DNA of 64,000 nt from Nitrosomonas eutropha (GTDB taxonomy: Bacteria > Pseudomonadota > Gammaproteobacteria > Burkholderiales > Nitrosomonadaceae): contig NZ_QICQ01000009.1 in NCBI RefSeq assembly GCF_003201195.1, positions 1 to 64,000 on the forward strand. The letters are read 5' to 3'. This document shows positions 1-64,000 of the stretch, piece by piece; the stretch's first letter is position 1; every line of letters begins with the position of its first letter. The notes beneath the pieces were generated by a model that was not told the origin of the DNA, made no database searches, and saw nothing but the letters and a program-made list of their open reading frames with translations. The position numbers were made by a program, and so were the translations under genes.

Positions 1-10
1 CAAACACAAA

Positions 11-40
11 CAAAAAAAAGCCCGCAATTACGCGGGCTTA
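11..40 (-). terminator. Rho-independent terminator reading leftward
   Basis: Two perfect 8-bp arms (AAGCCCGC at 18-25 and GCGGGCTT at 32-39) enclose a 6-nt loop. A run of eight A on the plus strand (12-19) lies on the left, so the U tract belongs to minus-strand transcription. No minus-strand gene lies just to its right, which suggests that the gene it served was lost at the junction with the tex fragment. Confidence 0.6.
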
Positions 41-50
41 GCGGCATTTC

Positions 51-362
51 ATGCCATCAGGTGCCTGGCTGTGCCAGACGCGGAATCATTCCCACCAGAT
101 TGTTAAGCCAGGACAGATCGTCAAAGTCAAGGTGCTGGCAGTGGATACCGTACGTCAGCGTATCAGTCTAACCATGCGGATTGATGATGTGCCTGAAGCA
201 ACCGAACAGCCTAAAATACATACAGTACATAAAGAAACAGGTAAAGACAACCGCCAGCCCCGGCGTGCTTCTCGTCAACCACAGGTTGCATCCAGAGTAG
301 ATAAATCCACATCTGTCAGTGCACTGGCTCTTGCACTGGCGCGGGCGAGGGAAAAGAAATAA
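51..362 (+). pseudogene. tex: Tex C-terminal fragment (S1 RNA-binding domain), 5' truncated
   Basis: From about codon 15 the frame reads [16 protein letters not shown] and then RQRISLTMR, the end of the S1 RNA-binding domain of the transcription accessory protein Tex, followed by the usual basic, low-complexity tail ending in ARAREKK. Tex is normally about 770 residues, and everything before this S1 strand is missing. The first 14 or so residues do not resemble Tex, and the sequence to the left carries an unrelated leftward terminator, so the break lies near position 90. A functional product is unlikely. The only alternative would be a small stand-alone S1 peptide. Confidence 0.75.
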
Positions 363-372
363 AGCTGGATCT

Positions 373-1179
373 ATGAGAGAAAAGATAACTTATACGCATG
401 GATACCACGATTCAGTGCTGCACTCGCATAGAAATCGTACTGTCGAAAACTCTGTTGGCTATATTAAAGACAGGATTATCCCCGGGAAAAATTTACTCGA
501 TATTGGGTCTGGTGCTGGCACTATTACCGTTGATTTTGCCAGACGGTTAGCGCCTGGCCAGGTTACTGCTGTAGAAATAACTGCTTTAGCACTTGAGTTG
601 ACCAAAGCAGAAGTTGAGCGGCAGCATCTGGAAAATGTGAATTTTTTGGTTGGTGATGCCACCACGCTGGGGTTACCCGACAATAGCTTCGATATAGTAC
701 ATGCGCACCAGGTCCTGCAGCATGTGGGCAATCCTGTACAGGCGCTCCGTGAAATGAGGCGTATCTGTAAGCCTGATGGAATCGTGGCAGTTCGGGATAG
801 TGATTATGGTGGGTTTATCTGGTACCCCATGATTCCTGCACTTGATCAATGGATGAAATACTATCAGGAGGTGACCCGAAGTAACGGTGGAGAGCCTGAT
901 GCTGGTCGCTATTTACTCTCTTGGGCGCAACAAGCCGGGTTTACAGAAATCAAATCAACCTCCAGTACTTGGTGTTTATCCACTCCGGGTAGTCGTGCCT
1001 GGTGGGGTAGTATGTGGGCAGATCGAATTTTGAAATCGGACATAGCTGATCAGCTTCGTAATGACGGCATTGCAACAGAACAGGATCTTGAGTGCATAGC
1101 ACAGGCCTGGCTGGCCTGGGCTGCCAAAGAGGACAGTTGGATGTCCATTGTCCATGGAGAAATAGTTTGTTGCCCTTGA
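373..1179 (+). CDS. Class I SAM-dependent methyltransferase
   Basis: A 268-residue soluble protein of the UbiE/Methyltransf_11 type. Motif I, LLDIGSGAGT, lies at residues 41-50 and is followed by TAVEIT, the acidic end of strand beta-2 that contacts the SAM ribose. The post-motif segment FDIVHAHQVLQHVGNP matches the family's motif IV region. The C-terminal half resembles small-molecule methyltransferases with a lid of helices. The frame is open upstream to 319, but ATG 373 is chosen because it lies just after the tex fragment stop and gives a normal N-terminus (MREKITYTHGYHDSVL). The methyl acceptor cannot be read from the sequence. Confidence 0.85.
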   Translation: MREKITYTHGYHDSVLHSHRNRTVENSVGYIKDRIIPGKNLLDIGSGAGTITVDFARRLAPGQVTAVEITALALELTKAEVERQHLENVNFLVGDATTLGLPDNSFDIVHAHQVLQHVGNPVQALREMRRICKPDGIVAVRDSDYGGFIWYPMIPALDQWMKYYQEVTRSNGGEPDAGRYLLSWAQQAGFTEIKSTSSTWCLSTPGSRAWWGSMWADRILKSDIADQLRNDGIATEQDLECIAQAWLAWAAKEDSWMSIVHGEIVCCP

Positions 1180-1301
1180 ATTACCAAAAAATTTCTTTCA
1201 GGAGACTTACGTCTCCGATATGCGCTCAATCACGCAGTACGGACAAGAAATTATGCGACTATAAATTGACAGAGTTATTGATCAGTATCAGACATTACAG
1301 C

Positions 1302-1628
1302 ATGTTGCGTTTTGCAATATTGACCATTTACTTTGCGGTGTCTGGTGGGCTGTTAGTTAAATTTTTCGATTCTGGTTTCTCTCAACATTATCCTGAATTG
1401 CTCTGGTTATTTCAGGTTGGCGGGGGAACTGTCACCATTGCATTTTTCATATATGAAATTGTTCTGGATGATAATTTAAGAAGGTTATGGAAATCTGTTG
1501 CCGCGACTGTCAGAAAAAAGGATGATGTCTTGTTAAGCCATCGCCAGTGCTGGAAAAACATTTTGGTTCCGGTTGCAACGTATGGAATTTTTATTGGGAC
1601 ACTCGTTTTCTGGCTAGGTATCGCTTAG
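1302..1628 (+). CDS. Small membrane protein, unknown function, possibly frameshifted at its 5' end
   Basis: The 108-residue product from ATG 1302 has three hydrophobic segments: about residues 3-18, 31-50 and a C-terminal one ending in GTLVFWLGIA. A short basic cytoplasmic loop (RRLWKSVAATVRKKDD) separates the last two. The same frame is open further upstream and reads DYKLTELLISIRHYS directly before the methionine, which looks like genuine protein. A neighbouring frame starting at ATG 1220 reads MRSITQYGQEIMR and stops exactly there. A single-base deletion near 1253-1258 would explain both, giving an original protein of about 135 residues. I do not recognise the family. Confidence 0.55.
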   Translation: MLRFAILTIYFAVSGGLLVKFFDSGFSQHYPELLWLFQVGGGTVTIAFFIYEIVLDDNLRRLWKSVAATVRKKDDVLLSHRQCWKNILVPVATYGIFIGTLVFWLGIA

Positions 1629-1769
1629 GAACACTATCCCTGTAATTAATTGTGCATTGGAGTGTGCATGGTGAAATCCATGTTTCACGGAAGGTGTATC
1701 GCAGCACATCATTGATGGTGATAAGGAGATTTAGTCTACAAAGCCACCATGATAATAACCGGTTTGCCA

Positions 1770-2558
1770 TTATTCTTCCGGCCAGCGTATGGCAAACTGT
1801 TCCAGTAGAATATTCTTCAATTTATCGGATGGAACATGGTGCGCTATTACGCGACCATCTGGATGACGATGCCTGAATTCTCCATCCAGTAGTGAAAGAC
1901 GTCCACCATTGGGCAGAGCGCGCGCAGCCATGATCTGTTTTGTAAAACTGGATTCCGGATATGTGCTGGTGTACCAGTTGGCTACTTTCTGATCGCTGGC
2001 TGGCATTTCTTCACCCCAGAATTCGTATATGTCCAGCCAGTGGTTATCTGTCCAAACCTGATGAAACCAGCGCCCAGCCTCATGCATCAGCCGGCGGCGA
2101 TCATGCAATGTATCCTGCTCCAGATTTTCCTGCCACAGCAGAGCCTGTGTCAGCGAATAGCCACCTACACCAACATCGGTCAGCCATTGCTGACCACCCA
2201 GCTCGACGCTGATAAACAGGTGGGTACGTGCTGGCATCTCCAAACGATCGGTTACTCGCAGGCGTACCCGTGCCGCCAGCGGTCGTGCCTTGAACCCAAG
2301 TTGTAAGAGAATCTGTAGAAACAGACCATTTTGCTCGAAACAGTATCCGCCGCGCTTTGCCAGAACCAGTTTATTAAACAGAGCTTCTGTTTCCAGATGG
2401 ATCGGTTTTTTCAGAAATACATCTAGATTTTCAAATGGTATCGTCTGCGTATGTGCGCGAGTCAAAGCATGCAATACCTCCAGTGTATTTTCTACCGCAC
2501 CCTGATAGCCAATCCGTTCGAAGTATTGTGATAAACAGACAGGTGGTTCTTTGTTCAT
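1770..2558 (-). CDS. nat: Arylamine N-acetyltransferase
   Basis: A 262-residue cytosolic enzyme that moves an acetyl group from acetyl-CoA to arylamines, arylhydroxylamines or hydrazines by a ping-pong mechanism. The catalytic triad of the family is visible: Cys73 in RGGYCFEQN, His113 in ARTHLFI and Asp128 in LTDVGVGG. The N-terminal IPFENLDVFL is also typical, and the length fits bacterial NATs (about 255-285). The minus-strand frame is open far upstream, but the start at 2558 gives MNKEPPVCLSQYFERIG, a standard NAT N-terminus. It is transcribed in the same direction as the EamA exporter 131 bp upstream. The natural substrate is not evident. Confidence 0.93.
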   Translation of the reverse strand: MNKEPPVCLSQYFERIGYQGAVENTLEVLHALTRAHTQTIPFENLDVFLKKPIHLETEALFNKLVLAKRGGYCFEQNGLFLQILLQLGFKARPLAARVRLRVTDRLEMPARTHLFISVELGGQQWLTDVGVGGYSLTQALLWQENLEQDTLHDRRRLMHEAGRWFHQVWTDNHWLDIYEFWGEEMPASDQKVANWYTSTYPESSFTKQIMAARALPNGGRLSLLDGEFRHRHPDGRVIAHHVPSDKLKNILLEQFAIRWPEE

Positions 2559-2689
2559 TTTTGATAAAAATCGGTGTATCATAAAGAAAAAATGTGCTGG
2601 CCTGACAGCAGGAACTGGTTTCTGGTAACAATACTCAGCCTGGTTGAAGTATGCTCGGAGAAGCCATCCTGTAAAAATACCGGAAATGC

Positions 2690-3604
2690 TTACAGATTGG
2701 TATCGGTTATGACTGCTGGCCTGATCCCGCTGTACTTTACCTGAGCATGCTTGCCAAGCGCGACGATCACAACTACGAGTGTAGCCACCAGCCAGGTGGT
2801 GAGGTCCGCACGCTCTCCCAATAGCAATACTGATGCAATAATGGTTAGAAATGGCTGCAATAGCTGGGTCTGGCTGACTTTTGAGATTCCACCCAAAGCG
2901 AGCCCGTGATACCAGGGAAAGAAGCCGAGATATTGGCTGATGACCGTGAGATAAATAAATCCAATCCAGGATTCCATAGGTAGGTTCAACGTGGTAGGCG
3001 CGTAAAGTACGGTCGGGATGATTAGGACGGGAAAGGAAAAAACCAGCGCCCATGAAATCACCTGAGGCCCGCCTAACGATTTGGATAGCCTCGCGCCTTC
3101 TGCATAACTGACGCTGGCACAAATCACTGACCCGAAAAGCGCGAGGTCGGCCAGATGAAGCTTGCCACCAGCCTGATTCAGTGAATAGCCGACTACCACT
3201 GCCGCGCCTATCAGTGCAAATAGCCAGAATTTGCCAGATGGGCGCTCGCCTGAAAACAGGGCGGCTGCAACTGCGGTTGCCAGTGGAAAGATGCCGAGAA
3301 CAACGCCACCATGTGACGCATCAACATAACAAATTGCCCAGGCAGCTAGTAATGGAAAGCCAATCACCGCGCCGAGAGCCACAATTACCAGGCCTTTCAC
3401 CTCTTCGCGGGTTGGCAGGCGCTGGCGGGTGAGCCATAGAAAAATAGCCGCCAGCAAAGCAGCCCCCGCCCCCCGGCCAAGTGCTACAAAAACCGGGTCA
3501 AGTGCAGTAACTGCTGCGCGCATGGCTGGCAGTGTGAGTGCAAAGAAAACTACAGCAATAAATCCATAGAAATAGCCAAGATTCTCGTTACGCGTGTTTG
3601 TCAT
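2690..3604 (-). CDS. EamA/DMT-family transporter
   Basis: A 304-residue inner-membrane protein with about ten hydrophobic segments arranged as two EamA repeats, the drug/metabolite transporter layout (RhaT/YdcZ-like). The second repeat includes the conserved FIYLTVISQYLGFFPWYHGLALGGISKVSQ region, typical of the family. A longer frame starts at 3667, but the start at 3604 (MTNTRNENLGYFYGFIAV) puts the first membrane helix directly after a short polar tail, as is usual. The substrate cannot be predicted. The gene sits alone between a NAT gene and TRAP permease genes, all on the same strand. Confidence 0.85.
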   Translation of the reverse strand: MTNTRNENLGYFYGFIAVVFFALTLPAMRAAVTALDPVFVALGRGAGAALLAAIFLWLTRQRLPTREEVKGLVIVALGAVIGFPLLAAWAICYVDASHGGVVLGIFPLATAVAAALFSGERPSGKFWLFALIGAAVVVGYSLNQAGGKLHLADLALFGSVICASVSYAEGARLSKSLGGPQVISWALVFSFPVLIIPTVLYAPTTLNLPMESWIGFIYLTVISQYLGFFPWYHGLALGGISKVSQTQLLQPFLTIIASVLLLGERADLTTWLVATLVVVIVALGKHAQVKYSGIRPAVITDTNL

Positions 3605-3691
3605 GAAGATCTCGATCAAGATAGGAAGAAGTTCCGGGATGACAGATCTACACCCCGGTGCATGCACTTGTCTGGTGGTTATTCGGAGAGA

Positions 3692-4975
3692 TCAGACAAG
3701 TTTGATCAACCCCGGGTAAAGCGCTACCAGTGCCAATGTCAATATCTGCAGCAGGATGAACGGGATAACACCCCGGTAAATATCAAGAGTGGTGATGGAT
3801 GGCGGTGCAACACCCCGCAGGTAGAATAATGAAAATCCAACTGGCGGAGTGAGGAAAGAAGTTTGTAGATTGAGCGCGACCAAAATACCAAACCAGAGTG
3901 GATCAATTCCCAGCTTGATCAGTAGAGGGGTGATCATGGGAATAAAAATATAGGCGATTTCAACAAAATCGAGAAAAAATCCCAGCAAGAAGATGATTAA
4001 CATCATCAGCAGAATGAATCCCCATTTACCGCCTGGTAAATGGGGCAACAGTAGTTCGGCCGCTTCATCACCACCGGTATAGGTAAACACCATTGAAAAG
4101 AATGTAGCACCTGCCAGGATGGTAAATACCATGGTTGTGATCTTAGTGGTTTCCATGGCAACCTGGTGCAGCATGCTGATTTTGAACTTTCCGTTCAGCA
4201 TGGCCAGAATGATTGCACCGACCGATCCCATCGCAGCTGACTCAGTCGGCGTGGCAATACCAATGATAACTGTTCCCAGTACAATTATGACCAGGGACAA
4301 AGCCGGGATGATTGTTTTGAAGGCGTGCCAATATTGCTTGATGAGGGAGCCACTTTTGTTGGGTATAGGAGGGGCTGCTTCTTTTCTGAACCAGGCAAGT
4401 ATCAGGCAATAAATGATATAAATGACGACCAGCAGCAGGCCAGGTACCAGTGCCGCTCGGAAAAAACTGCCGACCGGCCTTTGTAGTACGTCGCCCATGA
4501 TAATCAGCACAATCGAAGGGGGAATAATTTGCCCCAACGTGCCCGATGCGCAAATTACCCCGGTAGCCAGCCGCTTGTCATAACCGTATTTCAGCATGAT
4601 AGGCAGGGCGATCAATCCCATGGTAATGACTGAAGCGCCTACCACGCCGGTGGCCGCTGCCAGCAGCATCCCTACGATGACAGTTGATACCGCCAGACCA
4701 CCCCGGATACGACCAAACAGGGAACCCATCGATTCCAGCATACTTTCCGCAATGCCGGATTTTTCCAGGATCAGCCCCATGAAAATGAACAGTGGTACCG
4801 CCATCAGGGTGACACTGGTCATGATTGAATGCATGCGCTCGGCGACCATCAGGAACAGATGCAATCCCTCGAAATACAGGCCATAGAAAAGTGCTACGCC
4901 ACCAAAAGTAAAAGCAACCGGAAAGCCGAAAGCCAGCATGATCAGGCAAACCAGGAACATGGACAGCGCAATCAT
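3692..4975 (-). CDS. dctM: TRAP transporter large permease (DctM family)
   Basis: A 427-residue polytopic inner-membrane protein of the DctM subunit type, which carries the ion-coupled transport channel of tripartite ATP-independent periplasmic transporters. Typical features are the N-terminal AFGFPVAFTFGGVAL, the segment ASGTLGQIIPPSIVLIIMGD in the middle, and LQTSFLTPPVGFSLFYLRGVAPP near the end. Length matches the family (about 425). It follows the small permease gene on the same strand with an 82-bp gap. No dctP periplasmic binding-protein gene is next to the pair, so the substrate is unknown; related systems take up C4-dicarboxylates, sialic acid or keto acids. Confidence 0.92.
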   Translation of the reverse strand: MIALSMFLVCLIMLAFGFPVAFTFGGVALFYGLYFEGLHLFLMVAERMHSIMTSVTLMAVPLFIFMGLILEKSGIAESMLESMGSLFGRIRGGLAVSTVIVGMLLAAATGVVGASVITMGLIALPIMLKYGYDKRLATGVICASGTLGQIIPPSIVLIIMGDVLQRPVGSFFRAALVPGLLLVVIYIIYCLILAWFRKEAAPPIPNKSGSLIKQYWHAFKTIIPALSLVIIVLGTVIIGIATPTESAAMGSVGAIILAMLNGKFKISMLHQVAMETTKITTMVFTILAGATFFSMVFTYTGGDEAAELLLPHLPGGKWGFILLMMLIIFLLGFFLDFVEIAYIFIPMITPLLIKLGIDPLWFGILVALNLQTSFLTPPVGFSLFYLRGVAPPSITTLDIYRGVIPFILLQILTLALVALYPGLIKLV

Positions 4976-5057
4976 TTGGCAATGGCTCTGGTGAATATTC
5001 TGTCTGAGAGTGACAGAATGGCGGTCAGAAAAACTATCCGGACAAGGCTTGACAAGA

Positions 5058-5627
5058 TCATGATTCTTTCTGCTGTGGGGCGGCGTAATCAGTCAGAGGT
5101 GGGTTATGTTTTTCCGCCAGCAGCCGCAGATTACGCAAGATTTCTGCCAGTGACTGAATCAGTACCAGACCATAGCCAATTGGTAGTAATGCCTTGAATG
5201 CAAAGCGGTAGGGCAGCCCGCCAGGATCGCTGGATGTTTCCTGTAACTGATAGGAATAACTGACGAAATCCCAGGAGCTGTAGAGAATTAGCGTACACAT
5301 GGGGATGACAAAAATAAGATAACCGCAGATATCGATGATTGCTTTGCGGCGTGGTTTCAGATGGGCGTAAATGATATCTACCCGTACATTGGCGTCTTCT
5401 CGCACAACGTAAGCGGCACCCAGCAGGAATATTGCTGCGAACAGGTGCCATTCCAGTTCCTGCATGGCGATTGAGCCGCCGTGAAAAAAGTAGCGTGTGA
5501 TGACATCAGTGAACACCACGCCGATCATTAGCACGCACAGCCAGCCTGCCAGCCAGCCTGTTGCGCCGGAAATCCTGTTAATCAGGCGTTCCAGTTTGCA
5601 TAAGATTTCCACTTTGAATCCTTTCAA
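5058..5627 (-). CDS. dctQ: TRAP transporter small permease (DctQ family)
   Basis: A 189-residue inner-membrane protein with four hydrophobic helices: LAGWLCVLMIGVVFTDVITRYFF, MQELEWHLFAAIFLLGAAYVV, IIDICGYLIFVIPMC and the last near GYGLVLIQSLAEILRNL. Together with the motif RxDANVRVDI this is the DctQ pattern. DctQ forms the membrane complex with DctM, encoded just downstream on the same strand. The region upstream (5628-5686) is only 59 bp before the end of pmbA, so the pair may be cotranscribed with it or have a short promoter of its own. The cognate DctP must be encoded elsewhere or be missing. Confidence 0.88.
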   Translation of the reverse strand: MKGFKVEILCKLERLINRISGATGWLAGWLCVLMIGVVFTDVITRYFFHGGSIAMQELEWHLFAAIFLLGAAYVVREDANVRVDIIYAHLKPRRKAIIDICGYLIFVIPMCTLILYSSWDFVSYSYQLQETSSDPGGLPYRFAFKALLPIGYGLVLIQSLAEILRNLRLLAEKHNPPLTDYAAPQQKES

Positions 5628-5686
5628 GGGGATGGGACAGTCGTTGATTTTCCAGTGGTTCTGGCGATATTTTATGTGCTGATAGC

Positions 5687-7051
5687 TTAATGTCCTGCGA
5701 TGATCATGCGTTCAATCAGCAGCGAACCACAGTGGCGTGAGCCGCGCACGATGATATCGTCACCAACGGCAACAATACCGGACAACATTTCCTTCAGATT
5801 TCCGGCAATAGTGATCTCCTCAACGGGGTAGCTGATCTCACCGTTTTCCACCCAAAATCCGGCGGCGCCCTGGGAATAATCTCCAGTGACGAGGTTGACA
5901 CCATGGCCAAGCAATTCAGTAACCAGTAACCCTTTATTCATTTTTTTCAGTAGAGCATCGAACGGCAGTGATACATCGTTTTCCAGGATCAGATTATGAT
6001 TGCCACCGGCATTACCAGTGGAACGCATACCAAGTTTACGCGCTGTGTAGCTGCCCAGAAAATACCCTTGCACGATACCGTTTTCCACCACCTTGCGCGG
6101 ATGAGTCGCCACCCCTTCATCGTCAAACGCACAGCTTGCCAGACCTTTTGGCAGGTGCGGCAACTCACTGATCTGAATGGTTGCAGGAAATACCTGTTTG
6201 CCGATGCTGTCCAGCAGAAAGGAGGATTTGCGATAAAGGCTGCTGCCACTGATTGCCTTGACAAAATACCCCAGCAGACCGGAAGAAATAGTTGATTCAA
6301 ACAGCACCGGCACTTCGCAGGTAGCAATTTTTCTGGCACCGAGGCGTGCCAGGGTGCGCATACCGGCTTTTTGGCCTATTTCCTCAATGGCTTCGAGATC
6401 GCTGGCCGCACGCGCAACGCTGTACCAGTAATCGCGCTGCATGTTATTTTGTTCCCCGGCAATGACCGCGCAGCTGATGCTATGGCGAGATAGTGGATAA
6501 CCCGCATTGAAGCCATGACTGTTGGCATATACAAACCGGGAAGCACCGGCCGATACACTTGCGCCTTCCGAATTGGTGATACGTTTATCTGTTGCCAGTG
6601 CTGCGGCTTCACACCGGCGTGCCAGCTCAATGGCTGTTTCAACAGACAGTGACCACGGGTGATAGAGATCAAGGTCAGGGAAAGAAGTCGCCAGCAGATC
6701 CTTGTCAGCGAGTCCCGCATAAATATCGTCAGCCGTGTATCGGGCAATCGACAGAGCGGCAGAGATGGTTTCGCGAATGGCCTGTGGAGAAAAATCCGAG
6801 CTGCTAGCATTGCCCCGCTTATGTCCAATATGAACGGTGACAGATAGCCCTTTGTCGCGTGTATATTCAATAGTCTCCACTTCCCCCTGGCGCACGGTGA
6901 CGTTCTGGCCAGAGCCATCGGAAACATGCATCTCGCATGCGTCGGCACCTCCTTTTTTGGCAAGTGTTAGCACATCATTTGCAATTTGCTGCAGGGTCTC
7001 GTAGGGGTAGGTGAATGGCTGCAGCGGTTCCGGATAATTAGAATTATTCAT
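5687..7051 (-). CDS. pmbA: Metalloprotease-related protein PmbA/TldE
   Basis: A 454-residue cytosolic protein of the TldD/PmbA family. With TldD it forms a heterodimeric zinc protease involved in microcin B17 maturation and CcdA turnover in E. coli; TldE itself lacks the zinc site. The N-terminal region ADACEMHVSDGSGQNVTVRQGEVETIEYTRDKGLSV and the C-terminal GNAGGNHNLILEN and NLVTGDYSQGAAGFWVENGE blocks are characteristic. Length is standard (about 450). It is divergent from the darP gene, an arrangement common in proteobacteria. tldD is not in this window. Confidence 0.95.
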   Translation of the reverse strand: MNNSNYPEPLQPFTYPYETLQQIANDVLTLAKKGGADACEMHVSDGSGQNVTVRQGEVETIEYTRDKGLSVTVHIGHKRGNASSSDFSPQAIRETISAALSIARYTADDIYAGLADKDLLATSFPDLDLYHPWSLSVETAIELARRCEAAALATDKRITNSEGASVSAGASRFVYANSHGFNAGYPLSRHSISCAVIAGEQNNMQRDYWYSVARAASDLEAIEEIGQKAGMRTLARLGARKIATCEVPVLFESTISSGLLGYFVKAISGSSLYRKSSFLLDSIGKQVFPATIQISELPHLPKGLASCAFDDEGVATHPRKVVENGIVQGYFLGSYTARKLGMRSTGNAGGNHNLILENDVSLPFDALLKKMNKGLLVTELLGHGVNLVTGDYSQGAAGFWVENGEISYPVEEITIAGNLKEMLSGIVAVGDDIIVRGSRHCGSLLIERMIIAGH

Positions 7052-7296
7052 GTAATTGGGTTGGAGACGGTTTATCAGAGCATTGAAAACAGATCCGTTT
7101 TCAGATCAGGGCTGATCCGGCCGAAAACGGAACAAAAGAAGAATGATCGTTACAGCTACAGGTTGCTTAGTGATGATCGAAGGTGGTTTTGAATCCATCC
7201 ATGTGGCATGGACATTACTCTTCAGTGTGCCATGCTTATTACTAAGGTTCCCTAAAGCGGGTTATGATACCAGTTTCTTGACTGTTCCCGATACGT

Positions 7297-7827
7297 GTGA
7301 CTGTGCCCAACCATCAGCAGGATATTTCCGACTCCGACCTTGAATCCCGGCCGAGTAAGACCCGTCTTAAACAAGAAATGCATGCTTTGCAGGTGCTGGG
7401 TGAGCGGCTGGTTGAGCTTGAACCGGCCAGAATAACCGAGTTGGATCTGCCAGAAAAACTGACAGACGCACTGCTTGAAGCCCGCAGAATAACCAGTCAT
7501 GGTGCGCGTCGCCGCCAGATGCAATTTATTGGCAAGCTGATGCGTGCAATTGATCCTGTGCCTGTTCAGGAAAAATTGGATGCGTGGCAGCATTCCAGCC
7601 TGAAGCATACTGCATGGCTGCATCAACTGGAGCGATGGCGTGATCGCCTGATCAGCGATGAGGCGGCTGTGACTGAATTCGTGCAAAGCTATCCACAAAC
7701 TGATGTCCGGCAGTTGCGTACCTTGTTGCGCAATGTTGAAAAGGAAAAACTGGCAAACAAACCTCCTAAAAGTTTTCGTGCCTTGTTTCAACTATTGCGA
7801 CAGATTATTCCGGAAATATCGGCGTAG
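7297..7827 (+). CDS. darP: Ribosome-associated protein DarP (YjgA, DUF615)
   Basis: A 176-residue basic, helical protein. The segments KTRLKQEMHALQVLGERLVEL and ARRITSHGARRRQMQFIGKLMR are the signature of the YjgA/DUF615 family, and the end KSFRALFQLLRQI is also conserved. E. coli YjgA (DarP) binds late 50S assembly intermediates and helps peptidyl-transferase-centre maturation. The start is GTG 7297 (VTVPNHQQDIS). The gene diverges from pmbA across about 245 bp, which must hold both promoters; I see no distinct operator there. Confidence 0.93.
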   Translation: MTVPNHQQDISDSDLESRPSKTRLKQEMHALQVLGERLVELEPARITELDLPEKLTDALLEARRITSHGARRRQMQFIGKLMRAIDPVPVQEKLDAWQHSSLKHTAWLHQLERWRDRLISDEAAVTEFVQSYPQTDVRQLRTLLRNVEKEKLANKPPKSFRALFQLLRQIIPEISA

Positions 7828-7986
7828 GTGTGTCATTGGGCTGGATTGCTTGCCATGACTAAAATACCGCCTTTGCGAACATTGCAGGTGTGAAGTAATC
7901 GAGCAAGTTTTGAAAAATTATTTTTAAAATTGCTGAAAATGAGCGAAAAATTCGGATTTGTCTATTGATTTGAAGGAGATTAGCAG

Positions 7987-8370
7987 ATGCGGTTGAGATG
8001 GATTGTATGTTCAGTATTTTTGATGTTGATGGTTTTGCCTATGACATCATCGAGTGCCCAGCCAGCTGGCACCAATGCAATAGCGGCGAAGTGCAAAGGC
8101 TGTTTGTGCCCGGGTGATCCCTGTCAACTTTGCCGGTTGCCACCGCATACGGATGATCCGATTCCTGAAAATGAGCCAGCAACCTGTCGTGCTATTCGGG
8201 AAGCTGTTCCACCAGCGTCATTTCAACCAGGAGAAAATGAATATTTTTCTAATCTGGATAAATCGACCATGATGTGTATTCGCAGTGGTGGTGATGTCAT
8301 TCCGAACACGCGCCGTGCACCAGGCTATCCGGCACGGGTTTATTGCAAACCGGATCTCACACGGCGTTGA
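7987..8370 (+). CDS. Small secreted cysteine-rich protein, unknown
   Basis: A 127-residue protein with a clear signal peptide (basic MRLR, hydrophobic core IVCSVFLMLMVLPM, probable cleavage after SSSAQ near residue 25). The mature part holds eight cysteines at about 36, 39, 41, 46, 49, 67, 97 and 120, five of them in the tight cluster CKGCLCPGDPCQLC. The even number suits four disulfides, or metal binding by the cluster. An AAGGAG-type ribosome site lies about 7 bp before ATG 7987. xth begins 24 bp downstream, so cotranscription is possible. I do not recognise the family and assign no function. Confidence 0.8.
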   Translation: MRLRWIVCSVFLMLMVLPMTSSSAQPAGTNAIAAKCKGCLCPGDPCQLCRLPPHTDDPIPENEPATCRAIREAVPPASFQPGENEYFSNLDKSTMMCIRSGGDVIPNTRRAPGYPARVYCKPDLTRR

Positions 8371-8394
8371 GAATTTATTTACCACTATCATCGC

Positions 8395-9168
8395 ATGAGA
8401 ATTATCACTTTGAACCTGAACGGCCTGCGTTCAGCAGCCAGCAAAGGGCTTTTCGACTGGCTGCCTCAACAGGAGGCGGATGTAATCTGTGTGCAGGAAT
8501 TAAAGGCACAGCAGAATGATATTAACGGTGTGATGCGCACACCGGATGGCTATAGTGGTTATTTTCACTGTGCTGTGAAAAAGGGTTACAGCGGGGTCGG
8601 TATTTATACCCGTCATGCACCTGATCAGATTGTGGAGGGAACCGGTATTGCGGAAATCGATGCAGAAGGGCGCTTTTTAAGAGTGGATTTCGGAAATCTG
8701 ACGGTTATTTCAATTTATCTTCCTTCCGGCTCCAGCGGGGAACATCGCCAGGCTGCCAAATTTTTCTTTATGGAGCATTTTTTTCCTCTGTTGCAATCAT
8801 TGGCGGAAGGTGGTCGCGAAGTGCTGCTGTGCGGGGATTGGAATATTGCGCATAAGGAAATTGATCTCAAAAACTGGCGTTCCAACCAGAAAAATTCTGG
8901 ATTTTTACCGGAAGAACGCGCCTGGCTGTCTACTGTATTTGACGAGTTAAAACTGGTGGATGTGTTCCGCACAATCAATCCGGAGCCGGATCAATATACC
9001 TGGTGGTCCAATCGCGGTCAGGCGTGGGCAAAGAATGTCGGCTGGCGAATAGACTACCAGATTGCTACACCGGGTCTGGCGAGCACAGCAACGGGGGCAT
9101 CAATTTATAAAACAGAACGTTTTTCCGACCACGCTCCTCTGCTCATCGATTACGACTTCAATCCATGA
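8395..9168 (+). CDS. xth: Exodeoxyribonuclease III
   Basis: A 257-residue enzyme of the exonuclease III/AP endonuclease family that cleaves at abasic sites and degrades 3' ends during base-excision repair. It begins MRIITLNLNGLRSA, with the metal-binding Asn. Other catalytic blocks are VQELKAQ (metal-binding Glu), LLCGDWNIAH (Asp and Asn), WWSNRGQAW and the C-terminal SDHAPLLIDY (Asp-His pair). The length equals that of single-domain bacterial ExoIII. Its stop codon overlaps the start of the downstream ampG-like gene (ATGA at 9165-9168), so the two are translationally coupled. Confidence 0.95.
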   Translation: MRIITLNLNGLRSAASKGLFDWLPQQEADVICVQELKAQQNDINGVMRTPDGYSGYFHCAVKKGYSGVGIYTRHAPDQIVEGTGIAEIDAEGRFLRVDFGNLTVISIYLPSGSSGEHRQAAKFFFMEHFFPLLQSLAEGGREVLLCGDWNIAHKEIDLKNWRSNQKNSGFLPEERAWLSTVFDELKLVDVFRTINPEPDQYTWWSNRGQAWAKNVGWRIDYQIATPGLASTATGASIYKTERFSDHAPLLIDYDFNP

Positions 9169-10559
9169 AATTGGATGCATGCATCGGCTGGTTGCATGCG
9201 CTGCGTATCTATACTCACCCGAGAGTACTGGGCATGCTGGTGCTTGGGTTTTCTGCGGGCTTGCCGCTGCTGCTGGTATTGGGCACGTTATCGTTCTGGC
9301 TGCGTGAAGCGGGTATTGACCGGACAACCATCGGTCATTTGAGCTGGGTGGGCCTGGCCTATGGCTTCAAGTGGGCCTGGGCGCCGCTGGTGGATCGGAT
9401 GCCGTTACCGCTGCTCACTCGCTGGCTGGGACGCCGCCGCGCCTGGCTGTTTTTGTCACAGCTTTTGATTGGTGGTGCGTTGATCGGTATGGCCAATACT
9501 GATCCGGCTGGAGATTTATCGCGCGTGGTGATTTTTGCACTGATCGTGGCTTTCGCTTCGGCTACCCAGGATATTGCGCTGGATGCCTACCGGATCGAGG
9601 CAGTTGCCTTGCGGTTACAGGGTGCGATGGCGGCAACCTATCAGGCGGGTTATCGTCTGGCGATGATTCTGGCTTCAGCGGGAGTGCTGTGGATTGCCGC
9701 AGCATTTGATGTTTCCCCGGGAGAATATAGCGCCTTATCCTGGCAAATAGCATATTTATTCATGGCGGGTTGCATGCTGATCGGGGTCATTGCCACGTTG
9801 ATCATCCGTGAACCGGATGTGCCAGTTGGTCAGTCAGCTATTGTGGATGAAATACAGGTAAAGGTAGCGCTTGCCGGTTTGCACCCGGATGGATTGCCAG
9901 CTCGGCTGCTTGCCTGGCTGTATGGTGCAATGATTGCGCCGTTTCGTGATTTTATCGTGCGCTATGGCTACCACGCACTGCTGATTCTGGCGTTGATTGC
10001 CATGTACCGGATTTCAGATGTAGTGATGGGTATCATGAGTAACCCGTTTTATGTGGACATGGGCTATACCAAGGACGAAGTGGCCACGATTTCCAAAGTG
10101 TACGGCGTGCTGATGACCATTCTGGGTGCCGGGATCGGCGGTGTGCTGATTGCGAAAACCGGTGTGATCCGTACCCTGTTTTTGGGGGCGGTACTGTCCG
10201 CAGCCACCAACCTGCTGTTTGTGTGGCTGGCGGGCAGAGGCCATGATGTCGGCGGACTGATATTCACTATTTCAGCCGACAATCTTTCAGCAGGCATAGC
10301 CTCCGCCGCTTTTGTTACTTATCTTTCAGGGCTGACACACACCGCCTATTCGGCCACCCAGTATGCACTGTTCAGTTCAATCATGCTGCTGCTACCAAAA
10401 TTTATCGCCGGTTTCAGCGGCGAATTTGTTGATGCTTACGGCTACGCGGTATTTTTCACCGGTACTGCTCTGCTAGGCGTACCGGTATTGCTGTTAGTGT
10501 GGAAAGTGGGGCAAATTGACCATGCTGGATCAGTGAAAAATAACTTGCGAAAAGAGTAG
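9165..10559 (+). CDS. ampG: AmpG-family muropeptide MFS transporter
   Basis: A 464-residue inner-membrane protein with about twelve to fourteen hydrophobic segments and the AmpG-type blocks GFSAGLPLLLVLGTLSFWLRE and TQDIALDAYRIE. AmpG imports GlcNAc-anhydroMurNAc peptides for cell-wall recycling and, in some bacteria, for beta-lactamase induction. The start at ATG 9165 overlaps the xth stop; a second in-frame start is possible a few codons on. The end at 10559 lies directly against the decayed transposase, so the C-terminus could have been slightly altered, though it ends naturally in a basic tail. Confidence 0.9.
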   Translation: MKLDACIGWLHALRIYTHPRVLGMLVLGFSAGLPLLLVLGTLSFWLREAGIDRTTIGHLSWVGLAYGFKWAWAPLVDRMPLPLLTRWLGRRRAWLFLSQLLIGGALIGMANTDPAGDLSRVVIFALIVAFASATQDIALDAYRIEAVALRLQGAMAATYQAGYRLAMILASAGVLWIAAAFDVSPGEYSALSWQIAYLFMAGCMLIGVIATLIIREPDVPVGQSAIVDEIQVKVALAGLHPDGLPARLLAWLYGAMIAPFRDFIVRYGYHALLILALIAMYRISDVVMGIMSNPFYVDMGYTKDEVATISKVYGVLMTILGAGIGGVLIAKTGVIRTLFLGAVLSAATNLLFVWLAGRGHDVGGLIFTISADNLSAGIASAAFVTYLSGLTHTAYSATQYALFSSIMLLLPKFIAGFSGEFVDAYGYAVFFTGTALLGVPVLLLVWKVGQIDHAGSVKNNLRKE

Positions 10560-10560
10560 G

Positions 10561-11034
10561 TAAATAGCCAGCCTTCCGGTCATAGATAGTCTGGGCAATT
10601 TGGGTTTGGGTTTGGGTATCCATGGCATCAATCGTGGCGATGCAGCCCTCAAGAGCCAGCGTCTGCGGCAACGACGGCATCTGGGCCGAGCGTCGGCAGA
10701 ATGCTGCCAACCCAGCGACGGGGTGCTACCTTAAATTCCTCCAGGCAGATCAGCCAGAAGAGACGGTCCAAGGTGTCGTGTAGAGGGTGAGCTTGAGATA
10801 CTGTCGAAGCCAATCCAGCTTCTCGTTCGCCCAGGCCAGTATCTCATTGATCGTAATTACCAGCACTTTAACCAGATCATGCCGACTTTTCCGCTGCCGA
10901 GGATCCGTGATTGATACAAAAACATCTGCCAGACGCAGCTTGCCTTCCGTCTCTATAGGATACCCAAAAAACAGAAAACTACACAAATCAACCTTCTGTG
11001 AACAAAGATTTTGTAGCTGATTAATCGTAAACAT
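10561..11034 (-). pseudogene. ISAs1-family transposase remnant
   Basis: Minus-strand pieces of an ISAs1-type transposase in three separate frames. First comes the N-terminal FVSITDPRQRKSRHDLV, with AWANEKLDWLRQYLKL following after an apparent in-frame loss. A shifted frame then reads HDTLDRLFWLICLEEFKV (about 10715-10785), and the last piece is CIATIDAMDTQTQ followed by IAQTIYDRKAGYL (about 10561-10670), which holds a catalytic-domain block. A tripled 6-bp unit (10600-10617) encodes extra Gln-Thr. Frameshift and deletions make it inactive, and no terminal repeats were identified. It lies between ampG and the cyo operon. Confidence 0.8.
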
Positions 11035-11235
11035 CTATTTCAGACAGTCAACAACATTGGCATTCGTACGATTACCCTGCATTGGAGAATATGACCCCGT
11101 AAAAATTTGAGAAAAGTGCTTAACTATGTGGTCGACTATTGCTTGGCAGGAACAGTTTTCACCGGCGTTGCTATTGAAGTGTGAGAGACAGTTGTTATCG
11201 ACAAGCAAATAGTAGGCCTGCATGACAATCGACTG
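11035..11235. other. Unassigned stretch between IS remnant and cyoD
   Basis: This 201-bp stretch has a minus-strand open frame of 62 codons (11035-11223) ending VDCLK, with no recognisable motif, signal peptide or convincing ribosome site. It may be flanking debris from the transposon insertion or the distal part of the cyo transcript. I would not call a gene here. Confidence 0.35.
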
Positions 11236-11586
11236 CTATATGGGTGTCATGCGCTCAGCAAGATTAGCCATAATCCAGATGGTGCCAGCCACCATGATGA
11301 TCAACAGCGAAGTAGAAAACAGGACCAATAACAGATCCTCACGCTTGCGTTTGCGGTCAAGGTGCAGGAAGTAGCGAAAGTGCACCACGGTCTGCACCAA
11401 TGCCAGCACCGCGATAGTTATTAACAACGGGTCACGTGCCATGGCTTGCCACTGTACCAGCGCAAAGGGTACCAGCGTGAGGCCAAGCGCTAGACCAAAC
11501 CCCCACATGTAAGACATGAAATCACGCCGCTCATTGGCCCTGAGCGCGTTGGTCGCGGATGTCCGGGTAACAATAGGTTCACTCAT
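11236..11586 (-). CDS. cyoD: Cytochrome o ubiquinol oxidase subunit IV
   Basis: A 116-residue subunit with three transmembrane helices in the CyoD pattern: MSYMWGFGLALGLTLVPFALV, LLITIAVLALVQTVVHFRYFLHL and LLVLFSTSLLIIMVAGTIWIM. The VQTVVHFRYFLHLD block is the hallmark of the family. CyoD assists assembly of subunit I and its CuB site in E. coli. Its start overlaps the end of cyoC by 4 bp, so it is the last gene of the cyoABCD operon. No cyoE (haem O synthase) follows. Confidence 0.95.
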   Translation of the reverse strand: MSEPIVTRTSATNALRANERRDFMSYMWGFGLALGLTLVPFALVQWQAMARDPLLITIAVLALVQTVVHFRYFLHLDRKRKREDLLLVLFSTSLLIIMVAGTIWIMANLAERMTPI

Positions 11587-12254
11587 GCCAATCCCGCCAG
11601 ATAAACTACTGAAAAAATAAAGATCCAGACAATGTCCAGAAAATGCCAGAACAGTGCCAATCTGAGTAGCCCCAGCTTGGTCTCGCTATCCAGGCCATGA
11701 ACGGCGATTTGCCCCAGCATGCAAACCAGCCAAATGCAACCTGCCATCACATGCAAGCCGTGCAGCGGCACGAGACCAAAGAAGCCCGATAAAAAGCCGC
11801 TTTGCGTGGGCAGGCCGCCGGCAGCAAACATGGCGCGAAAATCATTCAGTTCCATCCCCAGGAAAACTACGCCAAGCACCAGTGTGATCAGCAGCCAGCC
11901 GACCAAGCGTGATGTCGGGTGTTTGTATTTCATGGCGATTGACGCCATACCGAACGTAAAGCTGCTCGTCAGCAACAGCAGTGTTTCAATGAAGATGGGA
12001 CCCAAGTGGTACAGTTCGCGCGGGCCAGGGCTGTCTGCAGTGCCATGCAGCAAGGTGGCGTAGGTAGCAAAAGCCATTCCGAAAATAATGGCGTCGCTCA
12101 TCAGGAATACCCAGAAACCAAACACAGTTGCTTCGGCCTGGGTGTGCGCATCCGAGTGTTCGACCCCGAGGTTCAGGCCCGGGTAGATAAAAATCTCCTT
12201 GTTCTGGCGTGCGTCAAGGTAAAACTCCAAGCGCTTGAAAAGCTCTGAGATCAT
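11583..12254 (-). CDS. cyoC: Cytochrome o ubiquinol oxidase subunit III
   Basis: A 223-residue inner-membrane subunit with five predicted helices. The N-terminal FGFWVFLMSDAIIFGMAFATYATL and the end FWHFLDIVWIFIFSVVYL are classic for haem-copper oxidase subunit III; the length suits the five-helix CyoC form. The segment SGFFGLVPLHGLHVMAGCIWL is also conserved. It overlaps cyoB by 4 bp upstream and cyoD by 4 bp downstream, showing tight translational coupling. Confidence 0.96.
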   Translation of the reverse strand: MISELFKRLEFYLDARQNKEIFIYPGLNLGVEHSDAHTQAEATVFGFWVFLMSDAIIFGMAFATYATLLHGTADSPGPRELYHLGPIFIETLLLLTSSFTFGMASIAMKYKHPTSRLVGWLLITLVLGVVFLGMELNDFRAMFAAGGLPTQSGFLSGFFGLVPLHGLHVMAGCIWLVCMLGQIAVHGLDSETKLGLLRLALFWHFLDIVWIFIFSVVYLAGLA

Positions 12255-14362
12255 GTGGGCACCTCTACGGTTTCAATCGCGGCACGCCCTTTGTTCGCGG
12301 CCGTGTGCTCTTGGCTGCGCTTGATCGGCAGCGCCAAGCGTGCAGCCTGGATCCAGTGCTGATGCGTCCGGCAGACAGCTTCTGCCGGGATGATTTTAAG
12401 TGTGTCACGCTGAAAGCCGCGCATCACCAGGGTGCCAATCGTTATCAATCCTGTCAGGATTACGAGCCACCAGATTTGCCATACCAGCCCGAATGCTAAC
12501 AAGAAGCTAGTGCCGCCAAATACTGGACCCATTGCGCTGTTCTGCGGTATTTCGATATTGACGTATGCATCGGGTTCCTGATAGCCGACGCCAAATTCCT
12601 TGGCGGCGGTAAAAGCATCACGATCGTTGATACTTGGAACAACTGGGAAATTGTACTCCGGCGGGGGCGCTGATGTAGCCCATTCAAGGCTGCGACCGTT
12701 CCATGGATCGCCCACAAAAACGCGGTTTTTTTCACGATACTTGATTGAAACCCACAGCTGAATTACAAGCGCCATGAGCGCTGCTGCAACCAGTAGAGCA
12801 CCTACAAATGCAACGATTTCCAGTGGTACGTAGCTAGCCTGTTCGTAGGCAACACTGCGGCGTGGCAACCCCATCAAGCCCAGAATGTACAGCGGGAAGA
12901 ATGCACCCATCCAGCCAAAAATCCAGCAGTATGCGGAAATTCTTCCCCAACGTTCATCCAGGCGAAACCCGAATGCTTTGGGAAACCAGAAGGTATAACC
13001 CGCCAGCATGCCAAACAGTACGCCTGGTACGACCATATTATGAAAATGTGCCACCAGAAAAACCGTGTTGTGTACTTGATAATCCAGGATGGGATTGGCC
13101 AGCATGATGCCGGTAATGCCGCCAATCACGAACAGAAAGATGAACGCCAACGAATAAATCATGGGTACACTGAAGCGTATGCGACCGCGAAGCATGGTCC
13201 ACATCCAGTCATAAATTTTGACTCCGGTAGGAATGCCGATCAGCATGGAGGCAATCCCGAACACCGCGTTGATATGGCCCGATTGACCCATGGTGAAGAA
13301 GTGATGCAGCCACACCAAAAATGACAGGAATGCAATCGATATGGTTGCCCACACTAACGATTTATAGCCAAACAGAACTTTACCGGAGAAGGTCGAGAAG
13401 ATCTCGGAATAGACACCGAAGGCAGGCAAAATCAGAATGTAAACTTCAGGGTGACCAAAGAGCCAGAACATGTTGAGGAAATTCATCTGATTGCCGCCCA
13501 GGCCGTTGGTGAAGAAATGAAAATCGAGGTAGCGATCCAGTGCCAGCTGTAGTGTCACTACAGTAAGTGGAGGCATGGCAAAAATCATCATGATAGCGGT
13601 GCATAGCGCGGTCCAGGTAAAGAGCGGCATGTAATAAAGCTTCATGCCAGGCGCACGTTTTTTGTAAATGGTGACGGCAATGTTGATGCCGGTGAGTGTG
13701 GAGCCCAAAGAAGCCAGTGTGAGTGACCAAATCCAGTAATCAACCCCGATGCCCGGGTTGTATAAGGTTTCGGTATAGGGGGGGTAACCAAACCAGCCAC
13801 CGGTAGAAAAAGCTCCGACGACAAGTGAAATCATCACCAACGCAGCACCTGCTGCAGTTAGCCACAGGCTGATGGAATTGAGTATCGGGAAAGCAACGTC
13901 GCGTGCGCCGATTTGTAGCGGTACGACATAGTTGATGAGCCCCGTGAGAAACGGCATCGCCATGAAGAAGATCATAATCGTGCCGTGCGTACTGAAAAGC
14001 TGGGCGAAGTGGTCGGATGAAAGAAAGCCGCCACCTAATCCGACTGCGCCCTGCGCGCGCATCAAAACTGCTTCGGCGATGGCACGCGTTAACATCACCA
14101 GTGCCAGCACTACATACATGATCCCAATCTTCTTGTGATCGGTGCTGGTGAGCCAGTCGAACCACAAAGTGCGCCAGGCGCGGTAGCGCGTCAGCAATGC
14201 CACCACCACCATCACGCTGATGATTACGAGCGCGGCTGCAAAACTGCCTAGAAGCCCGTTAATAAAAATATCGCTATCATCGCTGCTGAGCATGGCCAGA
14301 AACGGAAACGAATCCGCACCGAGAAGTCCTAGCGGATGATTGAAAATGGTAGACCAGCTCAT
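12251..14362 (-). CDS. cyoB: Cytochrome o ubiquinol oxidase subunit I
   Basis: The 703-residue catalytic subunit of a bo3-type quinol oxidase, which reduces O2 to water and pumps protons across the inner membrane. Haem and CuB ligands are all present: His126, His304 with the cross-linked Tyr308 (FGHPEVYI), His353-His354 (WLHHFF) and His439/His441 (AHFHN). The quinol-site residues of E. coli CyoB (Arg71, Asp75, His98, Gln101) correspond to Arg93, Glu97, His118 and Gln121, a conservative Asp-to-Glu change. The DPWNGRSLEWATSAPPPEYNF tail is CyoB-like. It is separated by 3 bp from cyoA. Confidence 0.97.
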   Translation of the reverse strand: MSWSTIFNHPLGLLGADSFPFLAMLSSDDSDIFINGLLGSFAAALVIISVMVVVALLTRYRAWRTLWFDWLTSTDHKKIGIMYVVLALVMLTRAIAEAVLMRAQGAVGLGGGFLSSDHFAQLFSTHGTIMIFFMAMPFLTGLINYVVPLQIGARDVAFPILNSISLWLTAAGAALVMISLVVGAFSTGGWFGYPPYTETLYNPGIGVDYWIWSLTLASLGSTLTGINIAVTIYKKRAPGMKLYYMPLFTWTALCTAIMMIFAMPPLTVVTLQLALDRYLDFHFFTNGLGGNQMNFLNMFWLFGHPEVYILILPAFGVYSEIFSTFSGKVLFGYKSLVWATISIAFLSFLVWLHHFFTMGQSGHINAVFGIASMLIGIPTGVKIYDWMWTMLRGRIRFSVPMIYSLAFIFLFVIGGITGIMLANPILDYQVHNTVFLVAHFHNMVVPGVLFGMLAGYTFWFPKAFGFRLDERWGRISAYCWIFGWMGAFFPLYILGLMGLPRRSVAYEQASYVPLEIVAFVGALLVAAALMALVIQLWVSIKYREKNRVFVGDPWNGRSLEWATSAPPPEYNFPVVPSINDRDAFTAAKEFGVGYQEPDAYVNIEIPQNSAMGPVFGGTSFLLAFGLVWQIWWLVILTGLITIGTLVMRGFQRDTLKIIPAEAVCRTHQHWIQAARLALPIKRSQEHTAANKGRAAIETVEVPT

Positions 14363-14365
14363 AGG

Positions 14366-15367
14366 TTATTGACCCTTAGTGATCGCGGGCGCCAGCGCGG
14401 TTGACGGCAATGGTTTCTCATCCATGACTGATATCACTAAATCGGTGAAGAAATTAGCTTTCACGCCTGTGAAGTAAACATTACCATCGAAGGTCGGAGC
14501 TGCTGGTGCCAGCGCTGTGCTCAGCTGTGCCTTGGTTCCTTGCGTTGCAATGGCGTTCAATGCGGCTGCATCGAACGGGATTCCGGTAGCGCGGACTTGC
14601 TGCACCCAGGCATCAAAGTCTGTCAGCGTCATCGCCACAGCGACAAACTTTTGCTGGTGGAAGCCATCGCCGCTATACATGGTGTTTTCACCGAGGAAGT
14701 GGCCCGGCCGGTCGGCTTGCAGATTGAGCTGTGTGACCATGCCGCCCATGGCATAAATCTGGCTGCCTAATGCTGGAATGAAAAATGATTGCATCACCGT
14801 GGCTGAAGTCAGCTCCATGGTTAGCGGCTGCTCGGCAGGAAACGCCAGCATGCCGACGCTGGCAATGCCATGCTCAGGATAAACAAAGAGCCACTTCCAA
14901 TCGTAGCCAATTACCTGGACATGGGTTGCTGGTTTACTGGACGCAAGGGTGTGATAAGGGTCAAAGCGTTCTGTATCTTCCCATACCAAGACGCTTAAAA
15001 AAAGAACAATGGCGATTGGGATGCCCCAACTGAAATATTCGAGTGGTTTGAAGATCTCCCATCGTGGCACGTATTTGGATTTGGTGGCGCCATAGCGATA
15101 GTGCCATGCAATCCACGCCGTACCGATAAACACAGGCAGCGCAATCAGAATGAAGAGGATGGCCACGACCAGCCAGAAATGTTCACTTTGAGCTGTCGCA
15201 ATTGGGCCTTGTGGATTGAGGAAGCTCAAATGTTCGGCACTGTTACATCCTGAGAGCAACAAGAGTGCAACATAATGAACAGACAAAGTGCCGGTTTGTT
15301 GTAAGCCAAGGCCATGCATGTGTAGCACAGACACTGGCGTTGTGGATTTGGGCATCACTGTTCTCAT
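14366..15367 (-). CDS. cyoA: Cytochrome o ubiquinol oxidase subunit II
   Basis: A 333-residue lipoprotein subunit. A lipobox LLLLSGC places the lipidated Cys at residue 41, which leaves an unusually long leader, so the true start may lie further in. Two transmembrane helices follow (FWLVVAILFILIALPVFIGTAWIAW and YFSWGIPIAIVLFLSVLVW). A periplasmic cupredoxin fold then includes VIGYDWKWLFVYPEHGIAS and TSATVMQSFFIPALGSQIYAM. The CuA ligand set of cytochrome c oxidases is absent, as expected for a quinol oxidase. First gene of cyoABCD, divergent from galU. Confidence 0.94.
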   Translation of the reverse strand: MRTVMPKSTTPVSVLHMHGLGLQQTGTLSVHYVALLLLSGCNSAEHLSFLNPQGPIATAQSEHFWLVVAILFILIALPVFIGTAWIAWHYRYGATKSKYVPRWEIFKPLEYFSWGIPIAIVLFLSVLVWEDTERFDPYHTLASSKPATHVQVIGYDWKWLFVYPEHGIASVGMLAFPAEQPLTMELTSATVMQSFFIPALGSQIYAMGGMVTQLNLQADRPGHFLGENTMYSGDGFHQQKFVAVAMTLTDFDAWVQQVRATGIPFDAAALNAIATQGTKAQLSTALAPAAPTFDGNVYFTGVKANFFTDLVISVMDEKPLPSTALAPAITKGQ

Positions 15368-15619
15368 TTGGCTCTGCGTCGATAATAACTACAAACTACG
15401 ATCAACCAGTCCTACATTAGATACTCATGCATATTGACCAGTTCAAAAACTGGCTTGCAGTATGATTCATCTACCAGAGCAATTTATTGCTTCGTATTGA
15501 TCGGAGTTCAGTTTTGTGCATCCATGTCATAACATAATATAACTATGCCGGCTTCATCATAGGAAAATTAGTACCGATCGAGTATCCTTATTTGAATTTG
15601 AACAAAATAATCTTCTATC
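15368..15619. promoter_or_regulatory. Divergent intergenic region cyoA / galU
   Basis: 252 bp of AT-rich DNA must hold the promoters for the leftward cyo operon and rightward galU. A small hairpin (CCAGTT, 4-nt loop, AACTGG, at 15440-15455) is visible. I see no clear FNR, Arc or Fur-type site and assign none. Confidence 0.4.
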
Positions 15620-16507
15620 ATGAGCGTAGTAAAAAAAGCTGTATTCCCGATCGCAGGTCTTGGCACCCGCTTTCTACCTGCAACCAAGGCATCTGCCAAA
15701 GAGATGTTACCAGTCGTAGATAAACCGTTAATTCAATATGCCGTTGAAGAGGCGTATGCTGCCGGAATCCGACACATGATTTTTGTGACAGGCCGCACCA
15801 AGCGTAGCGTCGAAGATCATTTCGATACGGCCTACGAGCTGGAAAATGAGTTGGAGTTGGCAGGCAAGACCATGTTGCTGGATGTCGCTCGCGGTATTGC
15901 TCCCGATGATATGGTCTGCACCTATGTACGTCAATCCCGTGCGATGGGGCTTGGTCATGCGGTGCTGTGCTCAAAAGAGCTGGTTGGTCATGAACCCTTT
16001 GCAGTATTACTCGCTGACGATTTAATGATTGGGAAGCCTACGGTAATGGCGCAGATGGTTGAGCAATTTGCCAAAAGGCAAGCCAGCATCCTGGCTGTTC
16101 AGGATGTACCACGTGAACATACCAGGCGCTACGGAATCGTCAGCGGCCGTAGTGTGGCGCCAGACCTTGTGGACGTCAGCGGAATTATTGAGAAGCCTGC
16201 TCCAGATGTTGCGCCTACAACGCTGGCCGTTGCTGGTCGCTATGTTTTGACCCCGGGTATTTTTAAAGAGCTGGAAAACATGCCTCACGGTGTCGGTGGC
16301 GAAATTCAGCTCACTGACGGTATTGCCCGACTTTTGCAACACGAGAAGGTTTTTGCTTATCGCTACAAAGGTGTTCGTTACGATTGTGGAAGCAAGCTGG
16401 GATTTTTGCAGGCAACAGTGGATCTTGGCGAGTGCCACGATGAAGTTGGGGCCGAATTTTCAGCATGGCTGCAACAACGCGACGTACATTTGAAGGCTGA
16501 TAATTAA
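15620..16507 (+). CDS. galU: UTP-glucose-1-phosphate uridylyltransferase
   Basis: A 295-residue enzyme making UDP-glucose from UTP and glucose-1-phosphate for envelope polysaccharides. The nucleotidyltransferase signature is complete: [20 protein letters not shown] with Lys in [17 protein letters not shown]. Also present are the LADDLM metal site and the sugar-binding EKPAPD and [11 protein letters not shown] segments. Length is typical of bacterial GalU. It is transcribed away from cyoA and followed by a long palindrome at 16548. Confidence 0.97.
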
Positions 16508-16547
16508 TTGTTTAAAGTGGTGTCTGGATCTGTTCTTACTAACGATG

Positions 16548-16587
16548 CCTGAAATGTAAGTCCTCAATTGAGGATTTACATTTCAGG
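16548..16587. repeat. 40-bp near-perfect palindrome downstream of galU
   Basis: Two 20-bp arms meet without a loop (each begins CCTGAAATGTAA at its outer end; the centre is TCCTCAATTGAGGA) and differ at a single position that could still form a G-U pair in RNA. No T tract follows on either strand, so it is not a standard terminator. It lies 41 bp after galU and about 50 bp before the truncated baeRF-like frame, possibly at a recombination junction. Confidence 0.75.
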
Positions 16588-16639
16588 CTGAATTCCATCA
16601 TTTCATGATTTTATATTTTCATAAGTTATAAACTGTGGG

Positions 16640-17404
16640 GGTTTATTTCTGAAATTTTGTCTGAATTATATACTGATCATTGCGCGTACATCCGCACGAC
16701 TGATCGAAGCATTTAAAGATCGCCCAATCCATGAATTCGGCCCGCAAACTACTTTGCAAACGGGTAATAATTTTCCGATGGAGAGCCCGTTTTCGTTCGC
16801 TGCAGAGGGATTGGATCGTGCCCAAATTCCCAATGATACAGGCTACCTCAAGGAATTCTTTAACCGCGTAGATAAAAGCTTACAGGAAATTCAGAACAAT
16901 CCCGAGCGTAAACGTTTGCCGGTAATTATCGTCGGCGATGCGCGCAATGCAGCCTTTTTCAAAGAGGTTTGTGACCAGCCAACCGATATCGTCGGAGAAA
17001 TCACCACTGTGCCTGATTTAAAGGTACCTGCTGAAAAAATTATTCCGGAAGTGCAGGCCATGCTGGTTGAATATCGCCTCAACCGGGCAAAAACAGCTCT
17101 GCATCATCTTACCCAGGCACGCGACGCTCATCAATTACTGACAGATTTTTCCACTATTTTCCGTGCTGTGGCCGAAGGAAATGCAGTGCGCTTGTTCGTG
17201 CGTCAAGGCTATATTCAGCCGGGCATCATTGATTTTGACCAAAAGATCGTTACTGTTCACGATGATGCTACTGCATCGGATATGACAGATGATGTGGTGG
17301 ATACATTTATCGAGCTGGGCATGCAACAGGGTGGTGAAATCTGCTTTTTGTCAGCTGAGCAGCTGGGAGAAGAGAAGCCGCTCAGCTTGCAGACAAGATA
17401 TTAA
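16640..17404 (+). pseudogene. baeRF family 3-like protein, N-terminally truncated
   Basis: The open frame continues upstream of the first usable start (TTG 16754) back to a stop at 16622. Those upstream codons still read like a baeRF protein (NYILIIARTSARLIEAFKD, matching the family's strand 'ILALSR..ARLFE'). The rest includes LPVIIVGDARNAAFFKEV and a C-terminal eL30-like half with GGEICFLSAEQLG. Bacterial archaeo-eukaryotic release-factor-like proteins (baeRF_family3) are usually about 370 residues, so roughly a third is gone. A shorter protein could be made from TTG 16754 or ATG 16778. Family assignment is from memory of motifs. Confidence 0.6.
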
Positions 17405-17423
17405 TTGGTTTGTAGAGAGAGTC

Positions 17424-18782
17424 ATGATTCTGACAACAAACCCTGCAACCGGAAAAATACTGCGAACGTACAGGCGCTATTCCGAAACGATGATCTTCAG
17501 TGCGCTGGAACATGCGCATGCGGCTCATCTGGCATGGCGGCAGACGCCTTTGTCTGAACGGGCAGGAGTGCTGCTGAAACTGGCAGAAGTTCTGCGAAAG
17601 AAATCTGAACAATATGCCCGGCTGATGTCAGAGGAAATGGGCAAAACCAGTCGCGCAGCACGGGCGGAAATCGAAAAATGTGCCTGGTGCTGCGAAGTGT
17701 ATGCAGCTAACGCTGCAACCTGGCTGGCTGAGGAAGAGGTTGCAGCAGATGGCCGAAAACATCGTATCGTTATTGAGCCGCTGGGGGTCATTCTGGCGGT
17801 TATGCCCTGGAACTTTCCGTTCTGGCAGGCGATTCGTTTTCTGGTTCCGACACTGCTGACAGGCAATGGCGCTTTGTTGAAACATGCCGCCAATGTCACG
17901 GGATCTGCCCTGAATATTCAGGAGGCAGTAAGTGAAGCCGGGTTTCCACAAGGGCTGTTCAGCACGATTCTCGCTTCTCATGAACAGATCGAACAGATTA
18001 TTGCTCATCCGTTATGTCAGGGTGTTTCACTGACTGGCAGCGCTGAAGCGGGCAAAATTATTGCTGCCACAGCCGGAAAATACCTGAAGAAAATCGTACT
18101 GGAACTGGGGGGTTCTGATCCCCTGGTTGTACTGGCGGATGCAGATATTACCGCTGCGGCAAAGGCAGCGGTAACCGGGAGATTTCAGAATAACGGGCAG
18201 AGCTGCATTGCCGCGAAGCGCATCATCGTTCTGCGGGAGGTACAGGAAGCATTTACTGCAGCGTTACTGGCTGAAGTTGAAAAACTGGTGGTGGGGGATC
18301 CGCTCGACGAAAAAACGGATATTGGTCCGCTGGTCAATGAACAGGCCGCAGAAAAAATGGAACAATTCGTGGCTGATGCACTTGCGAAAGGTGCGGTGGT
18401 ACGAACAGGCGGCAAACGTCAGGGGGCTTATTTCCCGCCGACTGTGTTGACCAATGTGACTCCGGATATGAATGTACTGACCGAAGAAGTATTTGGCCCG
18501 GTCGTGCCGGTCATCGTCGCTCAATCCGTAGATGAAGCCGTTGCATTGGCTAACAGTACCCGGTTTGGCCTGGGTGCGAGCGTATGGAGTCGTGATCTGG
18601 TGTATGGCGAGCAGGTCGCACGCAAACTGGAAGCAGGCGCCGTGTTTGTCAACAGCATCACCAAATCGGATCCGCGCATGCCTTTTGGTGGCATTAAGGA
18701 AAGTGGTCTGGGGCGTGAGCTTTCCCGGTGGGGATTGAGAGAATTTGTCAATATCAAGACCATTAACGTTTATGATAGCTAG
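17424..18782 (+). CDS. NAD(P)-dependent aldehyde dehydrogenase (succinate-semialdehyde type)
   Basis: A 452-residue soluble enzyme oxidising an aldehyde to its acid. The catalytic general base Glu227 (ELGGSDP) and nucleophile Cys261 (NNGQSCIAAKR) are in place, as are the Rossmann segments VMPWNFPFWQ and SLTGSAEAGK and the C-terminal EVFGPVVPV. The overall style (short N-terminus, PFGGIKESGLGRELSRWGLREFVN) resembles the GabD/Sad succinate-semialdehyde group, but the substrate is a guess. ATG 17424 is chosen: the longer frame from 17289 runs inside the previous gene in another frame. Confidence 0.93.
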   Translation: MILTTNPATGKILRTYRRYSETMIFSALEHAHAAHLAWRQTPLSERAGVLLKLAEVLRKKSEQYARLMSEEMGKTSRAARAEIEKCAWCCEVYAANAATWLAEEEVAADGRKHRIVIEPLGVILAVMPWNFPFWQAIRFLVPTLLTGNGALLKHAANVTGSALNIQEAVSEAGFPQGLFSTILASHEQIEQIIAHPLCQGVSLTGSAEAGKIIAATAGKYLKKIVLELGGSDPLVVLADADITAAAKAAVTGRFQNNGQSCIAAKRIIVLREVQEAFTAALLAEVEKLVVGDPLDEKTDIGPLVNEQAAEKMEQFVADALAKGAVVRTGGKRQGAYFPPTVLTNVTPDMNVLTEEVFGPVVPVIVAQSVDEAVALANSTRFGLGASVWSRDLVYGEQVARKLEAGAVFVNSITKSDPRMPFGGIKESGLGRELSRWGLREFVNIKTINVYDS

Positions 18783-18810
18783 AGATAAAAACCATACAGG
18801 AGAGACTCAC

Positions 18811-20526
18811 ATGCCTATTTCAAAATTCATATTGGTCGGCTGTATGCTGACAGTTGCCGGGATTCCCAGTGCATTTGCGCATACCGGTCATGGCGGCAAC
18901 GAGATGCCTGCCACATACGGACAGGAATCTGCTGTACCGACGACGGATGAATCGCTGGCGGACGAACGGCAAGCCTCGGCACTCCTGAATCTCGGCACAC
19001 ATACCTTCCCGGTCAGTACACAAAACAAGCTGGCGCAACAATTCATCAATCAGGGAATTAATCTTGCCTACGGCTTCAATCATGCGGAAGCCGGTCGTGC
19101 ATTCAAGGAGGCAGCCCGCCTGGATCCCGGGCTGGCAATGGCCTATTGGGGACAAGCACTGGTGCTGGGCCCCAATATCAATGCAGCAATGGATGCCGGT
19201 GAAGAATCGTTGGCGGTGAAGCTGATCAATCAGGCTAAATCACTCATGACCACAGCGTCGCCGAAAGAGCAGGCACTGATACAAGCACTGGAAAAACGCT
19301 ATTCAGACATGGCCGAAGCACGTAAAGTCAACGATAAAGCGTATGCGGATGCCATGCGTGAGGTGCATCATCAGTTCCCGGATGATCCGGATATTGCCAT
19401 GCTGTATGTAGAATCCACCATGGATCTTCGCCCTTGGGGCTACTGGATGCGGGATGGTTACCCGTTTGAAGGGACAAATGAAATTGTCGCATTGACTGAA
19501 GATATGTTGCGTCGCTACCCGAACCATCCGGGGGCGCTGCACATGTATATTCATCTGATGGAGCCCACCTCCAATCCAGAACGAGCTGAACAGGCAGCGG
19601 ATAAATTGCTGACACTGATGCCACAAGCCGGACACATGATTCACATGGCTTCACATATCTATCAACGTGTAGGCCGCTATGCAGATGCTGTAAAAAGTAA
19701 TCAGATGGCGATCAAGGCGGATGAGGAATATATCGCACAGTTCAAGGCGCAAGGGCTGTACCCGGTGGTGTACTATCCACATAACATTCATTTCCTCTGG
19801 TTCGCGGCTTCAGCTAGCGGTCAGTATGCACTGGCACTTAAAAGTGCTCGTGACGCAGCCAGTAAAGTGGATGATAAGTTACTGAGTCAAATGCCTTTTA
19901 CTGCAATTTTCCGGGTCTTGCCTTACTGGACACTTGCCCGATTTGGCCAATGGCAAAGCGTACTTGCTGAACCGGCTCCGCCTGCGGATAACGCCTTTCT
20001 CACAGGAAGCTGGCATTATGTGCGTGGCCTGGCCTATATAGCGATGGGACAATTACAACAGGCCGGGATGGAATTAGCGCAATTGCACAAAATTGTAAAA
20101 GATCCTTCACTTAATACCCCGTTGCTTTCTCAAAATACGGCGTACAACGTATTGCGAATCGCCCCTGAAGTACTGGCAGGCGAACTCGCCGCTGCACATG
20201 GAAAACTTGATGTCGCCATTGCCCACCTGGAACGGGCAGTCCGACTTGAGGATGGCCTAGTCTATACAGAACCTGCTGAATGGCATTATCCACCACGGTT
20301 GGCATTAGGAGCGATTCTACTGGAAGCAGATCGTCCCGATGAAGCGGAGACCGTATACTGGGAAGATCTGCGGCGCAACCGCGATAATGGTTGGGCACTG
20401 TTTGGTTTGCAGCAAGCTTTACGTGCTCAAAACAAAACAGTAGAAGCAGATGTGATCAAGGCCCGTTTCCAAAAAGCATGGGAACATGCAGATATCCCAC
20501 TCTCTGCTTCACGTATGGGATGGTAA
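18811..20526 (+). CDS. Secreted TPR-repeat protein
   Basis: A 571-residue protein with a signal peptide (MPISKFILVGCMLTVAGIPSAFA, cleavage before HTGHGG). Several TPR-like helical pairs follow: NLAYGFNHAEAGRAFKEAARLDPGLAMAYWG, the block around RYPNHPGALHMYIHLMEPTSNPERAEQAADKL, and a C-terminal set ending in GWALFGLQQALRAQNK. The segment FNHAEAGRAFKEAARLDPGLAMAYWG is typical of a widespread family of uncharacterised periplasmic TPR proteins. AGGAGAG precedes ATG 18811 by about 7 bp. The gene starts 28 bp after the aldehyde dehydrogenase, so the two may be cotranscribed. No catalytic motif is visible. Confidence 0.85.
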   Translation: MPISKFILVGCMLTVAGIPSAFAHTGHGGNEMPATYGQESAVPTTDESLADERQASALLNLGTHTFPVSTQNKLAQQFINQGINLAYGFNHAEAGRAFKEAARLDPGLAMAYWGQALVLGPNINAAMDAGEESLAVKLINQAKSLMTTASPKEQALIQALEKRYSDMAEARKVNDKAYADAMREVHHQFPDDPDIAMLYVESTMDLRPWGYWMRDGYPFEGTNEIVALTEDMLRRYPNHPGALHMYIHLMEPTSNPERAEQAADKLLTLMPQAGHMIHMASHIYQRVGRYADAVKSNQMAIKADEEYIAQFKAQGLYPVVYYPHNIHFLWFAASASGQYALALKSARDAASKVDDKLLSQMPFTAIFRVLPYWTLARFGQWQSVLAEPAPPADNAFLTGSWHYVRGLAYIAMGQLQQAGMELAQLHKIVKDPSLNTPLLSQNTAYNVLRIAPEVLAGELAAAHGKLDVAIAHLERAVRLEDGLVYTEPAEWHYPPRLALGAILLEADRPDEAETVYWEDLRRNRDNGWALFGLQQALRAQNKTVEADVIKARFQKAWEHADIPLSASRMGW

Positions 20527-20540
20527 AACGGGGTAAAGAT

Positions 20541-20567
20541 TAGCGTGAGTGGCTGTAGCTCACGCTA
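20541..20567. terminator. Hairpin between convergent genes
   Basis: Perfect 9-bp arms TAGCGTGAG and CTCACGCTA with a 9-nt loop lie 15 bp after the TPR gene stop and before the end of the convergent fadD-like gene. There is no U tract, so it is a stem that may pause polymerase or protect 3' ends rather than a textbook terminator. Confidence 0.5.
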
Positions 20568-20616
20568 GGAGTGGTGGGTAAACAGGCTTTATCTATAATC
20601 ATCCAGGACTGAACAC

Positions 20617-22455
20617 TTAATGGCTGACATAAAGCTTGTCAATTTCGGCCTGGTAGTGTTTATAAATATTTTTTCGTTTTAATTTGAGAGTGGGAGTGAG
20701 CATTTCATTCTCTACTGTCCAGGGTTCAGGAATAAGCAGTGCACGGTGAACTTTGGCGTAGCCTGGGAAGCCGCTGATCTGTCGGGCGATTTTTTCCAGA
20801 ATGATTTCTTCAGCATATTCATCATAAGCCAGTGCATGCGGATCATTTTTTGTATTGCAGTGCGTAGCAACGACTTCCCATCCATGCTTGCTCAGGACAA
20901 CCAGCGCGCTCAAATAGGAACGTCCTTCTCCAATAATCATGACCTGTTCGAAGATCGGATCATGCAAAATGGCCGCTTCCATGTCAGCTGGCGGTATTTT
21001 CTCACCGGTGGACGTGACGATAATATCCTTTAGCCGGCCGGTAATGGTGATTCTTCCCTGTTCGTCGATCTGTGCGGTATCTCCGGAATCAAGCCATCCA
21101 TCTGCAGATAAGATGGCACTGGTGGCTTCCGGATTGTTCCAGTAACCCAGCATGACGTTGGGACCGCGAATCAGCAAGGCATTCTGCTCGCCCAGCTTGA
21201 CCTCCACTCCGGGAATAGGTTTACCGACGCTGGCCGGGACATTATCGTTCAACCGGTTGGCGCAGACGACCGGGCTGGTTTCGGTCAGCCCGTAACCTTG
21301 CAGGATAGGTAATCCCAGTGCGATAAAAGTATGCGAAACTTCTGGCGATAATGCTGCGCCTCCACTCATTACTTGCCACAGCCGTCCGCCCAGTTTTTCC
21401 ATCACCTTGCGGGCGATCAATCGATCAAGCAGTGGCCACAGCAGGTGTGAAATTCGCCAGCCAGTACGTCCCTGCTGATATTCAAAACGGCTGTATCCCA
21501 CATCGACAGCCAGCTTGAATAACAGTCTGGCCACTGCAGAGCCTTCGGCCAGTTTTTCCTGGATTCCCACATAGATTCTCTCGTAAATTCTGGGTACTGA
21601 AATCAAAATGGTGGGCCGGATGATCAAGAGATCTTCCGATAACTGGCGAGTGGAACGTGCATAGGCGATTGTTGCGCCACATAGCATGGGAGTGTAGTAG
21701 CCGGCTGTGCGCTCAAAAGTGTGGGACAGCGGCAAAAACGACAACAATATATCATCCGGCGTCACCGTAACAATCTGTGCACAAGCATGGGCATTGGACA
21801 AAATATTGTGATGGCTCAGCATTACTCCTTTCGGGCGACCAGTTGTACCGGAAGTGTAAATAATGGTGGCCAGGGAATCAGGCTGATTCTCAGCGAGTGG
21901 ACTATTCTCCGGTTTTTCCGGCAGCCAGTCCCGCAATGCGATGGCGCGTTGATGACCTGTCAGATGCACGTCTTGTGAAGTAGTGCTCATAATGACGATG
22001 CGCTTCAGTTGGCCAAGTTGCCCGGCAACTTGGCTAAATGCCTCCCACCGCGCCATGTTCTCCAGTAGCAGCAGACTGGCACCTGCATTATCCAGACACC
22101 AGGCGGCATTCTCAGCCCGATCCTCGATATAAAGCGGTACGACCACCAATCCCAACCCAAGTGCTGCCTGTTCAAACATGACCCATTGCGGGCAATTACG
22201 CACCATGATGGCCACCCGATCGCCAGGAGAGAGATTTTCCCGGGAAAATGCAGTCCGCCAGAGTTTAACAGCGCTGGCCATATCATCCCATGTGTAATCC
22301 AGCCAGGCTTCCTGGCTGACATCGTAGTCACGATAGGCGGTTGTGTGGGGGGTGCGTCTGACCCGTTCTTGGAACAACCCATCAAGCGTCCGGGCCGTTT
22401 CAACGGGGATCACGTCTATGTTCCGGGATGGTGTGGCGGCAGTTATATGATTCAT
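20617..22455 (-). CDS. fadD: Long-chain acyl-CoA synthetase (AMP-dependent)
   Basis: A 612-residue adenylate-forming enzyme that activates fatty acids to acyl-CoA via acyl-AMP. Motif A3 is IIYTSGTTGRPKGVMLSHHN, motif A5 GYGLTETSPVV, A7 DGWLDSGDTAQID, and A8 GRLKDIIVTSTGEKIPP. The length and the C-terminal TLKLKRKNIYKHYQ match the AMP-forming long-chain group (COG1022). The start overlaps the end of the fadE-like gene by 4 bp, so the pair is coupled. No membrane helix is needed; it probably acts at the inner face of the inner membrane. Confidence 0.93.
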   Translation of the reverse strand: MNHITAATPSRNIDVIPVETARTLDGLFQERVRRTPHTTAYRDYDVSQEAWLDYTWDDMASAVKLWRTAFSRENLSPGDRVAIMVRNCPQWVMFEQAALGLGLVVVPLYIEDRAENAAWCLDNAGASLLLLENMARWEAFSQVAGQLGQLKRIVIMSTTSQDVHLTGHQRAIALRDWLPEKPENSPLAENQPDSLATIIYTSGTTGRPKGVMLSHHNILSNAHACAQIVTVTPDDILLSFLPLSHTFERTAGYYTPMLCGATIAYARSTRQLSEDLLIIRPTILISVPRIYERIYVGIQEKLAEGSAVARLLFKLAVDVGYSRFEYQQGRTGWRISHLLWPLLDRLIARKVMEKLGGRLWQVMSGGAALSPEVSHTFIALGLPILQGYGLTETSPVVCANRLNDNVPASVGKPIPGVEVKLGEQNALLIRGPNVMLGYWNNPEATSAILSADGWLDSGDTAQIDEQGRITITGRLKDIIVTSTGEKIPPADMEAAILHDPIFEQVMIIGEGRSYLSALVVLSKHGWEVVATHCNTKNDPHALAYDEYAEEIILEKIARQISGFPGYAKVHRALLIPEPWTVENEMLTPTLKLKRKNIYKHYQAEIDKLYVSH

Positions 22456-24788
22456 GCCGGAATTTCTCCTTGTGGATTACCCACCTGCTGCAAATCAGGT
22501 GAGAAATCATCCACCATGATGACGCGGTGGCGCAAGGCTTTCATTTCTGCCAGTAAAGTAGCTTCTCTATCGCTAATAATGCCTTGCGCCAGCGCCTGAT
22601 TGATTTGTTCATCTTCGTGGGTAGTCAGGGTTTTATCTTTGACTGCTTGCCTCAGTCTGGCTTCAATTGGTTCGCAGGAGATGGCGCTAACCATGGCTTG
22701 CCCGAGTAATGCCAGAGGATCATCCTCGTCAGCCGGCAGGTAAATTCCCATTGTCAGGCGATCACGTGCTTCTCCAGGGGTCAGAATGAGCCGGGCGACT
22801 TGATGTGAAAGCGTATCAGGAGGCGGCTGGCAGCGCATGCCGCGCGGAAAAACCATGAGTCGCAACAGGCACCGCGTGACTTTTCTGACCGGGAAATTAA
22901 GCAGGAATTCATGGAGTGCTTGCTGCATACGGTAGAGTGCATCCTGCATGGACCAGTGTAAAAATGGCAGATCGGCAGCAGGGCGGCCATCATCCTCAAA
23001 ACGTTTAAGCGTGGCTGAACAAAGATACAACTGGCTGAGCACATCGCCCAGACGTGCGGAAAGACGTTCACGCCGCTTGAGTGTGCCACCCAGCTTCAGC
23101 ATGGCAACATCCGTTAGCAGCGCAAAGGAAGCAGAGAAACGTGTCAGCTGTCGGTAGTAATTGACAGTTTCACTGGCTGCATTTGCCGGCACTTCTTTGA
23201 TCAATCGCAGACTGAAACCAAAAATCAGACTGCAGAATGCATTGCGCAAGGTAAAGGCTACGTGTCCGATCAATGCCTTATCAAACGCTTGCAGACTGCG
23301 CTTCCTGTCTTGATCCCAAGCTGCGCTGATTTCCTGCAGCGTGAAAGGATGGGCACGGATAGCACCTTGTCCAAAGATGATCATGTTGCGTGTCAGGATA
23401 TTGGCACCTTCTACGGTGATTCCCACCGGTGTCTGCTGATAGGTGCGTGCCAGATAATTGGAGGGCCCCAGACAAATTCCCTTGCCGCCGTGAATATCCA
23501 TGGCATCGTTAATCGCCTGGCGGCTGCGTTCGGTCAGATGATATTTGACGATTGCTGAAATGACCGAGGGCTCCTCGCCTAGATCAACTGCACCGGCAGT
23601 CATGACGCGTGCGGCATCCATCATATAGGTGTTGCCGGCGATGCGGGCAAGTGCTTCCTCCACCCCCTCGAAATAACCAATTGGCAATCTGAATTGTACG
23701 CGTACCCGACCATAGGCACCGCTGCTCCAGGCAGATAACTTGGCTGCACCGACACTGGTGGCCGGCAGCGAAATCGATCGGCCGACGGAAAGACTGTTCA
23801 TCAGCATGCGCCAGCCTTGTCCTGCTTTTTCCTGTCCACCAATGATCCAGTCCATGGGAATGAAAACATCCTTGCCGGAATTGGGCCCATTCTGGAAAAC
23901 ACCATTCAGGGGAAAATGTCTGCGACCAATATCAATCCCCGGTGTATTGGTCGGAATCAGTGCCAGCGTAATGCCGATATCTTTTTCACCGCCAAGCAAT
24001 CCATCCGGATCATATAGTCTGAATGCAAGCCCCAGCAAGGTGGCAACCGGCCCCAGCGTGATATAGCGTTTTTCCCAGTTGATGCGTATTCCCAGTACAT
24101 CCGGCTGACCATTAAATTCAGCGCGGCAGACGATGCCTGCATCTGGAATGGATCCGGCATCCGAACCGGCTTCCGGCCCGGTCAATGCAAAACAGGGGAT
24201 TTCAGTGCCATTGGCCAAGCGCGGCAAATAATGATTTTTCTGCTCTTCCGTTCCATAATGCAGCAATAACTCGGCCGGACCGAGTGAGTTGGGCACCATC
24301 ACCGTAACCGCTGCGGTGTTGCTGCGCGAACTAATTTTCATCACCACTGCTGAATGTGCCAGTGCAGAAAAGCCGAGCCCACCGTATTCCTTGGGAATAA
24401 TCAGCGCAAAAAAGCGGTTTCCCCGGATAAATTGCCAGACATCAGGTGGAAGATCATGCCGTTCATGCGTGATATGCCATTCATCCAGCATGGCACATAA
24501 CTGCTCAACGGGGCCATCGAGAAAAGCCTGTTCCTCCGTACTCAAAGTTGGTTTGGGATAGGCCAGCAGCTTGTCCCAATTTGGTTTGCCGCTGAAGAGT
24601 TCACCTTCCCACCAAACTGTACCGGCGTCGAGCGCCTCCTGCTCGGTTTGGGAAATTTGTGGCAACAGCTTGCAAAAAACTCTCAAGGCAAGGTTGGAGA
24701 CAATGTTGCGGCGTAGAAACGGCACCGTGAATAATGCCACGATGAGGACAAGCAACGCGACAAACAGGAGCAAAACAAACTCTGACAT
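22452..24788 (-). CDS. fadE: Acyl-CoA dehydrogenase, FadE type
   Basis: A 778-residue flavoprotein that introduces the first double bond in beta-oxidation. It is of the long FadE form: N-terminal membrane segment (MSEFVLLLFVALLVLIVALFTVPFL), then the ACAD fold with CFALTGPEAGSDAGSIPD and the FAD-binding block QINDAMDIHGGKGICLGPSNYL-like segment, then the DUF1974 C-terminal region (VARLILTPGEARDRLTMGIY). Start 24788 is chosen over 24800 because MSEFVLLL begins directly at the helix. It is the first gene of the fadE-fadD pair. Electrons would pass to an electron-transfer flavoprotein not encoded in this window. Confidence 0.94.
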   Translation of the reverse strand: MSEFVLLLFVALLVLIVALFTVPFLRRNIVSNLALRVFCKLLPQISQTEQEALDAGTVWWEGELFSGKPNWDKLLAYPKPTLSTEEQAFLDGPVEQLCAMLDEWHITHERHDLPPDVWQFIRGNRFFALIIPKEYGGLGFSALAHSAVVMKISSRSNTAAVTVMVPNSLGPAELLLHYGTEEQKNHYLPRLANGTEIPCFALTGPEAGSDAGSIPDAGIVCRAEFNGQPDVLGIRINWEKRYITLGPVATLLGLAFRLYDPDGLLGGEKDIGITLALIPTNTPGIDIGRRHFPLNGVFQNGPNSGKDVFIPMDWIIGGQEKAGQGWRMLMNSLSVGRSISLPATSVGAAKLSAWSSGAYGRVRVQFRLPIGYFEGVEEALARIAGNTYMMDAARVMTAGAVDLGEEPSVISAIVKYHLTERSRQAINDAMDIHGGKGICLGPSNYLARTYQQTPVGITVEGANILTRNMIIFGQGAIRAHPFTLQEISAAWDQDRKRSLQAFDKALIGHVAFTLRNAFCSLIFGFSLRLIKEVPANAASETVNYYRQLTRFSASFALLTDVAMLKLGGTLKRRERLSARLGDVLSQLYLCSATLKRFEDDGRPAADLPFLHWSMQDALYRMQQALHEFLLNFPVRKVTRCLLRLMVFPRGMRCQPPPDTLSHQVARLILTPGEARDRLTMGIYLPADEDDPLALLGQAMVSAISCEPIEARLRQAVKDKTLTTHEDEQINQALAQGIISDREATLLAEMKALRHRVIMVDDFSPDLQQVGNPQGEIPA

Positions 24789-24800
24789 GGCTTTCTCCAT

Positions 24801-25258
24801 GAATTTTTAGTGATTATTGATCGTTACACTACCCGAGAATAGGATGCTGTCAAGATTTTGTTTGTATCCGTACTTATGCTCAACAAACTTGGAGAAGCTT
24901 GATTTTTCCGGTAACAAATGTACCTCGAAGCATTGGGCAGTATTCTGATTGATGAAATTGGCCTGCATGCTGCCTTGACAATGCGCCATGATATGCCGAA
25001 TGACTGGCATATGCTGAAGAAGAATGGCTTTGTTGATCTGACTATTGCCAAATTCAGAATCCCGAAAAACCAGATTCCCATGCGGGTTGCAGCAAAATCG
25101 CGCACTCGCCATGTTGTGCCCCTGGGCTGGGCTTCGTAGGATGACTATGACCTGCGGCAGCATGCCCTGCGATCATTGCGATTTTGCCAGCAACGCGGCT
25201 CATGGAGGATCCGTGCAGAGGTTCCCTAACGATCAGTTTCGGATAATCTGTGATTTCG
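24801..25258. other. Gene-poor stretch with an IS-end-like motif
   Basis: About 460 bp with no convincing gene. Open frames of 70-118 codons exist on both strands but lack ribosome sites, family motifs and sensible composition. At 25213-25231 the minus strand reads GTTAGGGAACCTCTGCAC, close to the outer end of the small inverted-repeat element at 30884 (GTTAGGGATCCTCTG). The stretch may be the relic of a mobile element. Confidence 0.4.
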
Positions 25259-25639
25259 TCAAGCTCTGCTGCTGCGGTTGTCCAGGCTGTAGCCACCGGC
25301 ACCATGCACTGCCAGCAGAGTGAAGCCACCTGCGATGGCAATATTTTTCATGAACATGATCATTTGTGTCTGATCGGCAAGATTGCTGTGAAAAATTACT
25401 GCTGCTGCCAGTGTAAACAGTGCCAGAGCGACAGATACCAGGCGGGTTTTCCAGCCAATGATAATTGCCAGAGCCCCACCCACTTCAAGCAGAATGACCA
25501 GCGGCAATAGTGTTCCTGGAACGCCCATTGCATCCATATAGCCTTGTGTATCTGAATAGCCACTAATTTTTGAAATACCTGCGAGTAAAAATATTTGTGC
25601 CAGAAGCAAACGTGCAACGAATTGACTGATTTTTTCCAT
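25259..25639 (-). CDS. DoxX family membrane protein
   Basis: A 126-residue inner-membrane protein with four hydrophobic segments and the DoxX pattern: FVARLLLAQIFLLAGISKISGY at the start, then GTLLPLVILLEVGGALAIIIGW and KNIAIAGGFTLLAVHGAG. DoxX-type proteins are linked to quinone-related or thiol redox functions, but most members are uncharacterised. It follows the pirin gene by 47 bp on the same strand, and the two face a LysR regulator, a common arrangement. A good Shine-Dalgarno (AAGGAG) precedes its start. Confidence 0.9.
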   Translation of the reverse strand: MEKISQFVARLLLAQIFLLAGISKISGYSDTQGYMDAMGVPGTLLPLVILLEVGGALAIIIGWKTRLVSVALALFTLAAAVIFHSNLADQTQMIMFMKNIAIAGGFTLLAVHGAGGYSLDNRSSRA

Positions 25640-25686
25640 TTGAATCTCCTTGCCAGTAAGCTGGTGTTTCTTAAAAATACTTTTTA

Positions 25687-26550
25687 TTACTTGCGTTTAA
25701 TCCATGCTTTATCACGCACAAATTGATTGGATTGATAATCCTGTAGCGCCTCATCAATTTGTTCGCGGGTATTCATAACGAACGGGCCATACTGCACGAT
25801 TGGCTCGTGCAATGGTTTTCCGCTGACTGCAATGAAACGTACTCCTTGTTCTCCTGCCACGAAGTCGAAAATGCTGTCGTCAACACCTATCACAACCAAA
25901 GAATGAAGTGCGACAGCCTGTCCGTTAAATTGTCCATTGCCTTCAAATACATAAATGAAGCTTGTATTCTGCGCCGGTAACTGGTGCTGAAAATGCCGTC
26001 CGGGCTGTAGCTGTACATCAAAATAAGTTACTTGCGTCAAATCATCCTGGATCGGTGCAACGGCATTACCCAATCGGCCGATCAACACTTTCAGTCGGTA
26101 GTCTGCTGTTTCTATCACTGGGAATGCCGCTGCAGGAAATTCCTGATATTCCGGATGATCCATCTTGTTGACCGCAGGCAGATTAATCCACAGTTGGAAT
26201 CCACGCAGCAAGCCATTTTCCTGTTTCGGCATTTCGGAATGAATCACCCCGCTGGCCGCTTTCATCCACTGTGCTGAGCCCGGTTCGAGGTTGCCGGTAT
26301 TGCCCATGCTGTCCTGATGCTGCATATAGCCATCCAGCATATAGGTGAAAGTGATAAACCCCCGGTGCGGATGTGACGGAAAGCCGGCAATGTAATCATT
26401 CGGATTGTCACTGCTGATGTGATCTAGTAACAGGAAAGGATCATAATTGCGCAATGTTGCTGTGCCGATGGTGCGGTGCACGATTACGCCGGCCCCTTCA
26501 GGTACTGCTGTCGCGGGAATGATTCGTACAGAATTTACTAAGGTATTCAT
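25687..26550 (-). CDS. Pirin family protein (bicupin)
   Basis: A 287-residue double cupin. The metal site typical of pirins is visible: FPSHPHRGFITFTYMLDG supplies two His, and ASGVIHSEMP a third His and the Glu. Some bacterial pirins (YhhW) oxidise quercetin; others modulate metabolic enzymes. Start 26550 (MNTLVNSVRIIPA) is chosen over 26580 because a strong AGGAGAA site precedes it. The gene is divergent from the LysR gene and followed by DoxX. Confidence 0.92.
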   Translation of the reverse strand: MNTLVNSVRIIPATAVPEGAGVIVHRTIGTATLRNYDPFLLLDHISSDNPNDYIAGFPSHPHRGFITFTYMLDGYMQHQDSMGNTGNLEPGSAQWMKAASGVIHSEMPKQENGLLRGFQLWINLPAVNKMDHPEYQEFPAAAFPVIETADYRLKVLIGRLGNAVAPIQDDLTQVTYFDVQLQPGRHFQHQLPAQNTSFIYVFEGNGQFNGQAVALHSLVVIGVDDSIFDFVAGEQGVRFIAVSGKPLHEPIVQYGPFVMNTREQIDEALQDYQSNQFVRDKAWIKRK

Positions 26551-26651
26551 TGTTTTCTCCTTTTTCGTCCTGTCATGCATTGACAGGTTCTGCTTACCAG
26601 AAGCATTATCTACGTTGTTGTAATAAGAATAAATAGTGTTTTATGTAAATA

Positions 26652-26674
26652 ATTGTTCTTGTATCTGGAACAAT
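26652..26674. promoter_or_regulatory. Probable LysR-type operator
   Basis: A perfect inverted repeat ATTGTTC-N9-GAACAAT ends 11 bp before the LysR start and lies in the divergent region with pirin. Position and dyad form fit a LysR-regulator binding site that autoregulates the regulator and controls the pirin-doxX pair. The TTC-N9-GAA core differs slightly from the classic T-N11-A spacing. Confidence 0.55.
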
Positions 26675-26685
26675 AAAAGGACTCT

Positions 26686-27618
26686 ATGGATCGATTTGAG
26701 AACATGAATACGTTTGCGTACATCGTGGAAGCGGGCAGTATCAGCGCTGCTGCGGATCGTATGGATGTGGCCAAGTCTGTCATCAGCCGACGGTTAAAGG
26801 AACTGGAAGCGCACTTGGGCGTTCAGCTATTTCATCGCACTACGCGGCAAATGAAGCTTACCGACAGCGGGCGTGCTTTTTACGAACAATCTGTTCGTAT
26901 CCTCGCGGATATTCTCGAAGCCGAGCACGCCGTATCGCAATTTCATGGTGCTTTAAAAGGTAATTTGAAAGTGGCAGTTCCACTTAGCTTTGGTTTGATG
27001 CATCTGGGCCCGGCTATCACCGCATTCCTGCATACTCATCCGGGTATCAAATTTGATCTGGATTTCAATGATCGTCAGGTTGATTTGCTGGCGGAAGGTT
27101 TTGATCTTGCCATCCGCATTGCCAGCTTACCTGATTCCAGCCTGATCGCGCGTCACCTGGCACCAATTCAAGCCGTTATGTGCGCCAGCCCGGCGTATCT
27201 GGAGCACATGGGTATGCCGCAGACACCTGAAGAGCTCATCAGGCATCGCTGTCTGGCCTACAATCTGATCAGTAATAGTGATAACTGGCATGTGTATGAC
27301 CCTGCGGGACAATTGATCAAAACCAGAATTACTCCCTACCTGAAAGCCAGTAATGGCGAGTTTCTGCGTGATGCCGCCGTCGATGGGCTGGGTATCGTAT
27401 TGCTGCCGGCTTTCATTGTTTATCGGGAAATCGAACACGGTGCGTTACTGCCGATATTAACGGAATACCACTATTCGCAACTGGCAGCCTATGCCATCTA
27501 CCCGCAAACTCGTCACCTCTCGCAGCGTGTCAGAGCATTTGTCGATTTCCTGAGCAAGCGATTTGAAGTAATGCCTTATTGGGATTCTTGCTTGCGCCAT
27601 ACAAAAAATATTTCATGA
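26686..27618 (+). CDS. LysR family transcriptional regulator
   Basis: A 310-residue regulator. The N-terminal winged helix-turn-helix (NTFAYIVEAGSISAAADRMDVAKSVISRRLKELEAHLG, roughly residues 8-45) is followed by VQLFHRTTRQMKLTDSGRAFYE, and a periplasmic-binding-like effector domain runs from about residue 90. It belongs to the large group regulating oxidoreductase or pirin/DoxX genes next door. Starts with ATG 26686 after AAAGG. It probably binds the 23-bp dyad just upstream. Confidence 0.93.
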   Translation: MDRFENMNTFAYIVEAGSISAAADRMDVAKSVISRRLKELEAHLGVQLFHRTTRQMKLTDSGRAFYEQSVRILADILEAEHAVSQFHGALKGNLKVAVPLSFGLMHLGPAITAFLHTHPGIKFDLDFNDRQVDLLAEGFDLAIRIASLPDSSLIARHLAPIQAVMCASPAYLEHMGMPQTPEELIRHRCLAYNLISNSDNWHVYDPAGQLIKTRITPYLKASNGEFLRDAAVDGLGIVLLPAFIVYREIEHGALLPILTEYHYSQLAAYAIYPQTRHLSQRVRAFVDFLSKRFEVMPYWDSCLRHTKNIS

Positions 27619-27788
27619 GGTTTCCTCCAAGTTATCAGCTTTACGGGATAAAACACAAGGTACGGTTAGCGGGTGTAAATTTTTGTGATAACAGCTTGAT
27701 TCAGGGCAGGGAGGAAATGCAGGAGCTTGACAAGCAATTTGAGGTTGTTTTAATGCTCTTCAGGTAAGTTTATGACGAGAGGTAGAGT

Positions 27789-28928
27789 GTGAAGAAAAAT
27801 AATTTACAGATTTGTATGGGCACCTTCTTGGCTGCCGCGCTGGTTTTTGGGCAGACAGTACAGGCAGATGAGCTGATTTTGCGTGGCAACCAAACTATCA
27901 GTGATGATGCGGATGTCAGTGTCATTATTGTCGGTAATTCTGGTGCCAATTCTACGAGTGGTGATGGTCATCTTATTGTTAATAGTGGCGCAACACTCGC
28001 GAATTTTGATGGGAATTCTCCAACGCTCTCTGGCCGGATTGATGGTGTGGAATATCACCATGAGGATGGCTATCTTGGCTTTAATGCCGGTTCAACTGGC
28101 ACCGCCACTGTTACGGGTGAGGATACACTCTGGGATAACTCAAGTGGCGGTTTGTATACCGGCTACCTTGGACAGGCTTTGCTTGTCGTGGAAGAGGGTG
28201 GAAGAGTTGTCAGCGAGCAGGGCTATCTTGGGTACCAGGCCGGTTCTACGGGTGCTGCTGTTGTTACCGGTGTAGATTCTCGTTGGGACAACTTGGGAAA
28301 TCTTTACATTGGCGGGAATGCTTCCAGTACGGGTGGCCAGGGGAATCTTGTTGTCAATGATGGCGGCGTTGTGTCGGCCGATGAGGGTGCCACTATCTGG
28401 TCTGTCGGCAGTCTTGCGGGCAAAGGTGGCATGCTGGAGGGGGATGTTATCAACCATGGCCTGATCAGTCCGGGCAATTCTGCCAATCCGTTTGGCGTGC
28501 TGACGATTACCGGTGATCTTGTATTGGAAGAGAGCAGTACACTGGTCTTTGAAATTTTTGATCCAACGCTGTATGACCAGCTTTTTGTTAATGGTGATTT
28601 TACAATGGGTGGCTCGTTGGCGCTGGATTTTGACAATTTTATCCAGTCAGCTTTTGATACTACTTATGACCTGATCCAGGTTGGTGGTAACCTCACTGGC
28701 ACATGGGACAATTTCGATATTAATACTTCCACCGGGTTTGATTCCAGTCTGCTGACTTACAGCGTCGCGGGTAGTGATAGTCTCGGTTACAGTCAGGTGC
28801 TTCGTCTAACTGTTGCAGGTGTGGGGAATCCGAAAAATCCTATTCCTGAACCAGCCACTGTCTTGTTGATCGGACTGGGTGGCATGATGATGCTGTGGCA
28901 GTGGCGTCGGAGTGCCCTGGCCAGCTAA
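27789..28928 (+). CDS. PEP-CTERM protein with autotransporter-like repeats
   Basis: A 379-residue exported protein starting at GTG 27789. After the signal peptide (ICMGTFLAAALVFGQTVQA) come beta-strand repeats of about 50 residues: GYLGFNAGSTGTATVTGEDTLW and GYLGYQAGSTGAAVVTGVDSRW, each with a following 'L.V..GG.V'. These resemble the passenger repeats of type V autotransporters. The C-terminus has the exosortase sorting signal: PEPATVLLIGLGGMMML, then the basic RR. Such proteins are sorted by an exosortase (not in this window) to the cell surface or matrix. There is no beta-barrel domain. Function unknown; possibly surface adhesion or a biofilm role. Confidence 0.85.
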   Translation: MKKNNLQICMGTFLAAALVFGQTVQADELILRGNQTISDDADVSVIIVGNSGANSTSGDGHLIVNSGATLANFDGNSPTLSGRIDGVEYHHEDGYLGFNAGSTGTATVTGEDTLWDNSSGGLYTGYLGQALLVVEEGGRVVSEQGYLGYQAGSTGAAVVTGVDSRWDNLGNLYIGGNASSTGGQGNLVVNDGGVVSADEGATIWSVGSLAGKGGMLEGDVINHGLISPGNSANPFGVLTITGDLVLEESSTLVFEIFDPTLYDQLFVNGDFTMGGSLALDFDNFIQSAFDTTYDLIQVGGNLTGTWDNFDINTSTGFDSSLLTYSVAGSDSLGYSQVLRLTVAGVGNPKNPIPEPATVLLIGLGGMMMLWQWRRSALAS

Positions 28929-29014
28929 TAGCAGCAATCAACACATTTTCCCGCCACACATGCGTGTAAATAGTCAAGCTAGTCTTTAAATTTTAGAAGA
29001 GGTCCAATTCAATT

Positions 29015-29710
29015 ATGCCAACCAGTTATGATGTCAGGTTATTGCAGAAAAAGGAAATAGCTGAAGGAACCATGGAATTCACGCTGGAAAAGCCCAAGGG
29101 CTTTGAGTATCGTGCGGGTCAATATGGTGATCTGGTGCTGCCGCCTTCTACCGGGCTGAACGACAGCAATAACAAACATGGTTTTTCATTCGTTAGTGCA
29201 CCATTTGAGGACACGTTGCGCATGGCTACCCGCATGCGTGATTCGCTCTATAAAAGAGCAGCAGCCAAAGTTCCGGAAGGGACCATGGTGCAACTGCTTG
29301 CGCTGTGGGGAGATTTCACACTGCAAAAAAACGAGGCTGTCCCGGTAGTGTTTATCACAGGTGGCATTGGTATTACACCAGTGCGCAGCATTATTGCGCA
29401 GGCTACGCATGACAAGACAAATCACAAAATTACACTGATTTACGCCAACCGCACACCTGTACAGGCTGCTTACACTGATGATCTGAAATGGCTTGCAGGA
29501 GAAAATAAAAATTTTACTTTTGTACCGGTGTATACATCAACCCAAGGTCACGTTAATGCAGAACTCATCAAACAACATGTGCCTGATATTATTGCATCGC
29601 GCTATTATTTGTCTGGCCCGGAAGGCATGGTTAAGGCCATGCGCGCACTGCTGATTGAGATTGGCGCTGATGAAGATAACATCAGAACAGAAGAGTTTGA
29701 AGGGTACTAG
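29015..29710 (+). CDS. FAD/NAD(P)-binding oxidoreductase (ferredoxin reductase-like)
   Basis: A 231-residue soluble flavoprotein of the ferredoxin-NADP reductase superfamily. The N-terminal FAD domain contains FEYRAGQYGDLVLPP; the NAD(P) domain begins VVFITGGIGITPVRSII and ends YYLSGPEGMVKAMRALL. It lacks any 2Fe-2S or haem domain. The usual FAD-binding motif RxYS is here HGFSFVS: Arg and Tyr are both replaced, which may alter flavin affinity. Preceded by AGAGG about 10 bp before ATG 29015. Its electron partner is not evident. Confidence 0.88.
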   Translation: MPTSYDVRLLQKKEIAEGTMEFTLEKPKGFEYRAGQYGDLVLPPSTGLNDSNNKHGFSFVSAPFEDTLRMATRMRDSLYKRAAAKVPEGTMVQLLALWGDFTLQKNEAVPVVFITGGIGITPVRSIIAQATHDKTNHKITLIYANRTPVQAAYTDDLKWLAGENKNFTFVPVYTSTQGHVNAELIKQHVPDIIASRYYLSGPEGMVKAMRALLIEIGADEDNIRTEEFEGY

Positions 29711-29816
29711 CCCAAGCATATGACGACAAAAAATTCTACTGACATTTATTTATATCTGATCTGGTACTTTGCATCGAAAAAGCTCAATTGATCTACCCGC
29801 AGGATCATTCTGATTC

Positions 29817-29843
29817 AAGGCCCCCTGTAAAAACGGGAGCCTT
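29817..29843. terminator. Hairpin between convergent genes
   Basis: AAGGCCCCC and GGGAGCCTT pair around TGTAAAAAC with one internal bulge/mismatch. It lies 4 bp beyond the end of the minus-strand multicopper oxidase and about 105 bp after the flavin reductase, so it may stop both transcripts. There is no long U tract. Confidence 0.45.
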
Positions 29844-29846
29844 CTA

Positions 29847-30839
29847 CTATTTCACCAGCCAGCGGGTGGACATTCCAGCCATCATATGATCGTTGACGTG
29901 GCAGTGGAATAACCAGTTGCCTGGTGAACGGGGAACCATGTCAACAGATCGCATGCTGGCAGGCATGATCTCGATTACGTCAGTTCGGCGACCATTATCC
30001 AGCACGGTCTGCCCATGCCAATGTACTGTGTGGTTATCCACTTCATTGCCCAGTGCGATCAGATGCCAGCGAACACGCTGGCCACGTGTAGTTTCAAAGC
30101 CAGACAGATTGCCGAAAATCCGGCCATTGATCGTATGTTTCAGGCCACTTTCCTCATCATTTTCTTCGTTGAATATCATGTATAGCGCGATAAACTCCTG
30201 ATCCACATCGCGTGGAATAGGGCCTCTATTCGAACGCGCTTTATTAGCAGCGGTGACAATGATGGTTCCGATTAACCCCAGGTTGATTTCGTGTTCTGCC
30301 ATGACATGCGAGTGATAGAGCCAGACAATGGATGAGGGGTCATCCGGACCGGGGCCGGCATCCCGATCAACGACCCAGGTATAAGTGTAGCGTCCACCCG
30401 GAGGAATACTGCCGCCCGCACCACCATCAGCACCTTCATTATCCTTGTTATACATCACGCCATGAGGGTGTATTGAAAGTGGCAGATCAGTGTTGTTCAG
30501 AAAATGGACCTTGATGATATCGCCCACTACTGCGCGGATGGTGGGACCTAGAATTCCCATCCATTCAGGCTGAGATATAGGTTGAGAGTAACTGTTGTCG
30601 GTATAACCGATATAGCGATATTTGGTGTAAACCAATGTGTTTCCGTAGACACCCAGACCATTTTCGGGGTTGATCAGATTTCCGCCAGATGGCGCATAAT
30701 TCCAATCTGTCTTTTCTGCGGCGATCCAGTACTCTTGTGTGTCCCTGGCTTGTACTGAAAAAGATGCCACCAGCAGAAGCAGAAAAACAAACAAAATCGG
30801 ATATGACCATAAGAATGGATAGCTGTTTTTTGTATACAT
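29847..30839 (-). CDS. Two-domain multicopper oxidase
   Basis: A 330-residue exported copper protein with a signal peptide (SYPILFVFLLLLVASFSVQA). All copper ligands are visible: domain 1 supplies His124/His126 (HPHG) and His176/His178 (YHSH); domain 2 supplies His270, His273/His275 (HTVHWHG) and the C-terminal HCHVNDHMMAGM, with Cys313, His318 and Met323 for a type 1 site and His312/His314 for the trinuclear centre. Domain 1 has no type 1 Cys. It is therefore a two-domain laccase-like enzyme that would need to form a trimer. The substrate is unknown. Start 30839 is chosen over 30929 because it begins the signal peptide. Confidence 0.9.
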   Translation of the reverse strand: MYTKNSYPFLWSYPILFVFLLLLVASFSVQARDTQEYWIAAEKTDWNYAPSGGNLINPENGLGVYGNTLVYTKYRYIGYTDNSYSQPISQPEWMGILGPTIRAVVGDIIKVHFLNNTDLPLSIHPHGVMYNKDNEGADGGAGGSIPPGGRYTYTWVVDRDAGPGPDDPSSIVWLYHSHVMAEHEINLGLIGTIIVTAANKARSNRGPIPRDVDQEFIALYMIFNEENDEESGLKHTINGRIFGNLSGFETTRGQRVRWHLIALGNEVDNHTVHWHGQTVLDNGRRTDVIEIMPASMRSVDMVPRSPGNWLFHCHVNDHMMAGMSTRWLVK

Positions 30840-30883
30840 GGATGGACTCTCTTTTAGTTTGCTCTCAATGCATGACGCTGTTA

Positions 30884-31021
30884 GGGATCCTCTGAAAAAT
30901 GATCTGTGTTGCCTCACTACGTTAAACACAATCTCAAAATATGCATTTACTAGCTGTAAACTGTATTTTTCGCCTGTATTTACCTTGTGCTGGCTTCTTC
31001 ATTAACATTCTCAGAGGATCC
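30884..31021. repeat. MITE-like inverted-repeat element, about 138 bp
   Basis: The left end GGGATCCTCTGAAAAATG (30884-30901) and the right end (31004-31021), read in reverse complement as GGATCCTCTGAGAATG, form terminal inverted repeats differing at one or two positions. About 100 bp of non-coding DNA lies between. The size, the lack of a reading frame and a location between two gene ends fit a miniature inverted-repeat transposable element. A similar outer motif (GTTAGGGA.CCTCTG) occurs at 25213-25231. Confidence 0.5.
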
Positions 31022-31047
31022 TGAGTAACAGATGCTGTGTGTAATGA

Positions 31048-31782
31048 TCAAGTTGCTGGCAAATGTGATGAACCTGGTTTGTTCAGATAACGGCTACCTC
31101 GGGAGAGAATTTCAACCGCCTTGCCAAAAGTAACCAGATCCGATCGTTGCAGCATGACGCAATATTTGCGAGTACGCTGGCAATATCGCCTGACGGTAAA
31201 AAAATCTTCATGGTTGATGCAGTCCGCCGGACAAATCACGATATTTACGCAATCAAGCAGAGCGAGTAGACAATTTGCATTGCCTTGCACGCTACTGCGA
31301 AATGCCATAAAGTGGCCACCAGCAGCCTCAATCAGACGATGATAATCCGGATAGAGTGCTGCACGTCCGCCTATACATAAAACAGACTGATCAATGAGAT
31401 GACAGCAACCATCTTTCGGACAGCTGATAGCGGGTGTGACGAGATATGGATGTGGCTGGCCTGATCTGATCCAGTGCAAACTGGCATCAACTGGCGTTTT
31501 CAGTGTGTTGGTATTGACGTGGCAATCAATCGGAGTTTTGGTGTATGCGGGATTTTCAGGCTGAAGTCGGACTGTGTTCCCATGCGCGGTGCGTGACAAA
31601 GCTGAACAGATCAAGTGATACAAATGCTTTAATCTCCATCCCAGCCTGGGAGCTTGTTGCTTGTCTTGATAGGAAAATGTGGTGAACACTGCTTTGCTTC
31701 GATGAATTTCGGGTAATTTGCTGAAATTTGGCTGTGCATCCTGACCGACTGACGCCAATGCTGGTTTTTTCAGAAATTTCAT
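31048..31782 (-). CDS. DUF2325 domain protein
   Basis: A 244-residue cytoplasmic protein whose C-terminal third is a DUF2325 domain: VLCIGGRAALYPDYHRLIEAAGGHF, then VNIVICPADCINHEDFFTVRRYCQRTRKYCVML. The N-terminal half is poorly conserved. Proteins with this domain often sit near haem or iron uptake genes in beta- and gammaproteobacteria; their function is unknown. The start at 31782 gives a GGAA site 8 bp upstream; an in-frame ATG at 31794 is possible. It follows hemP (157-bp gap) and is probably read from the same Fur-controlled promoter. A paralogue lies at 39242. Confidence 0.85.
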   Translation of the reverse strand: MKFLKKPALASVGQDAQPNFSKLPEIHRSKAVFTTFSYQDKQQAPRLGWRLKHLYHLICSALSRTAHGNTVRLQPENPAYTKTPIDCHVNTNTLKTPVDASLHWIRSGQPHPYLVTPAISCPKDGCCHLIDQSVLCIGGRAALYPDYHRLIEAAGGHFMAFRSSVQGNANCLLALLDCVNIVICPADCINHEDFFTVRRYCQRTRKYCVMLQRSDLVTFGKAVEILSRGSRYLNKPGSSHLPAT

Positions 31783-31939
31783 AATCAATTCCATCTCAGA
31801 AAAAAGGCTGGCTTGCCCCGGGAGGAGGGGCTGGCTTGCCGTCATAAATCACTGGAAGAGGAGAGAGAGAACTGCCAGTGATTGCTATGAAAGTTAATAT
31901 CCGTCAGCTTTGAATGTAGATCAAAAATACGCTTGTAAA

Positions 31940-32128
31940 TTATTTTGTCAGTATCAGTTTATCGTTGCGTGTCAGGCGTAAGTGATATTGCTCGCCCCGA
32001 TGCTGAATAAGTATTTCATTGCCTATCCCGAACAAAGTTTTGCTGCTGATCAACTTGATGGGAAACTGTGAAATCAGTCCATCATTCAATTTAGGGTCCG
32101 TATGATATTCGGTATTGATGGTATTCAT
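31940..32128 (-). CDS. hemP: Hemin uptake protein HemP
   Basis: A 62-residue protein ending in ISSKTLFGIGNEILIQHRGE followed by QYHLRLTRNDKLILTK, the complete HemP (pfam10636) motif. HemP/HmuP is a small activator needed for haem-receptor expression in several proteobacteria. Its promoter holds a Fur-like box 27 bp upstream of the start. It is likely to respond to iron limitation and to affect the haem-type receptor at 35258. Confidence 0.92.
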   Translation of the reverse strand: MNTINTEYHTDPKLNDGLISQFPIKLISSKTLFGIGNEILIQHRGEQYHLRLTRNDKLILTK

Positions 32129-32154
32129 ATCTCGTTCCAGTCAAATTAGTTAAT

Positions 32155-32173
32155 GAGAATGATTATCATTGTA
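32155..32173. promoter_or_regulatory. Fur-like box upstream of hemP
   Basis: GAGAATGATTATCATTGTA matches the inverted form of the 19-bp Fur consensus (GATAATGATTATCATTATC) at 16 of 19 positions. It lies 27 bp upstream of the hemP start on the minus strand, where it would overlap the promoter. Confidence 0.75.
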
Positions 32174-32293
32174 CTGGTAAAAATAATTTGTGCAAGCGTT
32201 TTTTGGAAGCAAATTGAATTTTGGAAGGGGTGCAGAGATTAATTTCCCCGGTTATTTCTCTTTTGGCGACTTTGACTGGAAACTTTTCAATCC

Positions 32294-32431
32294 TTATGCC
32301 CGGTAACGCATATCTACATTTGCCCGTCGACGGGCAGTAGCAAAGACATGATAGCCGCGCTTTTGCAGGCCATGAGCAGTGCAATGGCTGATACCACTGG
32401 AGCGTCCAGTGATCAATGTCTTTTTCTTCAT
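32294..32431 (-). pseudogene. Short-chain dehydrogenase fragment, N-terminus only
   Basis: A 45-codon frame starts MKKKTLITGRSSGISHCTAH and continues GLQKRGYHVFATARRRANV. This is the first beta-alpha-beta unit of a classical SDR (TGxxxGIG glycine motif, with the last Gly changed to Ser, and the ATAR cofactor loop). It then stops after DMRYRA. The remaining 200 or so residues are missing. With fragments of two other genes nearby, it is debris rather than a small gene. Confidence 0.75.
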
Positions 32432-32475
32432 TTTTCGTTTTACGTGGTTTAGGTTGAGAATCCAGATTCCCGTTT

Positions 32476-32700
32476 TTATTGCAACCGGTTACGGGTAAAG
32501 ATGATTACCATGGGCAGTGTAGTGAGGGAAATCGCTGCCAGTGGCCAGAGGTTTGCAAGGATGTCCCAGGGTGGAAGCGCCTTGAGAAAACAGCCTTCGA
32601 TAATGATCAAAAAATGAGTGAGCGGGATGGTTTGAGATAACCATTGCAACAATACTGGCATATTTTCGACTGGCGTAGATAGTGTAGTCATGAAAGCTGC
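32476..32700 (-). pseudogene. ABC-2 type transporter permease fragment, C-terminus only
   Basis: The minus-strand frame reads TPVENMPVLLQWLSQTIPLT, then HFLIIIEGCFLKALPPWDIL and LWPLAAISLTTLPMVIIFTRNRL. This is the last cytoplasmic loop and final helix of an ABC-2 permease (YhhJ/YbhR type; normally about 370 residues). Upstream of about 32700 the frame no longer looks like this family, so the gene is truncated at its 5' end. Confidence 0.75.
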
Positions 32701-32944
32701 ACGCACTGCCTCTCTCGAAGCCAATGGCAATGATGCGAACAAGGAGTTTATGGTTCTTCCGGACACACGCGTGCTATCGTTGCGCATGACGCCGATGGCA
32801 ACGGGTACATGGCGTGTCACAGACACATACTGGGCGTGTGCTGTCCGGCACATTCAATGGAAGGCGTTGTGAGCAGCTTGTCGGATAAACAATTGATAAT
32901 TGCGTGGTGGTTCGATTGATTGATCTTTATGGAGATTTGCTCTT

Positions 32945-34822
32945 ATGGCTAGCAACTTGCTTCCTCTCAGCATTCTGGGTGCCGTCGAGACCAATGGCAC
33001 GGTGAGTTTCGGATTCTGGCTACCTTGGGTGTCGGCTGTCGACGGTAATGCAGTCACGGTCAAGATTATTCACGAGCACGATCAGTTTTTGCAGGAGATT
33101 CCGCCACGGGAATTCCCCATGGCCCATAGCGTGCGCTCGCCTTACGGCGACTTTTGGTCGGCGACTGTGCCGATTGTCGGGACGACACCGGCAAATCCCG
33201 GATCGGCCTGGGGTACGGCTGGACGGTATGTCTATCGCTATCAGATCAACAATCCGAATGTCGGCATCCTCGACTGGATCATCGATCCGTGCGCGCGGGA
33301 GTTTGGCGTTGGTAAGCTTTCAGCGTTTACGCTCGGTTATCAACCGTATAACTGGAGTGTAGCCGAGGCAAATTGGCGCACGCCGGAGCTCTCTAATCTG
33401 ATAATTTATGAAATTAACATCGCGGAGCTTGGCGGCGACCTGGAGCGCACGCGCGATCTCATGGTCTATCTTAGCGATCTCGGCGTGAACGCTATCGAAA
33501 TCATGCCGTTGTCAAACGTTGCCATGTCGGTCGATTGGGGATATCTCCCCATCGGCTATTTCGGCGTTGATGAACGATTCGGTAAGCGCTCTGACTTCCA
33601 GAAACTCGTTGATATTGCTCATCAGCAAGGCATCGCCGTCATTGTCGACGTCGTATATGGTCATACCGGAGTCGATTTTCCCTACTACGACGCTTACAAT
33701 CGCCTGCAGTATCACGAAAACCCTTTTATGGGACCTTTCGCCAAAGATTATTTCAGCAGCTTTGGAAAGAGCACGAACTTTGGGAGCCCATTCACACGCG
33801 ACTATTTTTTCACGGTTAACCATCATTGGCTCGAGGTTTATCACATCGACGGGCTGCGCTACGATTGCGTGCCGAATTACTGGGATGGGCCATTCGGTGT
33901 GGGATATGCAAACCTTGTCTATGAGACTTACCAACTCACCAAAAACAAGATTGCGCAAAATCAGCGCTATTGGAATCGTTTCAACGCGGGTGCAGGCACG
34001 TCGCTCAGGCTCATTCAATATGCCGAGCAATTAGAAGGGCCAGAGGAGGTGCTGCGCACAACTTACTCCAACAGCACCTGGCAGAATCATACCTTCGACG
34101 CTGCCAAGGCGGTGGCACGTGGCGACCAGAGGCGACTGGCTGACTGGGGTTTATCGCTCGGTTTACTTGGTTACCCGGAGCAAGAGAACACCAATGGAGA
34201 CGTGATTACTAAAACTGCGTTGCAATACATTGAGAATCACGATCACGAGCGCTTCATTTGTAATTTCGGTTTGATGAATCCGGACGAGGCCGGTAATCCG
34301 CTTTTTCTCAAGGGCGACCGCAGTCACTGGTACATGCTCCAGCCCTATCTCATCGCCATGCTGATGAGTAAAGGCGTACCGATGTTGTGGCAAGGTGAGG
34401 AATTTGGTGAAAGCTATTTTTTGCCCGATTTCGGCGCAGGGCGTGTGGGGCTTTTGCGCTCGCTGCGGTGGGATTATTTCTACGACAGCCCGGGTCAGCA
34501 GTTGGTGCAACTGGTAAGAAAGCTGTTACGTATCCGGCGCGATCGGTCGCAGATCCGTCGCGGCAATTATTTTTTCTTTAATGATTGGGACCGCTATCTT
34601 TCAAAGCGTGTCTTGCTGTTCGCACGTTACAGCAACGCACAATACACACTTGTTGCGATTAACATCGGCGATATTGATCAGTCGGTACCTTTCTGGTTTC
34701 CCATCGGCGGTGACTACAATGAAGAACTTCATGGCGGTGATCTGGGGCTCAAAGGAATTACACCTCTTCAACAAACTTGGCTCAAGGTTCCTTACCATTA
34801 TGGTCGGATTTGGACGGTGTAG
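32945..34822 (+). CDS. GH13 alpha-amylase family glycoside hydrolase
   Basis: A 625-residue cytoplasmic enzyme (no signal peptide). The four GH13 regions are present: DVVYGHT (I, residues 235-241), DGLRYDCV (II, nucleophile Asp307), YAEQ (III, acid/base Glu361) and IENHDHE (IV, Asp433). An N-terminal beta domain (residues 1-130) precedes the barrel, as in branching enzymes and malto-oligosyltrehalose hydrolases. The exact specificity is unclear, so alpha-glucan branching or hydrolysis is likely. Codon use is richer in G and C than its neighbours. It is flanked by gene fragments on both sides, so recent transfer is probable. Start ATG 32945 follows GGAGATTTGCTCTT. Confidence 0.88.
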   Translation: MASNLLPLSILGAVETNGTVSFGFWLPWVSAVDGNAVTVKIIHEHDQFLQEIPPREFPMAHSVRSPYGDFWSATVPIVGTTPANPGSAWGTAGRYVYRYQINNPNVGILDWIIDPCAREFGVGKLSAFTLGYQPYNWSVAEANWRTPELSNLIIYEINIAELGGDLERTRDLMVYLSDLGVNAIEIMPLSNVAMSVDWGYLPIGYFGVDERFGKRSDFQKLVDIAHQQGIAVIVDVVYGHTGVDFPYYDAYNRLQYHENPFMGPFAKDYFSSFGKSTNFGSPFTRDYFFTVNHHWLEVYHIDGLRYDCVPNYWDGPFGVGYANLVYETYQLTKNKIAQNQRYWNRFNAGAGTSLRLIQYAEQLEGPEEVLRTTYSNSTWQNHTFDAAKAVARGDQRRLADWGLSLGLLGYPEQENTNGDVITKTALQYIENHDHERFICNFGLMNPDEAGNPLFLKGDRSHWYMLQPYLIAMLMSKGVPMLWQGEEFGESYFLPDFGAGRVGLLRSLRWDYFYDSPGQQLVQLVRKLLRIRRDRSQIRRGNYFFFNDWDRYLSKRVLLFARYSNAQYTLVAINIGDIDQSVPFWFPIGGDYNEELHGGDLGLKGITPLQQTWLKVPYHYGRIWTV

Positions 34823-35040
34823 GAGTCGCAAGGGTATTTATTGTTGGATAAATAAAAATTTGATAAGAGGGTTCCATGTTCCCGCTACTCTTGATTTTGA
34901 TGGTCGCCAGCATACCTAAATGAGTCATTATGTTGAGCACAGGCGTCTTTTGTGGTTCGTTTATAACCCTAATCAAGACTATGCTTAAAAGTGCACATGC
35001 ATTGTATAGAGCGAGGCGTGTTGTCAAAAATAGCGGGCAG

Positions 35041-35202
35041 AATAAGTTGCTCAGTGATTATCAGGGTAAAGTTCTACGGATGATGAACATCACCAGTCAG
35101 TGTGGTTTTGAGCTGCAATATCAAGGGCTGGAAATGCTTTATCGCCACTATCGGGAAGATAAGCCGGAATCACCGGCCAGTGATATTGAACAGCTGCTGT
35201 AA
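35041..35202 (+). pseudogene. Glutathione peroxidase fragment
   Basis: The frame reads LLSDYQGKVLRMMNITSQCGFELQYQGLEMLYRHYRE, which is the first strand and active-site loop of a Cys-type glutathione peroxidase (the family has NTASxCGFTxQYxGLExL). It then departs into DKPESPASDIEQLL and stops. The Gln and Trp catalytic blocks are missing. A longer open frame starts at ATG 34930, but the extra residues are unlike the family. Non-functional remnant. Confidence 0.7.
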
Positions 35203-35257
35203 CCTGCCACACAATTCAGATTCAAGTCCCTACATGAACAAAGCTGGATAGCACGAA

Positions 35258-37351
35258 TCAGAATTGATATGAAACAGCCAGTTTGTAGTTGCGTCCCGGA
35301 TCTTTCAACACGTTGAGGTGACGGCGATAATCCTTGTCAGTCAGATTGTCGATTCCAAAATCAAAACGTAACCCTTTAGCCGGGCCGTTTTGTGGCAGCC
35401 AGGTTAATGTTAGATCATGCAGTGTATAGCCAGGTGTCGGGGTTCCACCTGTTGGTACACGATGTTGTGCACTGACAATACTGCTGCGCCAGCCCAGGGA
35501 AAGATCATGAGTTGGCCAATTTAACCCGGCCATTACAATCCATTTATCTGGCTGAACATTGGACAATACCCCGCCACTCGTCCGGTTGTGACCCCGGGTC
35601 TGAGCGTAGGAGAAGCCGGTGTAGCTATATTTCGCCGCATAGCTGGTCTCTATTTCGAATCCTTTCAGCAGGGCATCATGTACATTGTCACTGGTTGTGG
35701 TGCCGCCTCTGCCTGGGTTGCCAGGAACCGGGCGAAAGACAAAATCAACCATCAGATCAACGAAATTTTTAACCTTATTATGGAAATAAGTTCCGCGCAT
35801 CGTCAGTTGATCGTTTTCAAACAGCAGATTCGATTTTTGTATGCGTGCGCCAATTTCCTTATTGAAGGCAGTTTCCGGTTTAAGATCGGGATTGGGGGTA
35901 AACAGATTGGAACACCTTGGTCCACAAGTGAAATGTGTACCGGTCGTAAACAGTTCGCCTAGTGTCGGTGCGCGAAATGCTTCGCTGTAGCCACCAGTGA
36001 TTGAGAACCATTCAGTTACCTTAAGCAGTCCACCAAGCTTGAAATTGACGCGATCATTTTGATTGGAGCTGACGGATATGCCATCTGCCTTACTGCTGAA
36101 ATAATCCCAACGTATACCAGGAATGAGTGACAATCGTTCCCACAACGTGATTTCATCCTGCAAATACAGGCCAACGACATCTGCTTCGCCCCGGGGGAAT
36201 TCCGGTCGTGTGGCGCCATTGCGTTTGCCTTTAGCTTCATTATGAAAATAATCAACGCCATAGGTAATTAATTGGGTTGTAAAACTGTTCAGCTCAAGGC
36301 GCGAGCTGTTGCGTGCATTGATGCCGGTCGTGGAGAAATCAGTTTCATCGCGCCGCCGGTCAAATAACCGTTTCTCGAGACTGTAGGTAGTATTGTGGTA
36401 GACCAGTACTTCAGGATTGAGCCAGGCATTATCCACATTTTCATAACGATAGCGCAGTGTATAGTTGCGCTGCTCGGTATCCCGATCTACCAGTGTGTTG
36501 GCCGTAGAAGCGGCTTGCGGGTTGGAAGGTACTTTACCGGCCTGATCGAACGTTTGTGCAGAAAATGTGAAGCGATGATCGCCTGGTGTCCAGTTAAATT
36601 TGGCCAGACTGGCATAGGATTCAAAGCGGGAGTTTTGTAGTTTGGAGCCGTCGCCGTGACGGATATCGTCGGCTGCATTACGGTAGGAAAAATCAAGCAG
36701 ATAATCGAATTGTTCTCCAACCAGCCCGTAAGCACTGATGCCGGGAATATATTGCTCGTTCATGCTCTGGAATCCCCCTCGAACTTTCATGCCGAAACGC
36801 TCACCGGAACGCAGCAGATCGGTTGCATCCAGCGTGGTTAAGGAGATAACGCCACCGAGCGCGCCACTGCCCCATACGGTGGAAGCCGGCCCGCGCATGA
36901 CATCCACGCGCTTGAGCAGACTAGGGTCGGTAAAGATGCGGGCATTGTGACCACGGTTGAAATCCTGTCTGGCACCATCCAGCAGGAACAGGATGCGATC
37001 ATCCCCCATGCCGCGCATGACCGGACTAAGGCCCAGATTGCGCGGCCCACCACCCAGTTCAACGTTAGGCAGGTAACGGAGGACATCTCCTATATCAGCT
37101 GCTTGCCGGGTCCGTATCTGCTCGGTATCGACCACACTGACTGATTCGGGCACTTCGCTTACCTTTCGACTGGTGCGGGTAGCGGTAACGGTGATTTCCT
37201 TCAAGTCAGCGGAAGCCAGCCTACTTTCAGATTTTGTGCCAGCTGATGTTGTCTGTGCATGAACAGCATTAGAAAGCATCGATACAGCCATGATGATTGC
37301 AAAATAAAAAATGTTGAGTGCGGCTGGATAATGCTTGCATCTCGGTGACAT
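35258..37351 (-). CDS. TonB-dependent haem/haemoprotein receptor
   Basis: A 697-residue outer-membrane receptor with a signal peptide ending AVHAQ. The plug domain begins ITVTATRTSRKVSEVPESVSVVD and holds VMRGMGDDRILFLLDGARQ and VDVMRGPASTVWGSGALGG. The barrel has the FRAP box (YSEAFRAPTLGELF) followed by FTPNPDLKPETAFNKE, both typical of HmuR/HutA-type haem receptors. It ends in the aromatic YQF. GGAGGAAG lies about 8 bp before the start. It is the last gene of a minus-strand set after DUF2325 and the CbiX-like gene, about 96 bp from the latter. Confidence 0.88.
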   Translation of the reverse strand: MSPRCKHYPAALNIFYFAIIMAVSMLSNAVHAQTTSAGTKSESRLASADLKEITVTATRTSRKVSEVPESVSVVDTEQIRTRQAADIGDVLRYLPNVELGGGPRNLGLSPVMRGMGDDRILFLLDGARQDFNRGHNARIFTDPSLLKRVDVMRGPASTVWGSGALGGVISLTTLDATDLLRSGERFGMKVRGGFQSMNEQYIPGISAYGLVGEQFDYLLDFSYRNAADDIRHGDGSKLQNSRFESYASLAKFNWTPGDHRFTFSAQTFDQAGKVPSNPQAASTANTLVDRDTEQRNYTLRYRYENVDNAWLNPEVLVYHNTTYSLEKRLFDRRRDETDFSTTGINARNSSRLELNSFTTQLITYGVDYFHNEAKGKRNGATRPEFPRGEADVVGLYLQDEITLWERLSLIPGIRWDYFSSKADGISVSSNQNDRVNFKLGGLLKVTEWFSITGGYSEAFRAPTLGELFTTGTHFTCGPRCSNLFTPNPDLKPETAFNKEIGARIQKSNLLFENDQLTMRGTYFHNKVKNFVDLMVDFVFRPVPGNPGRGGTTTSDNVHDALLKGFEIETSYAAKYSYTGFSYAQTRGHNRTSGGVLSNVQPDKWIVMAGLNWPTHDLSLGWRSSIVSAQHRVPTGGTPTPGYTLHDLTLTWLPQNGPAKGLRFDFGIDNLTDKDYRRHLNVLKDPGRNYKLAVSYQF

Positions 37352-37381
37352 AAAAATACTTCCTCCAGAAATGAGTAATTT

Positions 37382-37416
37382 CTGGCTGGCTGGCGTAGTG
37401 CTGGCTGGCTGGCTGG
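37382..37416. repeat. CTGG tetranucleotide repeats upstream of the haem receptor
   Basis: Three CTGG units (37382-37393), a 7-bp break and four more units (37401-37416) lie 31-65 bp upstream of the receptor start on the minus strand. Such tracts can slip during replication; here the copy number is low and the tract is outside the coding region. Confidence 0.6.
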
Positions 37417-37447
37417 AACAGCGGTTTTTGTTGCCACGGTAATGTTT

Positions 37448-39169
37448 TTAGTTATTGATGGCTTCCTCGTGCTGCTTTATTCCTTGTTGAATTTGTTCAT
37501 CGACCCATTGCGTGAACAAGGGGTGAGGCGCAAAACCTTCTCCCAGTTCGAATTTGAGTCCCTCCAGGAATTTTTTTTCTGGACCAGTACTGGTTGTGCG
37601 TGCGGGGATGACGATGGCTGTGCCCCCTTGTTTGTTGGCTTCGGTTACCATGGCTCTTGTTTTTTTAACCCAGGGCGCACGTTTTTTTGGCCAATCTTCG
37701 CGCCAGGTGGCAACCTTGAATGCTTTGAAATTTTCACCGCCATTGCTGCGTATTTGATGGGTGATGTTTTCCAGATTTTGCAACCATTTATCGTTGTGCT
37801 GATCATCCTGCGCGCCGTGCGCAGTCAGAATGACAGTTTCTTTAGATGGATCCTTGGAGAGCGCAAGTACACGATCAAACAGTGCTTTTGCAAATAGGGG
37901 GCTATCCTCATAACCGCCTGTCCAGATGGCCGGTAAGGATGTCAGGATCCTGGGAACGGGTTTGCTGGATTCTCCATGTCCGTGCTTGCCATGTCCATTC
38001 TGTGTTTTGCTGTTGGCTATAGCTTGCTTGGTTTCAGGATCCTCGATATCCATCCCGACCAGGTGTGCGATTTCCTTACGGAATGAATTTTTGGTTGCGA
38101 AGGCACTGACGATAATTGCTGCTTTGGCGCCGCGCTGCTCCAGCTTGTGCAGTGCATGTTCGATTGTAAGAGGATCCGCCATGGAAAAGGCAAATTCGAT
38201 TTTGTAGCGATCCATCAGGGGGTGTACTGCTGTACGCAGATTCTCATTCCAATGAAAATCAGAACCATGAGCAAACAGGATAACGCCGGTATCTTCTGCT
38301 GCCAGGGGCAGATGACGATTAGCTTCCCGCTTCATCCACATCGTCAGTTGCTGTGGTTCGATTCCAAAGTTATTGAGTACTGCATTCTGAGGTAGCAGCT
38401 GTTTCAGTCGTGCGTCGAGCGACATCATGCTGTCATGTTTGGGGCCCAGAGCAAACAAGATAACCTGGTTCTTGCTATTTTTAATGGCCGGAAGAGATGT
38501 CAGTACGTTGGAAAGTTTTCGTTTTATACTATTCATGTAGCCTTCCGGAGATTCGTTTTCTGATCTTTCCGGAAGGATCAGGGCATTGATCGAACGAAAA
38601 TTGATTCCTGCTGATGCCTGTTTGATAATTCGCATCCAGTCGTTATACATCGCACGTCTGTCCTTATCATTTTGTGCGCCAAAACCTACTACAAGTAGGT
38701 TTTGACGGGCCGTATGTTCCATGGTGCGCAACCAGGCGGCGAGCGCCTCAACTGCGAAATAACTTTCACCATAAGGTTGCGCAAAAATAGTGGGGGCAAT
38801 TTTATTTTTCTGCGTGATCAGCTGATAAATGAGTTGATAATGCGGTTCTGCTGCAGAAATAAACAAAGGCAATACCACAATACGGCTGACATTGCGGCTA
38901 TGCAGGCTGGCCAATGCAGATTGCAGGGTTTGCTGGGTACGCTCGTCAGTAACGAATACCAGTGCTGCCGGATGATTGACGGAGAAAGGTAAGAATGCTT
39001 CGCGGATCTCCTCGTTGCCCACAAAGCCTCGATCGGCTGTAATCACCAAAAAACCGGTTTGATCTGTCGATTCTGTATTGGTCGCATACGCCTCGCCGGT
39101 ACTTGGCAGAACAAATACCAATAAATAAAGCGACATAACAGTTTTTACTGTTCTAATTCCAAAAGACAT
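37448..39169 (-). CDS. Exported double CbiX-like protein with His-rich linker
   Basis: A 573-residue protein with a signal peptide (TVMSLYLLVFVLPSTGEAYA) and two tandem CbiX/SirB-like regions. In the first, the usual strand 'LVxHGS' is replaced by LVITADRGF (residues 41-49), so the catalytic His is absent. In the second, VILFAHGSDFHWNENLR (His301) and VILTAHGAQDD (His451) keep it. A His-rich stretch GHGKHGHG (392-399) lies between them. Known CbiX enzymes insert Co or Fe into sirohydrochlorin in the cytoplasm; an exported one next to a haem receptor suggests periplasmic metal or tetrapyrrole handling. Start 39169 has GGAGAAAGC before it. Confidence 0.8.
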   Translation of the reverse strand: MSFGIRTVKTVMSLYLLVFVLPSTGEAYATNTESTDQTGFLVITADRGFVGNEEIREAFLPFSVNHPAALVFVTDERTQQTLQSALASLHSRNVSRIVVLPLFISAAEPHYQLIYQLITQKNKIAPTIFAQPYGESYFAVEALAAWLRTMEHTARQNLLVVGFGAQNDKDRRAMYNDWMRIIKQASAGINFRSINALILPERSENESPEGYMNSIKRKLSNVLTSLPAIKNSKNQVILFALGPKHDSMMSLDARLKQLLPQNAVLNNFGIEPQQLTMWMKREANRHLPLAAEDTGVILFAHGSDFHWNENLRTAVHPLMDRYKIEFAFSMADPLTIEHALHKLEQRGAKAAIIVSAFATKNSFRKEIAHLVGMDIEDPETKQAIANSKTQNGHGKHGHGESSKPVPRILTSLPAIWTGGYEDSPLFAKALFDRVLALSKDPSKETVILTAHGAQDDQHNDKWLQNLENITHQIRSNGGENFKAFKVATWREDWPKKRAPWVKKTRAMVTEANKQGGTAIVIPARTTSTGPEKKFLEGLKFELGEGFAPHPLFTQWVDEQIQQGIKQHEEAINN

Positions 39170-39241
39170 GCTTTCTCCGTGTTGTGTTATGAATCGAAAA
39201 ATAAGAAGAGCAAAAACTGACCAGCAGATAACGTTCAGCAC

Positions 39242-40543
39242 CTACGCCGTGGTTTCGGGTAGCAAGCTAGATAAATTATTGATGCTGGCTTCGCCTGCTG
39301 CAATTTTTGCTAATGCCGTGGCGAAGCTGGAAATGCCTGTTCCCTTGAACAATAAACAAGGCTTGCGCCCCAGGCGGCAAAGTCTTTTGATCTGATAGTA
39401 GGCAGCATGGCTGACGCAATCAGTCGGGCAAATCACCGCTGTGGCGCCGTATACCATTTCCGGTAAGCGGGATAACGCATCTTCCTGTCCGCCGTCATGA
39501 TGTGACAATTTGAAGCCAAACTGTCTGGCAAGTACGCGGTAGTGTGGTAGTTGTGCCGATCGACCGCCCACGCACAGAATGCAGTCGTAAGAAGCAGTGG
39601 GGGCATCAACTATATCGGCTGACTCTTTATCCATGGTATGAGTGGCACTAAAAGCCAGCAGCAGATTCTCCAGTGTATCTCGCTCGGTATGGAGGGTATC
39701 CCGTTCGCGATAAAGTTCAGTCAGATTGTGGCAGGCTTTTTTGAGTGATCGCTTGAGTTCATCAGCTTGAGCGACCTTGATTTGCAGTTGCTCGTTTTCT
39801 GTTGTCAGCAGCATCAGGCGCTGCCCCATACTGATCATGGTGTAGCCGGATTCCAGCATTTTCAGGCGCTGACGCAGGGTGTCATCTTCCCGTCGGGATT
39901 GCTGTAATTGCCGAATTTCTACAGTCGCCTGTTCCAGCCGCTGGCGTAAGCGCAATTCGGTCTGCGCGTGTTTTCCCTTGGTCAGCTCCAGTTGCTCGGT
40001 CAGCTCCTTCAGTGTCTGCTCTGTTTGACTTACCCGATTCTGCATAGCCGAAAGCTTGGCGACTGCTTCATGCATGTGCATATGAACCGTATCGTGAATT
40101 TCCTCCCTGGTTTCAGAACTGATGCGCTTGTGGGTAAGTGCTGCCCACAGAGGCCCGGCTACTTTCCCGTTGGAAAAGTGTGTTCTCCAAAGTGTCAATA
40201 CCTCGTTGTCAGTTTTGGCTGCCTCGAATTGTTTGATATAGCTCCGATGCAATCTGTCCAGACGCTTATGAATCGTTTCTGATACGGCATTTCTGGATGT
40301 TGCGCAGCAAACCGCCTCGACATGTAGAGCATGTGCGTTATTTGTTGGAGCATTAAAGTGAAAATGTCTGGCAAAGCATTCAAGATCTGAAGGAGGAAGG
40401 CAAAGGCCGATAACAGGGCAGTGATGGGTTCTGTCCAGCTCCCAGAGTTTCATGCGTTTTACAGGAGGCGTATGGATGTCGATTGTTTTTTCAGGTAATA
40501 AGCTATTGATTCCCGACTGTCGCAGAATTGCTGGTGCATGCAT
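39242..40543 (-). CDS. DUF2325 protein with coiled coil
   Basis: A 433-residue cytoplasmic protein. The middle (about residues 155-300) is a long heptad-rich coiled coil; the C-terminus is a DUF2325 domain with ILCVGGRSAQLPHYRVLARQ and AVICPTDCVSHAAYYQIKRL. A strong AAGGAG site 8 bp upstream fixes the start at 40543. Read leftward it is followed by the CbiX-like gene (72 bp) and the haem receptor. Function unknown; the paralogue at 31048 lacks the coiled coil. A Fur-like box lies 62 bp upstream of the start. Confidence 0.86.
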   Translation of the reverse strand: MHAPAILRQSGINSLLPEKTIDIHTPPVKRMKLWELDRTHHCPVIGLCLPPSDLECFARHFHFNAPTNNAHALHVEAVCCATSRNAVSETIHKRLDRLHRSYIKQFEAAKTDNEVLTLWRTHFSNGKVAGPLWAALTHKRISSETREEIHDTVHMHMHEAVAKLSAMQNRVSQTEQTLKELTEQLELTKGKHAQTELRLRQRLEQATVEIRQLQQSRREDDTLRQRLKMLESGYTMISMGQRLMLLTTENEQLQIKVAQADELKRSLKKACHNLTELYRERDTLHTERDTLENLLLAFSATHTMDKESADIVDAPTASYDCILCVGGRSAQLPHYRVLARQFGFKLSHHDGGQEDALSRLPEMVYGATAVICPTDCVSHAAYYQIKRLCRLGRKPCLLFKGTGISSFATALAKIAAGEASINNLSSLLPETTA

Positions 40544-40605
40544 GCGGTATCTCCTTGTGGTGAAAATATCGATCTGAATCAAATTAGACAATATGAAATA
40601 AGAAT

Positions 40606-40624
40606 GATACTAATTATCATTGGC
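40606..40624. promoter_or_regulatory. Fur-like box in the divergent region
   Basis: GATACTAATTATCATTGGC matches the inverted Fur consensus at 15 of 19 positions and contains AATGATA/TATCATT arms. It sits between the leftward DUF2325-cbiX-receptor set and the rightward propeller gene. It is closer to the former (62 bp). Confidence 0.6.
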
Positions 40625-40692
40625 ATCATCAACAATTACATTGTAATCGATCGGATATACCTCGCGATCAGGGCTTTATTTACACATCAAGA

Positions 40693-40709
40693 TGCGACAA
40701 TTTGTCGCA
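40693..40709. promoter_or_regulatory. 17-bp palindrome, copy 1
   Basis: TGCGACAATTTGTCGCA, a perfect dyad (8-bp arms around one T), lies 48 bp upstream of the propeller gene at 40758. The identical 17 bp recur at 44743. Position and sequence identity point to the binding site of a dimeric regulator. The arms loosely recall GCGNC-type response-regulator sites (PrrA/RegR), but the regulator is not identified. Confidence 0.65.
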
Positions 40710-40757
40710 TTTTCATTCTTTTTTGAATCAGTTATTCTCTGATTTTTGATGTAAATC

Positions 40758-41999
40758 ATGAAGAAGTTAATGTTTTCTCTCCCTGCACTGGCTGGATTAT
40801 TTTTCACACTTGTTCCCACGGTTACGGTCGCAACTGGGCTAAGTGCCAGTAGCTCAACACAGCAACCGCTTGCAGTGCCTGCCTCAAAATCCTCCAGATC
40901 TGCACTTGGGGTAGGGGTAATGCTGGATCAGGAAGGGCGGTTATGGTTGGCAAAAGTAGCTAATCAACACTTGCTGGTTTCCAGGTCAGAAGATGACGGA
41001 AAGCATTTTTCTGAGCCTGTGACCGTTACTCTTGCACCGGAAAACATAGCCAACGATGGTGAAAATCGCCCCAAGATTCAGGTTGTAAGTGATGGTACGG
41101 TGCTTGTCACCTGGACACAGCTACTAACAGAAAAATATGCCGGAAATATAAAGTTCTCCCGTTCAACCGATTTAGGCCGGACTTTCTCAGAGCCGGTCAT
41201 TCTGAACGATGATGGTCGTATGACCAGTCACCGTTTCGATTCCCTTGCCATTGATGGCAAGGGAAGAGTAGTAGTGGCCTGGCTGGATGCAAGAGACCGT
41301 GATACAGCGCGGGGAAAAAATGAAGAGTTCAAGGGTGTTTCACTCTATAGCAGTCAATCATTCGACAATGGTGCGCACTTCGAGCCCAATCGGCAGATTC
41401 ACCAGCATACCTGTGAGTGTTGCCGGACTGCTCTTACCTGGACCAGTGAGGGGCCAGTTGTGCTGCTGCGGAATATTTTTAGCGCCAACACCCGTGATTT
41501 CGCCGTGGTTAATCTGGACAAGACGGAAGAGGGGGCAAGAAGAGTTACCCATGATGAATGGCAGATCGATGCCTGTCCACATAACGGCGGCAGTCTTGCG
41601 ACAGACAGCAAAGGGCAATTGCATCTGACCTGGTTTACCAATGGTACAGCCGGCTCAGGCCAGTTCTATAAACGGATCAGTGGCAACCTTGAGTCGAAAC
41701 CCATGGCGCTGGGGGATATAGATGCCCAGCCCAACCACGCCGCAGTGGTAGCACATGGTGAAACCATCCTCCTCACCTGGCGTGAATTTGACGGGAACGT
41801 CTATTCCGCAAAAATGATGTTTTCAAATAATGGTGGCGAGACGTGGAGTGAGCCATGGCGCCTGATGTTATCTGCTGGTGCAAACGATTATCCGCTGCCA
41901 CTAATTAGCAATGATAAAGCCTTGGTTGTATGGAATACCGACAATGAAGGGCTGCGAATTCTACCCGTTGAAAGAGTAATTAATCGATCCGGCAGCTGA
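40758..41999 (+). CDS. Secreted Asp-box (sialidase-like) beta-propeller protein
   Basis: A 413-residue exported protein (signal peptide MKKLMFSLPALAGLFFTLVPTVTVATG). Asp-box repeats of the BNR type recur: SEDDGKHF (77-84), STDLGRTF (136-143), SFDNGAHF (201-208) and SNNGGETW (356-363), giving a six-bladed propeller fold. Sialidase catalytic residues are not evident. Two unusual motifs are TCECCR (Cys219, 221, 222) and DACPHNGG (Cys273, His275), both conserved in the paralogue at 47118. These could bind a metal or haem, or form disulfides. A TonB receptor gene follows 119 bp downstream. Likely substrate binding or processing for that receptor. Confidence 0.8.
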   Translation: MKKLMFSLPALAGLFFTLVPTVTVATGLSASSSTQQPLAVPASKSSRSALGVGVMLDQEGRLWLAKVANQHLLVSRSEDDGKHFSEPVTVTLAPENIANDGENRPKIQVVSDGTVLVTWTQLLTEKYAGNIKFSRSTDLGRTFSEPVILNDDGRMTSHRFDSLAIDGKGRVVVAWLDARDRDTARGKNEEFKGVSLYSSQSFDNGAHFEPNRQIHQHTCECCRTALTWTSEGPVVLLRNIFSANTRDFAVVNLDKTEEGARRVTHDEWQIDACPHNGGSLATDSKGQLHLTWFTNGTAGSGQFYKRISGNLESKPMALGDIDAQPNHAAVVAHGETILLTWREFDGNVYSAKMMFSNNGGETWSEPWRLMLSAGANDYPLPLISNDKALVVWNTDNEGLRILPVERVINRSGS

Positions 42000-42118
42000 A
42001 AGCCATCTTCAAAACAACAATAAACAGCAGACAACTTATGACATGTATCACAAATTAGTGATACGGCATCAGGCATTGCTGCAAATTTAATCACAAATCT
42101 GAAAGGATGGCTCAAACC

Positions 42119-44608
42119 ATGAAGCAATTTCCTCTGACATTGATCGGCCTGTTTTGTGCAGTATCAAGTTACGCTGCTCCGGGTGATGGTTCACCTGGAA
42201 AGCAAGCTCAGAGTGAGAGTAACAGGGAGTATGCGGGAGAGCAATTGGCGCAAGTGGCTGAATCAGGCAGTAATGCAGGTGCTGATAAGGAAAAAGGGAA
42301 GAAGAAAAAGGCAGGTGAGATTGCCCCACAAAACAGAACAGTTTTCAGGGAAATGGTGGTGACAGGCGAGATAGAGCGAGATTCGCGCTTTACTTCACCT
42401 TCAATGCGTGTAACTCGGACGCAGGTCGAGCAGCAGAATGCGCAAACTACGGAAGAAGTACTCAAATACATGCCCAGCCTGCAAATACGTCAGCGTTATG
42501 TGGGTGATCCGAATGGTGTGCTGGGGATCCGCGGGGCAGATATGTTTTCAACTGCGCGCAGCATGGTTTATGCCGATGGTCTACCGCTGCACAACTTTCT
42601 GCAGGCTTCTTTCAATGGTGCACCACGCTGGTCGCTGGTCGGGCCGAACGAGATCGATTCGGTTGATATTGTTTATGGTCCTTTCTCGGCCGAGTACAGT
42701 GGCAACTCGATAGGGGGAGTCGCCAATATTAGAACACGTATGCCGAACAAGCAGGAGTTTTACTTTGAAGGCAGCTTGTTCATTCAGCCTTACGAAAATT
42801 ACGGATCGGATAAGGGAACATTTATCGGTGATCGGCAGTATATTTCCTACGGTAACCGGATACAGGACAAATTTACGGTGTTTTTGGCCTATAACCGGCT
42901 GGAAGCCCAGGGTCATCCGCAGTCCTATTTTATCGACAACACCGGATTGTTCAACGTCCCCGGAGGGACACCGGTGACGGGGGGTATCAGGACGCCGGAT
43001 ACGCGTGGCACGCCCAGTATCATTTACGGTGATACCGGCCCCGAGAAAGTGAATACTCACTTGTTCAAGGGGAAATTCGGATATGACATTACTTCTGACT
43101 TGCAAGCGCTGTTTACCGTGGCGTATGAAGAACGTACGCGCAACCAGAACCATCCCAATAACTATCTGCATACAGCAAACGGTAATTATTTCTGGGGAGG
43201 AAGTTCACCTGTCTGTAACTCAGTTGTCACCTGTTCAAATCCGGGCAATGCTTCCCTGGATGGCACCCGTTTCGACGTGGTGCGAAATGGTTTTGGCAGT
43301 AGCCGCGACAAACGCGAGACATTGAATCTGGGTTTGTCGCTGCGCGGTGCGCTAACGCCTGGCTGGGATGTCGATACCACGCTCAGCTATTTCGATGTGT
43401 TAAAGGATATTCGTGCGGCTGCATTTTTCAATCATGCTGATCCAGGCAATACCGGTGCCGGGCAATTGCAGGATTTTCGTAAATTCAACTGGTGGAATTA
43501 CGATCTCAAGCTGAGTACACCGATGTTGCTGGGTTACGACAAACTGTCGTTCCTGACCGGATACCATTTTGACCAGTACAACCTTAGTTTCCGGCAATAT
43601 AGCCTGACCAATTATGATGATCTGACCCGGGGTGCGTTGCAGACTAATCGCAACAATGATGGTCGCACATCGACCCATGCGATCTTTGCACAATCGATGT
43701 TCCGTTTCCTGCCGGACTGGGATATTACGGCTGGTGTGCGGCAGGAATGGTGGGAAGCAAGCAAAGGAGTCGCTTCCAACGTGGTGGTGCCGGATCGTAC
43801 CGAGACAGCCACTTCTCCCAAGGTTTCACTGGGATATGAACCCCGGCAGTGGAAATTCCGCTATTCCTTCGGACGCGCGCACCGCTTCCCGGTGATTGCG
43901 GAGCTTTTCCAGTCACTCGGTACACCTACCAGTATTCTGACTGCAAACGCTCTACTCAAACCTGAAAATGGCGTGCACCATAACTTTATGGTGGAGTACG
44001 GGCTGCCGAAGGGTTATGCCCGTATTAACGTATTCCGGGATGACATCAAGGATGCCATCCGCCAGATCACTTCCGCCTCAGGAGTACTTACAACCAGTGC
44101 ATTCCAGAATATCGGCGAAGTTGGCACAACCGGAGTGGAGCTGATCTTCGAACAGAGAAATATTCTCGGTACACGATTTGATTTCATGTTCAACGGAACC
44201 TGGATGAATTCAAAAGTGGAAGAGGGGCCAGTTGTGAAATTTACCGAATCAACCGGTGTGTCTGCCAACTACAGCTTGACCGGAAAACAGGTTATTCGCC
44301 TGCCGCATTGGCGAGCCAACTTTTTCGGCACTTATCATGTGACGGATGCCTGGGACGTTTCCTTATCTGGCCGCTATACCAGCGATTCATATAACGACCC
44401 TGATAACAGAGATCATGTGAACAAGGTATTTGGTTCCCAGAGTGATTTTTTCTTCATGGATTTCAAAACCAGTTACCGGTACCGGTTCAATAACGGGTTG
44501 AAAAGCCGGTTTTCGTTCGGCATCAGCAACCTCAACAATGACAAGGCATGGGTATACCACCCCTATCCGCAACGTACTTATCTGCTTGAGGCAGCGTTTA
44601 GTTATTGA
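42119..44608 (+). CDS. TonB-dependent receptor (propeller-linked, copy 1)
   Basis: An 829-residue outer-membrane receptor. The signal peptide is MKQFPLTLIGLFCAVSSYA, followed by a charged linker with KEKGKKKKAGE. The plug has REMVVTGEIERD, MPSLQIRQRYVGD and IVYGPFSAEYSGNSIGGVANI. The barrel ends YLLEAAFSY. The start at 42119 is preferred because it begins the signal peptide; ATG 42107 sits too close to AAAGG. The ligand is unknown. It follows the propeller gene in the same direction and is probably in one transcript with it. Confidence 0.88.
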   Translation: MKQFPLTLIGLFCAVSSYAAPGDGSPGKQAQSESNREYAGEQLAQVAESGSNAGADKEKGKKKKAGEIAPQNRTVFREMVVTGEIERDSRFTSPSMRVTRTQVEQQNAQTTEEVLKYMPSLQIRQRYVGDPNGVLGIRGADMFSTARSMVYADGLPLHNFLQASFNGAPRWSLVGPNEIDSVDIVYGPFSAEYSGNSIGGVANIRTRMPNKQEFYFEGSLFIQPYENYGSDKGTFIGDRQYISYGNRIQDKFTVFLAYNRLEAQGHPQSYFIDNTGLFNVPGGTPVTGGIRTPDTRGTPSIIYGDTGPEKVNTHLFKGKFGYDITSDLQALFTVAYEERTRNQNHPNNYLHTANGNYFWGGSSPVCNSVVTCSNPGNASLDGTRFDVVRNGFGSSRDKRETLNLGLSLRGALTPGWDVDTTLSYFDVLKDIRAAAFFNHADPGNTGAGQLQDFRKFNWWNYDLKLSTPMLLGYDKLSFLTGYHFDQYNLSFRQYSLTNYDDLTRGALQTNRNNDGRTSTHAIFAQSMFRFLPDWDITAGVRQEWWEASKGVASNVVVPDRTETATSPKVSLGYEPRQWKFRYSFGRAHRFPVIAELFQSLGTPTSILTANALLKPENGVHHNFMVEYGLPKGYARINVFRDDIKDAIRQITSASGVLTTSAFQNIGEVGTTGVELIFEQRNILGTRFDFMFNGTWMNSKVEEGPVVKFTESTGVSANYSLTGKQVIRLPHWRANFFGTYHVTDAWDVSLSGRYTSDSYNDPDNRDHVNKVFGSQSDFFFMDFKTSYRYRFNNGLKSRFSFGISNLNNDKAWVYHPYPQRTYLLEAAFSY

Positions 44609-44922
44609 GCCCAAATAATCCGCTCGCCGTTATTCGGCGTCCTGATGGATTATTGGGATTGAAGTTACGGGTAATCAAGATATATGTCATCTGGTAAAAA
44701 CCCTGTTGCCAGCTACGTCTCCAGGCCATGTTTAGCTCGGGGTGCGACAATTTGTCGCATTGAGATGCCTTTCTGGCCGGCTTATGATTGAGGCGCTCAG
44801 TATGGGTCATCCTATAAGGGAGCTTCTAAAATGGGTTCCCGGTTGAATTTTACGCTTCATTCCGCACAACCAGATTTTTAGGGGTATCCATCAGTTTTAA
44901 AGCTTTCAAAACAGGGAAAAAT
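44609..44922. promoter_or_regulatory. Intergenic region between the two receptor units
   Basis: 314 bp without a gene. It holds copy 2 of the 17-bp palindrome (listed separately) about 165 bp upstream of the next receptor, so it is probably the promoter region of the second unit. I see no Fur-like box and no strong terminator after the first receptor. Confidence 0.5.
44743..44759. promoter_or_regulatory. 17-bp palindrome, copy 2
   Basis: Identical to copy 1 at 40693 (TGCGACAATTTGTCGCA), and the flanking TTTGTCGCATT also matches. It lies upstream of the receptor gene at 44923, the first gene of the second receptor-propeller unit. The chance of an exact 17-bp repeat 4 kb apart with the same relation to related genes is very small. 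Confidence 0.65.
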
Positions 44923-47052
44923 ATGAAAGGCAGAAAAATCAAACAAAAACAAAAATGGGGATTGGGAGTCGAAAAAATCGGTTACGGCAAGTCTCTAATG
45001 CCATTGACGGTTGCGGTAACCGGGGTGCTGGCAGCTGTTGCACCCATCTGGGTACAGGCGCAAAGTACGGATGAATCGATACAACTGAAAACAATCCAGG
45101 TGATAGCACCAGAGATAGAGCCAGCGATCACGGTACAGAGCTTGCCAGAAGCAAAACGTGCCATGCGCCGGGTGCCGGGTGGCGCCAATGTGGTTGATAG
45201 CGAAACGTATGCCACGGGCCGTGCTTCAACAGTGCAGGATGCGCTGGGGTATTCGCCTGGCGTATTTGTCCAGTCTCGTGCCGGTGCTGAAGAGTCCCGC
45301 CTGTCGATTCGTGGCTCAGGTATACAACGCACATTCCATTTGCGCGGCATCAAGATTTTGCAGGATGGTTCACGGCTGAATCTGGCCGATGGCGGGGCGG
45401 ATTTTCAGGCAATCGAGCCCTTGGCTACCCGCTATATTGAAGTGTTCCGGGGAGGTAATGCACTGCAGTATGGATCAACCATGTTGGGAGGCGCGATCAA
45501 TTTCGTTACGCCGACTGGTTACGATGCGGAGCGTTTCCGCGCGCGGGGGGAGGCGGGTAGTTTTGGTTATAACCGCCTGATGGCTTCTTCTGGTGGCGTG
45601 CATGGTTCGCTGGATTATTTTGCCAGTGTTTCCCGTTACAGTCAGGATAGTTTTCGTGATTGGGCTGCTACCGATAACTGGCGTATGTTCAGTAATGCGG
45701 GATACCGTATCACCCCCGATCTGGAAACACGTTTTTACTTGACCTATGTTAAATCCGACTCGCAACTGCCAGGCAATCTGACCAAAGCGCAATTAAAATC
45801 TGATCCCAGGCAGGCGAATGCGTTTAGTCTGTTTGGACGACAAAAACGTGACATTGATCTTATCCGGGTGGCTAACCGTACCGTACTCAAACTGGGGAAC
45901 AGCCAGCAACTGGAATTTTCCGGATTCTACTCACACAAGAATCTGTGGCATCCCATTTACCAGGTGCTATCCCAACCCACCAATGATTATGGCGTGGGAT
46001 TACGCTATATCAATGAAATGCCGATTGCGAGTTATCGTAACCGTTTTGTGCTGGGTTTCGAACCGAGCTGGGGCAATGTCATGGATAACCGTTTCAAGAA
46101 TGATGGCGGTAATGCGGGTGCGCGCACTGCCAAATTTGATCAACATGCCAGCAGCTATGTTGTTTATGGAGAAAATCAGTTTTATTTGCTGCCGGAACTG
46201 TCGTTGATTGCTGGCGCACAATATACTTACACGACACGCAAACAAAAGGATCTGTTCATGGCCGGCGGGGTGGATCAGAGTAAGAGCAAAAACTATCAGC
46301 GCTTCACTCCCAAGGCGGGGCTAATTTATGAATTGAATCCAGATGTGCAATTTTTCAGTAATGTTAGCACCAGTTTTGAGCCACCCAGTTTTGCCGAGTT
46401 GACCAGCGGACCAGTTCAGGCACCGACATTTGCTAAAGCGCAGCGTGCCATTACGTTTGAGGTAGGCAGCCGGGGCCGGTTATTTAATATGGCTGAGTGG
46501 GATGTGGCACTGTACCGTGCGCATGTGCGCAATGAATTGCTTGCGCTGGTGGATCCTGCTACCAGCTCCCCAATAGGTACGGCCAACGCAGATAAGACCG
46601 TGCATCAGGGGATTGAACTAGGTTTGGATGTGGAACTGGCAAAAATGCTTTACCTGCGCCAGATGTATATGTTCAGCGATTTCAAATTTGATAAGGATGC
46701 CGTTTTCGGCAATAACCAGCTGGCCGGTATTCCGCGTCATTTCTATAAAGCCGAGCTGACCTATCGCCACGCTGACGGTTACTATATTGGTCCGAATGTG
46801 GAATGGTCGCCGCAGAAGTATTACGTGGATCATGCCAATACGCTCTCGGCTGATTCCTACGCACTGCTGGGCTTTAAAATTGGCAAACGGAGCAAAAGCG
46901 GATTCTCCTGGTTTGCCGAGGCACGCAATCTGACCGATCGCAAGTATGCCGCTACTACGGGCGTAGTGGAGAATGCAAGAGGTATCGATCAGGCCCAATT
47001 CCTGCCGGGAGACGGGCGCTCCTTCTTTGCCGGTCTGGAATATCGAATGTAG
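44923..47052 (+). CDS. TonB-dependent receptor (FecA-like, propeller-linked, copy 2)
   Basis: A 709-residue outer-membrane receptor with a long basic leader (MKGRKIKQKQKWGLG) before the hydrophobic signal core. The plug is FecA-like: RASTVQDALGYSPGVFVQSR, SRLSIRGSGIQRTFHLRGI and YIEVFRGGNALQYGSTMLGG. The C-terminal strand is FFAGLEYRM. It has no FecR-interacting signalling extension, so it is not a self-regulating receptor. Ferric-siderophore uptake is usual for this subgroup, but the ligand is not shown. The propeller gene follows after 65 bp, then the thioredoxin-like gene, forming a three-gene unit. Confidence 0.9.
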   Translation: MKGRKIKQKQKWGLGVEKIGYGKSLMPLTVAVTGVLAAVAPIWVQAQSTDESIQLKTIQVIAPEIEPAITVQSLPEAKRAMRRVPGGANVVDSETYATGRASTVQDALGYSPGVFVQSRAGAEESRLSIRGSGIQRTFHLRGIKILQDGSRLNLADGGADFQAIEPLATRYIEVFRGGNALQYGSTMLGGAINFVTPTGYDAERFRARGEAGSFGYNRLMASSGGVHGSLDYFASVSRYSQDSFRDWAATDNWRMFSNAGYRITPDLETRFYLTYVKSDSQLPGNLTKAQLKSDPRQANAFSLFGRQKRDIDLIRVANRTVLKLGNSQQLEFSGFYSHKNLWHPIYQVLSQPTNDYGVGLRYINEMPIASYRNRFVLGFEPSWGNVMDNRFKNDGGNAGARTAKFDQHASSYVVYGENQFYLLPELSLIAGAQYTYTTRKQKDLFMAGGVDQSKSKNYQRFTPKAGLIYELNPDVQFFSNVSTSFEPPSFAELTSGPVQAPTFAKAQRAITFEVGSRGRLFNMAEWDVALYRAHVRNELLALVDPATSSPIGTANADKTVHQGIELGLDVELAKMLYLRQMYMFSDFKFDKDAVFGNNQLAGIPRHFYKAELTYRHADGYYIGPNVEWSPQKYYVDHANTLSADSYALLGFKIGKRSKSGFSWFAEARNLTDRKYAATTGVVENARGIDQAQFLPGDGRSFFAGLEYRM

Positions 47053-47117
47053 CATATTCATTCTTCCTGCTGGCCAGTTCGGCTGGCAGGTTGGTATTTA
47101 ACTTAAATGGAGTGAAA

Positions 47118-48356
47118 ATGTCGATTAAACATCTCATTACAGCAATCTTTATGGCTGTAATTTCTGCAGCAATTCCTTTTACTGAGGCGGCAGAACATGC
47201 CCATGACGCCAAGGCAGCAAAACCCAAGCATGATATGAACAAAATGTGGGCAGAAATGCGTACTCGGGCAGTTGGCATGGCTGTTTCCGTGGCGGCCGAT
47301 GAAAAGGGAGTATTGTGGCTGGCACGTATGCAGGATGGCCATCTCAAAGTGAGCCGCTCTGAAGATAATGGCAAGCATTTTTCCGAAGAGGTGACTGTCA
47401 ATCCACAACCAGAAGCAATTCTGGCGGAAGGGCAGAATCGACCTAAGATCGCGGCACGTAACGGCGTCATTGTCGTCACCTGGGTGCAGGCATTACCAAA
47501 GGTGTTTTCCGGCAATGTCCGTTTTGCTCGTTCAGTGGATGAGGGCAAGACTTTTTCAGCGCCGGTGACAGTCAATGATGATCACGAAGAAACCAGCCAT
47601 GGTTTCAGTACATTGACACTGGATGATCGTGGCCATGTAACAGTGGCCTGGTTTGATGGACGTGAGCGCGATGCAGCCGTCAAATCCGGGCAGGAATATA
47701 TTGGCAGTACCGTTTATTACGCAGTGTCAGAGGATGGAGGGGCGAGTTTTTCTGCAAATCGTAAACTGGCAGATCATGCGTGCGAGTGCTGCCGGATCAG
47801 CATGACACTGGGGGTTAATGATACCCCGTTTGTTTTCTGGCGTCATATCTTCGATGGCAGCATGCGCGACTTTGCACTGGCGCGATTGGGTGCACAACCC
47901 AGGGTAGTTCGGGCCAGTGAGGATGGCTGGGAAATTAATGCCTGTCCGCATCATGGGGGGGATATTGCGGCAGATGCAGTGGGTGACATTCATCTGGCAT
48001 GGTTTACCGGTAATTCGGAGCATCCTGGATTATTCTATCGGCGTATTGATGGTGAAAAAATGACTACAACTACCCCCCATGCATTTGGTGATCTCGACTT
48101 TCAGCCAGGTCATCCCGTTGTATTTGCGCATGATAAACAAGTGTTTCTGGCCTGGCGCGAATTTGATGGTGACAATTACCGGATGATGACCTCTGTTTCG
48201 GCAGATCGGGGCGATACCTGGTCAACAGCGCGCATCGTGGCAACAACCAGTGGTGCAGCAGATTTACCGATATTTGTAACAGATGCGCACAAACCGCTTG
48301 TTGTCTGGAACAGTACGCAAGACGGGATACGTCTTTTTGATGTGGGAGGTGATTAA
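47118..48356 (+). CDS. Secreted Asp-box beta-propeller protein, paralogue 2
   Basis: A 412-residue exported protein (signal peptide MSIKHLITAIFMAVISAAIPFTEAA) with a His/Met-rich mature start (HAHDAKAAKPKHDMNKM). Asp boxes include SEDNGKHF (81-88), SVDEGKTF and SEDGGASF. It shares with the protein at 40758 the motifs ACECCR (Cys222, 224, 225) and NACPHHGG (Cys276, His278), and aligns with it over the full propeller. ATG 47118 is preferred over 47091 because GGAGTG precedes it. Its stop overlaps the next gene by 1 bp (TAATG), so translation is coupled to the thioredoxin-like protein. Confidence 0.82.
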   Translation: MSIKHLITAIFMAVISAAIPFTEAAEHAHDAKAAKPKHDMNKMWAEMRTRAVGMAVSVAADEKGVLWLARMQDGHLKVSRSEDNGKHFSEEVTVNPQPEAILAEGQNRPKIAARNGVIVVTWVQALPKVFSGNVRFARSVDEGKTFSAPVTVNDDHEETSHGFSTLTLDDRGHVTVAWFDGRERDAAVKSGQEYIGSTVYYAVSEDGGASFSANRKLADHACECCRISMTLGVNDTPFVFWRHIFDGSMRDFALARLGAQPRVVRASEDGWEINACPHHGGDIAADAVGDIHLAWFTGNSEHPGLFYRRIDGEKMTTTTPHAFGDLDFQPGHPVVFAHDKQVFLAWREFDGDNYRMMTSVSADRGDTWSTARIVATTSGAADLPIFVTDAHKPLVVWNSTQDGIRLFDVGGD

Positions 48357-48856
48357 TGATGCGTCGCTTACTATGTATATTGCTGCTGGTAGTGGCAGGT
48401 GCTGCTTCGGCAGCGGATAACTTGCGTCCCTTTGTGTCCGGCAGCATGGCGCAAATTCAGGAAGAGTATGCTGGCAAGCCTTTTGTGATGTTTCTCTGGT
48501 CGCTGACCTGTACCTACTGTCCAACCGAACTGGAAATGCTTGGAAAATTCAAGTGGCAGCATCCAGAGCTGAATCTGGTGTTGATTGCAACGGATACACC
48601 GGAGGATAGGCCGGAAATCGTTTCTCATCTTGCCGGCTACGGATTAAGTGAGATTGAGAGTAACTGGGTATTTGCTGAAGATATGCCTGAACGTTTGCGT
48701 TTCGAGATTGACCGCCGCTGGTATGGTGAAGTGCCGCGTACCTATTTTTATGATCAAGCACATGAACGCCTGGTCAAGACCGGTCTGGTCGGTGAGGCAT
48801 TTGTCAAGAAATGGCTGACGCTTGTCAGCATGAATACACCATCGACAGGCAAGTAA
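48356..48856 (+). CDS. Periplasmic thioredoxin-like protein (TlpA type)
   Basis: A 166-residue exported protein with signal peptide MMRRLLCILLLVVAGAASA. The thioredoxin fold starts KPFVMFLWSLTCTYCPTELEML; the redox pair is Cys52-x-x-Cys55 (CTYC). A cis-Pro occurs in GEVPRTYFYD. It is translationally coupled to the propeller gene upstream, so a plausible task is to reduce or isomerise the propeller's clustered cysteines. This is an inference; heme-lyase type TlpA proteins are an alternative. Confidence 0.85.
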   Translation: MMRRLLCILLLVVAGAASAADNLRPFVSGSMAQIQEEYAGKPFVMFLWSLTCTYCPTELEMLGKFKWQHPELNLVLIATDTPEDRPEIVSHLAGYGLSEIESNWVFAEDMPERLRFEIDRRWYGEVPRTYFYDQAHERLVKTGLVGEAFVKKWLTLVSMNTPSTGK

Positions 48857-49037
48857 TCCATACCCGTACTTTTCCGATCAGATCTATGTATAGCTGATCT
48901 GCAGCCGGTTTTCGTTCTTTTTAGTTGGGCAGCTTGCTCTTTAGGGCTCATGCTTGTAATCTTTTTTATCAGGCCCAATCCTGCTCTAGTTGCGGCAGGT
49001 GGTGTCTGGCCTGAAATTTGACCATGCGGGAGGTGTC

Positions 49038-51557
49038 TTGAGCAATCCATTCATTGTTAGAAAGGCTGCAGTACTGGGGGCGGGAGTTATGGGTGCTCAA
49101 ATTGCAGCACATCTGGTTAATGCCAACATAGAGACATTACTGTTCGAATTGTCGGCCGAATCGGGCAATCCCGATGCCAATGTACTGAAGGCGATCAACA
49201 GACTGAATAAACAGGACCCTTCTCCCCTATCGGTAATTGACCGGGCAAGCTGTATTGAACCCGCCAATTACGAGCAACATCTGGAAAAGCTGGGTGAGTG
49301 CGATCTTGTGATCGAAGCGATTACCGAACGGCTGGAGCTGAAGTCGGAGTTGTACGAAAAAGTTGCACCCTATCTGAATAATCAGGCCATTCTGGCCAGT
49401 AATACTTCTGGTCTTTCCATCAACCAACTGGCTGCAGCCGTTCCCGAGGCCCTGCGACCGCGCTTTTGCGGCATTCATTTCTTTAATCCACCCCGTTACA
49501 TGTATCTGGTGGAATTGATCCCAGGAAAACAGAGTGATCAAGGCGTACTTGATGCACTGGAAAGTTTCCTGGTGACCAGTCTGGGTAAAGGTGTTATCCA
49601 CGCCAAGGATACGCCCAACTTTGTTGCCAACCGGGTAGGGGTCTTTTCCATGCTGGCGACCATGCATCATGCCCGGCAATTCGGTTTGAATTTTAGTCTG
49701 GTGGATAAGCTGACTGGTAGGTTGATCGGGCGGCCGAAAAGTGCAACCTTTCGTACTGCTGATCTGGTCGGACTGGATGTGCTAACGCATGTCGTACAAA
49801 CCATGCAGAACAGCCTGACAGAGGATCCCTGGCATGCGCATTACGCTGTTCCCGACTGGTTGCAAAGACTGGTTAATCAGGGCGCACTCGGACAGAAGAG
49901 TGGCAAGGGGGTTTATCAGAAGCAGGGCAAGGAAATCCATGTGTTGAATCCGGATACGGATACGTATCAACTGGCGCAGAACGAAGTTGACAGCGAAATC
50001 GAAGCACTGTTGAAACAGAAAGATCCTGTAGCCCGGTTTGTGGCGTTGCACGATCATCCCCATCCGCAGGCCCGATTTCTGTGGGCGATTCATCGTGATC
50101 TGTTCCATTATTGTGCCGTCCATTTGGAATCAATTGCCCATAATGCACGTGACCTTGACCTGGCGATACGCTGGGGATTTGGCTGGCAACGGGGCCCTTT
50201 CGAGATTTGGCAGGCAGCGGGATGGAATACGCTTGCTGGTTGGATAGCAGCGGATATTGCTGCTGGCAAAGCCATGGCTGCAACGCCGCTGCCAGCTTGG
50301 GTGCAGGTGGTTGGACAGAGTGCTGCTCAGGGAGTACACGCACAGGAGGGCTCCTATGCGCCGGTGGCGAACAATTTGCAGCCACGTTCGCAGTTGCCGG
50401 TGTACCGGCGTCAGCTATTCCCGGACAGGCTGGTTGGCGAGGAAAGGGTCTATGGTGAAACAATTCTGGAAACAGACGCACTGCGCATGTGGCATACCGG
50501 AGATCAGATTGCCATCGTCAGTTTCAAAACCAAGAAGCATACTATTGATAATCTGGTTCTACAGGGGATGCAACAGGTTATCACTGAAGCCGAGCGTCAT
50601 TTTCGCGCATTGGTAATCTGGCAGACCGAACCGCCATTCTCACTAGGTGCCAATCTGCAAAAGGCGGCAGAAAAACCGAAAACAGAAGTATCGCAAGCTC
50701 CCTTGGCACCTCCGGCACCACCTTCAGCATTTGATCTATTTATCCGGAAATTCAAAAAGTCTGCACAGTCCACCATTCTGCAAGCAGCCCGCAGCCTGGA
50801 TATAGCCGACAAGTTAATGGCTGGAAAACTGGCTGAAGTGGAAGTGATGATTGCTCATTTTCAGCAGATTTCGCAGCAGCTTCGCTACAGTATGATACCG
50901 ACCGTTGCTGCGGTCGATAATATGGCGTTGGGTGGAGGGTGCGAGTTTGTCATGCACTGTGATCGCGCGGTAGCAACACTGGAAACCTACATTGGCCTGG
51001 TTGAGGCGGGTGTAGGGCTGCTGCCAGCCGGAGGCGGGTGTAAGGAATTTGCCTTGCGCGCCGCGCGTAATGCGATTGATGGGGACCCTTTCCTTTATCT
51101 AAAGCATTATTTTCAGACGGTGGCTATGGCACAACTGGCTAAAAGTGCAGAGCATGCAAAGGCATTGCATTATCTGCAGCCTGCTGATGTAGTTGTCATG
51201 AATCGTCTTGAATTACTGCACATTGCCAAGGCGCAGGCGCTTGCGTTGGCAGAGACCGGGTATCGTCCGCCATTGCGTCCGCGTGAAATCGTAGTGGCAG
51301 GGGCAACGGGAGCTGCTACGATCAAAAGTAATATGGTCAACTTGCTGGAAGGTGGCTTTATTTCCGAGCATGATTACCTGATTGGCAGCAAGATCGCGCA
51401 TGTTATGTGTGGCGGTGATATTGTCGCGGGCAGCCGGGTGGATGAAGAGTGGTTGCTGAAGCTTGAGCGTACAGCATTCATTGAGCTGCTGGCGACCGAG
51501 AAGACTCAGGATCGCATTGCGCATACGCTGAAAACCGGTAAACCGCTGCGCAACTGA
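49038..51557 (+). CDS. fadB: 3-hydroxyacyl-CoA dehydrogenase / enoyl-CoA hydratase fusion (FadN/FadB-like)
   Basis: An 839-residue fused beta-oxidation enzyme with the dehydrogenase first, the opposite of E. coli FadB and like Bacillus FadN. The NAD-binding site is VLGAGVMGAQIAAH (residues 12-25), and FFNPPRYMYLVELI carries the catalytic Glu. The hydratase/isomerase part comes last, with MALGGGCEFVMHCD and EAGVGLLPAGGGCKE. The start is TTG 49038, preceded by GGGAGG, which begins MSNPFIVRKAAVLGAG; the frame is open further upstream but without a start. The thiolase gene follows 64 bp downstream. Confidence 0.92.
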   Translation: MSNPFIVRKAAVLGAGVMGAQIAAHLVNANIETLLFELSAESGNPDANVLKAINRLNKQDPSPLSVIDRASCIEPANYEQHLEKLGECDLVIEAITERLELKSELYEKVAPYLNNQAILASNTSGLSINQLAAAVPEALRPRFCGIHFFNPPRYMYLVELIPGKQSDQGVLDALESFLVTSLGKGVIHAKDTPNFVANRVGVFSMLATMHHARQFGLNFSLVDKLTGRLIGRPKSATFRTADLVGLDVLTHVVQTMQNSLTEDPWHAHYAVPDWLQRLVNQGALGQKSGKGVYQKQGKEIHVLNPDTDTYQLAQNEVDSEIEALLKQKDPVARFVALHDHPHPQARFLWAIHRDLFHYCAVHLESIAHNARDLDLAIRWGFGWQRGPFEIWQAAGWNTLAGWIAADIAAGKAMAATPLPAWVQVVGQSAAQGVHAQEGSYAPVANNLQPRSQLPVYRRQLFPDRLVGEERVYGETILETDALRMWHTGDQIAIVSFKTKKHTIDNLVLQGMQQVITEAERHFRALVIWQTEPPFSLGANLQKAAEKPKTEVSQAPLAPPAPPSAFDLFIRKFKKSAQSTILQAARSLDIADKLMAGKLAEVEVMIAHFQQISQQLRYSMIPTVAAVDNMALGGGCEFVMHCDRAVATLETYIGLVEAGVGLLPAGGGCKEFALRAARNAIDGDPFLYLKHYFQTVAMAQLAKSAEHAKALHYLQPADVVVMNRLELLHIAKAQALALAETGYRPPLRPREIVVAGATGAATIKSNMVNLLEGGFISEHDYLIGSKIAHVMCGGDIVAGSRVDEEWLLKLERTAFIELLATEKTQDRIAHTLKTGKPLRN

Positions 51558-51621
51558 GTGATTTGGAGTTGCGGAAGATGGGCGTGATGAAATAAAAATT
51601 CAAGTATTGAAGGAGAAACTG

Positions 51622-52824
51622 ATGACCAGGCAAGTGCAGGAGGCTTATATCGTAGCCGCTACACGCACACCGGTAGGTAAAGCGCCACGGGGCATGTTCA
51701 AGGATGCTCGGCCGGACGACATGTTAGTGCATGTGCTGCAGGTAGTGCTGAAACAGTGTGCAGGGCTGGATCCGGCAGCGGTTGAAGATGTTATCGTCGG
51801 TTGTGCCATGCCGGAAGCGGAACAGGGGATTAATGTGGCGCGCGTAGCACTGCTGCTGGCTGGTCTGCCGGTTAGCGTGCCGGGTGTAACAATTAATCGG
51901 TTTTGCGCTTCCGGCCTGCAGGCGGTTGCCATGGCAGCCGACCGGATTCGGTTAGGTGAAGCGGATGTCATCATTGCTGGCGGCACCGAAAGCATGAGTA
52001 TGGTGCCGATGATGGGTAACAAAGTGGCGATGAACCCGGCTTTATTTAAGCCAGAGAGTGAACAGGTAGCCATTGCTTATGGCATGGGGATTACTGCCGA
52101 AAAGGTGGCGGAACAATGGAAGGTCAGCCGTGAGGCGCAGGATGAATTTGCACTGGAAAGCCATCACCGTGCGATTCGCGCCATCGAACAAGGGGAATTC
52201 AGGGATGAAATTTCTCCTTATCCCGTTCATGAAGACCGGCCGGACCTGAATACGCACGAAATCCACGATTTCTCCGTTATCAGGGATACTGACGAGGGAC
52301 CCCGGGCGAATAGCAGCCCGGAGGCACTCGCCCGGTTACGTCCGGTGTTTGCAGCACGAGGATCTGTCACGGCGGGTAACAGCTCGCAAATGTCGGATGG
52401 AGCAGGTGCGGTGGTGGTGGCGAGCGAGGCAGCTTTGCAGCGCTTTAATCTGACACCGATCGGGCGATTTATTGGTTATGCGGTGGCTGGTGTGCCGCCG
52501 GAAATCATGGGGATAGGACCCGTCGAGGCGATTCCTAAAGTGCTGAAACAAACCGGCATCAAACAGGATGAACTTGACTGGATTGAGTTGAACGAGGCAT
52601 TCGCTGCGCAAAGTCTGGCTGTTATCCATGATCTCGGATTGGATCGGGCAAAAGTTAATCCACTGGGTGGGGCCATTGCACTGGGTCATCCACTGGGTGC
52701 AACCGGTGCGATTCGCGTGGCAACATTACTGAGCGGATTACGTCGTCACAAACTCAAATATGGCATGGTCACCATGTGCATTGGCGGCGGAATGGGAGCG
52801 GCAGGCGTATTTGAAGCGCTATAA
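51622..52824 (+). CDS. fadA: Acetyl-CoA acyltransferase (thiolase)
   Basis: A 400-residue thiolase that cleaves 3-ketoacyl-CoA in the last step of beta-oxidation. Active-site residues are Cys95 (NRFCASGLQ), His356 ([11 protein letters not shown]) and Cys386 (TMCIGGGMG). The AAGGAGAAACTG site and ATG 51622 fix the start. It is the second gene after the fused dehydrogenase/hydratase, and a strong terminator follows directly. Together with fadE and fadD at 20.6-24.8 kb the set for fatty-acid degradation is complete except for the electron-transfer flavoprotein. Confidence 0.95.
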
Positions 52825-52831
52825 ACAAAGC

Positions 52832-52863
52832 ATCAGTCCGATAGAGCAAATCGGACTGATTTT
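52832..52863 (+). terminator. Rho-independent terminator after fadA
   Basis: Perfect 11-bp arms (ATCAGTCCGAT / ATCGGACTGAT) around a 7-nt loop, followed by TTTT. It lies 8 bp after the thiolase stop. On the other strand it has a weaker A/T context, so it may also stop the convergent lipoprotein transcript. Confidence 0.9.
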
Positions 52864-52877
52864 GGCGGGCGGCTGAT

Positions 52878-53216
52878 TTATTGGGCAGGTATCTGTAATC
52901 TTCCTGTAAAAATTGTTTGATTACTGGTGGAATAAGTCGCCTCGCCCTGATGCTCCCACCACTCATTTTCTCCCGCAACATAACGCGCACCTGATGCAGA
53001 AATTGCAAGATTAAGAATCTCCATCCTGCCGTCGGGAAAAGTAAGCGTCACCGTATCATCATCCCGATAAACCGCCCGTACCGCCTGCCCGGAATCTGAA
53101 ACAAAAATTACCGAGCTGATGACTGCTGCCATGGGGTTGGGAGATGTTAGCGGTGTGCAGGATGTCAGGATCGCAAGTAGCGGGAAGAGGATAAAATATT
53201 TTAGAAATCGTTTCAT
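52878..53216 (-). CDS. MliC-like lipoprotein (lysozyme inhibitor family)
   Basis: A 112-residue lipoprotein: signal MKRFLKYFILFPLLAILTSC gives the lipobox LTSC. The mature region has the small beta-barrel pattern of the MliC/COG3895 family: VTLTFPDGRMEILNLAISASGARYVAGENEWWEHQGEATYST. MliC members inhibit C-type lysozymes in the periplasm. The typical cysteine pair of E. coli MliC is not seen, so the lysozyme role is unproven. It is a single gene, convergent with fadA. Confidence 0.75.
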   Translation of the reverse strand: MKRFLKYFILFPLLAILTSCTPLTSPNPMAAVISSVIFVSDSGQAVRAVYRDDDTVTLTFPDGRMEILNLAISASGARYVAGENEWWEHQGEATYSTSNQTIFTGRLQIPAQ

Positions 53217-53264
53217 ACGATTACCTGGTATTGGGGTTGTTATAAGGATCGGGCTACAAATTTT

Positions 53265-53531
53265 CTATAACCTGCGTTGTTTATCATATGTAAAAGCTGT
53301 TTTTAACCCGGCTAATAGCGCAGGGATGCTGGCTTGGATATTGGCAGCATCGAAATCAGCCAGTCCAAGAGCAATACCAAAGAAAGTAGCAAAAATTCCT
53401 GTGGTTGTAAGAATTGTAGGATCGTAGATCAAAATTTTATCGTCGTATCTGATGTGGAAATATAGGATTGGAATTGATATGAACCCAAGAAATAACAGAG
53501 TATGGATGGGTAGCGTAGTAAAAAATGACAT
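53265..53531 (-). pseudogene. ExbB/TolQ/ZorA-like membrane protein, N-terminal fragment
   Basis: An 88-codon frame with a helix FFTTLPIHTLLFLGFISIPILYFHI, then PTILTTTGIFATFFGIALGL and IQASIPALLAGLKTAF. This is the start of the MotA/TolQ/ExbB proton-channel type, closest in my memory to ZorA-like proteins (PTILTTLGILGTF...GIxxGL..F... IPxLLxGLKTAF). The usual continuation 'TAFxxSLxG' and the rest of the channel are absent; it ends TYDKQRRL. Truncated remnant, perhaps of a Zorya-type or related system; no partner gene nearby. Confidence 0.6.
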
Positions 53532-53643
53532 AGTTTAGAAAAATTTAAAATAGTTTTCTTGGTTAAATAAACTGCTTATTCGGTAGAAACTTTAGATTTC
53601 TCTGTTATAACCATTTCAGATAGATCTCGGTGGTTGTTTTATA

Positions 53644-54020
53644 TTAGAACTGTCTTTTAGGAGCAGTACCTACGATTGACTGAACGTGATCTTTTTCATC
53701 ATACGTAATAGTGATTTGTCTTTTATGTCCTTGCGTTGCTTCTATGGGCGTACCGACAACTTCCCAAAGTCCAAGGGTGGGAACATCCATTACCCCGTGC
53801 CCGATGGCCCGTCCAGCACTTGCTTCGTTACCAAGCTCATATTCATAAATATCCTGTCGTTTTCTGTTTTCCAGTGTTGTGTCGTAGTAATGGGGTGCCC
53901 AAGATGCAATTCTATTTCTCCACGTGTGGCACCAACCCTGATTGCCCCGAGATTGGAGTCCTGTTTTCTGGACAATGCCATTCCGACTGAGTACCCGGAT
54001 AAAATAGTTAAGGTGATCAC
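53644..54020 (-). pseudogene. Frameshifted small exported protein (SmpA/OmlA-like pattern)
   Basis: From GTG 54020 the frame starts with a membrane/signal segment (ITLTILSGYSVGMALS) and reads GAIRVGATRGEIELHLGHPI. It then leaves sense after HWKTENDR. A second minus frame carries the natural continuation: IYEYELGNEASAGRAIGHGV, MDVPTLGLWEVVGTPIEATQ and KRQITITYDEKDHVQSIVG, ending at 53644. The shift is near 53860. The reconstructed protein of about 125 residues resembles SmpA/OmlA-type lipoproteins ('G.t..eV...LG.P') only loosely. A sequencing error is the main alternative to a true frameshift. Confidence 0.65.
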
Positions 54021-54317
54021 AGTTAAGAATATATTGGTGATCTTTTCATCGATAATCTCCTTCGAGAATTTGGTATTGCTTTTAAACGGCTCTTTTTCTA
54101 CTGAATTGAGAAAATGAGGAAATAAGAGAGGAATGCTATGTAGTAGATAGTGTTTTGATCGTGAGGTGGAAGTGTTTCTAATGGCGCTTAAAAGTAGATC
54201 ATGATTTCAGATAATGGCGATACCTGACGTTAACATCACCAATACTTTCACTTTTATTCATTAGGGGTATCTGGCTAACCGGGTTTTCCCGGATGGTCAT
54301 TCTCTGGTATCAAATCA
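54021..54317. other. Non-coding stretch before comEC
   Basis: About 297 bp with no gene or clear structure. It presumably holds promoters for comEC (right) and the frameshifted gene (left). No operator could be recognised. Confidence 0.4.
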
Positions 54318-56717
54318 GTGTTGATCGGAATTTACAGTCTTGCATTTGTGTTCGGGGCCGTTTGGTTGTTGCAGCAGCCGGTTTTGCCCGAAATTTATTG
54401 GGCGATTGGGCTGATTCCGATAGTGCTGGCAGCTTTAATTCTTTCCCGACTCCAATTTCGTTTTTCCGTGTTGGTAAGCAGGTTTCTATTGTTTGTTGTT
54501 ATGCTGGGTGCCGGTTTTTTCTGGACAGCGTTATCGGCGCAGATGAGGCTGGCGGACAGTCTGTCGCATGAATGGGAAGGAAAAGATATTGTGGTTACCG
54601 GTGTTGTTCCGGACATGCCGCAGTTTGCCCGGTACAGCATGCGCTTCCGGTTTGATGTGGAGCAAGTGCTGACACCGGATGCGGTAGTACCTGCCCGTAT
54701 TCAGCTTTCCTGGTATCGGGATAACAAGCGTAAGGGGGTTGCTTTACCGCATATCACAGCAGGAGAGCGTTGGCGGTTAACCGTCCGGTTAAAGCGTCCG
54801 CATGGCAGCGCCAACCCGCATGTGCTGGATTATGAAGCCAGATTGCTTGAGCGTAACGTGCGCGCAACAGGTTATGTGCGAGCAGGGCAGGATAACGAGC
54901 GGCTTGAAGCATGGAACAGTGATCCGCACTACTTCTTTGAGCGTAAACGTGATGGAATTCGTAGTCATTTTCAGCATTATCTGGCCGAATATCCGTATGC
55001 AGGGGTGCTGATCGCGCTGGTGGTGGGTGATCAACGTGCTATTCCGTCGGAGCAGTGGGAGATTTTTACCCGAACCGGCACCAGTCATCTCATGGCAATT
55101 TCCGGTTCGCATATTACGCTGGTGGCCGGGCTGGTGTTTTTGCTGGCTTATTGGGTATGGCGTCGTGTTGGTCTTGCATTGTGGTTGCCTGCCCGCAAGT
55201 TTGCGCTGATGTGCGGGTTGATCGTTGCCATCGGTTATGCATTACTGGCTGGTTTTGCTGTGCCCGTGAAGCGTGCGTTATTCATGATGATCATCATCGT
55301 GGTGGCGTTCTGGGGTAACCAGCGCGTGCGTACACTGCCTGTGTTGGGGTGGGTGTTATTGCTGGTTGTGGTACTTGATCCGTGGTCGGTCATTGCACCA
55401 GGTTTCTGGTTGTCGTTTGCAGCAGTGGCGTTAATTTGCCTGGTAGTATCCGGCCGGATTGGTCGATCAAGTGCAGTAACTGGCTGGGTGCGCATACAGT
55501 GGGCGATTACGCTTGGTTTATTTCCGCTACTGCTGATCCTGTTTCAGCAGATTTCATTGATATCACCCGTTGCCAATGCGGTGGCGATACCGGTGATTAC
55601 CCTTGTCATCGTGCCGCTGGCATTACTGGCTACCATTCCCGGGCTGGAATTTCTGCTGCTGGTTGCATATCCCTTTCTGCAAATTACGATGGCTGTGTTG
55701 CAGTGGCTGGGGGAGCTTCCTCTAGCCACCTGGCAACAGCATGCACCGCCTTTATGGGCGGTGATTGCAGCGACCATCGGGGTGAAATGGCTACTGCTGC
55801 CGGGCGGGCCAGGGCTGGGCGTATCAGCTGGTTTTCCTGCAAGATGGCTGGGTATACTGGCAGGATTGCCATTATTTCTAGTTTTTCCTGAAAAACCAGC
55901 TGCGGGAGAGCTCTGGCTAACTGTGCTGGATGTGGGGCAGGGGTTATCTGTAGTGTTACGTACTCGCAACCATACTCTACTTTACGATACCGGGCCAAAA
56001 TATGGTGACAGTGATAGCGGGAAGTATGTGATTTTGCCATTCCTGCGTGGAGAGGGTATTCAGACGCTGGATAGGATGATCGTTTCCCACGCGGATTCGG
56101 ATCACAGTGGCGGGGCATTGTCGATATTGACGAGCGTAAAAACCGGAACGTTGCTGGCATCAATTGCGGCTGATCATCCGATACGGCAAGCTGTTCCTGA
56201 TAATCGCTATTGTCTTGCAGGAGATTCGTGGTGGTGGGACGGAGTACATTTCGAAATCTTGCATCCGCTGGAACCGGAGTTTTTGCTACAGAAACGCAAG
56301 ACCAATGAATCGAGTTGTGTACTCAAAGTAACAACGCCACATGGCAGTGTATTGTTGCCGGGAGATATTGGCCAGAAAACTGAGGCGAGTCTACTGCAAT
56401 ATGCTGGTACTTCGCTTGCTTCCAGCGTGTTGATTGTGCCGCATCATGGCAGCCGATCTTCATCTTCAGAAGCTTTTGTACGACAAGTTGATCCTGGCTA
56501 TGCTATTTTTGCAGTGGGTTACCGAAGCCGGTTCGGGCACCCGCATCCGGAAATAATAGAGCGCTATCAGGCGCAAGACAGCCAGCTACAGCGCAGTGAT
56601 CATGATGGAGCGGTATTGTTGCGTTTTGTCCGGGGCACTATAAAAGTTGATACCTGGAGAAAGCTTAATCGCCGTTTCTGGCATGACAAGTGGTCTGCAG
56701 CAGATGAGGCAGACTGA
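54318..56717 (+). CDS. comEC: DNA internalisation protein ComEC/Rec2
   Basis: A 799-residue inner-membrane protein that moves single-stranded DNA into the cytoplasm during natural transformation. Layout: N-terminal helices and a soluble domain (residues about 75-190, DUF4131), the Competence core with MAISGSHITLVAGLVFLLAYWVWRR, several helices, and a C-terminal metallo-beta-lactamase-like domain (LDVGQGLSVVLRT, SHADSDHSGG, LLPGDIG, VPHHGSRSSSS). The His/Asp set of the hydrolase domain is largely kept (HADSDH). Start is GTG 54318. Other competence genes are not in the window. Confidence 0.95.
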   Translation: MLIGIYSLAFVFGAVWLLQQPVLPEIYWAIGLIPIVLAALILSRLQFRFSVLVSRFLLFVVMLGAGFFWTALSAQMRLADSLSHEWEGKDIVVTGVVPDMPQFARYSMRFRFDVEQVLTPDAVVPARIQLSWYRDNKRKGVALPHITAGERWRLTVRLKRPHGSANPHVLDYEARLLERNVRATGYVRAGQDNERLEAWNSDPHYFFERKRDGIRSHFQHYLAEYPYAGVLIALVVGDQRAIPSEQWEIFTRTGTSHLMAISGSHITLVAGLVFLLAYWVWRRVGLALWLPARKFALMCGLIVAIGYALLAGFAVPVKRALFMMIIIVVAFWGNQRVRTLPVLGWVLLLVVVLDPWSVIAPGFWLSFAAVALICLVVSGRIGRSSAVTGWVRIQWAITLGLFPLLLILFQQISLISPVANAVAIPVITLVIVPLALLATIPGLEFLLLVAYPFLQITMAVLQWLGELPLATWQQHAPPLWAVIAATIGVKWLLLPGGPGLGVSAGFPARWLGILAGLPLFLVFPEKPAAGELWLTVLDVGQGLSVVLRTRNHTLLYDTGPKYGDSDSGKYVILPFLRGEGIQTLDRMIVSHADSDHSGGALSILTSVKTGTLLASIAADHPIRQAVPDNRYCLAGDSWWWDGVHFEILHPLEPEFLLQKRKTNESSCVLKVTTPHGSVLLPGDIGQKTEASLLQYAGTSLASSVLIVPHHGSRSSSSEAFVRQVDPGYAIFAVGYRSRFGHPHPEIIERYQAQDSQLQRSDHDGAVLLRFVRGTIKVDTWRKLNRRFWHDKWSAADEAD

Positions 56718-56760
56718 GCATCATCCCTCGTAACAAGCGCCTGAAATTTACTACCCCTAG

Positions 56761-56783
56761 TTTGTAGGAAAAATTCCTACAAA
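56761..56783. promoter_or_regulatory. Inverted repeat upstream of flhDC
   Basis: A perfect repeat TTTGTAGGAA-AAA-TTCCTACAAA lies about 130 bp upstream of flhD, and a third half-site (AATTCCTACGG) follows at about 56795-56805. The core TAGGAA...TTCCTA resembles LuxR/FixJ-type boxes such as RcsB sites, and RcsB is an established repressor of flhDC in enterobacteria. It could also end comEC transcription, but no U tract follows. Confidence 0.55.
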
Positions 56784-56913
56784 TTTTCAAGCCGAATTCC
56801 TACGGTTGATATGGTAACAGCCCGCTTTCCCCAATTTGCTCCCTGGTTAAAAATGCTTACATCATTTTTGAGAACAACCCGGTTTAATTTGTATATTAGA
56901 AGGAGCAGTAAAA

Positions 56914-57231
56914 ATGGGGACAAATCAGATTTTAGACGAAATCAGGGAAGTCAATCTCAGTTATTTGCTGCTGGCTCAACAAATGCTGCGTGAAGACAGG
57001 GTTGCTGCAATGTACCGTTTAGGTATTGACGAGGATATAGCGGATATTCTGATCAAGCTGACTAACAGCCAGTTATTGAAAATGGCTGGATCCAACATGC
57101 TGTTGTGCCGGTTCCGTTTTGATGACAGCCTGATTGCAGAAATACTTACAAGTCATAAACAGGATCGCGCACTGACACAATCCCACGCTGCAATACTCAT
57201 GGCAGGGCAACCTGCTGAAAAAATTTCCTGA
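56914..57231 (+). CDS. flhD: Flagellar master regulator subunit FlhD
   Basis: A 105-residue protein with the FlhD sequence: ILDEIREVNLSYLLLAQQML, then the helix-rich ALTQSHAAILMAG end. The Cys that makes the inter-subunit disulfide in E. coli (Cys65) corresponds to the region LLCRFRFD. FlhD4C2 activates class II flagellar promoters with sigma-70. GAAGGAG precedes the ATG by about 9 bp. flhC follows 26 bp downstream in the same operon. The inverted repeat upstream may control both genes. Confidence 0.96.
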   Translation: MGTNQILDEIREVNLSYLLLAQQMLREDRVAAMYRLGIDEDIADILIKLTNSQLLKMAGSNMLLCRFRFDDSLIAEILTSHKQDRALTQSHAAILMAGQPAEKIS

Positions 57232-57257
57232 GCACCCGTATAGAGGAGGAAGTAATC

Positions 57258-57833
57258 ATGAAAGTGAAAAGTATTTTATCCGAAGGTAAACAGATTCAGC
57301 TTGCCACTGAATTGGTCCGGCTGGGTGCAAGGCTGCAAGTGCTCGAAGTATCTACCACACTCAGTCGCGAACGACTTGTGAAGCTGTATAAGGAAGTTAA
57401 AGGTGTTTCTCCTCCCAAAGGTATGCTTCCCTATTCCGAGGACTGGTTTACAGGTTGGCAGCCTAACATGCATTCATCATTATTCATCAATATTTACAAT
57501 TACATTACCCAGTACACGAATGTTCGGGACATTGATGCCATTATCAAGAGCTATCAGCTGTATCTGGAACATATCGAGGTTAACCACCTGCAGTGTATAT
57601 TGAGTTTCACACGCGCATGGACATTGGTGCGTTTTGTGGAGAGTAAGGTGCTTTCTGTTACATCCTGCGTTAAATGTACCGGGAATTTCCTGGTTCACAG
57701 CCTGGATATTCAATCCAACCATGTATGCGGGCTTTGTCATGTTCCTTCACGTGCTGGTAAAACTAAGCGAGCAGCTGCGCAGAAGGCCAAAGAGGCTCAG
57801 GAAGTTGAGATCAGAGAAGCGTGTGCGGTCTGA
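57258..57833 (+). CDS. flhC: Flagellar master regulator subunit FlhC
   Basis: A 191-residue protein (E. coli FlhC: 192). It has the helix-turn-helix-like region ATELVRLGARLQVLEVSTTLSRERLVKLYKEVKG and the four zinc-ligand cysteines SCVKC...VCGLC near residues 140-165. It ends in a basic tail. The AGGAGGAAG ribosome site is strong. It forms the FlhD4C2 activator of flagellar class II genes, which lie outside this window. A GC-rich hairpin ends the operon. Confidence 0.96.
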   Translation: MKVKSILSEGKQIQLATELVRLGARLQVLEVSTTLSRERLVKLYKEVKGVSPPKGMLPYSEDWFTGWQPNMHSSLFINIYNYITQYTNVRDIDAIIKSYQLYLEHIEVNHLQCILSFTRAWTLVRFVESKVLSVTSCVKCTGNFLVHSLDIQSNHVCGLCHVPSRAGKTKRAAAQKAKEAQEVEIREACAV

Positions 57834-57886
57834 TATCTTTTTACAGCGTTTTCTGATCCGGTTTCATTGATTTTCCACAAATAGTC

Positions 57887-57925
57887 AGCACTTGGTTTCC
57901 CTGAATGGAGCCAGGTGCTTTACTT
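57887..57925 (+). terminator. Probable terminator after flhDC
   Basis: A hairpin with AGCACTTGGTTTCC and GGAGCCAGGTGCT arms (two G-U pairs and one bulge; loop CTGAAT) followed by TTTACTT. It lies about 54 bp after flhC. Confidence 0.6.
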
Positions 57926-58110
57926 CAAGATCAGTCCTGAAAAAATAGCAGAGCTTCTCTAACGATCCTTCATTCACGGTGTCAGTAAATTTCTGGTACC
58001 TCCGCATAAAATCCGGGATAATCGGCTAAAGTTAATCTTGCCTGGCCACCTGGAATCATTTCCGAAACTCAGATTCTCTAGCACTACCAATCCTGGAAAC
58101 ATTCTGACAA

Positions 58111-59640
58111 TTGAACCTGCTTAAAGCACTTGCCACTGTCAGTGGTATGACATTGGTTTCGCGTATCCTCGGTTTTGTACGAGATCTGATCATTGCAAGG
58201 ATATTTGGCGCAGGGATAGCGACTGATGCTTTCTTCGTAGCTTTTCGCATTCCAAATCTGCTCAGGCGCTTGTTTGCGGAAGGCGCTTTCTCCCAGGCAT
58301 TTGTCCCTGTTCTGGCGGAGTACAAGAATAACCGCACCAATGAACAGACCCGTGAACTCATTGATCACGTAGCCACTTTGCTCGGCGCGGCATTGTTTGT
58401 AGTGACATTGCTGGGTATTCTGGCGGCACCGCTGATCATTTATATCAGCGCCCCGGGATTTGCAGCAGTGCCGGATAAATTTGCACTGACAGTCGAACTG
58501 CTTCGGGTTACCTTTCCTTATATTTTGTTTATTTCGCTGGTGGCATTGGCAGGCGGTATCCTGAATACCTACAGCCATTTTTCTGTGCCCGCTTTGACGC
58601 CGGTTTTGCTGAATCTTTCCTTTATCGGTTGTGCATTGTGGCTTGCGCCGCTGATGGATCCTCCTGTGCTGGCACTGGCCTGGGCGGTATTCATCGGTGG
58701 TATTTTGCAGCTGGCTTTTCAGATACCCTTTCTGCTGCGCTTGAAAAGAATGCCACGATTGCGTTTCAGGTTTCGTAACAGCGGGGCATGGCGTGTGCTT
58801 AAACTTATGGGGCCGGCAGTATTTGGTGTTTCCATTGGGCAAATCAGCCTGTTAATCAATACCATTTTTGCATCATTGCTGATAACCGGGAGTGTTTCAT
58901 GGCTGTACTATGCTGATCGGCTGATGGAGTTTCCGGCAGGCATGCTGGGTGTGGCATTGGGTACCGTTATTTTGCCTTCATTATCACGTCACTATACGGA
59001 GAATAGCTCGGAGGAATTTTCCCGTCTGCTGGACTGGGGGCTGCGTCTAACTTTTTTATTAACGCTGCCAGCCGCTGTAGCACTGGCGTTGCTTGCCATA
59101 CCCCTTATAACGACATTGTTTTACTATGGTGCCTTCTCCATGGAGGATGTCTGGATGACCCGGGAAGCGCTGATCGCCTACAGCATTGGTTTGCTCGGAT
59201 TGATATTGGTAAAAGTGTTGGCGCCAGGTTTTTATGCCCGGCAGAATATCAGAACTCCAGTCAAGATCGCGATTTTGACGCTTGTTGCTACACAGCTCAT
59301 GAATCTTGCGTTCATTATTCCACTAAAACATGCCGGGCTCGCGCTGGCGATTGGCTTGGGTGCATGTCTTAATGCGGGCGTACTTTATTCCAAATTGCGT
59401 TCCTACGGCATTTATCAGCCTTTACCTGGATGGGGATTATTTATACTCAAAATTCTGATTGCCTTGATCGTGATGAGTGTGGGGTTATGGCTGACAGCGG
59501 GGAGTAATACCGAGTGGTTTGTGCTTACAGCAACTGAGCGAGTGGTGAAACTGGGGCTAATGGTAGTGCAGGGTGGCATCAGCTATTTTGCGTGTCTATG
59601 GATATTAGGATTTCGATTACATGATTTCTCGCGGCAATAA
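58111..59640 (+). CDS. murJ: Lipid II flippase MurJ
   Basis: A 509-residue inner-membrane protein with about fourteen helices. It starts at TTG 58111 and has the MurJ/MviN signature [19 protein letters not shown] and then [30 protein letters not shown]. The conserved Arg residues lining the cavity are present in SRILGFVRD and [10 protein letters not shown]. It flips the peptidoglycan precursor lipid II to the periplasm. It stands alone between flhDC and a small lipoprotein; the start is not preceded by a clear Shine-Dalgarno. Confidence 0.96.
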
Positions 59641-59694
59641 CCCAATGTATCGCTGACATACCCTGTTTTATTTGTAGGGGTGGTGTTTCAATGG

Positions 59695-59714
59695 GCATCC
59701 CCTCTATGGGATGC
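59695..59714 (+). terminator. Hairpin after murJ
   Basis: Perfect 7-bp arms GCATCCC and GGGATGC around CTCTAT. No U tract follows, so termination is uncertain. It is 54 bp after the murJ stop. Confidence 0.4.
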
Positions 59715-59849
59715 GTAAGAAGCAGATGCTTTTAACCCATTCAACCCAAGCAATAACAGTTTTATTCTACTGCTTGAGCTGAGAGATATTTTTGTTATAT
59801 ACTGCCGTTCGCAGCAAGGTTTATGAAATTTTTTAAAGGAACTTTAATA

Positions 59850-60050
59850 ATGAAATTTGCTTACGCAGCTGTTATCGCTACCGCAGTTCTGCTGGTAGCA
59901 TGCGGACGTCCTCATCAGGCTGTTCAAGAGTCGGAAAGAGAGAACTATGAAAAAATCATATCCGGCCAAAAAATAGACTGCGAACATGGGGTTGACGCAA
60001 ATGGCAAGTGTTTGAAAGAAGGTGATACTGGTATCCCGGAAGCGCACTAA
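59850..60050 (+). CDS. Small lipoprotein, unknown
   Basis: A 66-residue protein with a lipoprotein signal ([19 protein letters not shown]; lipid Cys18 in LVAC). The mature part is short, hydrophilic, with a second pair of cysteines ([13 protein letters not shown]). The start at 59850 is preferred over 59823 because AAAGGA lies 10 bp before it. A very strong bidirectional terminator follows at 60061. Function not recognised; it resembles small lipoproteins often seen near murJ in betaproteobacteria, but I cannot name a family. Confidence 0.75.
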
Positions 60051-60060
60051 GCTAAAAAAT

Positions 60061-60109
60061 GTATCTGTACAAAAAAACCGCCTTTTAGGCGGTTTTTTTG
60101 TACAGATAC
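60061..60109 (+). terminator. Strong extended terminator hairpin
   Basis: Perfect 22-bp arms with a 5-nt loop TTTTA; the GC core is ACCGCC/GGCGGT, flanked by A7/T7 and a further perfect GTATCTGTAC/GTACAGATAC extension. It lies 10 bp after the small lipoprotein gene. The symmetric A/T tracts allow termination on both strands. Confidence 0.9.
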
Positions 60110-60189
60110 AAACTTCACCATGGAAAAATTGCAGTGAAAAAACCCCTATAAGTATCATGGTATTTTCAGATATTCGCTATGTAAGCATT

Positions 60190-60230
60190 TTATTCTCCAC
60201 GAGACGGGGGATTAAATTCGTGGAGAATAA
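60190..60230. repeat. Perfect 13-bp inverted repeat with 15-nt spacer
   Basis: TTATTCTCCACGA and TCGTGGAGAATAA flank GACGGGGGATTAAAT. It is in the gene-free 258 bp between the terminator and the end of bamC. No U tract follows, so it is not a standard terminator; a protein site, a small RNA stem or a recombination relic are possible. The rest of 60110-60367 shows nothing I can name. Confidence 0.55.
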
Positions 60231-60367
60231 AGAGATATACTGCACCAATCGTAGTCAAGCCAACCAAGTATGGGGTAAGTAAATATATACCTACTTGTTA
60301 TGCTTGCTGTCCATTCGTATAGGATGAGCAGCGCGATCAGCTGGGTAATACTGTCGCTCTATTTACT

Positions 60368-61528
60368 TTACTTAAGTTGTTCGTATAACAAATTAAGAAT
60401 ACGTTTAGCTGTTTCTGATTCTTCAGCGATTCCATCCGTGTTAAGTACACTAACTTCACTATTTAAACTGACTTCACTTATCTTGATCTGATATTTCTCC
60501 GCTGTAGAATCTTTATCAGTGTCATTGGACCAGAAAGCCAGTTTGGAAAGTAAGCCTTTCCCCTTATCCGCTTTGTGGATTTCCTCACCGGGGCTGATAT
60601 AGCGGACAAAGTAAATCCCGCTCGAACGATCCCGATCTTCCACCGTAAAGCCGATCCGATCAAGCTCAAGGCCAACTCGCCGCCACGCGCGGTCAAACGG
60701 TTCCCTTATAATCAATATACCTTTCCGGGTTTTATCCAGGAACGCCCGTTCTTCAGTTGCACCACTTGCAGCAATTTCAGCCGTTGCACGTTCTTCATCC
60801 ACACCGAAACGTTGCATCAGACGGTTCAGCATTTCTGCTTCCAGTTCGGGATCTGATTTGCGTGGCTGCCAGATAGTGCGATTAGTATTGCGATCTGCCA
60901 GCACTTCAATCATGCCCCGGTGACTGATAAAAATTTCGGTTGCGCCGGATTGATCCTGCTCCAGGCGGGTACGAAACTTGTCACGTTCAGCGGTGGAATA
61001 AAGGCTGTCAAGGAAAGTTGATAGTGCACTTCGGATAATATCCTGGGGTATTTTGGCACGGTTTTCTGCCCAGTCAGTTTCCATGATTCCCAGATCGGGT
61101 GCTTCCACCTTGAGCAGAAATCCCATATCTTGCCAGAATTCTTTGATAACCGGCCATACTGCGGCGGGTTCGCGTGGCACAACCAGCCAGCGCTGAGTAC
61201 CGGAGCGTTCGATATGAATTCCGTTCTGCAGCGCAGTGGCAGAGAGTACGGGTAAATTTGCCCGCTCCCTTAATAGTCCGCTCCGGGTGCTGTTGTAAGT
61301 CGAGAATGTAGCGCTGCCGGACGCATCAACATCCGGAATGGCAAATCGTTCGTTGGTTTCGGGACTGGTCAGATCAGGCGGGACTTCAAGTGGAGGAAGT
61401 TTCCCTGCCGACTTGTAATCAATCTTTTTATTTTCGGGTAGCAGGTTGCAGCCCGAAACGAGGATCGCCAGCGTAATATTTGCAATCAGAAATTTTCTCA
61501 GACGTCTGCTCGGACGCTTCTTAAGCAT
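60368..61528 (-). CDS. bamC: Outer-membrane assembly lipoprotein BamC
   Basis: A 386-residue lipoprotein (signal ends LVSGC, lipid Cys at about 27). After the N-terminal unstructured PPLEVPPDLTSPETNERFAIP segment come two helix-grip domains, the second ending IKISEVSLNSEVSVLNTDGIAEESETAKRILNLL. BamC belongs to the complex that inserts beta-barrel proteins in the outer membrane. It lies directly downstream of dapA (9 bp), the classic dapA-bamC pair of proteobacteria. Confidence 0.93.
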   Translation of the reverse strand: MLKKRPSRRLRKFLIANITLAILVSGCNLLPENKKIDYKSAGKLPPLEVPPDLTSPETNERFAIPDVDASGSATFSTYNSTRSGLLRERANLPVLSATALQNGIHIERSGTQRWLVVPREPAAVWPVIKEFWQDMGFLLKVEAPDLGIMETDWAENRAKIPQDIIRSALSTFLDSLYSTAERDKFRTRLEQDQSGATEIFISHRGMIEVLADRNTNRTIWQPRKSDPELEAEMLNRLMQRFGVDEERATAEIAASGATEERAFLDKTRKGILIIREPFDRAWRRVGLELDRIGFTVEDRDRSSGIYFVRYISPGEEIHKADKGKGLLSKLAFWSNDTDKDSTAEKYQIKISEVSLNSEVSVLNTDGIAEESETAKRILNLLYEQLK

Positions 61529-61537
61529 GGTAAACCT

Positions 61538-62416
61538 TTAAACCGTGATACCAGCCTGCAGCATCGCTTTTCTGATCAGTTCGTGATGCTGGCTGGATAA
61601 AGCCGTCAATGGCAGACGTATGTTTTCGTTGATCAATCCCATTTTTGCCACCGCCCATTTGACCGGGATGGGATTGGCCTCGACAAACAAATCGATATGC
61701 AGCTTGAATAATCGGGCATTGATTGCCCGTGCCTGGGCCAGATCGCCGGACAGAGCAGCAGTACACATTTCGTGCATCAATCGCGGGGCGACGTTGGCGG
61801 TAACCGAAATAATGCCGTGTCCACCGAGCAACAGCAGCGCCAGTGCTGTGGCATCATCGCCACTGTAAACAGCAAAATTATCTGGTACACGCTGCACCAA
61901 ATCACATCCGCGTGCAATATTGCCAGTGGCATCCTTGATGCCAACGATACCAGGAATCTGCGCCAGCCGTAATGTGGTTTCATTACTGATATCTGCTACA
62001 GTCCGCCCCGGTACGTTATATAAAATCATCGGAATATCTACTGCTTCGGCGATTGCCTTGAAATGCTGGTACAACCCTTCCTGAGTCGGCTTGTTATAGT
62101 AAGGTGCGACGGACAGGCAGGCATCTGCGCCGGCATTCTTCGAAAACACGGTGAGCTCGATTGCTTCTCGGGTCGAATTGGCACCAGTGCCGGCGATGAT
62201 CGGAATACGTCCGTCTGCATAGGAAACAGCTGTTCGAATCAGCAGATCGTGCTCATCAAAATCTACGGTGGGAGACTCCCCTGTGGTACCGACTACGACG
62301 ATGCCATCCGTTCCCTGTTCGATATGAAAGTCGATCAAGGCACAGAATCTATCCAGATCCAATGCCCCGTCTTCCAACATGGGAGTGACGATCGCTACAT
62401 GACTACCTCTGAACAT
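61538..62416 (-). CDS. dapA: 4-hydroxy-tetrahydrodipicolinate synthase
   Basis: A 292-residue TIM-barrel aldolase that condenses pyruvate with aspartate semialdehyde for lysine and diaminopimelate synthesis. The Schiff-base Lys161 ([11 protein letters not shown]), Thr44-Thr45 (GTTGESPT), Tyr133 and Arg138 (LYNVPGRTV) all align with E. coli numbering. Length is standard. It is followed by bamC after 9 bp. An AT-rich Fur-like sequence lies 18 bp upstream of its start. Confidence 0.97.
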
Positions 62417-62433
62417 GGCACTTTGTCTATATA

Positions 62434-62452
62434 AATAATAATAATCATTATT
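62434..62452. promoter_or_regulatory. Fur-like sequence upstream of dapA
   Basis: AATAATAATAATCATTATT matches the Fur consensus GATAATGATAATCATTATC at 16 of 19 positions and lies 18-36 bp upstream of dapA. Iron control of dapA is not generally known, and AT-rich DNA can mimic this motif, so the assignment is tentative. Confidence 0.4.
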
Positions 62453-62506
62453 CTACCCGAAACAATCTGCTTTCATTCAATTTCAGCGATTGGCCATAAG
62501 CCAGGC

Positions 62507-64000
62507 TTAATGCTGTTTCGAGAACTGCATACTACCGTCACCATATTTAACCAGGATAGTATCTCCAGCAGAGAAATGACCCTCCAGCAATTCTCTGGAC
62601 AGCGGATTTTCGATCTGAGACTGAATGGCACGTTTCAGAGGCCGTGCACCAAATATCGGATCAAAACCAGCCTCAGCCAGTTTTGCCAGAGCTGATTCTG
62701 AAACTACCAGTTTCATCTCCATTTGCGCCAATCGGGCTCCCAGATTACTCAACTGAATTTTGGCAATCGACTTGATGTGCGCTTCATCCAGCGAATGGAA
62801 AACAACCACCTCATCAATACGGTTAATAAACTCTGGTCGGAAATAGGTTTTAACCTCTCCCATTACTGCTTGCTTGATGGCTTGGTAATCATCGCCGCTC
62901 ATCTGCTGGATCATTTGTGAACCTAAGTTGGAAGTCATGACGATGACCGTGTTTTTGAAGTCTACAGTGCGTCCCTGGCCATCCGTCATCCGACCGTCGT
63001 CCAGCACCTGCAGTAACACATTAAACACGTCCGGATGTGCTTTTTCTACTTCATCGAGCAGAATGACGGAATAAGGCTTACGTCGTATCTGTTCAGTCAG
63101 ATAACCGCCTTCTTCATAGCCAACATAGCCTGGCGGCGCGCCAATCAGGCGCGCGACTGAATGCTTCTCCATGAATTCAGACATATCCACCCGGATGAGA
63201 TGTTCCTCGGAATCAAACAGGAATCCTGCCAGTGCCTTGCACAACTCGGTTTTACCTACCCCAGTCGGTCCCAGAAACAAGAAAGATCCATAGGGTCGGT
63301 TGGGGTCGGATAACCCGGAACGAGAGCGCCGGATTGCGTCAGAAACCAGCCGGACAGCCTCATCCTGACCAATGACCCGTTCATGCAATTTATCTTCCAT
63401 GAACAACAGTTTTTCGCGCTCGCCCTGCATCATTTTGGAAACCGGGATACCGGTTGCACGCGAAACAACCTCAGCAATTTCCTCAGCGCCCACCTGGGTT
63501 CGGAATAATTTTGGCTGTGTAGCCTCCTCGGCTGATTCATCGTGGTGCAATTGCTCTGCAAGCTGTGTTTCCAATTGCGGAATACGGCCGTATAGTAACT
63601 CTGATGCTTTTTGCAAGTCCCCCTTACGCCGTGCGGCTTCTTCTTCCCGACGCAGTTTCTCAAGCTCTTCCTTAATTTCCTGTGAACCTTTCGCGCGGGA
63701 CTTTTCCGCTTTCAGTATTTCGTCCAGATCAGCGTATTCACGTTCCAGTTTTTCAATTTCCTCTTCAAGCAGTGCCAGACGTTTTTTCGAGGCCTCATCC
63801 TTTTCCTTTTTTACGGCTTCACGCTCGATCTTCAGCTGAATAAGGCGCCGATCAAGTTTATCCATGACTTCCGGCTTGGAATCCTGCTCCATGCGAATGC
63901 GTGCTGCCGCCTCGTCGATCAGATCGATTGCCTTGTCTGGCAGAAAACGGTCGGTAATGTAACGATGGGAGAGTTCGGCAGCCGCAACAATAGCTGGATC
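62507..64000 (-). CDS. clpB: Chaperone ClpB, C-terminal part (cut by the window edge)
   Basis: At least 497 residues of the disaggregase ClpB; the gene continues beyond the right edge. The frame stays open from 63892 to 64000 ([28 protein letters not shown]), the end of the first AAA+ domain. Next are the M-domain coiled coil (about 63870-63500), the second AAA+ domain with Walker [17 protein letters not shown], Walker [12 protein letters not shown] and the arginine finger region near [13 protein letters not shown], and the small C-terminal domain [21 protein letters not shown]. ClpB solubilises protein aggregates with DnaK. Confidence 0.96.

What the first reader, a model, noticed from the sequence alone, without database searches (positions are those of the whole stretch)
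40693..48856. Two TonB-receptor / cysteine-marked propeller units with a shared operator
Seen directly: two secreted Asp-box propeller proteins (40758, 47118), each next to a TonB receptor, share TCECCR/ACECCR and DACPHNGG/NACPHHGG motifs not expected of sialidases. One is coupled by TAATG to a thioredoxin-like protein with CTYC. Inference: the Cys/His motifs bind a metal, haem or ligand, or form disulfides tended by the Trx partner, so this could be an undescribed uptake module.
Basis: partly seen in the sequence, partly recalled or inferred. Interest (0 to 1): 0.75.

Follow-up and report, generated by a model that had tools for sequence, protein, structure and literature searches.

The report
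Paired copper-uptake modules with cysteine propellers
Two neighbouring gene sets in an ammonia-oxidising bacterium each pair an outer-membrane nutrient gate with a little-known cysteine-marked secreted protein, and relatives in other bacteria suggest that they bring in copper, perhaps under the control of a redox-sensing switch.

Summary
Two secreted propeller proteins (A 40758-41999, B 47118-48356; 44% identical) each sit beside a TonB receptor. B overlaps a thioredoxin-like gene (TAATG, CTYC). An identical 17-bp palindrome precedes both units.

Four cysteines (CxCC and the C of CPH) are kept in 118 of 118 full-length homologues; the His in 103. A receptor lies within 5 kb in 77 of 80 near and 17 of 17 distant loci, the thioredoxin in 60 and 14. 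In distant proteobacteria this set lies in copper operons (DUF2946, PCuAC, YcnI, CopCD), and other homologues sit beside CopC or multicopper oxidases. Best reading: a TonB-dependent copper-acquisition module whose propeller handles copper in the periplasm. The window's own units carry no known copper gene.

The palindrome is a regulon operator. In this genome it also precedes an OprC-like receptor and a TonB-ExbB-ExbD operon. In 12 of 12 other genomes examined the best-matching site lies just before regB, pointing to the redox regulator RegBA; yet no strict site stands there in the window's genome or its four europaea-group relatives.

TonB copper import is known; the propeller's part and the RegBA link were not found in the papers searched. 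Metal binding is inferred.

The parts
40693..40709 (.). operator copy 1, TGCGACAATTTGTCGCA, 48 bp before propeller A
40758..41999 (+). secreted propeller A (413 aa)
41412..41426 (+). CECCR codons of A (C219-R223)
41574..41582 (+). CPH codons of A (C273-H275)
42107..44608 (+). TonB-dependent receptor A (833 aa); the commonest type among receptors beside propellers (59 of 90)
44743..44759 (.). operator copy 2, identical 17-mer, 163 bp before receptor B
44923..47052 (+). TonB-dependent receptor B (709 aa); nearest solved structures YncD and PqqU
47118..48356 (+). secreted propeller B (412 aa), AlphaFold2 mean pLDDT 87.8, read as seven blades
47781..47795 (+). CECCR codons of B (C222-R226), loop before the inner strand of blade 4
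47943..47951 (+). CPH codons of B (C276-H278), loop before the inner strand of blade 5
48356..48856 (+). exported thioredoxin-like protein with CTYC; its start overlaps the stop of B (TAATG)

Best explanation
These are two TonB-dependent copper-acquisition units. A receptor brings copper, probably as a chelate, across the outer membrane. The secreted propeller (B, and its paralogue A) handles the copper in the periplasm through an invariant Cys4 cluster at the top of its hub (CxCC plus the Cys of CPH). The exported thioredoxin keeps those thiols reduced or reduces the metal centre, and a separate TonB-ExbB-ExbD operon under the same operator supplies energy. The operator is most likely the binding site of the redox response regulator RegA (RoxR/PrrA/ActR family). 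Shown: gene content, motif invariance, synteny of relatives with copper genes, operator conservation and its place before regB in other genomes. Inferred: copper as the cargo of these two units, metal binding by the Cys4, the thioredoxin's role, and RegA binding.
For: (1) The same receptor-propeller-thioredoxin order lies in copper operons of unnamed distant proteobacteria: DUF2946-TBDT-PROP-TRX-PCuAC-YcnI-CopCD (L250, L251, L253) and DUF2946-TBDT-PROP-TRX-PCuAC (L249, L252, L246, L255, L256); Pfam confirms PCuAC, DUF1775, CopC, CopD and DUF2946 in the proteins scanned, which come from L251, L253, L255 and L216. 10 of 17 distant loci have a copper gene within 5 kb, 7 of 14 if the three loci that gave queries are left out; five of the 17 are one genus. 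(2) Other propeller homologues lie beside multicopper oxidase genes, some also near plastocyanin or heavy-metal P-type ATPase genes, on Roseobacter-group plasmids, beside CopC with amoCAB about 5 kb away in Methylomagnum, beside a multicopper oxidase and RND efflux genes in Runella; these are 6 records opened of 65 with a match. CopC stands beside the propeller in 4 of 12 paralogue loci, one also with a receptor, thioredoxin and ExbB. (3) In the same genome the operator precedes a receptor whose six solved relatives are all OprC, with a CxxxM aligned, a TonB-ExbB-ExbD operon and a PepSY_TM operon. (4) A copper-repressed DUF2946-TBDT-PepSY_TM operon and its copper-importing receptor are published (PMC9426467, PMC12914433). 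(5) Cys4 in 118 of 118; CxxC in 81 of 81 thioredoxin-type partners. (6) Best site just before regB in 12 of 12 genomes examined, 13-14 of 14 positions in 11, 12 of 14 in one; eight of the twelve were examined without prior knowledge of a site there; a RegA homologue in 17 of 17 genomes that have sites.
Against: In the near family only 5 of 80 loci have one of the copper genes sought within 5 kb, and the window's units have none beside them, so copper is carried over from relatives and from the regulon. The two receptors do not pass the copper-receptor model (A 28 bits against 472; B not listed); nor does the OprC-like one (125 bits), whose haem-receptor score is higher (164 bits, below its cut-off). 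No Met or Cys is conserved among receptors paired with propellers, only two His in the A type (H487 83%, H818 78%). Regulon targets include a FecI-FecR-FecA-like unit (sigma and FecR by my reading), usually an iron system. No operator stands before regB in the window's genome, and the strict sites listed for G011, G016, G020 and G035 are not near their regA. Two site-free genomes have a RegA about 50% identical. The clustering of the cysteines is read from strand order, not from coordinates.
Confidence: 0.64

Rival explanations
1. Periplasmic copper tolerance or storage rather than uptake: the propeller buffers excess copper and the receptor is incidental.
For: The more distant plasmid homologues opened (Roseobacter group, Runella) sit in copper-resistance-like islands with no receptor found beside them.
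Against: A receptor lies within 5 kb in 77 of 80 near and 17 of 17 distant loci, and ExbB in 45 of 80 near loci; a DUF2946-headed receptor operon is copper-repressed where tested (PMC9426467).
Confidence: 0.13
2. Iron or haem uptake: both units are ordinary ferric-chelate systems and the propeller is a ligand-binding partner.
For: Receptor A scores weakly to haem receptor models (105 bits, cut-off 317); the operator also precedes a FecI-FecR-FecA-like unit; the neighbouring leftward operon is a haem receptor unit.
Against: The leftward haem operon has its own Fur-box-like palindrome (40603-40621; recognised from memory) while the two units have a different operator. In the six plasmid records opened the annotated neighbours are copper, other metal or general genes, not iron uptake genes; iron genes were not searched for.
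Confidence: 0.09
3. Uptake of PQQ or another organic cofactor, by analogy with E. coli YncD/PqqU and the seven-bladed YncE.
For: Receptor B's best solved relatives are YncD and PqqU (133 and 132 bits); YncE is among the structural matches of propeller B (Z 24.6, rmsd 3.0, 284 aligned).
Against: Receptor B is far below the PqqU model's cut-off (160 against 1200 bits); receptor A and several other paired receptors are of other types; relatives of the propeller lie with copper genes.
Confidence: 0.06
4. The cysteines form structural or redox disulfides tended by the thioredoxin and bind no metal, while the module still serves copper.
For: Thioredoxin-type partners have a CxxC in 81 of 81 and lie near the propeller in 60 of 80 near and 14 of 17 distant loci.
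Against: The four cysteines stay invariant in plasmid homologues where no thioredoxin match was found nearby; CxCC is an unusual pattern for simple disulfides (judgement).
Confidence: 0.3

Closest known systems
CruR-CrtA(BfrG)-CrpH operon of Bordetella pertussis (PMC9426467, PMC12914433, PMC13038864)
   Same: TonB-dependent receptor in a copper-regulated operon; DUF2946 genes stand by propeller operons in distant relatives; a PepSY_TM gene belongs to the regulon in Nitrosomonas; PMC9426467 lists AhpC_TSA, PCuAC, YcnI and CopC genes in such operons
   Different: No propeller is mentioned in the text searched (supplements and figures not seen); regulation there is by a copper-sensing upstream ORF, here by a DNA palindrome; membership of the receptors in the CrtA subfamily was not tested
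pcuABCDE of Bradyrhizobium japonicum (original paper not held; from recall and from PMC8424229 and PMC12617631 passages)
   Same: TonB receptor with PCuAC, YcnI and a CopD-type membrane protein, as in loci L250, L251, L253
   Different: The window's units lack PCuAC, YcnI and CopCD; whether pcuABCDE itself holds or neighbours the propeller could not be checked
OprC/NosA copper receptor (TIGR01778)
   Same: An OprC-like receptor in the same genome carries the same operator
   Different: The two receptors of the finding do not pass the model, nor does the OprC-like one reach its cut-off
E. coli YncD(PqqU)/YncE
   Same: TonB receptor and a periplasmic seven-bladed propeller (gene pairing recalled); receptor B resembles YncD
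   Different: Propellers share a fold at 12% identity; other cargo
BNR/Asp-box sialidases, PLL lectins, GH145, CylK
   Same: Propeller fold; Asp boxes in the BNR group
   Different: Invariant CxCC and CP motif; copper-gene neighbourhoods of relatives
RegBA/PrrBA/RoxSR/ActSR redox two-component systems
   Same: Operator before regB in 12 other genomes; half-sites resemble the RegA consensus GCGNC..GNCGC as recalled
   Different: RegBA control of TonB copper modules was not found; no such site before regB in the window's own group

Membership tests
TonB-dependent copper-acquisition operon | TonB-dependent receptor in the unit | tested here: met
   plug and barrel in both receptors
TonB-dependent copper-acquisition operon | copper chaperone, sensor or oxidase gene (PCuAC, YcnI, CopC, DUF2946, MCO) in the same unit | tested here: not met
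   not in the window's units; met in 10 of 17 distant and 5 of 80 near loci
TonB-dependent copper-acquisition operon | copper-responsive expression or copper transport | not testable with these tools
   no experiment; only regulon content and synteny
OprC (TIGR01778) | score over the curated cut-off | tested here: not met
   receptor A 28 bits, receptor B not listed, cut-off 472
PqqU (NF041535) | score over the curated cut-off | tested here: not met
   receptor B 160 bits, cut-off 1200
CrtA subfamily | sequence membership and its invariant His | not tested
   no CrtA sequence was compared
BNR/sialidase-like propeller | BNR_2 profile | tested here: met
   32.8 and 41.5 bits, cut-off 31.4
GH33 sialidase | six-bladed fold | tested here: inconclusive
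   DSSP strands read as seven blades (my reading) and the top structural matches are lectins, GH145 and CylK, but sialidases also match
GH33 sialidase | catalytic Arg triad, Tyr/Glu, Asp | not tested
   -
RegA (RoxR/PrrA) regulon | RegA-type response regulator in the genome | tested here: met
   G000:C37 RegB-like kinase (255 bits, under the model's 350 cut-off) and a regulator with NMHRRTLQRKL near its end
RegA (RoxR/PrrA) regulon | operator shared with the regBA promoter | tested here: inconclusive
   found in 12 of 12 other genomes examined (one at 12 of 14 positions); not found in the window's genome, and no strict site near regA in G011, G016, G020, G035
RegA (RoxR/PrrA) regulon | binding of phospho-RegA to the site | not testable with these tools
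   -

The most novel reading that the evidence does not exclude
The propellers are a new family of periplasmic copper proteins with a Cys4 copper or copper-redox site at the hub of a seven-bladed propeller, serviced by a dedicated thioredoxin and loaded by exchangeable TonB receptors; in nitrifiers and iron oxidisers the module is switched by RegBA, linking redox state to copper scavenging.
Probability: 0.35. Interest if true: 0.8.

Novelty: new variant of a known kind. Interest (0 to 1): 0.62.

Why it matters
Ammonia monooxygenase needs copper (established knowledge), and how ammonia oxidisers gather it is poorly known. The data name a candidate copper route, a protein family annotated in the plasmid records as 'sialidase family protein', 'exo-alpha-sialidase' or 'hypothetical' that carries an invariant Cys4 signature, and a candidate regulator. 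Each is directly testable in culturable Nitrosomonas. The same family lies in pcu-like operons of other proteobacteria, where deletion of the receptor PcuB had no detectable phenotype (as told in PMC12617631, passage), so it may supply a missing periplasmic step.

Tried and rejected
Zur or another Fur-family regulator for the operator: one Fur-family protein passed in G000, and the Fur-box-like palindrome sits elsewhere, so set aside; yet N. europaea is reported to have three fur homologues (PMC3050691, abstract), so the search may have missed some, and a Fur-family gene (my reading) stands beside one site in one relative (L180). The TetR gene beside the OprC-like receptor: found in 10 of 22 genomes, 7 of the 17 with sites, rejected. 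Sialidase function: solved-structure hits only at E 0.027-0.1, fold matches nearest to lectins, CylK and GH145. A Met or Cys metal site in the receptors: none conserved. Searches for the propeller in copper uptake listed no paper whose title or abstract start describes it; six copper papers opened gave zero 'propeller' hits in the main text: PMC9426467, PMC9973294, PMC6769254, PMC12914433, PMC12617631, PMC13038864. Supplements and figures were not seen, and the protein could stand there under another name. A library search for the RegA consensus found nothing, so that consensus is recalled. Searches gave nothing on the propeller.

Rows dropped before counts: one search used homologues over 60 bits and 300 aa; 5 of 123 were dropped: one 353-aa Runella protein that does carry CxCC and CP, and four pieces without them (a 231-aa piece of A in N. 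eutropha Nm24, a 61-aa contig-end piece, and one 224-aa ORF counted in two overlapping loci, L221 and L259). Some queries come from the loci counted (PCuAC from L253 and L255, DUF2946 from L251 and L255, MCO from L112 and L115, CopC from L215, L216 and L253), so those rows match by construction. One search counted fewer partners (61 receptors and 29 thioredoxins in 70 loci) because its gene calling missed some; one search supersedes it. In one search some operons were taken as starting at the propeller although a receptor precedes it, so 49 of 71 may be low (for example L067, whose site lies further upstream). The CxxC count is by pattern in ORFs over 45 bits.
Full report
What is there. The window belongs to a Nitrosomonas of the europaea/eutropha group: its propeller B is 94% identical to that of G035, which matches N. 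eutropha Nm24, and 88% to that of G020, which matches N. sp. HPC101. Five genes on the + strand form two units. Unit A is operator 40693-40709, propeller A 40758-41999 and TonB receptor 42107-44608. Unit B is operator 44743-44759, TonB receptor 44923-47052, propeller B 47118-48356 and a thioredoxin-like protein 48356-48856, whose ATG overlaps the stop of B. Both propellers and the thioredoxin begin with signal-peptide-like stretches (read from the sequence). Pfam sees BNR_2 in both propellers and plug plus barrel in both receptors. The own genome holds no third copy at E 0.01.

The cysteines. In an alignment of A, B and 50 relatives, C222, C224, C225, R226, C276, P277, H278, G280, H161 and H292 (B numbering) are among the invariant columns. 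Across 118 full-length homologues, from near relatives, distant proteobacteria, paralogues and plasmids, all four cysteines, P277 and G280 are kept in 118 of 118. H278 is kept in 103 of 118 (83 of 86, 14 of 16, 5 of 11 and 1 of 5 by group) and H161 in 102 (84, 7, 7, 4). So the signature is a Cys4, not a Cys3-His. The thioredoxin-type partners have a CxxC in 81 of 81.

Fold. AlphaFold2 gives propeller B a mean pLDDT of 87.8 and pTM 0.86. I read the DSSP strands as seven blades. CxCC lies in the loop before the inner strand of blade 4, CPH in the loop before that of blade 5, and H161 in the loop before that of blade 3, all of the type that meets at the top of the hub. That these residues cluster is an inference from strand order; coordinates could not be read. 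Foldseek and VIA-align put the model nearest to PLL lectins, GH145 enzymes and CylK (TM about 0.55-0.6 for the first two; Z 26-31, rmsd about 2.8-4.1 over 303-356 residues); sialidases match too. E. coli YncE is also matched (Z 24.6, rmsd 3.0, 284 aligned).

A recurring module. Around 80 near relatives, in Nitrosomonas, Nitrosospira, Nitrosovibrio, Thiobacillus, Gallionella, Sulfuricella, Rhodocyclales and others (the best 80 of 180 found), a TonB receptor lies within 5 kb of the propeller in 77 of 80, the thioredoxin in 60, ExbB in 45 and TonB in 44 (one search shows gene order). A profile search of 398 Pseudomonadota genomes found the family in 17, own genome included, at E 1e-12. Of the 17 loci taken from the 16 other genomes (one genome gave two), 17 of 17 have a receptor and 14 of 17 the thioredoxin. 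The receptors differ: of 90 adjacent receptors, 59 resemble receptor A most, 20 receptor B, and 11 two others. One kind of periplasmic propeller thus goes with several receptor types.

Why copper. Pfam confirms the copper families in the proteins scanned. Ten of 17 distant loci have one of these genes within 5 kb, 7 of 14 without the loci that gave queries; one of the seven (L259) rests on a weak DUF2946 match, and five of the 17 loci are one genus. Six plasmid records of 65 with a match were opened: four Roseobacter-group ones have multicopper oxidase genes near the propeller homologue, Runella a multicopper oxidase and RND efflux genes, and Methylomagnum a CopC gene next door and amoCAB about 5 kb away. 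The Methylomagnum locus resembles the copper-limitation-induced cluster CRC3 of Methylococcus capsulatus, with copC and a ZnuABC-like transporter (PMC4831470, passages); whether CRC3 holds a propeller was not checked. Four of 12 paralogue loci, mostly Nitrosomonas, have CopC beside the propeller; one also has a receptor, thioredoxin and ExbB. Published work shows that a DUF2946-TBDT-PepSY_TM operon is repressed by copper through the nascent DUF2946 protein (PMC9426467: abstract, passages and section 10) and that its receptor imports copper (PMC12914433: abstract and passages). Against this, only 5 of 80 near loci carry one of the copper genes sought, and the window's own units carry none.

The operator. 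The strict pattern TGYGRCAWWWTGYCRCA occurs 7 to 15 times in each of nine Nitrosomonas genomes (8 in the window's own), and 6 and 2 times in two more, never as the reversed control. In propeller operons it is found, at 13 of 14 positions or better, in 49 of 71, control 0 of 71. In the window's genome it precedes both modules, a TonB-ExbB-ExbD operon, a receptor whose six solved relatives are all OprC, a PepSY_TM gene and a FecI-FecR-FecA-like unit; in relatives it also precedes secreted proteins that would start with His after signal cleavage (ExbB, ExbD, FecI, FecR and the cleavage are my reading). Which protein binds it? A RegA homologue, the response regulator of the RegBA/RoxSR type, is present in 17 of 17 genomes with sites; of the site-free genomes, G040 and G050 (listed again as G456) lack it, and G457 and G459 have one about 50% identical. 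In four genomes (G005, G034, G451, G455) a strict site lies at the regBA operon; the chance estimate for four or more such coincidences, with an assumed 500-bp target, was 2e-8. Eight further regBA loci were then taken without knowing of a site there: 7 of 8 have one at 13 of 14 positions, the eighth 12 of 14. In all 12 loci the best-scoring site of the roughly 4-kb stretch lies some 20 to 250 bp upstream of regB; reversed-pattern best scores in the same stretches are 10-12. Against this, the window's own regB has no such site, and the strict sites listed for the other europaea-group genomes G011, G016, G020 and G035 are not near their regA. The half-sites GYGRC-N5-GYCRC resemble the RegA consensus as I recall it.

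Mechanism. The likeliest picture: a copper chelate passes the receptor with energy from the co-regulated TonB-ExbB-ExbD; the propeller takes up copper at its Cys4 hub; the thioredoxin keeps the thiols reduced or reduces the metal; copper then goes to chaperones and cuproenzymes such as AMO and haem-copper oxidases. Gene content, invariance, synteny of relatives and operator facts are shown; the cargo, the binding site, the thioredoxin's task and RegA binding are inferred.

Novelty. TonB-dependent copper acquisition is known. The propeller with its Cys4 and the RegBA link were not found in the searches named. Papers seen as passages only: PMC4831470, PMC9693385, PMC6769254, PMC3050691, PMC9973294, PMC8424229, PMC12617631, PMC13038864 (some with their abstract start in a listing). 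The pcuABCDE paper was not held and is known from recall and the passages cited.

Noticed in passing
35258-40591 (minus strand): Leftward unit: haem/haemoglobin receptor (TIGR01785, 541 bits, over cut-off), an exported CbiX/ferrochelatase-like protein (597 aa) and a DUF2325 protein, with a Fur-box-like inverted repeat at 40603-40621; could be a haem uptake unit with a periplasmic chelatase.
   Followed up: partly
L069:3949-4641; G035:C19:381412-381933: Propeller A appears broken into pieces in N. eutropha Nm24 while B is intact.
   Followed up: no
L215:2145-4913: One 923-aa open frame with a HupE/UreJ domain followed by a TonB receptor plug and barrel, ahead of thioredoxin, propeller and CopC.
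   Followed up: partly
L147, L151, L152, L191, L193, L194, L197, L200: Small secreted proteins near operator sites, several of whose mature N-terminus would be His (AHTR, AHDG and similar, by my reading); no Pfam match in the four scanned (L151, L193, L197, L200). Possibly His-brace-like.
   Followed up: partly
L181:2681-4999, L142:720-1121: Exported CobN-like proteins (my reading of the sequence, no family search) near operator sites.
   Followed up: no
11583-15367: Haem-copper oxidase subunits III, I and II in the same window.
   Followed up: no
20617-24800 and 48990-52824: AMP-binding and acyl-CoA dehydrogenase genes and, by my reading, FadB-like and thiolase genes: an apparent beta-oxidation set in an ammonia oxidiser.
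   Followed up: no
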